Shown one piece after another: positions 1-64,000 of a DNA stretch of 64,000 nucleotides. This DNA is from Lutraria lutraria (lineage: Eukaryota > Mollusca > Bivalvia > Venerida > Mactridae). Positions within the stretch are counted from its first letter, which is position 1, and each line of letters starts with the position of its first letter. The notes below the pieces were generated by a model that saw only the letters and a program-made list of their open reading frames with translations, did no database searches and was not told the origin of the DNA. The DNA is taken from positions 17,328,386 through 17,392,385 of the forward strand of contig OZ026839.1 in the NCBI GenBank assembly GCA_964023205.1. The letters run 5' to 3'. The position numbers were made by a program, and so were the translations under genes.

Positions 1-1772
1 TCAGAAACTGATGCACAATTATTTATGAAGAAGCAAAAACGACATAAATAACGAAATATATTAAATATTTTAAGGATATTTTATTCAAGAAATATTTCAA
101 GAATTGGTTTCATATTTTACATGAAGGAATATAATATCAAAATACAGGTCAAGTTCGATTTCACTTAAAATCCAAATATTTTTCTCTCGGGGAGGCGTTC
201 GTGTCCTCCGGACACATTTCTAGTTTAAATTAGAACTAAAAATGGTGAACTTTCAGTTGTATTTGCAGGGATTAGAAGCACTGTCAAATATTATTTTTTT
301 GAATAATGCATTTTATTTCAAACACCGTGATTGACGATAATTAGACATGATATTAGCTTTCGACGTAGATGGCATTTTTATATTGTTCACTTTTCAAATT
401 AACGTTACGCACGTGCGTATGTGCGTATCGCTGATGTAATAACTTGTTGGCAATCTGATATTTTTAAAACTTATTTTAAGACCGTAAACATATTTTTATC
501 TTCAAAAGAAACCTTTTGGTATTTCTCTTTAACCGATCGTATGTGCGTTTAATAGCCATAAAACAAATTTTCATGATAAAAATTGAAAAATAAAGCTAAT
601 AGGTATTAAAATGCATCTGAAGTTTTCGTATTTATTAACTGTTTCTCTCCGATTCTCACTGTGAAATCTTATTGCTCAAACGATACTAATTTGATCTGAT
701 CAGCATTAATCATAAAAGGTACGGTTAGGTTGTCCAACATACATAGATGTGCGAATAAAGGAATTTTATGTGCAAGTTTGAGCGACTCAAAAACATAATA
801 TCATGAGCCAATGTTCACATTGTTTAAAAAAACATATTTTCAGATAAGATATATCAAATAGTTTACATTTTCTGAAAGATGAAAGCTTCATCTTTAATTT
901 GGTATATAATTTACAAAATTCGGCTGAGAAGCAAAATAAAACTCTCTATATAATATATGTATATAATCAATTGTATTTTTCTTATTTACATAGCTAGGGC
1001 CGGTGAATAGACTTACCCGTGTAGACTGTGTCGCGGTCTTTACACATTTAGATAAGAACAGTTGATAAAACGGTTTAAGAATTTCGTAACTTTTGTCGTA
1101 AGTGTCTTCGTAGGAAAGAATCTTACGTAAGATAAGAATATATTGATGAAACGAGGCCATTGACTGTATATTTTATTCAATCCTCCAATATGGAGAGTAT
1201 AACATAATTACATGATATGAGTAATACACATATATTTACAATCATGAGTATTTGACGAATGAATAAATTCATGTATATAGTTCACATGCGCATGGTAATA
1301 TCATACCCTACATCAATTAAATAGAATAAACCATAAATGTTAACAAATTCACCATAATCTGCTATGATACAACCACATTGAACTTCAAATAGCATTTCAG
1401 ATAGCATGCCACACAACACCTTATCTAGGTCAAAATCAAAGAGCAATGCCTGCATGATTTACTTACCTATCAACTATTAATAGATTCAGCCATCACCATT
1501 AGCCAATCAAATGGGGAGGATTAGCCAAACTAGTAATAGACACTAATACACATGAGTATTATTCGTCTAGAAAAAGGTAATCGGCGTTTATACAGTAACA
1601 TTAACATTAGTACTTAGAAAACTAACACAGCAGATTATCTCATGTATTCAAATAACTGGAATAAGACAAAATGGTTTACACTTTACAAATGGGAACGTCC
1701 GTGTATACAATAATGTTGCTGACCCAAAATTTCAAGTATAGCTAATTTTTTAGGTCAGCAATGTTATTGTCC
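1..1772. other. AT-rich non-coding flank
   Basis: No exon, RNA gene or recognisable repeat could be supported here. The only open frame of note (894-1160, minus, 88 codons) has no domain signature and looks like chance. The missing 5' exons of the LRP-like gene could lie here or further upstream, but I did not find one. Confidence 0.4.
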
Positions 1773-2534
1773 ATAGTTCAATTTTCTTGTAGTCTAAGTC
1801 GAATATTGGACGATACCATTGTAAAGGTAATCACTGTAAATTGATTGCCCAAATAATTTTAAATCCGTAGTAAAGTGTCATTCACTTGAACCAGAGTCAT
1901 GGTGTATTGGATAAGTTTTAATAAAAGTTAACTTTATATACATCGAGAAGAAAATGATGTTTCATAGTTTTTTTATATTTGAATTGTTCCGTTAAATTAA
2001 CAAAAATATAATAACCTCACATGGGTAATTAGGATTTATATATTTCAATTGTGGAATAATAATATCATAAGTAGAAACCGGTTCAGATGTTAAGTATTTT
2101 TTATACAGCATTTGAAATTCCATTTTGTATTCGCGATTTCGTGCAATAAAATGAATACAAGAAATAAAACAGAGACTACACCAGAAAACAAATACATTTT
2201 CTCTTTTGAAAAAAATAATAAAAAGGTGCTATTCAGCGTGCAATGTAAACAGAACAAACATATTTCAATAAAAACAATTATAAAAAATAAATGTATATAA
2301 TAATTTAAAAAGAAAGTGTCATTGAATGAGTTCGTTCGAACCACTCACATCTGCTTCATTTTGTAAATGTTATGTTTGTACATGTCACCTTATCCAATAC
2401 ACCATAATGACTCTGGTTCACGTGAATGACACTTTACTACGGATTTAAAATGATTTTGGCAATCAATTTACAGTGGTTACATTTACAATGATATCGTCCA
2501 ATATTCGACCTTGACTATAAGAAAAATGAACTAT
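1773..2534. mobile_element. Foldback/MITE-like element with ~145-bp inverted arms
   Basis: The arms 1773-1915 and 2389-2534 are near-perfect reverse complements with a few substitutions and small indels. They surround a ~470-bp AT-rich core with no coding capacity. This is the structure of a non-autonomous DNA transposon or foldback element. I see no transposase and did not settle the target duplication. Confidence 0.75.
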
Positions 2535-2972
2535 ATAATGTGACCTTCTCCAGCGTACTAACAGTTAAGGCTAAAGAAAAAATCTTGAGTTTGATGCTAA
2601 AAGTGTACATACTATTTTTCATTAAATTAGAGTATATTATATATTTATCTTATTTACTGTACATGAATTCCATATAGTGTAATTTTTCATGGTTTAATAG
2701 TTTTCATATTTAATGTGTGGTTGTATTGATGTTTTTTGGCTTTTATTATTGCATTATTTTCAGAGGCAGAACAACAAATAATAATGGTTTCTGCCCAAAA
2801 ATTTGTAACAAAATAGCCTTTAACCAATGAGAAAACTCATACTTCAGCTGAAGATTTTGTATCTAACAATGTCATTGTTTACAAATGTAGGTCAAAATCA
2901 ATTTTAATACAGCAGCGCCGAAAAGGGGTAAATCTCTTCCCCCATATCCATTGTGGTCCTTAGATATATAGT

Positions 2973-3860
2973 GTTAACTATGGTGGCTGATTTCTGCCAT
3001 TTCATATCTTCGTGTGTTCGTCCCCAAAAGTCGAAGCACGACGACACGAACACACGATAAATTGATCATTTATCGTGTCTTCGCCTTCGACCTTAGAGGG
3101 CGAACACACGAACACACGAAATATTGAAGGCGAAATAACGAAATTTTGATAGGCGATCACACGAAATCTACTCTTGTAGAGTTTCGTGTCGGCGGGTATG
3201 AAATCGTCGTATCAGCGCCCTATATTCGTCGTGTGTTCGTGTCTTCGCCTCGAAATTGGCCAATTTTCGTATCGTCGTGCAGACGTGCTTCGCCCCGAAG
3301 GACGAAGACACGAACACACGATAATGTGCAATGTTTCGTGTCGTCGTGTCTTCGCCTTCCGGTAGACATGCGCAGAACCATTACAGATAGTATTGAATTG
3401 CAAAACTATTACACGGTGGATCAGATTCATGGTTCTGCGCATGTCTACCGGAAGGCGAAGACACGACGACACGAAACATTGCAAACTATCGTGTGTTCGT
3501 GTCTTCGTCCTTCGGGGCGAAGCACGACGACACGAAGACACGATAATTAGCCTATTGTCGTGTCTTCGCCTTTCGCCTGTCTATGCGAAGACACGAACAC
3601 ACGACGAATATAAGGCGCCGATACGAAGATGTCATACCCGCCCACACGAAACTCTACAAGAGAAGATTTCGTTAGTTCGCCTGTCAAAATATTGTTATTT
3701 CGCCTTCAATATTTCGTGTGTTCGTGTATTCGCCCTCTAAGGTCGAAGGCGAAGACACGATAAATAAGCAATATGTTGTGTGTTTGTGTCGTCGTGCTTC
3801 GACTTTTAGGGGAGAACACACGAAGATATGAAATGGCAGAAATCAGCCACCATAGTTAAC
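2973..3860. mobile_element. ~890-bp foldback element built from CGAAGACACGA-type words
   Basis: The sequence runs from GTTAACTATGGTGG to CCACCATAGTTAAC and is an imperfect palindrome across almost its whole length. A short asymmetric spacer sits near 3373-3442. The arms are low-complexity mixtures of CGTGTCTTCG/CGAAGACACG words. TTAA at both edges fits a TTAA target duplication of piggyBac type, but it may simply be part of the palindrome. Open frames inside (3146-3740) are artefacts of the repeat. Confidence 0.8.
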
Positions 3861-6020
3861 AGACATAGGAAGACAAATGCAAATAATAATCATTTTTTAT
3901 ACAATAATGAATAATATAAAAAATTGATTGGGTTCTATGAAAAAGATAAACGTAATTGACGACTTAAAGACATTGAACAGCTACTATATAAGTGACCCCC
4001 CCCCCCCAAATCCACATGAGGTCTAATCTCTTAATTGTTTTATTGCCCCTAATGGGATTAATCCTGTCTTTTCACGGTCAGCTAAGTGTCTGTAGACTTG
4101 ACACCTATAGTCATAGAGGGTCATAAATTGTATTGATTTTTAATGATAATTAGTTTTTGGATAACTTCCTGTTGTTTTTGTAAGCATTTTATGTGATTAA
4201 TTAATGGTGTCCTTTAATTACCAGATTATGTAAGAATAGTTAATGCATGAAAAATGCAACTGAATGCTTCTTCTATTTCTAAATCAAATCATTCTATTTA
4301 CACATGAAATTATTTTTTACAAGATAACTATTATAATCTTAAAAATAACTTGCAAAGAAACTATGTTTATACAGGTACTGCTTGAGAAATTATATTGGAT
4401 AGAAATATTTAACAGGTATAAAAGGTGTTAGGATACGTTTGTATTAAATTCACAAAATGGACCTTTAATTTATCAAAATCATCCAGACCTAACTAATTGG
4501 TGTGAGATACATATATTTGCTAATGTGTTTGAAGCATTTAGCATTTATTTGAGTAATTAATGTCTTTAATCATATTAAATTTCTTAATATTTTGCATTTA
4601 ATATAAACATACTTTAAAAAAAAGAAAATTATATTTTTAATTAAACATTGAATCAATTTAAATATCTATACAGTAGCTATACTTTTTATTAGCCATAAAT
4701 TTAAGTCACTGATTATGTAATTAGAAGCTAGTCTATCAATGACCCTGTCAGTTTTATTGGACTCCCTACTGTGGAATATACAGGCCTGCTGGGTCTTAGT
4801 CACATGCCTCGCATTCCTGGTTCAATGTCTTTAACAATCATTCAAAACTAGACCGTTCGCTACAGTTACATGTTTTTTTTTCACATAATAGATTTTGTTC
4901 AAACTTTGTGTATCAGAAGATCATGTTATTACATGCACAAAAATGAAATAAAAAACTGGTAGGTCGCCGTGTTCGTTTTCATTTTAATTTAACTTAAGTA
5001 AACCTTATGAATTCACTTTTTTATAAATTCATATACCGTGATTTTTGTACATCAAACTTTCTTGTAAAAAATGTTTTGAAATTAGAATGTATGCATGATT
5101 TATGTTGGAAATATTGCATGTATTGAAAAAGCAGGTCATTTTCAGTTTAAAGTGGATTTTTTTTTTTATAAATTTCGGGTCGGCTCTTTCCGCCTTTTTT
5201 GCCAGTAAATGGAATTCATTTTCCATTTTTCAGTACATAAAAGAAATTGTTAAAACTTCATAAGTAGATAGTAAGATATATTCTACATTCCAAATGAGAA
5301 AAAAAGCATAGGTCACTGTATTAGTTTGGAAATCCTGATCTGACTTTTACCGTGGGGGGCGGTTGTTATAAGCAGTTATAATTATTCAATTACAAATGTA
5401 CGTTCCCTTTCTTACACTTACTATTTCATATTAGCGGTTTGTTATATATAATAATTCCATAGGAACTATTTCCGTATAGTACTGCAATATCATTTCATAC
5501 TGACACATTAATTTGTACATTAATACATAATTTTCCGCCATTTAACGTAACGTCAAGTGTTACATGACGTCCCGTCCGTCCATTGTTTATAAGTATTCAA
5601 CATGAATTATCCTGAGGATAAGATAATATTTATTTAAAGTCGGTAAGACAACAACAGTATAACATAAGCCATCTAGGAGCTTTTGGGCCGACTATATAAC
5701 TAGAGTAAACAACAATAACAAATTATATAAGAGCTGTAAAAGACCAAGGCATGTTTAAGAATATACAGACTATAAGCAATAAAGCACATTTAAAAACATA
5801 TATCAATAAAATAAAAAGTAAATGATAAAATAAACTTATGAGATATAAAATTAAGATATGAATAGTAGTTTGTATGTACATGAGGCATAATATACAATTA
5901 TTGACAATAAAAAGAAGGCAGGGTAAAAAAATATAACCATACATTACATATAGCATGCAGTTGAATATACAAAATATTAATACATATATTCATGTTGTGC
6001 AACCCCTGTACACAGTATAG
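3861..6020. other. AT-rich non-coding stretch
   Basis: Nothing coding was recognised. A run of 12 C lies at 3996-4007. Small open frames (5029-5226, 5723-5956) are short, biased and without family resemblance. Confidence 0.4.
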
Positions 6021-6440
6021 CAAATATTATATATATCATTTTTTACAAGCATTACATTTACAATTTTGCCCATTCCAATTTAAAATTAACCTCTTGAACT
6101 GATTGAAGCTGTTACATCTTTGAAAGTCTTCCGGGAGAGAGTTCAATAGTACAGGGGCTGCATACCAGCTTTTGTAGATCTCACATATGGAATGGAATAG
6201 CGGAAGTTAAACGAATTATTTTGTTTTTGAATAAGATTTGATAGGACTGGAGGAGCCAAACTGTTAATATTTTTGAATGTTTCCAGAGCCATTGTTCTCA
6301 TACGTCTAATATAAAGGGTTGGAAGCTTGGTCCTTTACAGAAGTTCATTGAAGGAAGACTGATCATCATCATATACAAATATTAATGCTCTTTCTTGAAT
6401 TTTGAAGAAGCGTAATTCCGAAGCGTTTACAATACATTTG
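6021..6440 (-). pseudogene. Non-LTR retrotransposon fragment (3' end of RT ORF)
   Basis: Read on the minus strand, this matches the C-terminal region of LINE reverse transcriptases: an 'ERALxFVYDD' type start, then 'LPTLYIRRMRTMALETFK' and 'RSTKAG' segments. It carries stop codons and has no catalytic core. It is a dead, 5'-truncated copy, and its exact ends are uncertain. Confidence 0.65.
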
Positions 6441-8088
6441 ACATTTCTACACGTGTTGTCGTTGAAACAACTGCTTTTTTAAAAAATCAGCTTAACAGTG
6501 TTTACTTGTTTTTGTTGTTGTTGTCAACTGAAATAGTCGGCAGTTAATTTGTGATGTCGTGAAAATCGCTATTTTAGCCGGTGTATAGGTAAATTATGAC
6601 CAGTGAAATTAAACTGGCCCGATCGTCTTTAATAAATTACTATACATTTGTAATCAATAGAAAATATCAACTTAATATATAAATGCAACAAATGTATTTT
6701 ATATGTATATAAAATGTTTTATTTTGGAGCTGTGTGATATTAATTCCTACCGAATTTCGGCATGAAATGAACAGTCTATTGTACACACATATCCGACCAA
6801 TCAGATCGCTGGATACATCACTCGCACTTGACTCAAAATGGCTTGCAGCGGAGATCAAATAACGAAAGGAACACAATTTTACCGTTTCACAGTTATAAGA
6901 TGTAATTGAATGAGATTTTCGGTAGGAATTATAATCTTATAGTTTATCTGAATGACATGTGTAGCAATTTTCCTTCTGTGCACATCTTTTATGCTGAAAC
7001 AACGATCGAGATGCAATGTTCCACATTGTTTGGCATATAGACATATAGTAGGCTTTTTACTTTGATAGTATATATAAGATCAGTGACGGTAAACTGTTTG
7101 CATCATTTGTGGACCAAACACTGATACTGCCACCTGTGGTGTGTCAATTATATGTCAGATGCCCAACGTGGCAAGAACGAGAACTCTGTTATGTTCTTAC
7201 GGTACGAGTAGAATTTTAGTCGCTGTGCTAACTTTGCGCATGCGCTCTACATTGTTTTTATTGAGACAAAGGAATCTTTTGTTTACTCCGTTAAACAGTT
7301 TTATTTTCCATATCTCAAACTTACCGCCTCCTCCTCTCCTCCTCCAGTGTTTCACTTTCAGTTCTATTATCAGTTATGGTAATGTTTACCCAAGTTCAGG
7401 CTTGAGAATTGTTATTATATTCTTTTGGTACTGTTTACCCAAGCTTGATTGCTTGAGTTTCATATGCACTGTTGTATGCTGCCCAAGCTTGAGATACCGG
7501 TAGTTTTAAAAAGTTCCATATATATTTAAGTATGGTTTACCCAAGCTTATTGCTTGGTATAGTTTTATAGTTTGATAATTACTGTTGTATATGTTACTGT
7601 GTTTGGCAGGTTTTTTCAGCCAGATAGTTTAAAAAATATATGTTACTGTGTTTTAAAACTTGATGTTACGGCTTTCTACAATAAAAGCCATATCACGACA
7701 ACTCATTGTCTGTTGTATTTTTAAAGCTACAAGCTTCTCCAGTCTCCATCACCACGACACAAATAATTCTACAATAAAAGTACTTATTTAATTATATCAA
7801 TTTTTAGAACAAAACACGAGTTTTCTCAATATAACAATTGTGTAGTAAGTAGTGTACTGCTATACATTGCTATCAGATGATAGAAGAAGAGATCTAAAAA
7901 CCAATAATAAATCTGCAGTCTATATACATACTGTCATGGTGGATCGTGTCAGTATGCGCTTAAATATCACTTCCTTACATGGGTAATTGTGCTATTTCAA
8001 GTATGCAGCCGAAATAAAACAATAGTTCAAACACGTAGGATACTTACCATTTGGTTTGTTAACCACAGTCAAACCTTTATAATCCTAA
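6441..8088. other. Non-coding stretch with short ACCCAAGCTT repeats
   Basis: No gene is supported. Around 7388-7560 a motif of the form TTTACCCAAGCTTGATTGCTTG recurs about four times in diverged form. The plus-strand frame 7141-7503 has no domain features and is treated as spurious. Confidence 0.4.
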
Positions 8089-8275
8089 CCTTTCTTATCC
8101 AGAATCCTCTCTTAACCGAGCACGTCAGCTCGTCCCGATATTCATATGATAATGCTTAACCAACTTTGTAATCCGAAACCTTTCTTATCCAGAATCCTCT
8201 CTTAACCGAGCACGTCAGCTCGTCCCGATATTCATATGATAATGCTTAACCAACTTTGTAATCCAAAACCTTTCC
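8089..8275. repeat. Two-copy 90-bp tandem duplication
   Basis: A unit beginning CCTTTCTTATCCAGAATC starts at 8089 and again at 8179. The two copies are almost identical over ~90 bp, and the start of a third diverged copy follows. The 'TTATCC..AATCC' words resemble termini of pogo/Tigger-like transposons, but that is only a resemblance. Confidence 0.75.
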
Positions 8276-8351
8276 TATCCGAAAACCTCCCAAATACGAA
8301 CATTTTCTGCCAGACTGAACATACTAAGATCAGAAAGGTTCTACTGTATAT

Positions 8352-9815
8352 ACATTGTCTCAGTGTGTGTGTCTCAGTGTGCGTGTCTCAGTGAATGTGT
8401 CTCAGTGTATGTGTCTCAGTGTGCGTGTCTTGTCTAAGTGTGCGTGTGTGTCTCAGTGTGCGTGTGTGTCTCAGTGTGCGTGTCTCAGTGTGTGTCTCAG
8501 TGTATGTGTCTCAGTGTGCGTGTCTTGTCTCAGTGTGCGTGTCTCAGTGTGTGTCTCAGTGTGCGTGTCTTGTCTCAGAGTGCGTGTCTCAGTGTGCGTG
8601 TCTCAGTGTGTGTCTCAGTGTACGTGTCTCAGTGTGTGTGTCTTGTCTCAGTGTGCGTGTCTCAGTGTATGTGTCTCAGTGTATGTGTCGTGTCTCGGTG
8701 TGTCTCAGTGTATGTGTCTCAGTGTGCGTGTCTTGTCTCAGTGTGTGTGTCTCAGTGTGCTTGTCTCAGTGTATGTGTCTCAGTGTACGTGTCTCAGTGT
8801 ATGTGTCTCAGTGTGCGTGTCTCAGTGTATGTGTCTCAGTGTGCGTGTCTCAGGGTATGTGTCTCAATGTGCTTGTCTCAGTGTATGTGTCTAAGTGTGC
8901 GTGTCTCAGTGTATGTGTCTCAGTGTGCGTGTCTCAGGGTATGTGTCTCAGTGTGCTTGTCTCAGTGTATGTGTCTCAGTGTGAGTGTCTCAGTGTATGT
9001 GTCTCAGTGTGTGTGTCTCAGTGTATGTGTCTCAGTGTGCATGTCTCAGTGTATGTGTCTCAGTGTGTGTGTCTCAGTGTGCTTGTCTCAGTGTATGTGT
9101 CTCAGTGTGCTTGTCTCAGTGTATGTGTCTCTGTGTATGTGTCTCAGTGTATGTGTCTCAGTGTATGTGTCTCAGTGTATGTGTCTCAGTGTATGTGTCT
9201 CAGTGTGCTTGTCTCAGTGTATGTGTCTCAGTGTGCGTGTCTCAGTGTATGTGTCTCAGTGTGTGTGTCTCAGTGTATGTGTCTCAGTGTGCGTGTCTCA
9301 GTGTATGTGTCTCAGTGTATGTGTCTCAGTGTGCGTGTCTCAGGGTATGTGTCTCAGTGTGCGTGTCTCAGTGTATGTGTCTCAGTGTGTGTGTCTCAGT
9401 GTATGTGTCTCAGTGTGCGTGTCTCAGTGTATGTGTCTCAGTGTATGTGTCTCAGTGTGCGTGTCTCAGGGTATGTGTCTCAGTGTGCTTGTCTCAGTGT
9501 ATGTGTCTCAGTGTTCGTGTCTCAGTGTATGTGTCTCAGTGTGCTTGTCTCAGTGTATGTGTCTCAGTGTGTGTGTCTCAGTGTATGTGTCTCAGTGTGC
9601 GTGTCTTGTCTCAGTGTGTGTGTCTCAGTATATGTGTCTCAGTGTGCGTGTCTTGTCTCAGTGTATGTGTCTCAGTGTATGTGTCTCAGTGTGTGTGTCT
9701 CAGTGTATGTGTCTCAGTGTGTGTGTCTCAGTGTATATGTCTCAGTGTGTGTGTCTCAGTGTGCGTGTCTTGTCCCAGTGTGCATGTCTCAGTGTGTGTG
9801 TCTCAGTGTGTCGTG
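8352..9815. repeat. 12-bp minisatellite (GTGTCTCAGTGT family) abutting an exon
   Basis: Roughly 120 copies of a 12-bp unit, with variants GTGTGC, GTATGT and GTGCTT plus occasional 5-bp CTTGT insertions. The unit is a multiple of three and lacks stop codons, so all three plus frames stay open for hundreds of codons. These Cys/Val/Ser 'proteins' are artefacts. The array ends only ~30 bp before the splice acceptor of the first recognisable exon, and every unit carries a CTCAG acceptor-like word. Confidence 0.95.
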
Positions 9816-9846
9816 TTATATTTTAGTGTGCCGTGTTATGTTTCAG

Positions 9847-10315
9847 GGAATGATTACGAAGATTGTATCGTGACAACGACTAAGACAGAAGGGGAGACGA
9901 TACGAATCTACCCAGGGACACCATATGATTACGTAGAAAAAAATCAGTCATCTATCCAATATAGATATTTGGGTCTTGGCTCAGCAGACACGAACCTCGT
10001 GTCCTCAGTTATAGACTACCACCGAAAATTCATGTACTTTTATGACACAAACTCTATCAAACTCTACAGGTTAAGTAACTTTGAACCGAAAGCTGAACCA
10101 GGGATAACATATTATATAGACGTTGCTCATGAAGGAATCTCAAGTTCTATGTATACAAGGATCGCTCTTGATTGGTTGGTAGGCAATATATATTGGACAG
10201 ACCCTGTGTACAAATGGATAGCTCTTCAAAATGGAGAAACTAACGAAGGGTATAAGATACTCTTCCATGAAGACTTGACCTGGCCGTTAGCTATTGCCGT
10301 TGATCCTGTTAGTCG
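9847..10315 (+). CDS. LRP-like exon 1 of those visible (propeller 1)
   Basis: The acceptor ATGTTTCAG precedes a phase-1 start and the donor is CG|GTAAG (phase 2). It encodes ~156 residues starting near NDYEDC, with the YWTD-type blade NIYWTDPVYKWI. It opens the first beta-propeller in the window. An upstream exon ending in phase 1 must exist. Confidence 0.88.
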
Positions 10316-10940
10316 GTAAGTCATATACATACACATTACGTAACTAATCGTTTGTTTGTCATCAATTTGTTGATTATGTCTCAGTAGAGTTATGAAAAAC
10401 TTCATTCTAAACAGTGTTCAAGGTGTCACACACAGTTCCTTCAAATCACTTTTCAAAACGACTCATACATTAATTTATACTTTTGGTTTTAAGTCATCAA
10501 GTGGTTCGCGACAGAAATATTCACAATCTTATTCTCATTGCTAGCATTGGTTTTTGATCTCCTCTATAAAAAATACTTTAGTATGGATCAGATACTGTTT
10601 TATTTATTTCACATTTACGATGTAAATAACATAGAATATACATACATACATATTACACAGACAATAAAACGTAATCGAGAAAATAAAACAAAATGTCATT
10701 TTATGAATGAAGCAGTTAAAGATGTAGGTAAAATATGTGTAATAGATTAATAATTATTCAATTCTAATCAGTATTTCTTGCATGCTAAGTTAAATGTAAT
10801 TCTGATTAATATCTATTACATGCTCATCTGTAGCAACCAAATGTTAAACAGTTTATATCCCAACAAAAGTTTGCATTTAAGGAACATTAATTTTATTTCT
10901 GTTGATTCACAGACCTATTAAAAATCATTATTTATATTAG

Positions 10941-11193
10941 GTATTTATTTTGGAGTGATGTCGGACCTGTCGTCAAAATTGAACGTTCTTCTCTGAATGG
11001 TGTTGACAGAACTGCCATCATCACGACTGGTTTGGTCAGACCTACAAGTATTTCCATAGATTACACAGACAATAAAATTGTTTTCATTGATGAAGGAAGG
11101 GACACATTAGAAATCGCGAATTTCAATGGAGAGCAACGTAGAGTCATACGCCGACTTTCTCATACATCATTTTTCGATGTTGCCGTGTTTAGG
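10941..11193 (+). CDS. LRP-like exon 2 (propeller 1)
   Basis: Acceptor TTATATTAG, phase 2 in, phase 0 out (AGG|GTAATA). Encodes the YWTD-variant blade RYLFWSDVGP, followed by a blade with ISIDYTDNKIVFIDEG. Extracellular propeller segment. Confidence 0.88.
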
Positions 11194-11540
11194 GTAATAT
11201 GTTAGCAAATAATCAAACTAGATGGTATTACATAGGTGTCAGGTTAGAAATGACTCATAGTGTACACATTTCAAGTTAAACTTAACATATAATGCATCCT
11301 ATGTTTATGTATAAATGCTTTCTACATAAGCTTCATCTTATAATTATAAGTATTCCTGGTATTCAATGAATAGTCTAGAACACTTCTTGTACTTCTAAAT
11401 TACATCAAGACATGAAATTATTCAATAACTTCCGCCGTGAAAAGATCAGTATTCCGTTCTATCTATCGTCGCAGTAATTCTTATTGGGATTAATTTTAAT
11501 CATCTGAAAGTGATAGGGCAGTAACAAATGAAGTGTCTTT

Positions 11541-12085
11541 TAAAACCGTTCTAGTGGTTATCTCCCTTCTATTCTTATAAACAGTTCTAGTGGTTATCTC
11601 CCTTCCATTCTTATAAACAGTTCTAGTGGTTATCTCCCTTCTATTATTATAAACAGTTCTAGTGGTTATCTCCCTTCTATTCTTATAAACAGTTCTAGTG
11701 GTTATGTCCCTTCTATTCTTATAAACAGTTCTAGTGGTTATCTCCCTTCTATTCTTATAAACAGTTCTAGTGGTTATCTCCCTTCTATTCTTATAAACAG
11801 TTCTAGTGGTTATCTCCCTTCTATTCTTATAAACAGTTCTAGTGGTTATCTCCCTTCTATTCTTATAAACAGTTCTAGTGGTTATCTCCCTTCTATTCTT
11901 ATAAACAGTTCTAGTGGTTATCTCCCTTCTATTCTTATAAACAGTTCTAGTGGTTATCTCCCTTCTATTCTTATAAACAGTTCTAGTGGTTATCTCCCTT
12001 CTATTCTTATAAACAGTTCTAGTGGTTATCTCCCTTCTATTCTTATAAACAGGTCTAGTGGTTATCTCCCTTCTATTCTTATAAA
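11541..12085. repeat. 36-bp minisatellite, about 15 copies
   Basis: The unit contains ACAGTTCTAGTGGTTATC plus CTCCCTTCTATTCTTATAA. Copies are nearly identical with a few single-base changes. It lies in intron 2. Confidence 0.95.
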
Positions 12086-12297
12086 ACTAATGTTACTTCT
12101 TAATGAGATTACAAAGGACAAATTAATGAAATGTTCGCGCATTTTTAAAACTGCTAGCGCGTAGACCATTGTAAATGGTGCCAGTCAGGATTGAACTTAA
12201 TTATAAGTTGTCATCGTTATGAGGTGTTTGCCCATAATTTTTATATGTAACGGATGGCAGATACAATAAATTGTTAAATTGATATATTCTCTTGTAG

Positions 12298-12436
12298 GAT
12301 TACATCATGGTAACAGATCGGTACAAAAGTCTGACAATAGTCAATAAGAACACTGGTGCCATTATACCAATTAATTTTGGTTCGGACTTTTTGTCTGTGA
12401 AGATGTACAGCGCAGATACACAAGATAACAGTACAG
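12298..12436 (+). CDS. LRP-like exon 3 (end of propeller 1)
   Basis: Acceptor CTCTTGTAG, phase 0 in, phase 1 out (G|GTAGTG). Encodes DYIMVTDRYKSLTIVNK and onward, closing the first propeller before the EGF exon. Confidence 0.85.
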
Positions 12437-13805
12437 GTAGTGCTAAAATTAAATGAGTCAACTAAAAGATGTTTGCCATAAGGCCATCATCAAAAAATAT
12501 TTCTTTGGGGGTTACGCTGCCTACTTTCCAAAACAGACCCTATCCAACTTTTTTTATAACAAATAAATAATATTTTTCAGATGTTTTGGGTTCAACGTAA
12601 AAAAAAAATGTAAAAAAAATATTTCTGAAAATTCTCTAGGTAGGGTTATCCCAAACAAACATTTTTAAGGATTGCCAGAGCTTTGTTCATCTACTTTTCA
12701 ATCATGTTCTCAAAAGTACTTTTTTATTTTTTTTTAAATATATATATTTTTTTTATCATTATATACATGAAATAAAGCGAAAACCGAAGAAATTGGTCAA
12801 TTTATGTGTCACTGTCTCCTTTATAACATATGCAGGGTTTTGTACCTAGTTTTATAAACAAATCAAAATGATTTTTCTTCAAATAGAATATGCACATAAT
12901 ACAATTAAAGCGACTGATTATAAGTTGTTATGTTTTAGTACAAGTGTACCAACATTTAATTGAGCATGAAGCACAATATATACTTTAAATATTACATGTA
13001 TCTGTTTTGTGTTGTGTTGTGTGATTCGCCGCACTTTTTGTTACAAGAGAACCACTTGTTTTGTGCTGTGTGCACTGACTTCGTATCACTCACTTCCGAG
13101 CTATCTAAAATACTAAAAAGATGTGTCCTTTATATATTTTTATTTTCAAAATAATAAATAAAACACGCAAAGTCAAATTGAAGAGTGGCTTTACCACTGA
13201 AGGACACATCTTTAAATGAATCCCTGAAATGGGTTCGAAACAATGAAGAAACGTGATACAATAATGAATATAGTTCGTACCAAGGTAGTCAATCAAAGAT
13301 GGACACCGAAAAAATAAAAGGGCATTTGTTTGAAAACGTTAAAAATATCTGATAAGCTGGCGGTCATTTTTTACAACAATAAAACCATTGAGTTACTATT
13401 CTAAACATTAGATTATTTAAAAAAAAACATATTTACTGCACTAGCTGTCAGCGGCTAGAGAAATTCAATACAAAGATGCCTTAATTACACAATTAAAATC
13501 ACTAAAGTGTTTACCCTGTGGCGACAAAATGCTTTTGATGAATTGACTTTAACAAGAGCCACAAAATAACATGTAGAGAAAGAAAAATATCAAAATTACA
13601 TTTATTAAAATTACATAATTCTACCAATTATTATCTAAACTTGTTTAAGATTTTTTCCCCAAAAAACTTTCCGCATAAAATTTGTCCTAATTTACGTATA
13701 ATGACAGGAATTGACTTAATCGAAAAGTATTTGAATTTATTGTTCTTTTGGAATAACTTTTTAATGTTGATGCGATATCTTTAAACTTATCGATCCTTTT
13801 AACAG
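12437..13805. other. Intron 3, no gene seen
   Basis: AT-rich intronic sequence with poly-T/TA runs near 12718-12760. A short inverted pair (AGATGTGTCC at 13120, GGACACATCT at 13201) could form a loose hairpin. Nothing else was recognised. Confidence 0.45.
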
Positions 13806-13913
13806 AAAATACATGTGAGAACAGTGAGTGTGAACATATCTGTGTGAATACTATTAGTGGACCTGTTTGTTTGTGTTACGAAGGATATACACAGAGTGGT
13901 AACACTTGTACAG
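13806..13913 (+). CDS. LRP-like exon 4 (EGF-like domain 1)
   Basis: A symmetrical phase 1-1 exon encoding one EGF-like module with six cysteines (TCENSEC, HICV, VCLC, NTCT). This is the usual exon unit for EGF modules in LDLR-family genes. Confidence 0.92.
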
Positions 13914-14034
13914 GTACTTCTAATTATATACACCCTTCCTTAATGTATACATGCCGTTAACTTTCAATAGCTTCAACTCATCGGGACTTGTGAAATGGTT
14001 AGTGGAGTTCTAAACATCCGAAGGTACATAATAA

Positions 14035-14901
14035 TGGTCATACGATTGTAGTAGATAATGATCATTAGAAGGTAGTAGATAATGGTCATCAGAGGGTAGT
14101 AGATATTGATCATTAAAAGGTAATAGATAATGGTCATTAGAAGGTAGTAGATAATGATTATCAGAAGGTAAAAGATAATGGTCATACGATTGTAGTAGAT
14201 AATGGTCATTAGAAGGTAGTAGATAATGGTCATCAGAAGGTAGTAGATAATGGTCATCAGAAGGTAGTAGATAATGGTCATCAGAAGGTAGTAGATAATG
14301 GTCATTAGAAGGTAGTAGATAATGGTCATCAGAAGGTAGTAGATAATGATCATTAGAAGGTAGTAGATAATGGTCATTAGAAGGTAGAAGATAATGATTA
14401 TCAGAAGGTAGTAGATAATGATTATCAGAAGGTAGTAGATAATGGTCATCAGAAGGTAGTAGATAATGGTCATCAGAAGGTAGTAGATAATGGTCATCAG
14501 AAGGTAGTAGATAATGGTCATCAGAAGGTAGTAGATAATGGTCATCAGAAGGTAGAAGATAATGGTCATCAGAAGGTAGTAGATAATGGTCATCAGAAGG
14601 TAGTAGATAATGGTCATCAGAAGGTAGAAGATAATGGTCATCAGAAGGTAGTAGATAATGGTCATCAGAAGGTACCAGTAGATAATGGTCATCAGAAGGT
14701 AATAGATAATGGTTATACGAATGTAATAGATAATGGTCATCAGAAGGTAGTAGATAATGGTCATCAGAAGGTAATAGATAATGGTTATACGAATGTAGTA
14801 GATAATGGTCATCAGAAGGTAATAGATAATGGTTATACGAATGTAGTAGATAATGGTCATCAGAAGGTAGTAGATAATGGTCATCAGAAGGTAATAGATT
14901 A
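14035..14901. repeat. 24-bp minisatellite, about 36 copies
   Basis: Units of GGTAGTAGATAATGGTCATC with AGAA complete a 24-bp period. Variants carry TACGATTG/TACGAATG. The length being a multiple of three gives a spurious 303-codon minus-strand frame (Met-Thr-Ile-Ile-Tyr-Tyr repeats), which is rejected as a gene. It lies in intron 4, starting ~120 bp after the EGF exon. Confidence 0.95.
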
Positions 14902-15118
14902 TGTGTCTGAATTTTATACTTCGCCGGGTTTTTTTTTATTACATTATCACTTGATTAATTATTATAGAATTATTATCATTTCTATATTCATGCTGCTATA
15001 AAAAAGATTCAATTAATTGATATCAAACTCGCGTGTTTTCTCTTTTTCTCCTCATATCAGAATTATGTCTATCAAATTTAGAATCTATAAAAAAATCACA
15101 TTTATTTTTCTTTCACAG

Positions 15119-15265
15119 AGGATACTGGATCATACCACCGTGCATTTATCCAGTCAAATGCTACCCATGTATGTCTGATGGACGTACGAAAACTGCTAAG
15201 CAAACATGTGGATGTATTCAAATGTATTGTAAGCGATGGTACGGACATCAGACACATTGATGTTG
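15119..15265 (+). CDS. LRP-like exon 5 (propeller 2 start)
   Basis: Acceptor CTTTCACAG, phase 1-1. Encodes ~49 residues (HRAFIQSNATHVCLMDV and onward), the entry strand region of the second propeller. There is no YWTD motif in this exon, so it rests on splice sites, phase and position. Confidence 0.78.
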
Positions 15266-15468
15266 GTAAATATACCAGAGTATATAGCATACCATACACA
15301 TAAAGTCAAATCTCGATACGACATAAGTCTTAAGTTTCCAGGAAAATGTCGATGTAACGAGTATATCGTTTTAGTGATAACTTGTTTCAATGTATTCAGC
15401 CTTTGTGTCACTTTGAAGCCATACAGTCCGACAAAGCAGTACTCTGTCCTCTCCAGTATCACAACAGA

Positions 15469-15585
15469 CACTTGTTTAGATTACCCCACTCACCACGGTC
15501 GCTCTTATGACTATCAATACATATAAATACTAGTCTTAACAGCGACCGTGGTGGGTGGGGTAATTTTTTCTAAACAAGTGTCTGT
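15469..15585. repeat. Long near-perfect hairpin
   Basis: Arms of about 45 bases (15469-15516 and 15541-15585) are reverse complements, around a ~25-base spacer. They contain CACCACGGTCGCT and AGCGACCGTGGTG. This is probably a small foldback element or palindromic scar. It lies in intron 5. Confidence 0.7.
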
Positions 15586-15639
15586 GTTTTAGAGCACACA
15601 TTCTGTGTAGGCTTTCTGTTCCCAGGTGTAACGTGTTAA

Positions 15640-17850
15640 GATAAAGTTCAAGTTCAAACTTTATTTATTGTCGGAATTGTATATAAACATGTTAAACATT
15701 AGCTATGAATAGCTATTTACCGACACAAAAATATGAGTTTGATAAGAATACAGATAAAACAAATATATAACAGTAAATCGTATGTCAAAAACAAAATAAT
15801 ATGTCTTTACAGTCATACACATAGAAAGCATAGATTATAGCAGTTAGACACAACATTACAATAAAAGCACACCGCAGGAATAACAAGTAAAAAGAACAGT
15901 AGTCATTTAAAATACACAACATATACTAGACATAAAACATAGATTAAAAAATCCTCAATACAATAGATGTTCACAAAAAAGGCTAATAAAGCTAAAACTG
16001 TAAGATAAGCAGAAGGACAACATAGCTAAAACAAACAAACATTTGCACAAAGTGGTGACGTAAACAAGCAGAATTGAAGCATATTGCTATAAGCACGAGG
16101 CAAAGGCACGTCTTTCTCCGTCCCAGGACTGTAGCATAGTTTTAAATTGAGAGGAGTTGAGGTTACGATCACGGAAATGTTGCGGTAAAGAATTCCACAA
16201 GCTTGCCGCCCATAACGAAAAGAGTTGAGCCCATGTCTAGTGGTCCTCACCTTCGGTACATATATGCAAGATTTGTGTACCTAAAAAAATATTAAGAAGA
16301 AGCATTTTTAACACAAGATCCTGAAGGTATTGAGGACCTACTTATTAAGAATTTTAAATGTCTCAAGAGACATGTGTCGTAATCGTCTGTCCCTTAGCGT
16401 GGGCATTTTAGACAGCTCTAGTAGATGACTGTAGGACGAAGTATAATCATTGTAAATAAACCGTATAGCTCTTTCTTGGATCTTTTCAAATCTTTTTTGT
16501 TTGAAAAACACCACAGAAATGCCAGGTTAAAGGACAAAAGGTAAAATTTGAAAGAATAAAAGAATGATATACATTCAATCTGCCGAGTTTACATAGATAT
16601 TTACCAATGCGTTTTAAGGCATTAAGTTGTCTCGAATCTTTCTTGCACATATCAGAAACGTGATTATCAAACTTTAATTGGAAATCAAGTGTTACACCAA
16701 GGAGCTTAACAGAATCATCAGGAGAAATTAAAGTCCCATTTAAACAAAAGGATATATCTTGTTCTTTGGTTTTCTTACCTATGCATAATAGGTTGGAATT
16801 TGTCAGGGTTGGCTTGCATCTGATTGTCAGAAAACCACTGTATAAGTGACAAGCTATCAGATTCTAATGTATTCTTAACTACATCAATATTAGAGTGACA
16901 AATAGACAGAGTGTTATCATCAGCATAATTATAAAGACTACTATCTTGAATAAACTCAAAGATGTCATTGATAAAAATATTAAATAAAACCGGGCCTAAA
17001 ATAGATCTCTGAGGGACACCTTTGTAAAAGCATTTGAGACCACTGATAAAACCACCTACTTTAACACATTGTTTTCTATTTAGCAGATAATTCTCGAGTA
17101 GGTCCAAGGCTGACTTTGAGACACCGTAAAATGTTAATTTTAATAGCAATAAATCACGCGGCAGACAGTCAAAAACCTTCGAGAGATCCATTAAAATAGC
17201 TGCAATGAATAAATTATCATCCAGTGCCTTTTTCCAGTCTTCAACTACCTTAAGTAAAGTGCTTTGACATACATACCCTAGACGAAAAGCAGATAAAAGC
17301 TTGTTAAAATGATTGTCAAAAAATTCGGACAATTGGCTATTAATACATCTCTCAAATATTTTTGAAAGTACAGGTAGAAGGCTCACCGGACGGTAATTGC
17401 ATTTATACATTATTTATACTTTTTTTTCTTATGTAATGGAACAACTTGAGCAATTTTCAAAGAATCAGAAAAAAACTGATCCGGCTATAGACTTATTTAC
17501 TAGTGCTGTAAGCGGCCTAATAATGGCTGGTTTAGCAAGTTTTATAACCTTAGGTGAAATTCCGTCATGACCTGTAGCCTTCTTAACACCCAACTTATTT
17601 ATTTGTTTCTCTACAAATTGTTCATCAAAAGGTTTAAAAACAAAAGGAATGTCTGAAATATTTTAGACTTGCTTTTAACAATACTGGATGTTCTTCGTTA
17701 ACACAGATTGAATCACTCACTATATCTTTGGCAACATCAACAAAATAATCATTAAAAACAGTACATTGTTTGTAAGAACATCATTTTCAAATAGTACAGT
17801 ATTTTTATGAGTATTGCATTATTTAGATTTTTTTTATTGTGGGCCAGAAA
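15640..17850 (-). pseudogene. 5'-truncated LINE (CR1/jockey-like RT), degenerate
   Basis: The minus-strand frame 16775-17410 retains RT blocks: NYRPVSLLPVLSKIFERC, LMDLSKVFDCLPRDLLL, GVPQRSILGPVLFNIFIND and the catalytic YADD. Weaker fragments continue upstream to ~17800. Downstream fragments (ERAIRFIYND near 16450, HGLNSFRYGRQA near 16220) represent the C-terminal part. Frameshifts and stops show it is dead. It lies in intron 5. Confidence 0.85.
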
Positions 17851-17970
17851 TCACCTGCTTTGCAGTCACTAGTGCATCTTGTAAGTATTTGTATATAATG
17901 ATGTAACGCGGACATATTCAAGACTAATGATGTTTCCATAATCGAAATCATTTTTGTTTTATTTTTTTAG

Positions 17971-18081
17971 AAACGGCCTCAAGGAATTTAATCATGGCGG
18001 ACGGAGATACAATATACAGTACGAATATAGATGGAACAAATGTGAAAAATAAAATTCTTACGGCGACATCTAAAATAACAG
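17971..18081 (+). CDS. LRP-like exon 6 (propeller 2)
   Basis: Acceptor ATTTTTTTAG, phase 1-1. Encodes ~37 residues including LIMADGDTIYSTNIDGTNV, a blade strand pattern with the NIDGT turn typical of YWTD repeats. Confidence 0.82.
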
Positions 18082-18515
18082 GTAGTTTTACGAAACTTCT
18101 TGTATTCTTGTAATACTCTGAAATTATTGGAAGACCATTAGATTATTGAAATGTGCGCAATGTATGAGTAACAGGGATGTTAAAGGTCAAATAAGAACGG
18201 AAGCACAATGTGTCGTGCTTTTAGTTCAGTGGAGTTCGATACGTACTAAAGAAATATAACATGTTATGTTGAGTCTGTATACTGGTGTATGTTCTCAGTG
18301 CATCCTTATATGGATTTCTTAGTAAGTCATAACTGAAGAGTTATTCATCGTTAGCAGCAGAAAATAAAAGTGATGCTATCATGATACTAACATACAATAT
18401 TATTTCATTAGTTTATTCTCCACAGGAAGAAAAAGTACATGGTTCAAACTAGAATATCTAAATGATTAGTTCAAGGTGAATCAGAAATAATCAGTTAGTT
18501 TAATATACTTCCTAG

Positions 18516-18666
18516 GTTTGGCTGTAGACTGGCGAGATAGTAATATCTACTGGACAAATGATGAAGGCGTTCATCTTGTGACACAAACAAGTCCTCAAAC
18601 AAGTTATGTATTGATTGAGAACAGCATAACAAGTCCACATGATCTGATTGTTGTACCGTTTCAAAA
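18516..18666 (+). CDS. LRP-like exon 7 (propeller 2)
   Basis: Acceptor ACTTCCTAG, phase 1 in, phase 2 out (AA|GTAAGT). Encodes GLAVDWRDSNIYWTNDEG, a canonical LDLR class B blade. Confidence 0.92.
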
Positions 18667-19207
18667 GTAAGTTTTTCGGAATAAGATGCGTCTATGAAGT
18701 CATTAAACGTGTATCTGCATACATGCATTTTACGTTTATCTGTATACATGCATTTTAGGTACGACCATTTTGTAAGTTAGATCATCAATAAAGAAAATAC
18801 AGTGCAGGTCTTAAGCAATACCTTTTGAGAGAAGCAAAACCATGTTATTGTTGAGAGGTTGTTGCTGTACAGATGTCAAATTGGCTTTTAAATCGTACAA
18901 TGGGACAATCATGTTGTTGCTGAAGGGAGGTTATTGCTAAAGAGATTGTCGCTCTAGAGAGGTTGTACGGTACAATAAAATGCTGTTTACCATAATCATG
19001 TGAAATGGTTACATATTTTGATGAGTTACTTGCTGTGTGTATATCGCTTAGGTTCAACGTCCAGTATATACTCACCATGCAAATACACGACTGTCTTATA
19101 CTTATCTCACATCTAAGTCGCCAAAAAACGAACGTTCATTGTTACTTCAATTCATGATGTCAAGTAGTTATAAAATAAATTTATATTACGAGTATATTAT
19201 ATTTCAG

Positions 19208-19348
19208 TTTGATGTTTTGGATTTCTGGTACAAGTGGAAATTACAAGATAGAGAAAGCTGGACTAGATGGGTCCAGTAGAGTAACCATAGTAACCAGTGG
19301 TTCTATTATCAGTCCTGTATCACTTACTATTGATAGGGATACCGAACT
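19208..19348 (+). CDS. LRP-like exon 8 (propeller 2), last exon before the 29-kb intron
   Basis: Acceptor TATATTTCAG, phase 2-2, donor CT|GTAAGT. Encodes LMFWISGTSGNYKIEKAGLD and a following strand ending in IDRDTEL. The next exon in phase lies at 48406, beyond the nested transposable elements. Confidence 0.9.
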
Positions 19349-21184
19349 GTAAGTACATGTAAATTGGTGTGCAACCAATGTTGATAAAGCATATTAACTA
19401 AACCTGTAATGATATATCCCGGTACAACCTATTTTCGAACACTTAAGCTTGTTTTGGCCAAATTTCAAGGGAAAAGATGCTCGAAAATCATTCTTGCATA
19501 TTGTTCCTCATGTTAAACGTTACACGTCGTAAGGTTAAATTTTAAAAAAATACTTTATAAAACTTTAAATTATGTAAACATAAAGTGATGACCTACTTAC
19601 CGTATTCCCGGAAAATTTTAACCATTTTTCGAACATAAGGTTAAACACCACTAAATATGTTGTCCAAGGAATATCAGGGGTACCAAAAGTCTTAAAAAGT
19701 TTCGTAAGTCTGTTAAATAAGTTTTCTTTTTAAAAAAAAACAAACATTAACTGTCATAACATATTTACAATACAACACCTTTGTAAGTCTACTACTCATG
19801 GGTACACATGAGGCAGTAGAAAGGGTCTCCTCTTCTGAGAACCCTTACAGGGGTGCAAAATGATAAATGCACGCACTAGTAACATACTTATACAGTACCA
19901 GATATGGAGCGGCTGGCCAGTTAATAAGTTATATTCAGTGTTTATCATTTGGTACACTATTCCAGCTTCTAAATGTTTGTAAAGCGAATATCGCCAGTTT
20001 AATAACAATATCAATGTTAAATTATATCTTTACTTACTGAACATGCTTTGAAATGTCTAAATGGTCGCTAATAGAGTAGAAGGTTCTAATATCTCAAAAT
20101 GAAGGTATAATGTGTACTGTTTGATGATATGCTCCAACAAATTCTATTTTCAAAGTGGCCATCATTGTAATGTTATTAATCAAGTGATTTCACATTGTCT
20201 GTGGTATTGGCCAATACGACTGTCCGAGTCCGAATAACAAAGCCAATATGAAATCACTTGATGAATGAGAATTTGATTAATTAGCTGTATAATATTGTAT
20301 GCTTTATAACTATGATAGGGGACACCAATCAATAAAGCAAACTGCTTTCAGATAATTATTAAACTAGCTCCTGGCGGTCTGAGTCGGTGCCTTTTTACAA
20401 AATGGCGACTATGTCTAGTATCAATTTTCGTATTGGCCCCACAGGTAACTGTATCATGAATAGATTAAAAGTTCACGAGTTATGCCACAAAATGTAAATC
20501 AATGCTTCGGGACGATCACTGAGGTGATTTTGACATCCACTAAATTTACATAAAAAAGACGATATTTAGTCTTAACCGTTGTGTACAAACATAATGAACA
20601 ACTACACTTAGAAAACACAACTGTTGGAACACATTTTCCCCCATGACAATTGGTAAATTCGTTACATGTGAATGTTTAAGCAATAAACAAACGTTCGGCT
20701 TTAATTTTTATCTCCGATAGACTCCATTTTGGTTCATATGACGCGCGTGCTATCCAGTTTGTGAAAACGATTTTCATTGGCCGATTTCAAAGGGGTTTTC
20801 CCAGGTGAAATGACGTATGTACAATAATTTGGTTCCCGGCCAATGAAAACCAACGTTACAAAATACACTGGGATTTCTCTAGAGTCATCGACAGAATGAA
20901 GTTTTTACGTTGATATTTAGATAAAATCGAAATTTAAACGTTGAATTACATGTTATGGAGGTAAAACAATGTAAATAAATAAAGCTTTCAATGCAGGAAT
21001 ATGTTTTTGTTCAATTACGGCCGTAAAAAAATTATTCATTTGCATGAATTCACCGGAATCCTTGATGAAATTGAAAAAGTCACCTCAGCGATCGTCCAGA
21101 GAATTTTCGTTGAAATATACCTTGTTAACATATTAATAATTTTTTTTTCATATTTTTATAATCTATTCATGATACAGTTACCTT

Positions 21185-21300
21185 TGATTGGCCCTCCATC
21201 TCAGCCAATCAAAATGCTTGAATATCGTATTGGCCCTCAATCTCAGCCAATCAAAATGCTTTAATCTCGTATTGGCTCAGTTTCTCGTATTGGCCCTGGT
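21185..21300. repeat. Short tandem GCCAATCAAAATGCTT repeat
   Basis: The phrase TTGGCCCTC-ATCTCAGCCAATC with AAAATGCTT recurs twice, and a third partial copy follows. No function is evident. Confidence 0.6.
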
Positions 21301-21602
21301 TTAACTGAAACTGTTTTATTTAATTAAACGCCTATTTCTATATCACATATTCAATGACATTGTAAAAAGACATACAGCACATGTATAAGACAGGATATAT
21401 AAAATTTACATGCACATAAGTAATGCATATAAAAAAGTATAAGATAGTAATAAAACAAAATAAAAATCAGCAATTTAAATGTTCGGCTTCTTAAAAGCAT
21501 AAAACACGCTTAAACTCGTAATAGTTTTAAAATCCTATACAACTCATTTATATAATACTAACATAAAAATACAATATGGCATCTGACTTTCATAAAAAAT
21601 TT

Positions 21603-22380
21603 TGTTGTTCGGTACGAACACGAAGTTAAGACCATTTATCAACACTCGGTCGGTTTGATTTTTTCCTACATACCGAAAAGCTATCATTAACCTTCCGCTT
21701 GCGAACATAGTTCCAATTTTTCAATTCAATAACATATTCAAATAGTGCGTGCATTCAAGTCAAAATCAGATGGCTTAGCAAAATCGTAAACGAGTAATAT
21801 AAAACCGTCGTAAAAAATCTAAACAATCCTTTACCTCGGATTACTACAATATTTACTATCAGTACGCCATAATCCACGTGCTGTATATGCCGCAGTAATA
21901 GTCTGGCTCCTAGCTTCAACTGTGAACATTAAGAAGTCATCATTGAATTCATGGACGACGATGCGATGATAACTGAGTTAACCAGATATCTAAAAAAGTT
22001 TTGATCGATTTATCTAATGCTGACAACTTTTTGTAACTTTTGTCTTCATGTATGAGATATTACATTCTTCATAAGTTGAGTATACAAAGGGGCAGGTAAT
22101 GACTATATATTAGTATGCTAATTGACGAATTACTTTTTGTGATCAGATGGGGAAACATAAATCAGAATGGAACATGGAACGGGAACAGCTTTAATAATTG
22201 ATTGGCGAGTGTAGAAAAGCGTTGTACTTTGTATCAAAATTCATGCGCGCCGAGCAAGTGAAGGCTGTGGAAAGCTGAACCAATGCTTAGAAACTCAGCC
22301 CAATACCTCTCCCTACAAAGAAATTCAACTTTTCACTTCTTTGTAGTTCCGAGCAACAACAGAACATTCAGAGCTTTAAT
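21603..22380. repeat. Dispersed ~780-bp repeat, copy 1 (MITE-like)
   Basis: Begins TTGTTGTTCGGTACGAAC and ends near GTAGTTCCGAGCAACAAC, so the ends are roughly inverted. It is colinear with 60687-61485 over its whole length at moderate divergence. No coding potential. Confidence 0.75.
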
Positions 22381-23199
22381 TCAAAACAGAGATTAAAAAT
22401 CTCTGAAATAATAGGTTTTTACATTTTTCTTAAATACATCCAAGGAAGATAACTGTTTTATGAACGATGGCAATTAGTTACATAGAGTTGGTCCCACAGT
22501 ACTAAAACTTAGGTCGTTAAAGGTTTTTTCTTTTGTTAAAAGGGACGACAAAGCAATATTCTGCACTGTCACAGGATCTCAAACTAGACTTTTTTGAAAT
22601 TGGTTTGTTTAAGAGTTTAGTTAGGTATAGAGCAGCTTTGCCGACAAAACAGTTATACATGGTACACAGAATTCTTAAATCAGATTAAACAGAGATGCCT
22701 TGGAACTATCATATTTTCCACGAGGTAAAACAGGTTTAGCGCACATATTCTGTATTCTTTGCATTTTCTATATGTCAATTTCTTAAACAATAAGGCATTA
22801 TAATAATCTAAATGAGAGATCATTAATGACAGAACAGGATTTTCGTAGCGTCCTCGGTCTGATATTAACAGTTATTCTTGATTCTAAGATAGTTTAACAT
22901 GGCAGTTTTACACTTTGTTTAAACATGTGTTGTAAATTTAAGTAATTCGGCTAAGTATGTCTGATAGTACTGACAGACTGAATTTTATCACCCGCGACGT
23001 CAATTTCTTAGGTACAACAATTGTTAAGTTGTGCCTTCCTACCAAACAGTATGAATTCTGTTTTAGTTGTGTTCATTTTGAGTTTATTGGCAGTTATCCA
23101 GTCATTGATGGTAAGAGCATATTCTTCTCGTTGTTTTATTGCACTATGTTTATTTGTCACTGAGGTTGGTCGAAAGCGTTCACTAGCAATATGATCGTC
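22380..23199 (-). pseudogene. LINE RT fragment, 3' half of the copy split by the Polinton
   Basis: On the minus strand, immediately inside the Polinton target site, the frame reads DDHIASERFRPTS and later INDWITANKLKMNTTKTEF. This is the region just after the RT catalytic motif. Further on a DLSFSTVGPTLW-like C-terminal block appears near 22480-22520. It continues the fragment at 40487-43000. Confidence 0.82.
23194..23199. repeat. Target-site duplication, left (ATCGTC)
   Basis: The 6-bp sequence immediately outside the left TIR is identical to 40487-40492. Six-bp duplications are the rule for Polinton/Maverick integrases. Confidence 0.95.
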
Positions 23200-23458
23200 A
23201 GTAGTGTATGGCGGTACCCTGGGACCCGGGTCATATAGAATATAGAGGGAGTGGGTCCCCAAAGTAAACAAAATTGTGACAAATTAGGACAAATTGGAAA
23301 TCAATGTTGTACCCCAAAATAGTATGAATTTAATTTTCGGAAACTTCTGGGACCATTGTTTTGTGTGTGTATAGACTGAGACAATGAGAGAATTTTCTTT
23401 CGAAAAGACATGGTGGCCCTGAAAAGGGCCGTTGGTGGTCCTGAAAAGGACCGTTGGT
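23200..23458 (+). repeat. Polinton left TIR (259 bp)
   Basis: It is the reverse complement of 40228-40486 with two mismatches (in GAATTTAATT and in AGACTGAGAC). It starts AGTAGTGTATGG. The inner end contains tandem histone-type stem-loops and a GAAAGAA block that serve the outward-facing gene next to it. Confidence 0.96.
23391..23452 (-). promoter_or_regulatory. Tandem histone-type 3' stem-loops plus HDE-like block (left TIR)
   Basis: Read on the minus strand, 13 nt after the stop of the gene ending at 23465: GGTCCTTTTCAGGACC (23452-23437), then GGCCCTTTTCAGGGCC (23430-23415). Each is a 6-bp stem with a UUUC loop, flanked by CAAC and ACCA. After 12 nt comes CGAAAGAAAATT (23402-23391). Stem, loop and flanks match the metazoan histone mRNA 3' stem-loop bound by SLBP. 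The purine block sits where the U7 snRNA target (HDE) lies in histone pre-mRNAs. Function is inferred. Confidence 0.8.
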
Positions 23459-23464
23459 GGTTTT

Positions 23465-23938
23465 TTAAACCGTGTTTGCTGACTGATCTGGTTGGGTACA
23501 TAGTTCGCATTGGCAGTCTGGTGGGGGATAGCAGAGCCTGCATGTTGAATCCCCACAGGACCATTCCTGTTCTGGTACTGGTGGTTGTTCCGTGTACTCA
23601 ACTTGAGCGGTAGTGATGATACGCCAATGCTCTTCTTCTTGTTGTTGTTCCCGTTGTCTATTCACCGTTCGTTCCCGAGCATCTCGCTGCCTTTCTCTGA
23701 CTTGATCTCGAAATTGAGATAATTCTTCTCTATGATGAAATCGATTGGTTTCAATGGTATTCAAAGTCTCACCAATGAATTGAAGATCACGTTCCCTTTT
23801 TCTAACAATGCTAGCCGCTAAGCGACTGATTGAACGCCATACCCTGCTCTGTTTTTCAGTCAGTTGTTTTGCTGTTTTGAGTTCATTGAATAAAGCCTCC
23901 ATCTTGAGTGTTTGAGTTCTCAGAATGAAATGAGGCAT
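23465..23938 (-). CDS. Coiled-coil, Cys-rich Polinton protein (left terminal gene)
   Basis: 157 residues if started at the first ATG (23938). The open frame extends upstream to 24043, but only a GTG is available there. Residues ~5-105 are rich in Glu/Arg/Gln with a heptad-like pattern, so a coiled coil is likely. The C-terminus has clustered cysteines (C-x4-C-x2-C-x5-C-x-C-x2-C), a possible zinc site. It is the outermost gene on the left and is transcribed toward the TIR. It is followed by histone-type stem-loops rather than AATAAA, and two CRE sites lie upstream. No family was recognised. Confidence 0.75.
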   Translation of the reverse strand: MPHFILRTQTLKMEALFNELKTAKQLTEKQSRVWRSISRLAASIVRKRERDLQFIGETLNTIETNRFHHREELSQFRDQVRERQRDARERTVNRQREQQQEEEHWRIITTAQVEYTEQPPVPEQEWSCGDSTCRLCYPPPDCQCELCTQPDQSANTV

Positions 23939-23994
23939 TGTATTGTAAGACGGAGTATTTTTCTGTTGAAGCGCCGCCCACTCTCGTGGTTGGA

Positions 23995-24042
23995 TGACGT
24001 CATATTGCTTGGATGACGTCACCCTAGGGTTGGATGGCGTCA
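23995..24042 (-). promoter_or_regulatory. CRE/ATF-type promoter repeats
   Basis: Two perfect palindromic TGACGTCA sites (23995-24002, 24014-24021) and a degenerate TGGCGTCA (24035-24042) occur in a ~20-bp repeat beginning TTGGATG. A CCAAT lies just upstream at 24046-24050. They precede the left terminal gene's ATG by ~60-110 nt. Binding by CREB/ATF/AP-1 factors is inferred from the motif. Confidence 0.6.
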
Positions 24043-24129
24043 CGCGCCAATGTACCGCACAGACATGTGCTTGATTTTTATGAACTTAGAAAAAAGATAA
24101 CAGACACCTAGTTTCAGTTTTTCTAAACT

Positions 24130-24135
24130 TTTATT
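24130..24135 (-). terminator. Poly(A) signal AATAAA for the capsid/protease transcript(s)
   Basis: Minus-strand AATAAA lies ~55 nt after the protease stop codon. It is the only canonical signal seen after the long run of closely packed genes from the ATPase to the protease, so those transcripts may share this 3' end. Confidence 0.65.
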
Positions 24136-24188
24136 TTTGTAACAAGAAACAAGAAACTACATGAAACTACATGAAACAGTAACATTGT

Positions 24189-24779
24189 TTAATGATCACC
24201 ATAAAGAGTTGTATTTCTATGTATGATACTATGATACAAACGTCTGTGACCTTCTGGTCTAGAGTTACGTTGAGCACAACACTTTTGTCCACATTTATTC
24301 ACATATTGAGCATGCATGTAATAAGTACCATAATATTGTTGAAACCAATGCGTCACATAAGTGTCATTTTTTCCATACATGTCCGGTTTGAATCGGGTTA
24401 ACAGTATCTGGTTCAAGTCACATTCACGTGAGATAAAATCCAAAGCGAATAGACAATACACACCACACACCGGTAACATATCGCCTTGTATTCTCATGGC
24501 ATTCCACAGATAAGTTTTGTTGGCATGTTTTTTCACAAAGGATAGAATCTCTTCGAAAGGTGGTAATCCGTAGGAATCAAAGTACACTGCTTTATTGTCT
24601 TTTAAATAAAGAGCCACCCAGTGTTCTCCAGGTTGATCCCCGTTATGGGTATTCACAATATAGGCTTTCACGTCATGCGGTTTCTCTGAAGGTAATTGAT
24701 CTTTGGCACAAACACGTGCACGTAGTGGTTTTAATAACGGTGAATGATCTAATAGGTATTGTAGTTCATTCGTCTCCAT
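24189..24779 (-). CDS. Adenain-like maturation cysteine protease
   Basis: 196 residues from the ATG at 24779. The frame is open to 24815 but begins there with GTG. It belongs to the adenovirus-protease/Ulp1-like clan found in Polintons. Visible catalytic layout: His53 in GEHWVALYL, Asp68 in YFDSYG, Gln98 in RIQGD (oxyanion hole) and Cys105 in PVCGVYC. In related viruses it cleaves capsid precursors during virion maturation. The extra C-terminal tail (~150-196) is Cys/His/Arg-rich. The start overlaps the end of the upstream gene by 14 nt. Confidence 0.95.
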   Translation of the reverse strand: METNELQYLLDHSPLLKPLRARVCAKDQLPSEKPHDVKAYIVNTHNGDQPGEHWVALYLKDNKAVYFDSYGLPPFEEILSFVKKHANKTYLWNAMRIQGDMLPVCGVYCLFALDFISRECDLNQILLTRFKPDMYGKNDTYVTHWFQQYYGTYYMHAQYVNKCGQKCCAQRNSRPEGHRRLYHSIIHRNTTLYGDH

Positions 24780-25230
24780 AATGCCAATTTCTGTTGACAC
24801 GTTCAGCCCAAACACTGATCCATTGATCTATGAACTGATTCTGAGTGAGTTCTTCTTTAAATTGAATCCATAATCGACACGCGTCTCCTTTTTCACTATC
24901 GGTCAAGGTCACTAATTCAGGATACCACTTTTCCATGACCTTGAACACGTCCAAACGTTGAATCGCTTTTTGAATGTAAAGTTCTGTCCACTCTTCCGTA
25001 TTCGTGTATAAGCAGAGTACATGTTGTACTTGACTAGGATGATTCACTCGACAACCATAACAGTCTTTATGCACTTGATTATAAATTAAAGATTGGAGTG
25101 CTTCTGTGACGTGATGATTCAAGCACTCTTGTAAAAAGTCCGTCCTTGAACTTGTACAACAAGGATACGCCAATAACTTCATTTCGTAATCTTGTCCTTT
25201 TTCCAGGTGTTCAATATCCATGTCTTCCAT
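24766..25230 (-). CDS. Unknown Polinton protein between capsid and protease genes
   Basis: 154 residues, mostly helical in composition. It has conserved-looking Cys pairs (PCCTSS, DCYGC), a Trp-rich C-terminal half and an acidic N-terminus. It starts one nucleotide after the major capsid stop and overlaps the protease start. I do not recognise the family. Position suggests a late virion or assembly protein. Confidence 0.8.
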   Translation of the reverse strand: MEDMDIEHLEKGQDYEMKLLAYPCCTSSRTDFLQECLNHHVTEALQSLIYNQVHKDCYGCRVNHPSQVQHVLCLYTNTEEWTELYIQKAIQRLDVFKVMEKWYPELVTLTDSEKGDACRLWIQFKEELTQNQFIDQWISVWAERVNRNWHYGDE

Positions 25231-25231
25231 C

Positions 25232-26530
25232 TTAATAATCTAGAAGCACTTCTCTGAATTGATTGATTTCAATTTGATTGTCGTATTCCGCAAATACAAT
25301 CACGTTGATGGCTTGTGCAAGTGCTGTTCCAAAGTGAAATTCCAATCTCAGATTGCCCGTTTTTATAGGATGGAGTTGACCTTCCTCGCAACCTTGATCT
25401 GCTGTCAAGTCCAACCCCCAGAGTGTGTATCCGTTCCGATAATCATTCATGCTCAATCCAAATGAACGATTGAGACCAAGAGCTCCTGTCGCTTGATAGA
25501 GTGACATGTAGGATCTTAGAACTTCTCCCGTTTCAAAATTGGGTTGAAACGCTTTGTTATGAATACTTTTTCCGTCAATGCTGACTTCTAGATGATTCAG
25601 TGTAAAATGACGGAAATCAAAGGGGTTGGTAGCCATGTCTCCATTCATGTCTCCATTTCTTACCATACCGATGATAAGACGTTTTGGCAATTGACCTTGA
25701 AATAAATGATCTTCAATCTTGGATCGTTGACCGTTAGGAATCGTAAATGTTTTTACTTCAGTTCGTCGGATGGGGATTTTCATGTTATGTTGAGCAATCT
25801 GTTGATTGAGTTGATTGGCTACCACTGGCAGTAAATCTACTGTTCTTACATTAAATCCTGCTTCTAGAAACTTGATTTTACCCGGTGAAGTACTCATGAG
25901 ACAGAATTGAGGTGACGCTTTGTTTAGTCTTAAGCGTATTTCCATACCATTGGGTAAATATTTATCTTGCATCATCAGATCCAAATGAAGCCGTCCACAT
26001 AGTTCCACCACACGACTTTGATGGACACGAGCACGTCTCTTACCATAGCCCTTGTTATCCCCGTCATGTACTTTTTCGAGCATATGACCAGCGGTGTCTT
26101 CAGCCCATAACTCTAACGCCTGAAGCTGAGTGTCTTTACAGCTTGAGGTGAAGGAGAGTAAATTTTCTATGTATGCCCGATAGGCATACGTGTCCGCATT
26201 GCTGGTGATCAGTTTATTATTCAGATACACATCAATGCTTGAGAACATGCTGTGAAAGAAATTGTTGACGGTAGCAATTTCACTGTCGCCCGCTAGGTCT
26301 GTACCATCTGCCTGTATAATTTTTAGTTTTAGGTACAGGTAAGATTGATTCAGATCTGTCCATTTTTCTGTCTGTGCAGGAATCACAAATTCAATCGGAG
26401 CATTATTGTCCAGGGCAGAAATGGGATAATGCTCAGTCCATTGACCTTCTTGCATGGCTGTCATGGTAGGTGGTACAACAGACACATCCAACTCTGTCTT
26501 ACTACATTCACAGGAACCGTGTTGCATCAT
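25232..26530 (-). CDS. Polinton major capsid protein (double jelly-roll)
   Basis: 432 residues. The sequence pattern (IEFVIPAQTEKWTDLNQSYL near residue 45, YRAYIENLLSF near 115, later DMNGDMATNPFDF) matches the widespread Polinton/adintovirus capsid family. In invertebrate genomes this family is often annotated as F54H12.2-like. It is expected to form trimeric hexon-like capsomers. The length fits the family. It is flanked by the core-like protein upstream (2-nt gap) and the unknown downstream. The frame is fully open. Confidence 0.93.
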   Translation of the reverse strand: MMQHGSCECSKTELDVSVVPPTMTAMQEGQWTEHYPISALDNNAPIEFVIPAQTEKWTDLNQSYLYLKLKIIQADGTDLAGDSEIATVNNFFHSMFSSIDVYLNNKLITSNADTYAYRAYIENLLSFTSSCKDTQLQALELWAEDTAGHMLEKVHDGDNKGYGKRRARVHQSRVVELCGRLHLDLMMQDKYLPNGMEIRLRLNKASPQFCLMSTSPGKIKFLEAGFNVRTVDLLPVVANQLNQQIAQHNMKIPIRRTEVKTFTIPNGQRSKIEDHLFQGQLPKRLIIGMVRNGDMNGDMATNPFDFRHFTLNHLEVSIDGKSIHNKAFQPNFETGEVLRSYMSLYQATGALGLNRSFGLSMNDYRNGYTLWGLDLTADQGCEEGQLHPIKTGNLRLEFHFGTALAQAINVIVFAEYDNQIEINQFREVLLDY

Positions 26531-26532
26531 GA

Positions 26533-26898
26533 TTAATCGAAAATATCAAGAGGTCTGGCCTGCTTAACTCGGCGATGATGAAGTTTCGAATGAGGTCTTT
26601 TCTTGACTGGTTTGCTCTTTATACGTCTTTTAGGGCTGGCCACGGCATGTAGCAAGGATTCACCCACATCTTTTAACACAGAGGCTCCACGTTTTCGTAT
26701 TACTTGTTTAGCGTTTGATCCTGTCAAGATATCTTTGATAGCGGCTTTTCCTTGCTGGAGTCCTTCTTTTTTCAAGGTGCGAACTCCAGATTTCACAAAT
26801 GGATTCAGTAAAGGTATAATTCTTTTCATGGCTTTCTTAAACATGGATCCAAGTCCGTGTCCATATTGTCGAGGTTGACCTTGGTAAGTAGGTATCAT
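26533..26898 (-). CDS. Small basic core / pVI-pX-like virion protein
   Basis: 121 residues, strongly basic (Lys/Arg ~30% in the C-terminal half). An N-terminal QYGHGLGSMFKKAMKRIIP segment could form an amphipathic helix. Such Gly-rich N-termini followed by an amphipathic helix occur in Polinton/adintovirus virion proteins compared with adenovirus pVI or pX. The GxG context is also a candidate site for the element's own protease. It overlaps the penton gene by ATGA. Confidence 0.75.
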   Translation of the reverse strand: MIPTYQGQPRQYGHGLGSMFKKAMKRIIPLLNPFVKSGVRTLKKEGLQQGKAAIKDILTGSNAKQVIRKRGASVLKDVGESLLHAVASPKRRIKSKPVKKRPHSKLHHRRVKQARPLDIFD

Positions 26899-27737
26899 TG
26901 TCTTTGACGTAGGTGTAGTTTCACCATAGACTTCCCATGAATAAACTGAATAGACTGGCCAGTGTCACCCCTTATATGGATAGTGATGGTGTCAAAGTCG
27001 GCTTTAGCCAGTGGTACATAGTGTAAATTCAAGAACTCGAAATGAATATGAGGGTTAGTTCCTGCTTTCGTTCTCGGATCAAATGGAGCTACACGTAAGA
27101 TGGGGGCTTCTATGTTTCCCAAATAGGTATAAGACGCAAGGTCGGAATAAACAAACAAATGATTATGACCCATGTTAATATCTACGCCATGAGGAAACGG
27201 TTCCGGAGTGTCTTTAAAAAAGATGGTAGAAGAACTATCAGGGGCTCCACCCAGTTTAATAAACATGTGAGGATGAAACTGAATGCCTAGTTGATCCGAA
27301 CTGTCCAGTTTTGCGCGTTTACTTTGTCCTGAAAAACCCATGGTAAATCGAAGGCCTTTCTGTCTAAATATTTTACCTAATTGATCTTTCACGGTAAAGT
27401 CAATCGTCTCGATCAAATGTTGGGGTGTGACATAAGTTCCTATAGGAATACAAAGTCGTACACCTTTTTCTTCTTTATTGGGGAGAGTACAATAGGTCTC
27501 AAAGTTTTCTAAGGCCTTACCCAGGACAGGATCATGTGTGACAATGTAGAAATGTCGCTCTTCTTCAGTGACATTAATGACCTGACTAGGAACAATCATT
27601 TCCACTAAGGCAATTTCCCAATCTTGTTTATTGAGATGGATGGGTTTTGCCAGTTTGGTACGAAAACAACATTGCGTATTGTCTTGGAATAAATCCATAG
27701 AGCTATCACTCATGAGTGTGATGTAAAACGAACTCAT
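26895..27737 (-). CDS. Penton-like minor capsid protein (single jelly-roll)
   Basis: 280 residues. The N-terminal pattern FYITLMSDSSMDLFQDNT, then an LNKQDWEIALVEMIVPSQV segment, is typical of the Polinton minor capsid/penton protein. It would occupy the icosahedral vertices. It is placed directly beside the core and major capsid genes, with 4-nt ATGA overlaps at both its start and its stop. Confidence 0.88.
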   Translation of the reverse strand: MSSFYITLMSDSSMDLFQDNTQCCFRTKLAKPIHLNKQDWEIALVEMIVPSQVINVTEEERHFYIVTHDPVLGKALENFETYCTLPNKEEKGVRLCIPIGTYVTPQHLIETIDFTVKDQLGKIFRQKGLRFTMGFSGQSKRAKLDSSDQLGIQFHPHMFIKLGGAPDSSSTIFFKDTPEPFPHGVDINMGHNHLFVYSDLASYTYLGNIEAPILRVAPFDPRTKAGTNPHIHFEFLNLHYVPLAKADFDTITIHIRGDTGQSIQFIHGKSMVKLHLRQRQ

Positions 27738-27979
27738 GTTGATTTAGGTTTATTGAATTTCAAGGAGGGATTCGGTAGAATATAACCTAGAGAACTACTT
27801 AAAAGCAGAAGCCACAATTCTCGATCGGGTCGTTGAAAACACAAATTAAATAGCGATACGGTAATAATAATAAATACCACTACAATTTGTGCAAAAAAAG
27901 TGACCTTATTTTTGGGTTCACACAATTTGGTTTGCTCTGAGGCAGTCACTACCACACTGGCCGTATCGGTTTGAGACAT
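27734..27979 (-). CDS. Small membrane protein with conserved LGYILPNP tail motif
   Basis: 81 residues from the ATG at 27979. A longer reading would need a TTG at 28027. One clear membrane helix lies at ~27-48 (FFAQIVVVFIIITVSLF) and a second hydrophobic stretch at ~54-68, ending in SLGYILPNPSLK. Small membrane proteins with this tail occur next to the penton gene in many Polintons (from memory of the family). The role is unknown; membrane interaction in assembly or entry is possible. Confidence 0.8.
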   Translation of the reverse strand: MSQTDTASVVVTASEQTKLCEPKNKVTFFAQIVVVFIIITVSLFNLCFQRPDRELWLLLLSSSLGYILPNPSLKFNKPKST

Positions 27980-27999
27980 GATGTATTTATTAACAAACT

Positions 28000-29073
28000 T
28001 CAAACGAGATGGGATTCGGGAATCCAACTGTCAAATTTCGAAGGATAACCTTTCCAATGTACTTTAATTTCACGTCTTCCGTCTACCTTACTCTGGCGAT
28101 GTGCGAGCACTGATTCAATTTCATAGATAGCATCATCTTTTATAACCTGTACTTCAGAGAAATAAAACGAACCCAAAATGGGTTCTCCGTCTAAATCAGT
28201 CAATTTCACAGTAGCAGGAGAGGTCTTTTTGACTTGGATCACTTTAAACAGTTCAGTGGTCCAATTAGGTAGATAACCTTTATCAAATGTACGTTTTGTT
28301 TTATTGATACGAACAATATCTCCCACATGAAGGGTCGTCGACGCTTTTTTTCTTGATTTTCCATACAAGGTCAAGGCCACTTGAGATTCGTTATTCTCAT
28401 TTACGGATACGGGTGCCATTTGTATACTACGATGAACACGATGATTATAGGCATGCACGAGATCAGACAATACCTGAATATACCTTCGTGTTTTATGATG
28501 CGTAAAGTATTTCCACATGCGTGATTTTAAGGTCCGTTGAAAACGTTCCACTATACTAGCCTTAGTTTCTGGGTTTTCAGTCGTAAAATAATGAATCCCT
28601 ACTTTGTCTAAAAACTGTTGAAACCTTTGATTCTTGAATTCTGTTCCTTTATCGGTTTGCAACGCTTTAGGTTGTCTCGTTTTAAGAATAGAGCGAAACG
28701 CTTCCACCAATGTGAGCCCCGTTTTATCCTTGAGGGGAACGACCCAAGCATATTTTGAAAACACGTCAATGACACACAACAAATATCGATAAGGGGTGTT
28801 GTACTGAGCCAAGGATTGCATGTCTGCCAAATCAGCTTGCCATTGATGATCAATACCACCCACAATCGTTTTCCGTCTCGAGAATACCCTACGGATAGGT
28901 TTGTGCAGGGTATAGGTCTTTTGTCCCTTCAACCAGGATCGCACTTGACTTGGCGTAATGGATTTCAGTTGAGTTCGAGCTGCTGTAGTAAGACGTTCTA
29001 CCCCACCAAAACCAGCCGGATGATGGGGATCATAATAAATCTGATGTAACAGACTGTCTACCTTTTTGTTCAT
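28000..29073 (-). CDS. Polinton integrase (rve, DD35E) with C-terminal chromodomain
   Basis: 357 residues from the ATG at 29073 (the open frame upstream begins GTG). Retroviral-type integrase core: Asp81 in QADLADM, Asp141 in TDKGTEF and Glu176 in SIVERF, giving exact DD35E spacing. The N-terminus carries the Polinton-type YYDPHHPAGFGGVERL block. The last ~42 residues form a chromodomain (YEIESVLAHR ... VHWKGYPSKFDSWIPE) with aromatic cage residues. It catalyses insertion with 6-bp duplications, and the chromodomain may steer it to methylated chromatin. Confidence 0.96.
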   Translation of the reverse strand: MNKKVDSLLHQIYYDPHHPAGFGGVERLTTAARTQLKSITPSQVRSWLKGQKTYTLHKPIRRVFSRRKTIVGGIDHQWQADLADMQSLAQYNTPYRYLLCVIDVFSKYAWVVPLKDKTGLTLVEAFRSILKTRQPKALQTDKGTEFKNQRFQQFLDKVGIHYFTTENPETKASIVERFQRTLKSRMWKYFTHHKTRRYIQVLSDLVHAYNHRVHRSIQMAPVSVNENNESQVALTLYGKSRKKASTTLHVGDIVRINKTKRTFDKGYLPNWTTELFKVIQVKKTSPATVKLTDLDGEPILGSFYFSEVQVIKDDAIYEIESVLAHRQSKVDGRREIKVHWKGYPSKFDSWIPESHLV

Positions 29074-29078
29074 GTTGT

Positions 29079-29828
29079 CTAGTAGGCTTCCCACTTAGGT
29101 TCTGCTTTCATCTGTTTGACAGGTTTACTTATAGGTTCTGCTTTCATCTGTTTGGCAGGTTTACTTATAGGTGAACGAGGCTCAACAAAACTATCAAAGA
29201 ATTCATCATCTTCCTCCGAATCGTCTGCTTTTTGCATCCATGACCATCTCCGTTTATTTCCTATCGCTTCTTGTGGTACATTGACATCTCTTAGTCCACT
29301 AGAAAACTGTTCCCATCCTCTAGGCTCCGACCCTTTTCTATGACGTATGACATCATTGACCAAATCAATAATGTTGGATCCTTGTATTGGTTTTCCATGG
29401 TATTCCAACATCCCTTGATCATTCCATGACATGTGGGGATGATTTTGTAGAAAGTGTAATAAAAGCTGAGTTTTTCGACGCATAGTAGTAGGAACACTTT
29501 CAAGAATCCGATCCGTCAATGTAGCAGGAGCCGCTTGTGCACCTTGAGCAGCTGGAACAACCGGTGCAGCCGGTGCAACTGGTGCAGCCAGAGTAGCCGG
29601 TTCACGTGCTTTTTGATGAGACAGTTGAAACTTTTGCAAGACTTGTCCATAGTGTTGTGCTTTTTCTGATTCAGACAACGATTCATTTTGTAATACGTCT
29701 CCCATTTGTTTCTGTAAATCGGATGTTTGACTGACTTGCGGGGGAGGAGGTAAACGTGGTCGTTGTTCTGTTTTCCATCGATTCATCTCTTCTAGCATTT
29801 TGAACGGGACGATAGCCATTTTCTTCAT
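29079..29828 (-). CDS. Conserved Polinton protein of unknown function
   Basis: 249 residues. Pro-rich linkers (RLPPPPQ; Ala/Pro/Val repeats at ~95-125) separate an N-terminal helical part from a conserved block at ~128-215 (ILESVPTTMRRKTQLLLHFL, GSNIIDLVNDVIRHRKG). I recall this block from Polinton-associated hypothetical proteins. The C-terminus is acidic with a duplicated SKPxKQMKAEP repeat. It overlaps the upstream gene by ATGA and ends 5 nt before the integrase ATG. No enzymatic motif. Confidence 0.8.
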   Translation of the reverse strand: MKKMAIVPFKMLEEMNRWKTEQRPRLPPPPQVSQTSDLQKQMGDVLQNESLSESEKAQHYGQVLQKFQLSHQKAREPATLAAPVAPAAPVVPAAQGAQAAPATLTDRILESVPTTMRRKTQLLLHFLQNHPHMSWNDQGMLEYHGKPIQGSNIIDLVNDVIRHRKGSEPRGWEQFSSGLRDVNVPQEAIGNKRRWSWMQKADDSEEDDEFFDSFVEPRSPISKPAKQMKAEPISKPVKQMKAEPKWEAY

Positions 29829-30196
29829 AGCTTTTTCACCAGTGTGGCAACACCTCCACTGAGTGCTCCTGCAGCAACAGCTTTAGCAATGATTGGAGCA
29901 AGAGCCAGTAATGGAAATAATCCTCCTTTTTGATTCAACACACGTTTCTTTTTTTGAATGGATACTCTTTTATCTGCTAAAGTGCGGAGATGTTGACGCT
30001 TGGACTTCAACCTTTGCTTTTGAGAGGGGGATAAGGCAACATTGCCTTTTAAAACATTCTGACAGCATTCTGACACACATTGAATCATTTCTTTAGATGC
30101 TCCATGTATCATCTTTCTTCTTAACCCATCTGGGGCTTGAGTTAAACCCAAAACCAGATGTCCGTATTTATGCAGGAGTGGTCTCTTTGGTGCCAT
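29825..30196 (-). CDS. Basic 'GG' protein, short paralogue
   Basis: 123 residues. A helical basic domain (REM/KEM-type repeats, ~20-75) is followed by KKKRVLNQKGGLFPLL and a hydrophobic Ala/Gly-rich C-terminus that could insert in membrane. The layout and spaced residues match the first ~95 residues of the neighbouring 383-residue protein, so the two look like tandem duplicates. A TATA box lies 42 nt upstream. Probably a virion or core protein (inference). Confidence 0.78.
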   Translation of the reverse strand: MAPKRPLLHKYGHLVLGLTQAPDGLRRKMIHGASKEMIQCVSECCQNVLKGNVALSPSQKQRLKSKRQHLRTLADKRVSIQKKKRVLNQKGGLFPLLALAPIIAKAVAAGALSGGVATLVKKL

Positions 30197-30230
30197 TATG
30201 TCAAATAATACCTGTTTTTACTTCTTCACA

Positions 30231-30238
30231 GCTTTTAT
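30231..30238 (-). promoter_or_regulatory. TATA box for the 123-residue gene
   Basis: Minus-strand TATAAAAG, with its first base 42 nt before the ATG at 30196. It overlaps the stop codon region of the upstream 383-residue gene. Confidence 0.6.
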
Positions 30239-31386
30239 ACTAAAGCATCAAAGGCTTGTCTTGAAGCTGGATTCATAGGGCCCTGTCTCATCAGGTGAAT
30301 ACGATGTCTCAAAAGGGGTTTCAAGACGGCCTGTCTTGATAAGGTAGACAAGGATAGGGGTGAAAAACGGCACAATGGAGTGTCTGGTGAACTTCTTGAA
30401 CTGGGAGATGATCTACTAGATGATCTGCTGGATGAATTTCTTGATAAACTACTTGACCCACTGGTTGAAGAACTACTTGGCGAACTGAAGCTGCTTGGTC
30501 CACTTCTAGATGAACTGCTTGCCCCACTGCTTGAATAACTGCTTGGCCCACTGCTTGAATAACTGCTTGGCCCACTGCTTGAATAACTGCTTGGCGAACT
30601 GAAGCTGCTTGGTCCACTTCTAGATAAACTGTTTGATCCACTTCTTGATAAACTTCTAGATGAACTGATTGGTCCACTTCTTGATAAACTTCTAGATGAA
30701 CTTTTAGGTGTACTAAAACTGTTTGATCCACTTCTTGATAAACTTCTAGATGAACTTTTAGGTGTACTAAAACTGTTTGATCCACTTCTAGAAGAATTTC
30801 TTAAGCTTCTAGATGAGCTAAAGTTCAAACTACTCACAGGACTGATAGGAGACCATTGTAACTTACTGATTGGAGTTACAGCCATAGAGGGTGTTGAAGT
30901 GGTTTGCTTTCGACGACGGAGAGTAATAAAACGTTCATTGATCTTGGCAGGCGATTTTCTAGCTTTTTTAGCTGGAGCTTTTCTTGCTCTTTTAGCTGGA
31001 GATTTTCTAGGTTTTCTAGCAGGCGCTTTTCTTTTAGCTGGAGATTTTACAAATTTACGAATCGTCTTTTGACCATTCCATCGGAGTAAACTTCGTATCA
31101 TAACTCCACCAAGAAATCCACCTCCTCCTGGTTTCAATATGAGTTGACGTTTAGTATCCATGTCCACTTGATCATCTCCCAGCTGCTCTAATTCATGCTG
31201 ATGTTTTTGCATAAAGTTTTGTGTTTGTTTAGGTAGCACAATTTTCTTTTTTAAAATCACCTTTGCTGCTAAGGTGAACCACTTGAGCATTTCTTTTAAT
31301 CCAGACCGTAGCATTTGCTCCCGTACAGTAGGGTCTCGTTCCTGACCCAAATGTTCTAACGATTGAGCTATGGCTGTGGCTGACAT
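30235..31386 (-). CDS. Long 'GG' protein with H1-like and Ser-rich tail (core-like)
   Basis: 383 residues. Residues 1-95 resemble the 123-residue neighbour and end in KRQLILKPGGGGFLGG. Residues ~115-150 are SPAKR/APAKK repeats like histone H1 tails. Residues ~185-335 are SRS/SGPSS low-complexity repeats with a visible internal 27-nt and related periodicity in the DNA. Such a basic, phosphorylatable tail suggests genome condensation in the virion. The frame is fully open. Confidence 0.78.
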   Translation of the reverse strand: MSATAIAQSLEHLGQERDPTVREQMLRSGLKEMLKWFTLAAKVILKKKIVLPKQTQNFMQKHQHELEQLGDDQVDMDTKRQLILKPGGGGFLGGVMIRSLLRWNGQKTIRKFVKSPAKRKAPARKPRKSPAKRARKAPAKKARKSPAKINERFITLRRRKQTTSTPSMAVTPISKLQWSPISPVSSLNFSSSRSLRNSSRSGSNSFSTPKSSSRSLSRSGSNSFSTPKSSSRSLSRSGPISSSRSLSRSGSNSLSRSGPSSFSSPSSYSSSGPSSYSSSGPSSYSSSGASSSSRSGPSSFSSPSSSSTSGSSSLSRNSSSRSSSRSSPSSRSSPDTPLCRFSPLSLSTLSRQAVLKPLLRHRIHLMRQGPMNPASRQAFDALV

Positions 31387-31420
31387 GATGACTGAATGAT
31401 CTTATATGAGTAAACGATGT

Positions 31421-31429
31421 TTATATATA
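31421..31429 (-). promoter_or_regulatory. TATA box for the 383-residue gene
   Basis: Minus-strand TATATATAA lies 43 nt before the ATG at 31386. It overlaps the 3' end of the ATPase coding sequence, so gene ends and promoters are superimposed. Confidence 0.6.
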
Positions 31430-32068
31430 CACAACTGGCCCACGTTTTTCTCCAGTGATCCAGTGATGAAAAATATCAGTTCTTAACCGATAACTGTCTG
31501 GTGTTTGAGGGTGAAAGTCAATCACTAAATACCCATGAGGTGTAGAGATAGCATCTTGATAAGCGGGTAACAAGTGTGGCAATTGAATTTGATTCGCCAA
31601 CACTTTGATTTGTCCTTTATCTCTTGTGTTTTGAAATAAGATCATGTAATGTGCATTTAAACTCAGGGTACGACTGGCTTTCGATTGTTGAAACATGTTT
31701 TGTGTAATGTAGATCACACTAGCATTACGATGGTGACCTTTTCGTGTAAACCATAATTTGATTTTCTCTTCATCTTTATCACCAAGCATGTCATCAAATA
31801 TAATTAAATGAGGAATGGATGTATCCTCTACTATCTCTTCATCCTCGTCAGGTATCCCCTGTATGAACCGAATACTAGGTTCTTGTTCTTGTAATTGTGC
31901 ATAGGCTACTTGCCATTCTTTGTAACACCATACAATACGCTCTGGTACTACTTGAAACAAATCTGATTTGTATTCCAACACCTTTTTTACGAATTGTGTT
32001 TTACCAGAGCCACTAGGGCCTGCGATAAACATATTGCAAGGATGCTTAAAAAGTAAACTGGACTCCAT
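31421..32068 (-). CDS. A32/FtsK-HerA-type DNA-packaging ATPase
   Basis: 215 residues. Walker A GPSGSGKT at 17-24, Walker B LIIFDD at 88-93 and a polar sensor strand VIYITQN at ~118-124. The length and order fit the packaging ATPases of Polintons, adintoviruses and related nucleocytoplasmic viruses. It would pump the genome into the preformed capsid. Confidence 0.94.
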   Translation of the reverse strand: MESSLLFKHPCNMFIAGPSGSGKTQFVKKVLEYKSDLFQVVPERIVWCYKEWQVAYAQLQEQEPSIRFIQGIPDEDEEIVEDTSIPHLIIFDDMLGDKDEEKIKLWFTRKGHHRNASVIYITQNMFQQSKASRTLSLNAHYMILFQNTRDKGQIKVLANQIQLPHLLPAYQDAISTPHGYLVIDFHPQTPDSYRLRTDIFHHWITGEKRGPVVYI

Positions 32069-32108
32069 GACGTGAAAATCACAACTAACACTATTGGAAG
32101 AAAAACAT

Positions 32109-32118
32109 TTTATTTATT
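32109..32118 (-). terminator. Overlapping AATAAA poly(A) signals
   Basis: On the minus strand AATAAATAAA follows the stop at 32131 by ~13 nt. It probably ends the transcript covering the three small genes below the polymerase. The same A/T run lies ~45 nt before the ATPase ATG and could also act as its TATA-like element. Confidence 0.55.
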
Positions 32119-32130
32119 TGTGTAACAAGT

Positions 32131-32493
32131 TTATGTATGAGTACAAGAATAATCACAACAAGAACAACACATGTCATGTAAGGGTAACAACAGTTTGTCA
32201 GAAAATTCAAACACACATTCTGAATGTCCAGATTGACTCAGAAATGTTAACACAGAGTCATTGTTCACCACCTGTTTGAACCAATCCGTTTCACTCAAGT
32301 CCATGGGTACTGATTGTTTATAAAATGAATTCATCACATGAAGTCCATGTTTCATTTCTTCAAACATGTCTGGTGTACTCAACTGTTGTCGAATCCATTC
32401 CAGAGAATGATGACCTTCAGGTATCTTCATACGATAAGCAAATACCAATGCTTTTCTCAACAGGGTATGGTTCATAATATCAAACTGTTCCAT
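32131..32493 (-). CDS. Unknown small Polinton protein with Cys-rich tail
   Basis: 120 residues, helical composition, ending in CCSCCDYSC, a possible metal site. It overlaps the preceding small gene by 22 nt. The C-terminal half shows a faint DW...V.NDxV pattern shared with that neighbour, which may indicate an old duplication. No family recognised. Confidence 0.7.
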   Translation of the reverse strand: MEQFDIMNHTLLRKALVFAYRMKIPEGHHSLEWIRQQLSTPDMFEEMKHGLHVMNSFYKQSVPMDLSETDWFKQVVNNDSVLTFLSQSGHSECVFEFSDKLLLPLHDMCCSCCDYSCTHT

Positions 32494-32759
32494 TCTTGAA
32501 TCGTGTGAATCACTCTATCGTTACATACATAAGTATTCCAATCGTCTCGATGGATAGCTTTCAAGTCTAAGTGTGCACTGATCATAGCATCACGAATCAT
32601 CTGTCTAAATAGTTCAAACGTGTGAGGATTCAGAATCCACGCGCGAATGTCCTTGACCTTGACAAGGTCATCTTGTACAATACTGTATAACGTATCCGTA
32701 TACAGCTCAAAGTCCAAAATGTAATATAAACTTATAAATCGTCTAGATGGTTTAACCAT
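32472..32759 (-). CDS. Unknown small Polinton protein
   Basis: 95 residues from the ATG at 32759 (upstream extension needs TTG). No motif is recognised. The gene overlaps neighbours at both ends, as is common in this cluster. A function in early replication or host interaction can only be guessed from its place behind PolB. Confidence 0.65.
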   Translation of the reverse strand: MVKPSRRFISLYYILDFELYTDTLYSIVQDDLVKVKDIRAWILNPHTFELFRQMIRDAMISAHLDLKAIHRDDWNTYVCNDRVIHTIQEWNSLIL

Positions 32760-33358
32760 AATTGAATATTTCCTGAACAAATCACTATTCTAGGTCGATT
32801 CGCATGAACGGCTTCAATCTCGTCTTTGACTTCTCTTAAACGGTGCCTTAATTTATAGAACACGGCACGATACTGTAGAATATGAATAACATGAGTGAAC
32901 GGTACCTGTCTCTTAAATACCATGATACCACGTATTTTAAACTGTGAATACGGACGCCATCCGGGGTGAGATCTCCCATTGTCCTCTTCAGCCATACTGA
33001 ACCATATCACATTGGGGGTAGAACGAAAATTGTTAGCTAAGGCAGATACGTCGCTCAAATTAGCATCGTGGATTAAAAAATCCCATGTCGTAGATAACAT
33101 ACGATCTAAGCTTTGTTGTACCACATTCAGTTTTCGTAGAATCGGTAATTTTTGGTTGAATGACAAGTCCTGGCGATCACCTACATCCTTCAACAGTCTC
33201 TCTATCCGTCGATGATTTGTATGTTGTAAGCTATGTATAGCATTATGAGTAGCCCATGTGTGCACTAACTCCATCTTCCATGTTTTAGCGTTAGCCCATA
33301 TGACATAACGATAAATTTTAAGTCTCAGCTCTATCGGTAGTAAGGGTATCCAATCCAT
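32732..33358 (-). CDS. Unknown Polinton protein with F-box-like N-terminus
   Basis: 208 residues. The N-terminus, MDWIPLLPIELRLKIYRYVI, closely follows the F-box pattern (LPxELxxxIxxYV). The rest is helical, rich in Arg and His, with no recognised substrate domain. If a true F-box, the protein could link a target to a host SCF ubiquitin ligase. That is inference from ~20 residues only. It lies 60 nt after the polymerase stop. Confidence 0.72.
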   Translation of the reverse strand: MDWIPLLPIELRLKIYRYVIWANAKTWKMELVHTWATHNAIHSLQHTNHRRIERLLKDVGDRQDLSFNQKLPILRKLNVVQQSLDRMLSTTWDFLIHDANLSDVSALANNFRSTPNVIWFSMAEEDNGRSHPGWRPYSQFKIRGIMVFKRQVPFTHVIHILQYRAVFYKLRHRLREVKDEIEAVHANRPRIVICSGNIQLWLNHLDDL

Positions 33359-33418
33359 GTCTTTATGAATAATGAATTTTAGATGACTTGTTCTAGGCCT
33401 CTAGCTCAAAGGTCAAGG

Positions 33419-36400
33419 TCAGTCATGTAGATAACCATAAGGCACAGTCATATGATTCTCGACCACAATACGTTTGGTATATACCGAACGAAATGTTTTG
33501 ACTTGTTTCTCACTGGTCACGGTTCTGTCCTTATGACGTTTAATCCGAGAAGCATATTCAACTACGGTCGAATAATGATGTCTGTCTTTCACACAATCCA
33601 CCATCGTATTGAAATTCACTTGTTGAGTGGCATTGTAGTCTAACGTAATGCCTTTCACTTTGCATTTTTGATGGAGTTCACCGTTTTCAATGTATTCATA
33701 GCCATAGTTCTTTGGACCTAAAGCGACATATCTCACAATACGACCCTTTGGTACCTCATCTGTCCATTTTCCCAATCGACTGGAGATAATAGGAACATTA
33801 TAGCCATCAGGGTCATGAATGTACATACAACTGTCTGTGTCAAAATACAGTACTCTCTTTCCTAGAGGTTCAAGCACTTTGTACAGTTCTAATCGAGCAT
33901 AAGCCGTCACAAATGAAGCCACCACAGGATTGGCTGATGAATGAGGGTCTGCTTTGTCCGATTCATCAGTATAATTCATTAACATGAATTCATCATGATC
34001 AAAACACTCTACATATTTCACAGACTTTTTAGGATCGTTCAGTATTCCGTAGAACTGGTCCAATCGATGAACATACTCTGTTTTAGGCAAGAGGTTGGTT
34101 TGAGCATTTTTACCCCAGAGACAATTCAGCATGGTTTTGGCAAAAGCTCGTTTTCCCGGATTTTTCTTCACCTGTTGCAAACGAATTCCTTCTGCTTCAA
34201 AATAATCTTGTTTAAATTTATCTTGAGCCTCTTCCGTATCCACCCCTGGAGGATATCCACTAGCCTCTTGTTTCATTTTCAAGTATTTGTCAATGTATTG
34301 CCGATAGACGTCCGTACTCCATTCATCCCAGTGCCATACATGATACACTTTTGATACTTGATAGCCTAAAGCAATAGCTTTAGCCAATTCAACATGAGTC
34401 CATGTGCCATACAAGAATCGTTCATACGGGGAATGTGTACAATAATCCATCTCCTTCTCAGCACAGGTACGGCATAGCGTAAACACCATTTTACTATTAC
34501 AGTGTATGGGTAAGACAGGCATCCATAAATCTTGCGGGGGTAGAACACGGCATTTAATCAGTCCTTTGTATTTCTCAATATGCTGTTGATCAATTTGTTC
34601 TTGACTCATGATCATTGGATGACCTATCGGATAAGTCCTGTACTTGTTCACATACGGATAGAGAGAACAAATATCCACATATTTGATTTCTTGGTCGTTG
34701 TCTACTTCATGATACAGTCGGACGGCATTCGTACGACCTCCGAACAAAGCTTCCCTGGGTTGTATAGGTTCTTGACCATGATAGAATCGTTCCACTCTTG
34801 TCTTATAGGCAGGATCCTTTTGACAACGCTGATCAAATTCACATTCCCACATGACCACAACAGGGTACCCCTGTTCTTTCAAAGTCTTCAGTCGTTTATA
34901 CGTATCGTGATAGGCCTGTTGCATGCTTCTCAAAGTATACGGATTGATGGTACTTCGGTTAGGAAAACAGGTGGGGCACCCATGGTACCAACATCCCATG
35001 AATTCATACACGGTGTTGGTCTCTTGACAATAGCCATCCACGTAATAAGGTCCAATTTTGACTTCGCCTTTGTTATTCAAGGCATGTCGAATATGTATCT
35101 CTTCGGTGACAGCCATCATTTGTAGCCAACGTATGCCTTTCATGGAATACCGGGTTTTATTGGGATACCCGGCATCCGAAATCACGGCTAAACTATGAGG
35201 TGGCATGGAATTTTTGCGCCAGGCTTTGTTACACACTTGAGCTAATGTGGTAGCTTCAGTAAATGGATCTATTTGATCACTTTCCAATAATTGTTGACGA
35301 AATTCTCCACACCCGCGCCTTAAAATGTCTACATCCGATTGACAGTATTTCTCCATTTCCTTTTGAAAATCAAATACGTCACCTTTTCTTTCATTGTACC
35401 AGGTTAAAAACTCTTCACGTCGCTCTGGTTTCATACTATCCGGTTTGTAAAAGTGTAGCGGTAAATAAGGTCCCACATAATCTTGATACGTCAAGGTGTT
35501 TGCATAGAATGGAAACCATCCTTTGGCTAACTCGGTCAGTCCAAATGTATTGGGAAAATAGGAGAGAGGCATACTCAGGAAACTGAGGGAGTCAATCATG
35601 CGTATTCCATGCACTCTCAATTGAATGATTTTACTACCATTCATAATCAACTGGGGTTTCGCCGTCCCCTGAGTAACCACATATCTAAGAATAAACTGAG
35701 CGTCATAACCTTGAGCATTGTGGGCTATCACTGTCGATCCTCGATGGGTAGGGAGGAATAGCCAAGTACAGAATTGTTGTAACGTATTTTCACCACGGAA
35801 TGTCATTTGTCTGGCTTCATTCACCTCTTCACAATACTCACATGGAGTTTTCACTGACTTACACATACAGTCACCACAAGCACGTTGAGCCACACAAAAA
35901 TTAGGGATATGTTCTCCAGAATCAAAACGACATTCAAAATCAAAAAAGATGAATGGTACTTCTGGTTGTTTTCTATCGGGTGGTTCATACGTTGGAATGT
36001 AACAGTCATGATCTGGTCCTACTATGGCTTTACAACACCTGCATTTCTTTGTCCCTGGGCAAACGTGACTCCGTTTCGTTTCAATCACCTTTTGCCCACA
36101 TTTCTTACAATTCCATACGGATTCACAAATGGTTTTACGTCGTTTTCCCGTTTTTGTTTTATGATTGTCAAAACATGCCTGACTCTGGAATAGGCGACGA
36201 CAATCTGGACATCTTATAGATTGTCCTGCTGGGCACAGGGTGTGAGCATAACACTGACAAATATGGCTACACTGGTGTCCTTCACGGTGATCATAACTGA
36301 TATCACACCATTCACAATAATAACTCCGTCCGAGAAATCCGGTAATGGATACGATACAGTCATAATGATTATCATGGTGAAAGATATGAATCACACGACT

Positions 36401-37210
36401 TTTTTCAGTCATAGCAGGTGGTTTGAATAACAATTCACTTCCATAATGTTGTGGATGGATTTTAATCACGTAGCTGGGATAGAGATAGTCCTGTAGTTTT
36501 TGGTATTCTTCTATACCACACGACTGATCCGATGAAATACCCACTTGCTTCAACAATGCTTCAGCTTCGTATTTTTGAAGATTTTTCTTAGAGTGACGTA
36601 TAAGACCCCATCGTTTTTTCCATTCTGGGGTTTGATTTTCATGTACTTTACACCGTCCTACCACAATCGATCTAGCTAAACACATAGAGTCTTTACTATT
36701 GTCAATACACACAACACTTGTCTTTGACTTCCGCATACTGAATAAGTTTGGTGCTTTAAACGTTTTCTTTCCGGTTCCCTGTGGCATAGCAATATGCGTA
36801 ATTTCCATCTGTGCCGCCCCATCATGAATTTTAAATTGACGGTTACTCTGTGCCACACGTTCAATTTCATCCAATAATGTATCTCCACTAATACGAGATG
36901 CCCTATTAAACGGAACATGTATTCCAAAGTCCAAATCAGGATGTAGAATAGATACTCGAACTCGATCATTCGACTTCACTTCACATCTCTTGTAGAGCTG
37001 ATCCATCATATCATTAAACACCCTGTTTGTAAATTCAAACGATTGATTATACGGCTGAAATGTCACATCATATACTCTAGATTGAGTCTTAAATTTCCTT
37101 GACTTTCTTTCCATGCGTGACTGTATGTTATAATAGTCGCGCACAGGCTCAAACTTACTTCGTTTAGTTGGAGGTTCATCCTCACCACTAGTACTGTCGG
37201 TATCTGACAT
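33419..37210 (-). CDS. polB: Protein-primed family B DNA polymerase (PolB)
   Basis: 1,263 residues from the ATG at 37210 (the upstream frame begins GTG). The TATA box at 37238-37246 supports this start. Exonuclease motifs: ExoI DFEC (424-427), ExoII with Asp503 (HNAQGYDAQFIL) and ExoIII YCQSDV with Asp626. Polymerase motifs: A (Asp846, VDICSLYP), B (KRAFAKTMLNCLWGK, ~1020-1034) and C (YFDTDS, Asp1124/Asp1126). A large N-terminal region carries many Cys/His pairs (~300-405, likely zinc-binding). It also has a conserved GCWYHGCPTC block near 740. Full-length and intact. It replicates the element from its protein-primed termini. Confidence 0.97.
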   Translation of the reverse strand: MSDTDSTSGEDEPPTKRSKFEPVRDYYNIQSRMERKSRKFKTQSRVYDVTFQPYNQSFEFTNRVFNDMMDQLYKRCEVKSNDRVRVSILHPDLDFGIHVPFNRASRISGDTLLDEIERVAQSNRQFKIHDGAAQMEITHIAMPQGTGKKTFKAPNLFSMRKSKTSVVCIDNSKDSMCLARSIVVGRCKVHENQTPEWKKRWGLIRHSKKNLQKYEAEALLKQVGISSDQSCGIEEYQKLQDYLYPSYVIKIHPQHYGSELLFKPPAMTEKSRVIHIFHHDNHYDCIVSITGFLGRSYYCEWCDISYDHREGHQCSHICQCYAHTLCPAGQSIRCPDCRRLFQSQACFDNHKTKTGKRRKTICESVWNCKKCGQKVIETKRSHVCPGTKKCRCCKAIVGPDHDCYIPTYEPPDRKQPEVPFIFFDFECRFDSGEHIPNFCVAQRACGDCMCKSVKTPCEYCEEVNEARQMTFRGENTLQQFCTWLFLPTHRGSTVIAHNAQGYDAQFILRYVVTQGTAKPQLIMNGSKIIQLRVHGIRMIDSLSFLSMPLSYFPNTFGLTELAKGWFPFYANTLTYQDYVGPYLPLHFYKPDSMKPERREEFLTWYNERKGDVFDFQKEMEKYCQSDVDILRRGCGEFRQQLLESDQIDPFTEATTLAQVCNKAWRKNSMPPHSLAVISDAGYPNKTRYSMKGIRWLQMMAVTEEIHIRHALNNKGEVKIGPYYVDGYCQETNTVYEFMGCWYHGCPTCFPNRSTINPYTLRSMQQAYHDTYKRLKTLKEQGYPVVVMWECEFDQRCQKDPAYKTRVERFYHGQEPIQPREALFGGRTNAVRLYHEVDNDQEIKYVDICSLYPYVNKYRTYPIGHPMIMSQEQIDQQHIEKYKGLIKCRVLPPQDLWMPVLPIHCNSKMVFTLCRTCAEKEMDYCTHSPYERFLYGTWTHVELAKAIALGYQVSKVYHVWHWDEWSTDVYRQYIDKYLKMKQEASGYPPGVDTEEAQDKFKQDYFEAEGIRLQQVKKNPGKRAFAKTMLNCLWGKNAQTNLLPKTEYVHRLDQFYGILNDPKKSVKYVECFDHDEFMLMNYTDESDKADPHSSANPVVASFVTAYARLELYKVLEPLGKRVLYFDTDSCMYIHDPDGYNVPIISSRLGKWTDEVPKGRIVRYVALGPKNYGYEYIENGELHQKCKVKGITLDYNATQQVNFNTMVDCVKDRHHYSTVVEYASRIKRHKDRTVTSEKQVKTFRSVYTKRIVVENHMTVPYGYLHD

Positions 37211-37237
37211 AATTATGATCTTAGAACTTCTCCGCCG

Positions 37238-37246
37238 TTTTTTATA
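37238..37246 (-). promoter_or_regulatory. TATA box for PolB
   Basis: Minus-strand TATAAAAAA with its first base 36 nt before the ATG. It forms half of a compact divergent promoter shared with the CCHC gene. Confidence 0.6.
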
Positions 37247-37278
37247 GTTCGGGTTCAAGGTCACAACGCGTGACACTC

Positions 37279-37285
37279 TATAAAA
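37279..37285 (+). promoter_or_regulatory. TATA box for the CCHC gene
   Basis: TATAAAA with its first base 41 nt before the ATG at 37320. It lies 33 bp from the PolB TATA on the other strand, so both genes fire from ~110 bp of DNA. Confidence 0.65.
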
Positions 37286-37319
37286 GACGTACGCTCCGTC
37301 CGTTTTTTATCATTTCAAC

Positions 37320-37670
37320 ATGAGCGATCCTAAAATGAACCAAGTTGAAGAGAACCGAGATCAAACTTTGATGTATTCATTAAAGAAGAAAATTAAAGAG
37401 CTTGACAACTTAGCGGATCAGCTCTGTGGACAGAAAAATGTAACATGGGATCATATCAAGTGTTATCGTTGTGGAAAGAAAGGACATTATTCTACAAGCT
37501 GTACGGAACCCTTCAACAATGAATGCTTTTATTGTCATGAACAAGGACATTTCATCGCAGACTGTCCTAAGAAACAAGGTGAACAGGTCGATCTACAGGA
37601 CGCAGAACAGAGTAAGAAAAAACGTAAATACAAAAAGAATCCAACAAAAACTGTGAGTGACTTTGTGTAA
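37320..37670 (+). CDS. Two-zinc-knuckle (CCHC) protein
   Basis: 116 residues. There are two perfect C-x2-C-x4-H-x4-C knuckles: CYRCGKKGHYSTSC (residues 48-61) and CFYCHEQGHFIADC (~69-82). A short coiled-coil-like N-terminus precedes them and a Lys-rich tail (KKKRKYKKN) follows. CCHC knuckles bind single-stranded nucleic acid, as in retroviral nucleocapsid or CNBP proteins. It is transcribed divergently from PolB, so an early replication or RNA-binding role is plausible. It ends with an ordinary AATAAA. Confidence 0.88.
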   Translation: MSDPKMNQVEENRDQTLMYSLKKKIKELDNLADQLCGQKNVTWDHIKCYRCGKKGHYSTSCTEPFNNECFYCHEQGHFIADCPKKQGEQVDLQDAEQSKKKRKYKKNPTKTVSDFV

Positions 37671-37784
37671 TCCAGACAATGTGTTGGACAATGTGTTGGA
37701 CAATTGTGTATAAATTGGAGACTAAGTGAGTTGTATTGTGTTGTACTTTGTTGTACTTTGTTGTACTTTATAAATGTTTTCAAA

Positions 37785-37790
37785 AATAAA
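37785..37790 (+). terminator. Poly(A) signal of the CCHC gene
   Basis: AATAAA 115 nt after the stop, preceded by three TTGTACTTTG-like repeats (37739-37770). This gene uses a standard poly(A) signal, unlike its histone-loop neighbours. Confidence 0.7.
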
Positions 37791-37855
37791 ATGATAGACA
37801 ATGTAATATGCTTTTGTCTTTGCTTGAGATATAAAACGAATCTAACACATATGGT

Positions 37856-37871
37856 GGCCCTAATAAGGGCC
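37856..37871 (-). promoter_or_regulatory. Variant histone-type 3' stem-loop
   Basis: The minus strand reads GGCCCTTATTAGGGCC, flanked by CCCAAC and ACCA, starting ~10 nt after the stop of the 74-residue gene. It has the same 6-bp stem as the TIR copies, but the loop is UAUU instead of UUUC (U1 and U3 kept) and there is a single loop only. A weak CAAGCAAAGA lies ~30 nt downstream as a possible HDE. Confidence 0.6.
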
Positions 37872-37881
37872 GTTGGGTAAT

Positions 37882-38106
37882 TCATTGCATTTCTGCAAGA
37901 AATAGGTATCGCCAATAGTTGGCTCTCAAATCCTCATCATAAAAGATGGCAAGGTCAGGGTATAAATTACCCATCTTGATATCCATCTTCACTTCTACAC
38001 ATGCATCTTGGAATTCAGACAAGTCTGGGTACAAATTACCCATCTTGACCACCCAAACATCTTCTTGTTCAGGTTCATCAGAAGAACTTTTCAAGCAGTT
38101 GCCCAT
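37882..38106 (-). CDS. Predicted N-myristoylated protein with two YPDL motifs
   Basis: 74 residues. It starts MGNCLKSSSD: Gly2 with Ser6/Ser7 fits N-myristoylation and Cys4 fits palmitoylation. The segment KMGNLYPDL occurs twice (21-29 and 44-52). YPDL fits the YPxL late-domain consensus that recruits ALIX of the ESCRT pathway. The protein is acidic with an aromatic C-terminus (NYWRYLF). It is divergent to the 107-residue gene and ends in a histone-type stem-loop. A membrane-tethered adaptor for egress or trafficking is the best guess; the frame is short, so the gene call is not certain. Confidence 0.7.
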   Translation of the reverse strand: MGNCLKSSSDEPEQEDVWVVKMGNLYPDLSEFQDACVEVKMDIKMGNLYPDLAIFYDEDLRANYWRYLFLAEMQ

Positions 38107-38166
38107 GTTGAATCATGAAACATAAATGAGCTATGGAACATGAGAAAAACACTGACCTAGAACAGA

Positions 38167-38243
38167 CCAATGAAATGCCAGTAAAATAGACCAATGAAAT
38201 ACCGTTAAAATGGACCAATGAAATACCGTTAAAATGGACCAAT
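38167..38243. promoter_or_regulatory. Four CCAAT boxes at exact 24-bp spacing (divergent promoter)
   Basis: CCAAT at 38167, 38191, 38215 and 38239, each inside a diverging 24-bp repeat (GACCAATGAAATACCGTTAA type). They sit between the 74-residue (minus) and 107-residue (plus) genes. CCAAT is the NF-Y site and is common in divergent histone gene promoters. I see no clear TATA for either gene. Confidence 0.7.
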
Positions 38244-38307
38244 CAGAGTCCTTGTATCATATGAGAGTCAGTGACCTTACCTTGATCTAATTTCATTCTG
38301 TATCAAG

Positions 38308-38631
38308 ATGTCTCAACGTACAGTCAACATTATTAAGAGAAAATATGCCGCCTTAGGGCGGTATATAGAGCAGCTGGAAATGCAGCTAGAAGAGCTGAGG
38401 CTAGAGGTAAAGACCCTAAGAGAGGGGAAACAGTTCGCGGAGGAGGTTGTGGTCAGCTCTGGGGAAGAGGACTGGGGGGATACCCCTCAAGAATCAACCC
38501 CAGAGAACTGGGAAGATGAGTTAATAGAGGTTCCGTCGAACCTCTACCAACCTACACCGGACCCGAAGGATGTCCAGAAATGGGACAAGTGGTGTCCCGC
38601 TTGTATGGGGAGATGCGGTCAACGCCATTAA
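38308..38631 (+). CDS. Coiled-coil acidic protein with Cys-rich tail
   Basis: 107 residues. A coiled coil is likely at ~8-45 (heptads of Leu: YIEQLEMQLEELRLEVKTL), then an acidic Ser/Glu/Asp stretch, then WCPACMGRCGQRH at the C-terminus (C-x2-C-x3-C-x3-H, possible zinc). The coiled-coil-then-Cys layout recalls the left terminal gene, though I see no direct similarity. It is followed by tandem histone-type stem-loops 19 nt after the stop. Function unknown. Confidence 0.78.
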   Translation: MSQRTVNIIKRKYAALGRYIEQLEMQLEELRLEVKTLREGKQFAEEVVVSSGEEDWGDTPQESTPENWEDELIEVPSNLYQPTPDPKDVQKWDKWCPACMGRCGQRH

Positions 38632-38650
38632 TCCCCATACAAGCACCAAC

Positions 38651-38710
38651 GGTCCTTTTCAGGACCACCAACGGCCCTTTTCAGGGCCCCCCATACAATT
38701 CAGAAAGAAT
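38651..38710 (+). promoter_or_regulatory. Tandem histone-type 3' stem-loops plus HDE-like block (internal)
   Basis: GGTCCTTTTCAGGACC (38651-38666) and GGCCCTTTTCAGGGCC (38673-38688), with CAAC on the 5' side. The second has CCCC instead of ACCA after it. CAGAAAGAAT follows 12 nt later (38701-38710). Order, spacing and loop equal those in the TIRs, and the similarity continues past the HDE (CTCTCAT..TTGTC). This is a diverged internal copy of the inner TIR end. Confidence 0.8.
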
Positions 38711-38779
38711 CACTCTCATATTGTCAATATTACTAGTATATTTACATTCCTATCTGATAACACCAAATACAAATAGACG

Positions 38780-39215
38780 GTGTGAGGTAAGTTAAACATT
38801 TCCTACACATATAAGTGATAGTATGATGTGTACAATCATTTTCAACAAATATAAGTGCTGTGAAGAACAAAGTATTTCCCCCACAAATATAAGTGTTAGT
38901 ATGTGATGTACAATCATTTTCAACAAATGTCTGCAAATTGCTGTGATAATATAATGTGTACAGTGTTCAAATTGCTGTGATAGTATGAAGTGTACAGTAT
39001 TCAAATTGCTGTGATAGTATAATGTGTACAGTCTGCAAAGTGCTGTGATAGTATAATGTGTACAGTATTCAAATTGCTGTGATAGTATAATGTGTACAGT
39101 CTGCAAAGTGCTGTGATAGTATAATGTGTACAGTCTGCAAAGTGCTGTGATAGTATAATGTGTACAGTATTCAAATTGCTGTGATAGTATAACGTGTACA
39201 AAGCATTCCCACAAA
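38780..39215. repeat. Intra-Polinton tandem repeats (~38-bp and ~95-bp periods)
   Basis: Units of GCTGTGATAGTATAATGTGT with ACAGTNTTCAAATT or ACAGTCTGCAAAGT alternate about seven times at 38935-39200. They are preceded by two longer units around CAATCATTTTCAACAAAT (38815-38935). Open frames here on the minus strand are repeat artefacts. The array lies between the two right-hand plus-strand genes and could be an enhancer or packaging region; nothing shows which. Confidence 0.85.
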
Positions 39216-39435
39216 TGTATGCAAATTGCTGTGATTTTATGATGTATTTTTCTACAAAGTATAACAGTGATACAAAGTAGATACAATATAACCTTGACCT
39301 TGACGTGTCAAACACTTGTTAAAAAAAAACTTGAAGTGTCACACTTGTAAAAACTTGAAGTGTCACACGTATTCAAAAAAAACTTCTCACAATTGACCTT
39401 GACCTAATAGAACACTGGCACGTGCAGGCAAAAAG

Positions 39436-39443
39436 TATAAATA
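39436..39443 (+). promoter_or_regulatory. TATA box for the right terminal gene
   Basis: TATAAATA with its first base 43 nt before the ATG at 39479, followed by a short GC-rich patch. This supports the downstream ATG over the one at 39422, which lies upstream of the TATA. Confidence 0.68.
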
Positions 39444-39478
39444 CCCCCGGCGCAGACACTATTTTTTCATTATCTAGC

Positions 39479-40207
39479 ATGGATTCCTTCAACATGCCAT
39501 ACGATATATTGAGAGAAGCACTAGAATCATCTGAGTTGATAGACCCGAATGCGGGTATGCATTACAACCAGCCGAAGTACAACCAGCCAAAGTACGGTCA
39601 ACTACAGTATAGGCAGCCACAGTACAGCCAATACAGTCAACCACTGTACAGCCAATACAGTCAACAGTCCATGGTAGATGTACAGCCTATGGTAGATGTA
39701 CAGCCGATACAACCCATGGTAGATGTACAACCCACTATGACGAATACACAGCCTATGGTAGATGTACAACCCACTATGACGAATACACAGCCTATACAGC
39801 CTATGGCGAATACACAGCCTATACAACCTATGGCGAATACACAGCTTATGGTAGATGTACAACCCACTATGGCGAATACACAGCCCCCTATGGCGAAAAC
39901 ACAGTCTAATACAAAGCCTACAACAGGATTGTCTGTTCTACAAGGTATCAAGGAAGAAATGGTACAGATGAATCAAGTGATGCAAGAGATGGTCAGACTC
40001 ATGAAAAATCAAGAAGTACGGTTTAAGCCACAAGAAATGATTGTACCTGTACAGTTTATGTATGATTCAAAGAAACGAAAGCATGAGCATGAGAAAAAGA
40101 AACCGGAGCATGACAAAAAGAAACCGGAGATGACAGAAACGAAGAAACGAAAACATGATCTTGAGAAACAACCTCGGGGCAAGTATGGTAAAGAAATAAA
40201 GAAATAA
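39479..40207 (+). CDS. Gln/Pro/Tyr-repeat protein with basic C-terminus (right terminal gene)
   Basis: 242 residues. YNQPKY/YSQYSQP repeats span ~28-62. Then 10-13-residue MVDVQP, TMTNTQP and IQPMANTQ repeats run to ~140. A Met/Gln-rich helix or coiled coil lies at ~150-180. The C-terminus is a strongly basic KKRKHEHEKKKPEHDKKK-type tail with likely nuclear localisation signals. The repeats suggest a disordered, condensate-prone protein. It is the mirror-image partner of the left terminal gene: outward-facing, ending in TIR histone-type loops. No family recognised. Confidence 0.8.
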   Translation: MDSFNMPYDILREALESSELIDPNAGMHYNQPKYNQPKYGQLQYRQPQYSQYSQPLYSQYSQQSMVDVQPMVDVQPIQPMVDVQPTMTNTQPMVDVQPTMTNTQPIQPMANTQPIQPMANTQLMVDVQPTMANTQPPMAKTQSNTKPTTGLSVLQGIKEEMVQMNQVMQEMVRLMKNQEVRFKPQEMIVPVQFMYDSKKRKHEHEKKKPEHDKKKPEMTETKKRKHDLEKQPRGKYGKEIKK

Positions 40208-40227
40208 AGATCCGACTAACAGCCACA

Positions 40228-40486
40228 ACCAACGGTCCTTTTCAGGACCACCAACGGCCCTTTTCAGGGCCACCATGTCTTTTCGAAAGAAAATTCTCTC
40301 ATTGTCTAAGTCTATACACACACAAAACAATGGTCCCAGAAGTTTCCGAAAATTCAATTCATACTATTTTGGGGTACAACATTGATTTCCAATTTGTCCT
40401 AATTTGTCACAATTTTGTTTACTTTGGGGACCCACTCCCTCTATATTCTATATGACCCGGGTCCCAGGGTACCGCCATACACTACT
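40228..40486 (-). repeat. Polinton right TIR (259 bp)
   Basis: Inverted copy of 23200-23458 with two mismatches. The outer end is ACTACT at 40486. The inner boundary falls within the flank of the first stem-loop, so both terminal genes share the same 3' processing cassette. Confidence 0.96.
40234..40295 (+). promoter_or_regulatory. Tandem histone-type 3' stem-loops plus HDE-like block (right TIR)
   Basis: GGTCCTTTTCAGGACC (40234-40249) and GGCCCTTTTCAGGGCC (40256-40271), with ACCA after each. CGAAAGAAAATT (40284-40295) follows after 12 nt. The first loop begins 26 nt after the stop of the 242-residue gene. No AATAAA lies between the stop and the loops except within the last codons (GAAATAAA at ~40201). 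Confidence 0.8.
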
Positions 40487-40492
40487 ATCGTC
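40487..40492. repeat. Target-site duplication, right (ATCGTC)
   Basis: Identical to 23194-23199. On the minus strand it reads GACGAT, the Asp-Asp codons of the interrupted LINE reverse transcriptase. Confidence 0.95.
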
Positions 40493-43000
40493 AGCAAAGC
40501 CGTACACATACATGGTATGTGGAATAACGTCAAACAGAGTTTCCGCATTATGTATATATAGGTTAGGTAAAGCCAGGGATCAAGACAATGTCCTTGAGGT
40601 ACACTGCACTCAAGAGACCGTGGAGATGATTCAGTACAGTTCACACTAATAAGACAATTACATGGTCGCAGATACGAGTCGGCCCAGGTTAACACTGTTC
40701 CGCATACCCCATATTGACTTGAAAACATCCAGTAGAATATTATGGTCTACGGTGTCCAAGGCAGCACTTAGATCTATCGCAATCAAAGCTGTTACCATTG
40801 ACTAGTCTGATGAGAGCCGTCTCACACGATACTCAGACTGGTTTGCTCACTTTGTTGGTAATTAATATATTGTGATTACTCACATGGCTATTGAGTTTGA
40901 ATAATACAGCTTTTTCTATCAGTTTCGAAAGAAAAGATAAATTACTAACAGGTCTATAGTTTGACAACTGTAGCTCTAGCCCCGACTTTTTATGCAATGG
41001 TATAACAATAGCTTGTTTCCAATGTGAAGGAAATAACCATTATGTAACCATTTGACAAGGAAAGGTTAACAAGTTTGGTATTGGTTGGTAGCAGTTCATT
41101 CAAATATGACTTCAAAGTATGAATTGGTAGTAAGTCCAGCTCACATGATTTTTTGGATTTAGCTCACTGATAGGACGCTTTATATCTGACTCCGTAAGAT
41201 CTTCAAACTTGGATTTGTTAAGTGTATCACGAATTTTAGAAATTTTATTCATAAAAAAGTCTGCAAACTTCTCGGCTAGTTCACCATCTTCAGATTTGGT
41301 ACCGGTTAGTTCAAAGATAATACTTTTGAGGTTTTTTTTTCAAATCACCTTTGACTTTAGAATTGTATCACTGATTACTAATCTTTTCTCACAATCAATC
41401 CCCTGACAATATCTATTACGCGCTTCCTCGAACTCTTTAAATTGATCTTTTGGTTGTACTTTCTCCATATTCTTTTATTTTTCGTACAGTGCGTTTCAAT
41501 TCCAAAATTGACTCATTAAACCAAAGTTTCGGAGTTCTACAGATTATGGTGTGTTCTTTTGTAGCAGCATATGTTTGTCAACCATAGACTGGATTTCTAC
41601 TTCAAATAAGTTCACCAAAGTATTGACATCTTCACTATCAACTGATATCCGAGCCAAATCCTCTGAAAATTCTGAATGGGATATGCATTTCCAGTTTCTA
41701 AATTTCACAGATTTACCAGTAACGTTTTCTTTTTCCACATTAATTACAACTTTCACAACACAATGATCAGTGAGAGGAACGAACCTTGCTCACATTTAAG
41801 TACACATACACCATTTATTGGTTCTGTAAATTACTAAGTCCAAACAGTTCCCACCGGTTTACTTGTTGCTCTAAACACATGGCATGGAGATATTCATCAA
41901 GTTTGTAGACGCACCACTACGATTGTCGAAATGCAAGTTGAAGTCTCCAATAACCAACAATTGGAGTAGAGAGTTAGTATAAATCAATTACAAATTGATC
42001 AAGAGCTGACGGCGGGGTCTGTAAATACCAATTGAATGTACTGTTATATATACTTTTGAAAGTAAGTTACCAGATGCCATACTCAAACTTTTGTTTTGTT
42101 CCATGATCAATCTTTCTCAATCTGATTAAAATCATATCCTCAAACCCGCTACGCTATGAGGATCTGAAGACGACCTATAGAAGGTCACCTCAGGTGACCT
42201 TTTCCACTAGCCAATCAGCGCCTTACTTTCATAATTCTGAAAGTGATCTGATTCTATTTTTAACCGCAGTAAAAAAACGATATTTGACTTGTAGTTATCA
42301 CGAACACCTATTCTTACGCAACTAAATGTAATGATAGCGCCCATGTGACATGCGTGTTTATCAAATTTTCTATACTACTATGGCCGAATCGATCAGGATT
42401 ACTAAAAAAATCAAAAAGTGGTTGCAGACAAATATGTTATACGTAATTTAATGTTTACTAACGTTTAAATAACATCGTCAGGTAGAAAGTTCATTCGGCC
42501 AAAGTACCGATGAAACGAGTTGTACGATTGGCTGAATTATAAATAGATATAAATAGTGATCATGGAAATTCCGACTTTTGAAAATAGAAACTGGTATAGG
42601 CCGTCATCAGATCTTGCCGTAAGGAAGATCGAATACTTTAGTCAGATTGAATCTTTCTCATTTTGACTCCAGTTTTACATGTCAGTGCAATTCCACCGCC
42701 AATTTTGTTTTAACGGTTTGCAACACTTACTTTGTAAGCGTATTGATTGAGATAGGATATTACATATCGATGTTGTTTATCATCTGAGTACCATATGTTT
42801 CTGTCAGTAAAGCAAAGTATATTCTTTCTTCTCTCAAGTACTGGCCAACAAAACAATCCTTGTTTACAATAGATCTACAGTTAAGTGGCAAACAAGATAC
42901 ATTTTCATCAATTGGAATACTTGTATTGTGTTTTGCTGGATAAATCAAGTTGATAAGATTTACACCAGTAGGCTTAGTCAAAACTTAAAGAATACCACCC
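40487..43000 (-). pseudogene. LINE EN-RT fragment, 5' part of the copy split by the Polinton
   Basis: On the minus strand an endonuclease start appears at 42760-42981 (LNCRSIVNK, ALLTETYGTQ). A linker (FRNWKCISHSEFSEDL, 41544-41756) and RT blocks follow: SDIKRPISELNPK near 41170, an AFDTVDH-like segment near 40770 and ECSVPQGHCLDPW near 40600. The last residues before the Polinton are MYVYGFADD. Frameshifts and stops make it a dead copy. Confidence 0.82.
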
Positions 43001-44385
43001 CGTTTACCCCATCGGCGTGTTTTAGTCTTCAAATCTATCTAATGTTAGAGGGGAAATAAGAAGAAACTGACGTCACGGGATTTATGCATTCCCATTTGTT
43101 AAAAAACTCAGCAGAATATGGAATTATGCATTGCGGGCCTTTCATTGGTTGTTGAAACTCGCCTAAATACGAGAGAAGGCTTAAGAAAAGAAGCTTATGG
43201 CTGTCATTGTTTTTTCATTCAACGTTCCAAACTGAGGAGCAATTCTTGAATATTGAATATTCAGATTAGCCGAGTTATTTATTCTCGGTCAGCTGTAACA
43301 GGCTCAGGCAAAAACAGCGAACCTCGGACAAATAACTCGGCCAATATAAATGTTCCTAATTAATAATGATAGATAGGCAAACATACCTATTTATGGATAA
43401 GTTACAAGGTACCGAGGTATACAGTATACATATATACAAATAGACCTATTTATGGATAATAGACTATGGGGCACCAATACCCCCCTCCCCCCCTCCGGAG
43501 GCATTTTTCTACAGTATGTTTTTCTGAAAGTGTATGGAAAGACCTACAAAATCCCAGTGTCTACCATCTGGGTGTTGGGGCTTTACTCCGTTACCGCCAT
43601 TTTTGGACGTTACCATAATTGAAATTTTAAAGTTAACACAATACCGCAAAGAAATCAAAATAATTTGTGTTAAAGGCTTTGTAATTATAATTTTAAGCAC
43701 AGAGAATGTAAACAAGTGTGTAGAAATGTTAAACACATCATCAAATGTAGTATAATTTACGTTACCAATATTATATCACTGAAATAAGGTCACATATACT
43801 CTAAAATATTCGATTATCATCATATACTTACTGTTTCTGGATCGAGCAGAACACTATCTAATGAGTAAATGGTACTCAATTGTATTATATGTTGACAAGG
43901 TGACAAAAAGGTCACAATAATGCAGAAAATACGTGTATATTATTAACCACATGCGTTACCAAAATATAACTATGAACATAGGTGCATGTATTACTAAATC
44001 TTGACATTTTTTGCATCAGACATTATAGAATCTAAAGTGGCATTTAGGCTTAAATTAAAACAAAACATTCCATTATAAAATTTTCATATCAATCAATCAA
44101 ATCAAAGCAATCAATTGTCAATAAATAAATAATTTCATTAATCAAATAATTATTTAATTTAGTCTATTAATTCATAGTAATTTATAGATATGTTTCTTTT
44201 TTCCTTGATTATGCAATTGTAACCATGTGGCCATGAAATTGTACTCATTGTTTTGGCAGTTTCCGGAACAAATTCACTAATGTCATAGTGAGAACGGGTA
44301 TACATCTAGGTAAAGTAATGAACGACAGTGGTCTCGCGGAACTTATGATAAATTCCGGAATTGTGCCAGTGGTTTTCTTGACAAA

Positions 44386-45911
44386 GTGACGTCTGGGAAT
44401 CACTTAAACCATGCTCTATGGGAGCACAAGCCCTTATCGAAGCAATTGATCAATTACCCCAGCAAAGGTTTGAAGAAACACAACCTTTCACACAGAGTAT
44501 TTCAGCATAATATAATAACTCAATTACGAGCAGAACGTAACGTATTTGGCCTGCTTATGCTCCTGTCAGTTCAACATGACATAGACCTGAAGCTTACCTA
44601 GTCATTTCTTCTAGGTCGAGTGCCTTATATTGAGTCTACTGCAGAGTCTTATAGCAGTTCCGGACAAATTCGAGCAAGTAGCTGAGAAGATTTCTTATCA
44701 GTTGCCTAAAACGTCTCGTGTAGACTTTATATCAGACACATACAACAAACAGTCTATTAAATCAGATGAGCATCGATGACGTTGGGCAGCTCAAAAAAAA
44801 CCAATAACTCCATGAAATCGGATGGGCTTCATATCTAATGACGACAATAAGACACAGTCAATAAAGCTAATCTTTGAGCAGTCTTATAGAGATGGCGTCA
44901 CAGTCACACTAATTGGGATTCAAAGCACTGAGATTACAGTCAGGAGCAAAATTTAAATGTGTTAGATAAAACCATCCGTAAACCATTAAAAGGTCTGTGT
45001 TATCATCATTTTGAATTAAAATTTGAATGTCAAGTATGTATAGTCTGTACAGACGTACATCATTTGGCCAATTAACCACAATTACCAAGGAAAAGCTACA
45101 TGTGTCAATACGTAAATTCACTAACCTCAGAGACAATATAGTATTCCAGCGATACTTTACTGAATGAAACTATTTTCAATATGTAGTGGATTTCGTTACC
45201 TCAACAGCTAATGATGAAACGGAGGAAACCAACAGAATCCTGCATATATCTCCAACTTTTATCAAAACTGCAAAGTCTGCAATGTATACTTATACTATTT
45301 TTCAAAGCGGATGTATGAGGCGTCACGTAATTGTAATTAGAAAAAGTAATGTATATCTATAGGAGCTTTGCTCCTGTAAATAAAGATTACATGACAGTAT
45401 TGGCCAATTTATCACGCATGTTTGTTCGGATGAACTTAACAGTGCCATGGAGACATTTGTATGTGTGTTGTTTGGTCATTAAAAATACAACGACATCAAT
45501 AAACTGAGGTATGACAAGTATGAAAGCCATGGTTGTGTTCTGAACGCTTCAAGTGGTATGGACATGACCTTACTCACTCCCTGCAGACCCCGTCTCATAT
45601 GTTCAATGTGTTACGGGTAATTATCAGGTGTATATTTGGACCCACGCAAAGAGGGCAATCATGATCTCCTAAAAGTGGATGAAAGTGGTTGGAAATTCTG
45701 TCCTGACAACATGCAGGAATACAACTGGTACGAAGATGATATTGTGCCAAAGGCAAGCGACACAGAAGACACTGATGATAAAAACGACATTGAGCTCATT
45801 AGTATGGTCGATGCTGTCTATAAAAACAAAAAAGTGATAAGGATTTGTGAAATTCGTGAACGTTTGCCATCAGAACAACAAAAATACCTAGATGACAATA
45901 TATACAGCTAA
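44386..45911 (+). pseudogene. Degenerate transposon-associated ORF remnant
   Basis: Plus-strand fragments in changing frames: NIITQLRAERNVFGLLMLLS near 44510-44570 and a final open segment 45636-45911 (GWKFCPDNMQ, acidic tail). They resemble a large uncharacterised protein family found repeatedly in cnidarian and mollusc genomes (recalled, not searched). Many stops separate the parts, so it is not a gene. Confidence 0.5.
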
Positions 45912-46309
45912 TGAAATCTGACATAAGATACAATATTGCACTTAAGTATATATATATATAAATAACCATGTAACAAATGGTAACGTAAATGGCACACACA
46001 TGTTTATGTGTGTCAATGGCACATTGTTTATTGCACTGTCGCTGTCATTGTAAATTTGATTGTTTCATAGATACATATTCTTAGAATACATTCGATGACG
46101 ATTTTATAACGGTTTCATAGAAATGTTGTTACTCGTTTATGAATCATTTCAAACGTTACACAAATAAAACTATGTTACGTAAATCACAATCAGTGATGAA
46201 TTAAAAAGGTTGGAATGATAATTTACATGTATGCATTGCCAGTAATCAAGTATATACATTTTGTATATTAAATCAATGTTTTATGCATTGTAAAGCGTCT
46301 TAAGTAGGG

Positions 46310-47340
46310 GAGACCGGGGCAAAATGAAACATTTTTTACAAAACTCAGTAGTTCTCATTCGTGCGTTATCTGTTCGGGAAACCTTTTGCACGTGTATAAC
46401 GTACGTTTATCGCACGTCATATATATATTTGTTAAGTATGCATATTTCTTTTAATTGGACCCATATTAAGGGACAAGTTAGTTATAGTAAAATGTTTCAT
46501 TTTGCCCCATAGGAGGGGCAAAATGAAACATTACCTGGGGCAAAATGGAACAATGAGCCTCATACTCATATTTTGTACAAAGCATTCATTTCAACATTTG
46601 TTTTCGTACTGTATGAATTACGGGGCAAATTTTAGTACCATGTAATGCCACGTTGTGATATATATAAATCTGAACAGATGATATCGTCTTTCGAATATGT
46701 GATATCACTCAAATGAAAATATATTTTTGTACATGACTGTCTCAAAGTCTGATCTGGTTGGGACATTGACCATGTACAGTGTTGATAAAATTATTAATAA
46801 CTATTCCATTTTACAAACATTCATTCGATTGTGTCATTATGAATAGAACGCATTGAAATGCATATAACCTTTGTTATATATACCAAGGACCTATATAAGT
46901 CCTTATATATACTTAGAGCATCAGTTTCCTGGATCATATAGCTTGTTGTAGATTACAGAAAATAATGTTCATACGTGATGTATGGTAAAAATATAATTCA
47001 TTGTTACAAAACTGCCGTATATAACGTCAGTGATATCGATAATTTGGGGAAAGAACAATTTTATGCGGCCTCCAAAACGTATCAGTTAAAGACGTTCTAA
47101 GTAAAAACCCGATTAGTGACCATATGAACGACAACAGAGTGCCTCGGCTTATTTCTGGCTATGCCACTGAGATCTAGTTTTTAAAATGGAAAGCACATAG
47201 CTAATATCACACCCACAAAACGTCAGAACGCAAATGCAAGTTTTTTTGTCACTTTACCAACTTTGAAAATATGTTGGGGCAAATCGAAACTTTGTTCCAA
47301 CATGCCCCGTCACTAATGTTCCATTTTGCCCCATCCATAC
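46310..47340. repeat. Inverted GGGGCAAAATGAAACA repeats
   Basis: GGGGAGACCGGGGCAAAATG at 46309 and its inverse and direct variants near 46494-46555 are echoed in inverted form at 47275-47335 (ATGTTCCATTTTGCCCCA). The arrangement suggests a ~1-kb element or two nested small ones inside the larger transposon. No coding content. Confidence 0.55.
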
Positions 47341-48405
47341 CGAATGACCTTTGACCCTAATCCATGTGAAATCATACAAGAAGAGACTTTCAACATTCTG
47401 TTAAATATAAACACAACACATACAGTTTCTATTTAGGCTACGGCATTGTGTTCCACTATCAATATTATCGGAACTAATTAAAATAATTACGGGATGATAA
47501 AAAGTCACTTACATTGCATAGAAACTAAAATATCTGCTTATTTACGTTTTACAGCGTTTGTTCTTAATGATGTTCACTTCCAAACCGTGCAAAGGAAGGA
47601 CACTGCGTTTTTTACGTTATGTAACGTAAACTACTATTATGCCAGTCAAACTTTACAACATTTGTAACTAGAAATGTTTTCCAGTTATGGGTATTAATGA
47701 ATGTATCATGATTACCTATCACTGTATACCTATTTGATCAGAGCATGTTATCACAGTAATATAAATGATTTCCATGTAACACGTATACTTGTATATGTAA
47801 CGTATTTTACGTAAAATGAAGACATAAACGAGTATTCAATGAAAGGAAAACATGAATATGTGCTAGTATTTGTCTAATATGAATAAAAACATTGTTTACG
47901 ACTTCTTTTGTGTAAATATAACATATACAACTGTCATTTCCTTGTCATTTTAGGGTAACGCAGGATAACGTAAATTACAGAGCATATATAGTGCAATAAA
48001 GTGAAAAAAACATGCATTCGATCGACAAGTAACGCCGCTGCTAACTTATTATGGTAAAAGGAATGGTTTGAATTGATGAATTATTGAAAATATCAAGAAT
48101 AAGACTTCTAACAAAAAAAAATATTGTCAAACGTGTTTTTCGGTAACGGTAATTAACATGCTGTAGTTCACAAACGCCCCAACGCCCAGAATGTAGACAC
48201 TGGAAAAATGATCAGCAGGCATTGAGCTTTCAAAAAATGGTGTCTACAAAAATGTCTCCGGGGGGGGGGGGGTTCGCCAAGTAGCCCATAGCCTATAAGT
48301 TACATGGTACAATACCAAGGTATACATATATACAAATACATGTAGACCTATTATCCGAATACTTGAAACTGATTGAAACTGTTTTTGTTTGTTTCTTTAA
48401 TAAAG

Positions 48406-48514
48406 ATTGTATTTCATCGATGGTGTTTTGAAGAGATGTAATGTCAATGGATCAGATTTTTTATCAGTAACATCAGCAGCCGATTATCCACCTTACAGTG
48501 TACTTGTTTACAAG
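48406..48514 (+). CDS. LRP-like exon 9 (propeller 2)
   Basis: Acceptor TTTAATAAAG (a weak polypyrimidine tract), phase 2 in, phase 0 out (AAG|GTAAGA). Encodes LYFIDGVLKRCNVNGSDFL, a YWTD-type blade that continues propeller 2 across the 29-kb intron. Confidence 0.9.
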
Positions 48515-49003
48515 GTAAGAACATAAGTATGTTCAACCCATGAACAAATTCCACCATTGGAAAGACAAAACATAGCCTTTATTGACAGGTGGCTTTTATT
48601 CGTATGTTAATTTGTCCCAAATATTCAATGACAGTTTTAAAAATAATGGCCTTTATACATAGGATGACCTTTATTCGGTGGTGGTGACAAACACTTGATT
48701 GGCTGTACATAGGCCTTGTTTCCTTCTTTCTCATGCTTACATACCCAATCTTAACCAAAATGTATTGTTTACTATTTGTATTCCGTAATTTCTGTTTAAT
48801 AATATTGCAGTTAATTTATGGTGGTCAGAAAGTGGAGTGAAAAAATGGCCTGTACATATCCGTCCTTTTTATTATATATAACATTGTGCTTAAAACGGTG
48901 ATGAAAGCCAATGACATTCGTGCGTATTTGACATTTGACGTGTTAAGAAAATCAGTTGTATTTGTGCGAGTCTGAATTTAATTACATGTAATTGTATTTT
49001 CAG

Positions 49004-49157
49004 AACCATTTGACACTCGCTAAGAAGGGCTACCCGAAAGACACGTTGTCGACTTATGATTTAAAGCTTGGAACCTTGCTTGTTGGACAGGAAGATGAAG
49101 TATTATCCATGACTGATATGGAAATACTAGATAGCTCTCTACAACCAAGTTCATCTG
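49004..49157 (+). CDS. LRP-like exon 10 (end of propeller 2)
   Basis: Acceptor GTATTTTCAG, phase 0 in, phase 1 out (G|GTTAGT). Encodes NHLTLAKKGYPKDTLSTYDL and an acidic linker leading into the EGF exon. Confidence 0.84.
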
Positions 49158-50403
49158 GTTAGTTTATACACATTTAAAAGAAAAATCCCAATACTGTTTC
49201 ATGTGAACCTTTATCCGCATGGTGTAAAAAGACTAGACGCGCTTTCAAACAAAACCAACAAAGCAAAAACGGGTTCTTAGTGATTGCAACTTGCAAATAT
49301 TCCAATACACCATAGATCCTTATCCACAGATAACTTAAAGATACCGTCATACATCAACAATGAATGTAAAAACAGCGTACACAATTCCAGGAACGAAGGT
49401 CAAGAGCAGGGTTTATTTTTCATTTTGGAATTCACTAAAAATCACCTATCCAAACTGGTACAAGTCAAATAGTTTTCTGCGGCCAGATAATTTACAGACC
49501 AGTATTGTTAAGAATGTATTTTTCTGCAGTTTGGATGCTGATCGAATTTATTCCGGTGTATGTTTAATCGTCCAAATAATTCAGAAATAATAATTATTGC
49601 ACTCTACAGATGAATATCGAAACAATTTAGACTTGACTAAATCTGTCCTCCGAGTTCAAATGCAGGATCAAAATTATATTGTCGGAAAAGTTTTACTCTT
49701 TGGCTATGTAATACAGAACGAAATTTGTTGGGATTTATTTACACCGAAGTAAAACTGGTGCTTGCTAAGAAAATATATGGAGCGAAAACCATCCATTTTC
49801 TGCTCCAATTGATGTACATTGCATATATATCCACCAATGCATATGTCAACAACGGCATTTAATTAAATTCTGATTTAAACTTGCCTAATTTTTTATTCGA
49901 AATCGGGTATGCTAGCGGTTAATCTAACCTGGCCAACTCTTTTTGAAACCTGTATGTAACAGTTTATGTACAGTGATATTCTTCGGTGTTATTGCTTTTC
50001 CGCGTACCGCGTAAAGTCTAAAGATAGACGAGATGAAAACATTAACTCCGGGCCGAGAGGTGTGAATCTTTTTTTGTTGTTGCTTTTCATGAAAAATATC
50101 TCAAATAGTATCCATACTTTAAAAAATGTACTCAATTGCTTCTAAATATACTGCATTAGTCCGATTCTCGACATTCTTACAGAATGCTGATCGATAAACT
50201 TGAATACGAAAGTCAGACTGAAGATTAAATTAGTCTGGTTCTCGACATTCTTACAAAATGCTACTTTCAATAAACTAAAACACGAAAGCCAGACAGATCA
50301 CCAATAGCCAAATCACTAAACACAATTCAAAATACTTGCAGGTAATCAATTTCATTTCAATTTATTTCTGTATTAATGAACGTATTACTATATTTCTATG
50401 TAG

Positions 50404-50523
50404 GAGCATGCGATATTATGAATGGAGATTGTGAACAAATTTGTTTACCTATTGGTAGCAACAGACTTTGCCGATGTGACTTTGGCTTCCAATTAGAAGT
50501 AGACAGAAGATCGTGTTCCTCGG
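50404..50523 (+). CDS. LRP-like exon 11 (EGF-like domain 2)
   Basis: Phase 1-1 exon. Six cysteines in EGF spacing (ACDIMNGDC, QICL, LCRC, RSC), preceded by acceptor TTCTATGTAG and followed by donor GTAAGT. Confidence 0.92.
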
Positions 50524-50877
50524 GTAAGTACATGTTCGGGGAGATGATAATTCTAAGTCCTGACCCTTCCGCCACGCCCTGATATTATATATACAGTTAC
50601 AACATTGTTAAGACAAGGAGCTACAAAGTTATTAAATTATTGTTGTTTAACAGTACCGCGTTTAAAATGTTTCGTGTATTTTATAAAATCGTTTAGATAA
50701 CTTTATGGTGGTGAATGATTATTTGAATAGTTACATTTAAATCGTGATCTAGCGTTATCGTATGTCCGGTATGCACCAATGATTAAAGACGCTGCTCGCC
50801 GGGCAACATCTAACTTTGTTTGCTTCATAAGTTCATATTTTCTAAAACCATGCTCATGAAGCGATGCTTTCTTTTAG

Positions 50878-51102
50878 AACACATAACGGATAATTTTCTG
50901 ATAGTTACTGATTGGACACATAACAAGATGTATCAGGTTTCCTTGAAAACAAATGACGTCAGAGCCGTTGACACACACACCGTCGGAAGTCCAGTCGGTG
51001 TTTTATATGACACTAATTCCGAACGTGTTATATGGAGCATAAATGGTTATTTACTTAGCTGTCATATTAATGGCGAAAACAAGACAGTTATCCAGGACAC
51101 AA
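50878..51102 (+). CDS. LRP-like exon 12 (propeller 3)
   Basis: Phase 1-1 exon after acceptor CTTTCTTTTAG. Encodes DNFLIVTDWTHNKMYQVSL and VLYDTNSERVIWSINGYL, two class B blade strands. Confidence 0.9.
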
Positions 51103-51699
51103 GTAAGTACATTTTATGCATGTTGAACAGTCACATAATTATAAATATTTAGTTCAACTTATCAATACGAGTATAGTTGTGCAATTTATCTTGTTTTTAG
51201 AAATCAAACATAAGTTAACGATCAGCTGTGGAAAATTATAACTTAAGAACACCAGTCACTCTATAGAACTTGTTTAATGATTTGATAGGTCACATATACC
51301 TCTGAATAAAGGTCAAATATACATCATGTTGATATTTCTACTTTACCTTTGGGGACCTTTTGTTCCTAAGTTAATGGTATTTGTACTGGGGTAATTACTA
51401 ATGTTCAGGGAGATTGATCACCAAGCAAGAAAGAAAACTTTAGTTGAAGCTTCCAGTCTTTGATCTATACAACTGTACACATACAACATTATTTATACAG
51501 AAGTAATTTCTTAATCCTACCTTTGTCATTAGTTATATCATTGAATTAGCCTCTACATTTATTTCCGATAATCGAAACCTTGAATCTCGATTAATTTGGT
51601 GGCATGTATATAAAAGTAAAACCTATTTATGTATATTAAGAAATCGAATGCTTTGATAATTTACAAACACACAACATTAAGACTTAAGATGCGTAAAAA

Positions 51700-53825
51700 T
51701 ATACACAATGTACTGTGTCATTTACACAATAAAAACATATATAGTAAAAATACACAAGGTAGTGTTCGTTTTACAATAAACATATATACACAATGTACAG
51801 TTTTAGTTATAACATAAAAATATATACAATGTACAGTGTTAGTTATACCATACACATATATACAATGTACACTGTTAGTTATACCATAAAAATATATACA
51901 ATGTACACTGTTAGTTATACTATAAAAAAATATACAATGTACACTGTTAGTTATACCATAAAAAAATATACAATGTACACTGTTAGTTATACCATAAAAA
52001 AATATACAATGTACACTGTTAGTTATACCATAAAAATATATACACAATGTACAGTGTTAGTTATACCATAAAAATATATACAATGTACACTGTTCGTTAA
52101 ACCATAAAAATATATACAATGTACACTGTTAGTTATACCATAAAATATATACAATGTTCACTGTTAGTTATACCATAAAAATTTATACAATGTACACTGT
52201 TAGTTATACAATAAAAATATATACACAATGTACAGTGTTAGTTATACCATAAAAATATATACAATGTACACTGTTTGTTATACCATAAAAATATGTACAA
52301 TGTTCACTGTTAGTTATACCATAAAAATATATACACAATGTACAGCGTTAGTTATACCATAAAAATATATACACAATGTACAGTGTTAGTTATACCATAA
52401 AAATATATACAATGTACACTGTTAGTTATACCATAAAAATATATACAATGTACACTGTTAGTTATACCATAAAAATATACACAATGTACACTGTTAGTTA
52501 TACCATAAAAATATATACAATGTTCACTGTTAGTTATACCATAAAAATATATACACAATGTACACTGTTAGGTATACCATAAAAATATACACAATGTACA
52601 CTGTTAGTTATACCATAAAAATATATACAATGTACACTGTTAGTTATACCATAAAAATATACACAATGTACACTGTTAGTTATACCATAAAAATATATAC
52701 ACAATGTACAGTGTTAGTTATACCATAAAAATATATACAATGTACACTGTTAGTTATACCATAAATATATATACACAATGTACACTGTTAGTTATACCAT
52801 AAAAATATATACACAATGTACAGTGTTAGTTATACCATAAAAATATATACAATGTACACTGTTAGTTATACCATAAAAATATATACAATGTACACTGTTA
52901 GTTATACCATAAAAATATACACAATGTACACTGTTAGTTATACCATAAAAATATATACAATGTTCACTGTTAGTTATACCATAAAAATATATACACAATG
53001 TTCACTGTTAGTTATACCATAAAAATATATACACAATGTACAGCGTTAGTTATACCATAAAAATATATACACAATGTACAGTGTTAGTTATACCATAAAA
53101 ATATATACAATGTACACTGTTAGTTATACCATAAAAATATATACACAATGTACAGTGTTAGTTATACCATAAAAATATATACAATGTACACTGTTAGTTA
53201 TACCATAAATATATATACACAATGTACACTGTTAGTTATACCATAAAAATATATACACTATGTACAGTGTTAGTTATACCATAAAAATATACACAATGTA
53301 CACTGTTAGTTATACCATAAAAATATATACACAATGTACACTGTTAGTTGTACCATAAAAATATATACAATGTACAGTGTTAGTTATACCATAAAAATAT
53401 ATACAATGTACACTGTTAGTTATACCATAAAAATATATACAATGTACACTGTTAGTTATATATTAAAAATATATACAATGTACAGTGTTAGTTATATATT
53501 AAAAATATATACAATGTACACTGTTAGTTATATATTAAAAATATATACAATGTACACTGTTAGTTATACCATAAAAATATATACAATGTACACTGTTAGT
53601 TATATATTAAAACTATATACAATGTTCACTGTTATTTGTTATACAGTAAAATATATATAATGTACAGTGGTTAGTTATACATGTACAGTAAAAATATATA
53701 CAATATTCAGTGTTACTTATACAGTTAAAATATATACAATGTACAGTGTTAGTTTCACAGTAAAAATATATACAATGTACAGTGTTAGTGACACAGTAAA
53801 AATATATACAATGTATGGTATGGGC
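51700..53825. repeat. ~37-39-bp minisatellite in intron 12
   Basis: Units of TACAATGTACACTGTTAGTT plus ATACCATAAAAATATA, with ACAC/ACAG and length variants. Higher-order duplication is visible: 52352-52582 and 52792-53022 are nearly the same block 440 bp apart. Open frames on both strands here are spurious. Confidence 0.95.
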
Positions 53826-54054
53826 TAGACAGTAAAAATGTGCTACTGTAACATGTATAATTATGTAAGTTTTCCTGAACAACATTTTCGAATTAATTAA
53901 CAATTGGACAATATTCATTTAATATACAGAAACTCAGTCTTAAATCCTTATAAATATCTAGAGTTTACATGCATATTGTGTTAACCTTTTTTCAATTTTA
54001 TTAAATTCTGGATGAATCATTTGTTACTCGTTATTTGAAAATTGCTTCTACGTA

Positions 54055-56600
54055 AAACATAAGTGACTTGTATGTTACAGAGAACATAAGTCGCTTGTAT
54101 GTTACAGAGAACATAAGTCGCTTGTATGTCAGATTTTCTTGTTAAAGAGAATATAAGTCACTTGTATGTTACAGAGAACATAAGACGCTTGTATGTCAGA
54201 TTTTCTTGTTAAAGAGAATATAAGTCACTTGTATGTTACAAAGAACATAAGTCACTTGTATGTTATAGAGAACATAAGTCACTTGTATGTTAGATTTTCT
54301 TGTTTGAGAGAATATAAGTCACTTGTATGTTATAGAGAACATAAGTCACTTGTATGTTAGATTTTCTTGTTAAAGAGAACATAAGTCACTTGTATGTTAT
54401 AGAGAACATAAGTCGCTTGTATGTCAGATTTTCTTGTTAAAGAGAATATAAGTCACTTGTATGTTACAGAGAACATAAGTCGCTTGTATGTCAGATTTTC
54501 TTGTTAAAGAGAATATAAGTCACTTGTATGTTTCAGAGAACATAAGTCACTTGTATATTACAGAGAACATATGTCACTTGTATGTTACAGAGAACATAAG
54601 TCACTTGTATGTTATAGAGAACATAAGTCACTTGTATGTTACAGAGAACACAAGTCACTTGTATGTTACAGAGAACATAAGTCACTTGTATGTTAGATTT
54701 TATTGTTAAGGAGAATATAAGTCACTTGTATGTTACAGAGAACATAAGTCACTTGTATATTACAGAGAACATAAGTCACTTGTATGTCAGATTTTCTTGT
54801 TAAAGAGAACATAAGCCACTATGTTACAGAGAACATAAGTCACTTATATATTACAGGATACATAAGTCACTTGTATGTTACAGAGAACATAAGTCACTTG
54901 TATGTTACAGAGAATATAAGTCACTTGTATGTCAGATTTTCTTGTTAAAGAGAATATAAGTCACTTGTATGTTACAAAGAACATAAGTCACTTGTATATT
55001 ACAGAGAATATAAGTCACTCGTACGTTACAGAGAATATAAGTCACTTGTATGTTACAGAGAACATAAGTCACTTGTATGTTACAGAGAACATAAGTCACT
55101 TGTATGTTACAGAGAACATAAGTCACTTGTATGTTAGATTTTCTTGTTAAGGAGAATATAAGTCACTTGTATATTACAGAGAACATATGTCACTTGTATG
55201 TTACAGAGAACATAAGTCACTTGTATGTTAGATTTTCTTGTTAAGGAGAATATAAGTCACTTGTATATTACAGAGAACATAAGTCACTTGTATGTTACAG
55301 AGAACATAAGTCACTTGTATGTTAGATTTTATTGTTAAGGAGAATATAAGTCACTTGTATATTACAGAGAACATATGTCACTTGTATATTACAGAGAACA
55401 TAAGTCACTTGTATGTTACAGAGAACATAAGTCACTTGTATATTACAGAGAACATAAGTCACTTGTATGTTAGATTTTATTGTTAAGGAGAATATAAGTC
55501 ACTTGTATATTACAGAGAACATATGTCACTTGTATGTTACAGAGAACATAAGTCACTTGTATGTTACAGAGAACACAAGTCACTTGTATGTTAGATTTTC
55601 TTGTTAAGGAGAATATAAGTCACTTGTATGTTACAGAGAACATAAGTCACTTGTATATTACAGAGAACATAAGTCACTTGTATGTCAGATTTTCTTGTTA
55701 AAGAGAACATAAGCCACTATGTTACAGAGAACATAAGTCACTTATATATTACAGGATACATAAGTCACTTGTATGTTACAGAGAACATAAGTCACTTGTA
55801 TGTTACAGAGAATATAAGTCACTTGTATGTCAGATTTTCTTGTTAAAGAGAATATAAGTCACTTGTATGTTACAAAGAACATAAGTCACTTGTATATTAC
55901 AGAGAATATAAGTCACTCGTACGTTACAGAGAATATAAGTCACTTGTATGTTACAGAGAACATAAGTCACTTGTATGTTACAGAGAATATAAGTCACTTG
56001 TATGTTACAGAGAACATAAGTCACTTGTATGTTACAGAGAACATAAGTCACTTGTATGTTACAGAGAACACAAGTCACTTGTATGTTACAGAGAACATAA
56101 GTCACTTGTATGTTACAGAGAACACAAGTCACTTGTATGTTACAGAGAACATAAGTCACTTGTATGTTACAGAGAACACAAGTCACTCGTACGTTACAGA
56201 GAACATAAGTCACTTGTATGTTACAGAGAACATAAGTCACTTGTATGTTACAGAGAACATAAGTCACTTGTATGTTACAGAGAACATAAGTCACTTGTAT
56301 GTTACAGAGAACACAAGTCACTTGTATGTTACAGAGAACATAAGTCACTTGTATGTTACAGAGAACACAAGTCACTTGTATGTTACAGAGAACATAAGTC
56401 ACTTGTATGTTACAGAGAACATAAGTCACTTGTATGTTACAGAGAACACAAGTCACTTGTATGTTGCAGAGAACATAAGTCACTTGTATGTTACAGAGAA
56501 CATAAGTCACTTGTATGTTAAGGAGAACATTAATCATGTGTATGTTAGATTTTCTTGTTACAGAGAACATACGTCGCTCATATGTTAGATTTTCTATTAC
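54055..56600. repeat. 27-bp minisatellite containing a splice-acceptor-like TTACAG
   Basis: About 90 copies of ACAGAGAACATAAGTCACTT plus GTATGTT, with a TTAGATTTTCTTGTTAAGGAG variant every few units. A ~900-bp block is itself duplicated (around 54788 and 55685). The real acceptor of the next exon (TATTACAG|AG) is the last copy's homologous position. The 253- and 275-codon frames here are repeat artefacts. Confidence 0.95.
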
Positions 56601-56602
56601 AG

Positions 56603-56792
56603 AGGAAATGGGTTGTTTATTTGATAGATTGGCAATCGATCCTACAAGCGGCAACATCTATTTTACAGTCTTATCTGTCAGTGAGCTATGTACTCATGTT
56701 GGGGTCGGAGTCATCAAAACAAGTGGTGACTATAAAATACTTATCTCGGACGGTGAACAACCCCGGGCTATAGTACTGGATCCGGAAGACGG
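56603..56792 (+). CDS. LRP-like exon 13 (propeller 3)
   Basis: Acceptor TTCTATTACAG, phase 1 in, phase 2 out (GG|GTAAGT). Encodes GCLFDRLAIDPTSGNIYFTV and ILISDGEQPRAIVLDPEDG, a strong class B blade pair. Confidence 0.92.
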
Positions 56793-57025
56793 GTAAGTGA
56801 TGTAATGTTGCTTTTGCTATAATTGTACTGGTACCTTTGACTGACTATATAATGTATGATCGAGACGTGATGAAAAATTAAAACATACTTAGTGCATTTG
56901 TTCGTCCTTTTACGATGTTTACTCGTTATGTGGGAAAACTGGTATTATTAAATATTTCATGAAATATATGGAATGTTAGTTATTTTTCATTATTAATTTG
57001 CTTGACTCGGATATATTTTTTAACC

Positions 57026-57062
<37 letters not shown>

Positions 57063-57139
57063 TGTACCATTACGCAATGAACAGTTTTGATATTGCTACG
57101 GACAAAATGTCCATGCACATCAATTTACAATTAGATGTA

Positions 57140-57370
57140 TAGATCTTAGTTATGAATTATGTGGAATCATCAATTTCGTTGGGAATTTAATTTCGTGGAT
57201 TTCGTGTGTCGGCTCATCCACGAAATCAAATCCCCACGAATTTAAATGCAGAGATAAGGCATTTCTTTCAAAAATCAAAATCCACGAATTTATGTCCCCA
57301 CGAAATGGCCATTTTAGTAAAAACCACGAAAATTGAGCCCAATGAAAATAAATCAAAATACAGTATATAA
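57140..57370. repeat. CCACGAAAT-type palindromic repeat and upstream poly-T
   Basis: Interspersed CCACGAA/TTCGTGG words in inverted arrangement, of a type common in marine invertebrate introns. A TA/T-rich microsatellite lies just before at 57030-57063. No coding content. Confidence 0.6.
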
Positions 57371-57439
57371 CAAAAAAGTTCAATTAATATCCTGACTGAA
57401 AACTCCCTTTCAACTAGAATTTGTAACTGCTTAAAACAG

Positions 57440-57570
57440 GTTGTTGTTTTGGACTGATCATGGCGCTGAGCCGCCCTTTGTTAAAAAAGCTAACATGGAT
57501 GGGACAGATGTCGAAGTTGTTAAAGATACCGATTTGGGATGGCCCAATGGCTTAGCGATTGATACAGAAG
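57440..57570 (+). CDS. LRP-like exon 14 (propeller 3)
   Basis: Acceptor TTAAAACAG, phase 2 in, phase 1 out. Encodes LLFWTDHGAEPPFVKKANMD and WPNGLAIDTE, the classic FWTD/WPNGLAID signature of LDLR-family propellers. Confidence 0.95.
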
Positions 57571-59503
57571 GTATATGTTGGATTTGATTGACAGCTCTAT
57601 ATAATGAATAACTCCATTGCTTATCTGCTCATTAAGTGTATTATTTTTTGCGTTGTCGAATTAACAATTTAATTGTCTTACTCCTGTATATTACTACATA
57701 TGATGCTCGTACGTAATTATAGAAAGAACATGGAGTTATGCAATGTTTTATTAACGTATCATTTGTCTATCTTTCACTTCTATAAAACTGAATTAATTTG
57801 GTGTCTGTTATCTAAAACAAATTCTAGACAGGACCATTGCAACCATGCCATATTAATTTGGTCTTCATAGAAGCACACGTGTTATTTTTATTATTTTCAA
57901 CTCGCAAGAATGTATATGTTATGTACTGAGTACATTGTACATTGCTATTATTCAAATCCTATCAAACAAACTGAAACGATCGAACTAAATGGCATACATC
58001 ACAATATGTGTATTAAATTAACTTCATGTATATGGAACTTTTTTAAATCATTGAAGAAGTTTGCCAGATAGTAATAAAAAACTATAATGCCGGTGTAACG
58101 TTTTCAAGCTCCCCCTTTTTCAGGTTACCCCCCGGTAACTTAAACACGTTTTCAAAGTACCGGCCCCGGTAACATTAAAACGTTTTCAAACTCCCTCCCC
58201 CGTTTTAATAATCCCCCCCTCCCTATGTTGATCCTTATGGCGAAAACGTTTATTTCAGGTTATAATTCATACTAAATGATTCACAGTCAACATGGTTTAT
58301 TGACATGTAATTCCTGTATTTCTAAACTGAATATACGCAATATTTATATGAAGCTATAGAATCCTATTAGGGTTATGGAGAGTACGCGCTTTTATTCAAT
58401 TAATTAACAAAAATGCAAGACATGACCTGTACAATTCCACACTTACTAGTTTTCAGAAAACCAACAATAGTTAATAAAAATTATTGCTTTTATATATTTT
58501 TTGTCAAAATGATTCAAGATTGCATTGTTTTAAATTACCCCTGGTGTCATCTTTCCACGTGGTCAAAAAGTTATGCTACCCGTACCGGCTCGCGATAAAT
58601 AAATACGTTAGGAATTTACTTCCAAAACAACAGGCAGACCTAGAATACCGAACGTTCCGAAAATTAGGACCAACCTGGATTTCAGCTTAGCCTATCAGTA
58701 AAACTAATAAGCCGGAGCCCAGATATGACGTGTCTGCAAAGTAACCATCAGAAATCGGGCTTACAACTGAGCCTAAAATTTCCCCACGTTTCTATCCAGA
58801 GTTGTCATTTGTATATTTTCTGTCATTTTCGGGTAAACTATAATCAACTTTTTTCTCCAATGTATTGTACGAAAGAAATTGTTCCACATAGGTGTAAAAT
58901 ATGTACCATTTGTGGCTTTATTCCTTGTTTTACAAGACTGAATCCTGTAGAACGCTTAGACGAGAATAGCGAACGACATCTCTGGATAGAATTAGTCTGG
59001 TTCTCGTCTCCAATCTTACAGTATACTGATTGTAAGATTGGAGACGGGAATCAGATACGCAGCCATTAGTATAGTAACGCAAATAGAGACGTCATAAAAT
59101 CAAAGCACTGAAATTAATGTGGTTCAAATCGGGAGTCATAGTGAATGCATATGACGCTTTCAAGAACTCGATTGTGTACCAATTTCTGCACAGCAGTGTT
59201 TTGTTCATGTGCACACCTCTCCTGATAAAAAGAACGCACCGAGCCGCTTTCTGTGTTTTTTTTTATTAATATAGCTTTGTGAAATTGTGAATTAAGTTAG
59301 AGTAATTGAATTAGCAAGATGGCGTCTTATTTAATACCCATGCGTTAGGTGCTAATGCCTTACGTTAACAATAAAAGATGTATAAAACGTTTGCTTGGAA
59401 CGAAACCTTGGACTAGAATGATTGCATGTAATGTAATAATCGATTGTACGTGGCCCCTTCTGTCATAAATTATTTTATGCTTATAAAAATTATATTTTTC
59501 CAG
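57571..59503. other. Intron 14, repeats only
   Basis: Contains C-rich degenerate repeats (58085-58225, CCCCGGTAAC and ACGTTTTCAA words) and a hairpin at 58993-59052 (GTCTCCAATCTTACAG paired with its complement). Small frames at 57673, 58413, 58484 and 58725 show no family features. Confidence 0.5.
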
Positions 59504-59657
59504 CCAACAAGTTGTACGTGACTGATGGTAAATACAACAAGATATATCGATGCGCTTATACAGGATTTTGTGTGGTGTATTACGAGGAACCAGGTGCCCA
59601 CTTGATGGATATACTGCTAATTGGAGACTACTTATACTATACTGCATGGAATAGACC
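59504..59657 (+). CDS. LRP-like exon 15 (propeller 3)
   Basis: Acceptor TATTTTTCCAG, phase 1 in, phase 2 out (CC|GTATGT). Encodes NKLYVTDGKYNKIYRCAYTG and GDYLYYTAWNRP, two YWTD-variant blades. Confidence 0.9.
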
Positions 59658-60284
59658 GTATGTGATGGTTTCTTAATTACAGTAAAAACCTCTCTTAATG
59701 ATTGTATGTTTGCTTATTTATTTTAAACATCGTTTTTCGACATTCTTTTCAGTTATATACGGTGGTGGATGCACCTGACAAGTTTTCCTAGACGGTTTTC
59801 TTACCAGTGCTAACTATAACGTACCTCCCAAAAGGAACCGACAACTTCTCCACATGTGGAGAAAAATCGACATTGTTGTCAAATTTTCATGGAAGTAAAT
59901 GACCTGCCGGCGATCCGTGTTACAAATCTAGTGCACTGACCACTGTTCCCCGACCGCGGCACTCAATTAATACAGCATCCCCTTTATAATGAACACTTAA
60001 TTTCGATCCTAGTATAGAACAACTTGACAAAAAACAAGCACTTTGAATGGCCCAAAGCTTGGTAATAATATTAACGTTTACAATCCTCTTCTTATCGACA
60101 AAGTTTTAAATACTATTTCTTTTTCATACAAGGTAACAATTCTAAAACCTTGCTGCTGTTCTCGTATGTACATCAAAATAATTTAATGTTACAACAGAAT
60201 GATAAACGTAATCAGGGATGTTAATTATGAATTTAACGTACGTGTTTCTCTGGTACTTGAAGTATATAGACAAGTCATTATTAA

Positions 60285-60620
60285 CAAGAGCTCCGCGGTA
60301 GGAGACATATGCCCCCAAACAGGGCCTTGACACAGAGTTATCGCTCAAACGATTTTCACACTCCATGACACAGTGACCTTGACCTAGTGACCCCAATTTC
60401 AAAAGGGGTCATCTACTGTCCAAGGCCAATGCACCTGCAACGTATCAGGCCCATTGGTCAATCCGTTGACAAGTTATCGATGGGAAACGATTTTCACACT
60501 CCATGTCACAGTGACCTTGACCTTTGACCTAGTGATCCCAATTTCAATAGGGGTCACAAAGTGTCCAAGACCAGTGCACCTGCGAAGTATAAGGCCCATG
60601 ACATGTTTAACAAAGTTTTC
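60285..60620. repeat. Mollusc-type dispersed repeat with GTGACCTTGACC words
   Basis: Two tandem diverged copies, each containing ACGATTTTCACACTCCATG, GTGACCTTGACC, GTGATCCCAATTTC and GTGCACCTGC segments. I associate this family with bivalve genomes, which supports the taxonomic guess. Confidence 0.6.
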
Positions 60621-60686
60621 GTTCTTTATTATTCCTGATAGTTTTTAAACAAATTTATCATTGTTTATAATTCCTGGTATTAGTTT

Positions 60687-61485
60687 TTGTTGTTCGGTAC
60701 GAACAATAAAGTTATTACCGTATTTCAAAAATCGCTCAGTTTTCACTTTTCCTGCGTACCGAACAGCTTCCATTAATCTAGCTTCCGCCTAAGAATATAG
60801 TTCCGATATTTCAATTCAATGGCTAAATACAAATTCAAATATTACGTGCATTTAAGTCAAAATTATATGGCTATGCAATATCGTAAACGAGCAATACAAA
60901 TCAGTCGTAAAAAATCTAAACAATCCTCTCCCTCGGGTTACTACAATAATTACTATCAGTTCACACATTTCAAGGACGGATGACGTCATAATTCTCGTGC
61001 TGTATATGCTAATTTAGTCTGGTTCCTAGCTTCTATTATAACGTATAGAAGTCATCATAGAATTCATGGACGATGCGATGATAGCTGTGAGTCAGCCAGA
61101 TATTTAAAAAAGTGATTCATCGGGAAGTTTCAATCGATTAATTTAATGCTCATAACGTTTAACCTTTTTCTTCGAGCATGTCTTCATGTATGATATATTA
61201 CATTCTGCATAAGTTGAGTATTCAAAGAGGCAGGTAATGTAAACTATATATAATACTATGCTAATTGCTGAACTACTTTTGGTGATCAGATGGGAAACAT
61301 AAATCAAAGTACTGAAACACATGGAACGGGAACAACTAGCGGGTGAAGAAAAGAGCGTTCGTAGTACTTATGTCTGCATTTAATTCATGCGCGAACTATC
61401 GTTCGTTTTCCAAAACTCGCCCTACATAGAAATCAACTTTTGACTAATTTGTAGTTCCGAACAACATCAGAACCTTCCGAGCTTT
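60687..61485. repeat. Dispersed ~800-bp repeat, copy 2 (MITE-like)
   Basis: Same orientation and order as 21603-22380, from TTGTTGTTCGGTACGAAC to GTAGTTCCGAACAACA and the following GAGCTTT. It ends ~60 bp before exon 16. Confidence 0.75.
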
Positions 61486-61548
61486 GATTATTGTTGCTTT
61501 TGTTATCATGTATTTAAATCTTATTAACAATGTGGGTTTTCCATTTAG

Positions 61549-61664
61549 ATTCATTATAAAGTTGAACAAATTGCAAACCACAGATAAAAGTATATTAGCA
61601 CAAAATGCTGAGCTTGGTAGGTTGGATTCCATGACCTATTACAGTTCTGAATCAACTCAACCAG
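61549..61664 (+). CDS. LRP-like exon 16 (end of propeller 3)
   Basis: Acceptor TTCCATTTAG, phase 2 in, phase 1 out (G|GTAAAT). Encodes FIIKLNKLQTTDKSILAQN and a Ser-rich linker to the last EGF module. Confidence 0.85.
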
Positions 61665-62254
61665 GTAAATCTCTTAAAGAATAAAAAATATGCATTTTAA
61701 ATAGGCAATTTAAGAATAATTAACGGACCCTAATACAAACTTTTAATGACTATGAACAAAAGTTAGACATTAAAACATAACTGATCAAATATATAATATT
61801 ACTTTCACTCATGCAACATTTTGAAATGCTGGACCTGTGTAAGTCATTTGGAGTATAGTTGACTATGTATTACAAAGGGAGGTAATATTACTAACTACTA
61901 CTCTCCCTTTTCTATGAATATAACACAATTCAGAAAAAGTTCATGATGAATGGTTAATAAATGATTCATTCTACATAATCTGTGAAAATAAACAGGAGTT
62001 TAATGCTTGCATCCTTAAGTCAGATGACTGTGTGTAATAGTTGCAATTATATCATTTTTATTATATTATTGGTTTGTAAAAAAAGACGATCGTGCAAAAA
62101 AACTCTGGTTTATTTATTTCATGTACCTACCGTAGTGTTTATGTTTCGTGAGAGTTAGGAATTTCCATTTGGGACAATTTGAAGCCTGAATAATTTAATC
62201 TCTCATACTGTCACAAAGTTATAATGGATGACACTCATTATATACATCTTTCAG

Positions 62255-62386
62255 TTTCATCTGCATGTTCGACCAATGATGGATTAGGACCATGTAGCAC
62301 ATTTTGTCTACCAACACCATCAGGATACTCATGTCGATGTGAGGAGGGGGTCAATCTACGAAGTGATGGAAAAACGTGTGAAAATG
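62255..62386 (+). CDS. LRP-like exon 17 (EGF-like domain 3)
   Basis: Phase 1-1 exon after acceptor CATCTTTCAG. Six cysteines (ACSTNDGLGPC, TFCL, SCRC, TCEN) in EGF order. Confidence 0.93.
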
Positions 62387-63181
62387 GTAATATACCATTA
62401 ATAGTAATTAATACACTCAATCACTGTATTCCATTTTATTGGGCAGATTGTTATTTACTCAATTTATAATACCCTTCGAATGAAATTCAAGAAATGCTAA
62501 TTTTTCCTTGAACTATTCTTGCATACTTCATGAACTATTCATGAAGTATAAATATCTATTTGAAAGGGGCTAACGTCATTATTGTCCATTTGATGTAACG
62601 TCATAATTACTTTCATGTTACGTTACCAGTGTTGCCATGGTTACTACAATACGCACAATTTTATTTGGATTGATAAAAGAAATATATAACTTGCAAACAT
62701 TGAAATATAGTTTATCTCATGTTATCTGTTGCAAGTATTGGACTATTTAAACGTCAAATTTAGAAATTATTGAGGATTTCCACGAACTTTTGGATAGCCC
62801 CTTGTACGTTATAATCAGTCCGTGTAAATGTACTGATTTTAGTTTTGTAACCGTCTTGCACTCCAGGCTGGTGTGACATGTTCTTGATTTCAAATGCATA
62901 CATAGACGTTGTTACTGAACTATGCCTGAGATGATATATTATTATATATACATGCATGAAGAATGAATTTTGTGACAGCCCGTGTCTCGCGGGAAGGCTT
63001 ATAAATTAAGTTAATGTTTTGCAAACTTTGATTTTATAATGCAACCTATAAAGATTCATGCTTCATAATTATTAAGTAAGATCTATATTATATAAACGCA
63101 ATTAATATTCCAACGTGAAAACAAAAGAGTTTAACAATGCTTGTATATTGTTATACAATCTGTGTACACAACTTTCCATAG

Positions 63182-63407
63182 TTCCACTGACAACCACTTC
63201 CACAACAACCACACCTACAACCACATCTACTACAACATCTACATCAACATCTACATCAACATCTACTACAACATCTGCTACAACATCAACATCTCCTTCA
63301 ACACCGAGAATGAGCAGACAAGATTCTCCAGCAATTGCTATAAGTCTTGCAGGAGTGGGACTAATTCTGGTTGTAATCGCTGTTGTGGCCACGTTGTACT
63401 TTTTCAA
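63182..63407 (+). CDS. LRP-like exon 18 (Thr-rich stalk and membrane helix)
   Basis: Acceptor ACTTTCCATAG, phase 1 in, phase 2 out (AA|GTAAGA). About 40 residues of Thr/Ser/Pro repeats, a probable O-glycosylated stalk, precede a helix at AIAISLAGVGLILVVIAVVA. It anchors the receptor as type I. The ACATCTACA DNA repeat makes this stalk length-variable. Confidence 0.92.
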
Positions 63408-63662
63408 GTAAGACCCAACTTCATTAATAATGTAATACCATGTAAGAAATGATGGAAGAATACTTTACCAATTGCTTGAAGTATCTTTAAAAGCTTGTAT
63501 AGGCTTCTGAACGGCTATGAATCATGGAAAATATGTTCACTTAGATATAGTTACCATCCTGCTCTGACAGAAATTGTTTAACGATAATTGATTGATCTTT
63601 CATATTTTATTCCGATTCAAACAAAATACATGCTTGATTTTCTTATAACTGATATTTATTAG

Positions 63663-63882
63663 ACGAAGACAAAGACACAAGTTGAATGACAATCAGCATA
63701 GCGATCTACGTGAATTTGATATTGCAACTGTGTGTAGTCGTAAACATGACGAAGTTCATTATAAGAGGGACACAACTTACGATCTGATTATCTTTGATAA
63801 AGAACATATCGCGGACAACAAATGCGAGGGAGCAAGTACAAGCAACAGAACACAATCATGTGTAAGTAACTCACCACTGTGA
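63663..63882 (+). CDS. LRP-like exon 19 (cytoplasmic tail and stop)
   Basis: Acceptor TATTTATTAG, phase 2. It starts with a basic stop-transfer stretch (KRRQRHK) and ends at TGA 63880-63882. The ~73-residue tail has no NPxY endocytosis motif. It has TYDLIIF, a YxxPhi-type sorting signal (YDLI). No clear AATAAA is seen before the window ends. Confidence 0.88.
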
Positions 63883-64000
63883 ATTGTATCAAAACTAATA
63901 CATTTCTATTCTGTGTATCATACATAAAGGCAAAAAGGTATACATAAACGTAAATTGAATATCTAGGTTCGAGCACCATACTTGATCAAATATCATTTTT

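Follow-up and report, generated by a model that had tools for sequence, protein, structure and literature searches.

The window analysed here, by which we mean the whole 64-kb stretch (64,000 nt) of the Lutraria lutraria genome, contains a 17.3 kb Polinton at positions 23200-40486. Its terminal inverted repeats (TIRs; 262 nt, 99% identical) lie at 23200..23461 and 40225..40486 and are bordered by a perfect 6-bp target-site duplication, ATCGTC (left copy 23194..23199, right copy 40487..40492). A cluster of core genes occupies 24189..37210 on the minus strand, including a protease-like gene, an integrase (28000-29073), an A32-type ATPase (31421-32068) and PolB (33419-37210), and next to it a zinc-knuckle gene is found on the plus strand (37320..37670). 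In Pfam, the polymerase matches the protein-primed type (PF03175, 127.9 bits), the integrase is of the retroviral type with a chromodomain (PF00665, 46.9 bits; PF00385, 31.8 bits) and the ATPase is of the A32 type (PF04665, 34.2 bits against a cut-off of 22.8). The adenovirus-type protease-like match (PF00770, 13.8 bits, cut-off 21.3) and an adenovirus-pX-like match are both under their Pfam cut-offs, and no double jelly-roll major capsid protein was recognized, the 432-aa ORF at 25232-26530 having no Pfam or PHROG match and only chance-level matches in the PDB. With its TIRs, 6-bp target duplication, PolB, integrase and A32-type ATPase, the element is a Polinton, sharing these features, the chromodomain of the integrase included, with the Polinton/Maverick elements of animals (Adintoviridae and their kin). 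Among 37 relatives of its PolB, the five with a named source are all from bivalves (two from Mercenaria, two from Mya and one from Mytilus). Outside the element, the window also carries several inverted repeats at 1773-3861, with arms of 128-282 nt that are 91-92% alike.

The element further carries four small accessory genes. Two of them are terminal and read outward, the left one encoding 157 aa (23465..23938, minus strand) and the right one 242 aa (39479..40207, plus strand), and the cassette at the 3' end of each sits in a TIR. The other two, encoding 74 aa (37882..38106, minus strand) and 107 aa (38308..38631, plus strand), are internal. Comparisons between copies gave pooled pN/pS ratios of 0.31 for the left gene (19 distinct sequences), 0.47 for the 74-aa gene (5 distinct sequences), 0.08 for the 107-aa gene (5 distinct sequences) and 0.27 for the right gene (16 distinct sequences), and this range (0.08-0.47) shows that all four behave as real genes under purifying selection. 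None of the four proteins has a histone match in Pfam. Two close relatives each were found for the proteins of ORF 23465 and ORF 38308, on short contigs that are perhaps transcript assemblies. Differences among five copies of the 107-aa ORF are concentrated in its first half and mostly synonymous, with nearly identical flanks, so that it looks like a mosaic or recombined segment. The 74-aa protein begins with MGNCLKS, which we take to be a myristoylation-like start, and contains two LYPDL words, presumably akin to the LYPxL late domains that recruit ALIX; these motifs might point to a role at the membrane or in egress. Repeats around GCTGTGATAGTATAATGTGTACAGT, which vary among copies, lie in the interval that separates the internal hairpins from the right gene (window 38820-39250).

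Seven histone-type stem-loops are present at four places: in both TIRs, at 38651-38688 (plus strand) and at 37856-37871 (minus strand). The left TIR carries two of them in tandem on the minus strand, which is the sense of ORF 23465-23938: stem-loop 1 (23437..23452) is an exact GGYYCTTTTCAGRRCC, folding as GGTCCT-TTTC-AGGACC, and stem-loop 2 (23415..23430) folds as GGCCCT-TTTC-AGGGCC, each being preceded by CAAC and trailed by ACCA. These tandem 6-bp stems with UUUC loops, their flanks, their sense and their positions had been described in the original prediction, and re-reading of the sequence found the description correct. It had also placed a GAAAGAA block 12 nt downstream; the block, a candidate histone downstream element, is there (GAAAGA, 23396..23401, minus strand), but its distance from the second stem is 13 nt. 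The same tandem pair recurs on the plus strand in the right TIR (40234..40271, with GAAAGA at 40285-40290) and internally (38651..38688, with GAAAGA at 38703-38708). On the minus strand at 37856..37871, a lone hairpin departs from this pattern in its UAUU loop and in the absence of GAAAGA. GAAAGA is thus found 13-14 nt beyond the second hairpin at three of the four places. At the three tandem places the hairpins are 22 nt apart, start to start, and the two members of each pair differ by a compensatory change from T-A to C-G. A 6-bp GGYYCU/AGRRCC stem with a UUUC-type loop is exact in six of the seven hairpins, the other being the one at 37856 with its UAUU loop. The internal cassette at 38651 resembles the one in the TIRs at 79% over a stretch of 86 nt.

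All four places are in sense and closely follow a stop codon, at 12 nt for the left gene, 10 nt for the 74-aa gene, 19 nt for the 107-aa gene and 26 nt for the right gene. Among the 15 ORFs surveyed for hairpins and poly(A) words (a set outside which ORFs 26533, 26895, 27734, 29079 and 29825 were left), a hairpin within 150 nt past the stop was found in these four accessory genes only. A search of the window for the 16-base stem-loop, allowing two mismatches, returned seven matches, all in the element (shuffled sequences had a mean of 0.07 and a maximum of 2, n=100), and found no hairpin elsewhere, the core gene cluster and the zinc-knuckle gene included. We also ran cmscan over the whole window, on both strands, with 4,227 Rfam families. 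The histone 3' end family, RF00032 (Histone3, gathering cut-off 34), had four matches, all inside the element, and no further match in the 64 kb: 35.8 bits in the left TIR (23435-23389, E 1e-06), 35.8 bits in the right TIR (40251-40297), 34.0 bits at the internal pair (38668-38712) and 31.0 bits, under the cut-off, at the single hairpin (37876-37831). The likeness to the replication-dependent histone 3' stem-loop that had been claimed for the left TIR is therefore upheld by a curated model, which reaches its cut-off at three places.

The host genome (728.5 Mb in 71 contigs) contains 2,074 exact matches to the 21-base hairpin consensus (1034 forward and 1040 reverse), as against none on either strand for the same pattern read backwards as a control; the pattern was also found in 12 stretches of a 257-Gb prokaryote collection. 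The 100 places listed of these 2,074, all on contig C1, form 18 groups. In 14 of these, six matches are arranged and oriented as in the window element; three further groups contain five (one of them truncated where the listed places end), and the last is a single match. In a genome search with RF00032, 75 of 131,090 first-look candidates were scored, and at least 44 match at E 0.001 and at least 37 exceed the cut-off; five of the 44 belong to a tandem array on contig C12. A survey of sites at 69 loci and in the window gave 61 distinct site sequences, 55 from Polintons and 6 from the C12 array. Among the 55 Polinton sites, an ORF stop lies within 60 nt upstream of the hairpin in 46, the hairpin is followed within 40 nt by an [AG]A[AG]AGA block in 47, and the hairpins are tandem in 41. 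The nine sites without an upstream stop are five internal sites at the edge of their locus together with those in L002, L005, L067 and one in L027, where the ORF is broken or missing. The eight without the block comprise five of the 74-aa-gene type, one cut by the locus end and two aberrant copies (L002 and L069), a GAAAGA-like block being absent from all five distinct sequences of this 74-aa-gene (37856) type.

Because these sites were found by their hairpin, the counts are silent on the rate of hairpin loss. On the same ground, and with the flanks being equally conserved, we do not take conservation as proof that the hairpin is under selection; for the internal cassette, too, it adds no evidence of its own, since the flanks there are likewise conserved. 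At least 37 PolB matches were found in the host genome (37 of 567 candidates scored), 98-100% identical to the query, and 35 of the 37 have no internal stop. The element has therefore been active recently.

The core histone genes of the host form a tandem cluster at C6:24990598-25100771. In 5.8 kb of this cluster, where the four genes come from one repeat, a hairpin is found 29-31 nt past the stop of each of H2B, H2A, H1 and H3, GGCCCTTTTTAGGGCC in H2B, H2A and H3 and GGTCCTTTTCAGGACC in H1, with RF00032 scores of 31.7 (H2B), 31.9 (H2A), 30.5 (H1) and 33.8 bits (H3), all under the cut-off of 34. Comparison with these host 3' ends also speaks for the claimed likeness, as the histone model scores three of the four element sites above every one of the four host genes. 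Stem-loop 1 of the element has all 16 bases in common with the loop of host H1, and stem-loop 2 differs from those of H2A, H2B and H3 in one loop base of 16; host H2A also has AAGAAAG roughly where a downstream element would be. With replication-dependent histone 3' ends as modelled in RF00032, the element has in common the 6-bp GGYYCU/AGRRCC stem, the UUUC loop, the CAAC and ACCA flanks, a purine block 13-14 nt on and a position soon after the stop codon. It departs from them in that its genes are not histones, its hairpins are mostly tandem and one site is without the purine block, and the stop-to-loop distance is 10-26 nt in the element as against 29-31 nt in the four host genes. In another bivalve, Lucina pectinata, histone mRNAs have the hairpin, with purine-rich elements near some of them, according to passages of PMC6210712.

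As for the machinery that would read such signals, the host has an SLBP, the RNA-binding domain of which (PF15247) is found in two neighbouring exons on contig C10 (60.9 and 34.5 bits against a cut-off of 27). The best host U7 snRNA candidate, on contig C18 (L077, G000:C18:11176273-11176321), has a U7-like Sm site and a 3' hairpin and scores 29.2 bits, under the cut-off of 34, with a genome-wide E of 0.07. Pairing with this sub-threshold candidate was equalled or bettered by a fraction of shuffles of 0.31 for the TIR (0.58 with a longer stretch), 0.04 for the block at 38703 and 0.03 for the GAAAGA-less 37856 site, and by 0.04 for host H2B, 0.66 for H2A, 0.33 for H1 and 0.33 for H3; nothing is drawn from U7 pairing, because the true host histone genes mostly fail it. 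To our knowledge, U7 is not the rule in C. elegans, and the histone downstream element may therefore not be needed everywhere.

Poly(A) words (AATAAA or ATTAAA) occur within 150 nt past the stop in seven of the 15 ORFs surveyed, namely the left gene (ATTAAA 130 nt past its stop), the zinc-knuckle gene (AATAAA at 37785), the protease-like gene, ORF 24766, the integrase, the ATPase and ORF 32131. At the end of the right gene AATAAA occurs twice, in one case overlapping with its stop codon, and judging from these words its message could be polyadenylated. In the 74-aa and 107-aa genes, the stretch that begins 30 nt ahead of the stop and reaches 150 nt beyond it contains neither word. Five core ORFs are also without these words within 150 nt past the stop, so that poly(A) genes and hairpin genes do not separate cleanly.

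Upstream, the 74-aa and 107-aa genes share a divergent promoter region (38107..38307) with four CCAAT words at 24-nt spacing; in the 250 nt upstream of host genes, CCAAT is found five times at H3, twice at H2A and not at H1. The region ahead of the left gene (23939-24060, minus strand) has two TGACGTCA words, which we take to be CRE-like, along with one CCAAT and one E2F-like word, and this mixture of CRE-like and E2F-like words is presumably as in the early promoters of DNA viruses. The right gene has a TATA box and no CCAAT, and CCAAT is found in two of six promoters of core or zinc-knuckle genes. For some of the genes these motifs are in keeping with S-phase promoters, and they say no more than that.

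We consider it highly probable that the stem-loops are working histone-type 3' end signals on the transcripts of the four small accessory genes of an abundant and recently active Polinton, with predicted processing by SLBP and U7. This suggests that the element borrows the host histone-message machinery for its own genes. The sequence, position and sense of the hairpins, their constant arrangement across copies, the purifying selection on the genes, the presence of a host SLBP and the nearly identical hairpins of host histone genes are the observations that lead to this reading. In this reading the hairpin beside the purine block would be bound by host SLBP, and the block itself would base-pair with U7 snRNP; a cut just past ACCA by the histone cleavage complex would leave messages that end in the hairpin in place of poly(A). 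In work cited in passages of PMC6303110, major cleavage is 5 nt past the stem-loop, and parts of PMC1924863 have the histone mRNAs of C. elegans ending 3-6 nt past the hairpin. The two terminal genes would use the TIR as their 3' end cassette, stopping transcription ahead of the flanking host DNA, and a restriction of the messages to S phase would time accessory expression to host DNA replication.

Other explanations have to be weighed against this one. The hairpins could be DNA elements of the TIRs, acting in protein-primed replication, packaging or integrase binding, with an accidental likeness to histone signals; two of the four places are indeed in the TIRs, and the hairpins are palindromic as DNA too. 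We regard this as very unlikely, as the remaining two places are in the interior of the element and each of the four closely follows a stop codon in the sense orientation. The match, moreover, takes in the loop, the unpaired flanks and the purine block beyond them and satisfies a curated covariance model, and the same hairpin is found in host histone genes. It is also improbable, if somewhat less so, that the messages are polyadenylated at the nearby AATAAA or ATTAAA, the hairpins being relics or optional signals: the 74-aa and 107-aa genes are without such words around their stops, and the hairpins are retained in many copies, some of them divergent. The pair of AATAAA words with which the right gene ends, the ATTAAA 130 nt past the left stop and the short contigs, perhaps transcript assemblies, carrying relatives of two of the proteins are in keeping with it.

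Next to no weight is given to the idea that the hairpins are decoys, binding host SLBP, disturbing host histone mRNA and being kept for that. Their tandem arrangement (41 of the 55 distinct sites) and about two thousand exact genome copies would suit a decoy, but a decoy does not need the purine block, which lies at processing distance in 47 of the 55 sites. A more serious possibility, though one that we hold rather doubtful, is that the element took the signals from a histone gene of the host and has them processed, yet uses them as mere compact terminators without S-phase control. The identity of stem-loop 1 to that of host H1 and the ordinary TATA box at the right gene point that way, as does the 79% likeness of the cassettes over 86 nt, which makes a single capture followed by duplication likely. 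Yet the hairpin governs the translation and decay of histone mRNA, according to parts of PMC1924863 and PMC2781718, so that control would come along with it, and CCAAT arrays stand ahead of two accessory genes as they do at host H3 and H2A.

Working histone-type signals on the accessory messages thus being the reading we prefer, it can be extended to one that has, in our judgement, an even chance: the accessory genes would be under the host histone programme at both ends, through CCAAT-rich and partly divergent promoters and SLBP/U7 processing, giving S-phase messages without poly(A) and with histone-like translation. The replication and operon genes would then have ordinary poly(A) ends, and the TIR would be a processing cassette. 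If true, Polinton gene expression would be tied to host DNA replication, SLBP and U7 would have, at about two thousand places in the host, a natural substrate that is abundant and not a histone message, and a set of mobile-element genes would for the first time be seen to follow the histone mRNA cycle. The gain for the element from S-phase coupling would be expression during host DNA replication, with outward transcription ended at the element border. Such messages would escape RNA-seq on poly(A)-selected RNA, and the expression of Polintons may for that reason have been rated too low.

Histone-type 3' end signals, placed in the TIRs and after accessory genes, set this element apart from the Polinton/Maverick elements (Adintoviridae and their kin) described in the literature surveyed. 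The original prediction was aware of no description of this in Polintons, and in agreement with it we found, among open-licence PMC texts, no earlier report of a histone stem-loop, SLBP or U7 in a Polinton, Maverick, transposable element or viral mRNA. The main text of PMC11071296, on animal DNA viruses, searched by term, has no stem-loop or SLBP and two mentions of histone-like viral proteins. As far as can be seen, the signal is of a known kind and its use by a mobile element is new.

The PolB query found no relative among viral contigs; with an alignment of 18 PolBs as the query, six distant loci came up there, and RF00032 has no match in five of these six (L072 being left out). The hairpin pattern was found in one stretch of the viral contigs, on a phage-like contig without an RF00032 match, and was taken as chance; a second hairpin pattern found none in the same contigs. 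In giant viruses, a palindromic hairpin marks the 3' ends of mRNAs, is read by viral enzymes and gives poly(A) tails. The Polinton is like them in having a hairpin at the predicted mRNA 3' end and unlike them in that its sequence is the host histone signal.

A parallel is also found within the host genome, in a tandem array on C12 (L062-L064, three stretches in G000:C12:22874001-22918000) with a unit of about 1.5 kb and a 109-aa non-histone ORF. The RF00032 matches of this array had been considered as those of host histones, a candidate rejected on finding that the array is of a non-histone gene and that the true cluster is on C6. A histone-type stem-loop scoring 28.4-31 bits lies 39-40 nt past the stop of the 109-aa ORF. 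As with the accessory genes of the Polinton, a non-histone gene is thus followed by a histone-type 3' stem-loop; unlike the Polinton hairpins, and in a comparison that covers the 109-aa ORF only, the stem in the C12 array has one C-A mismatch.
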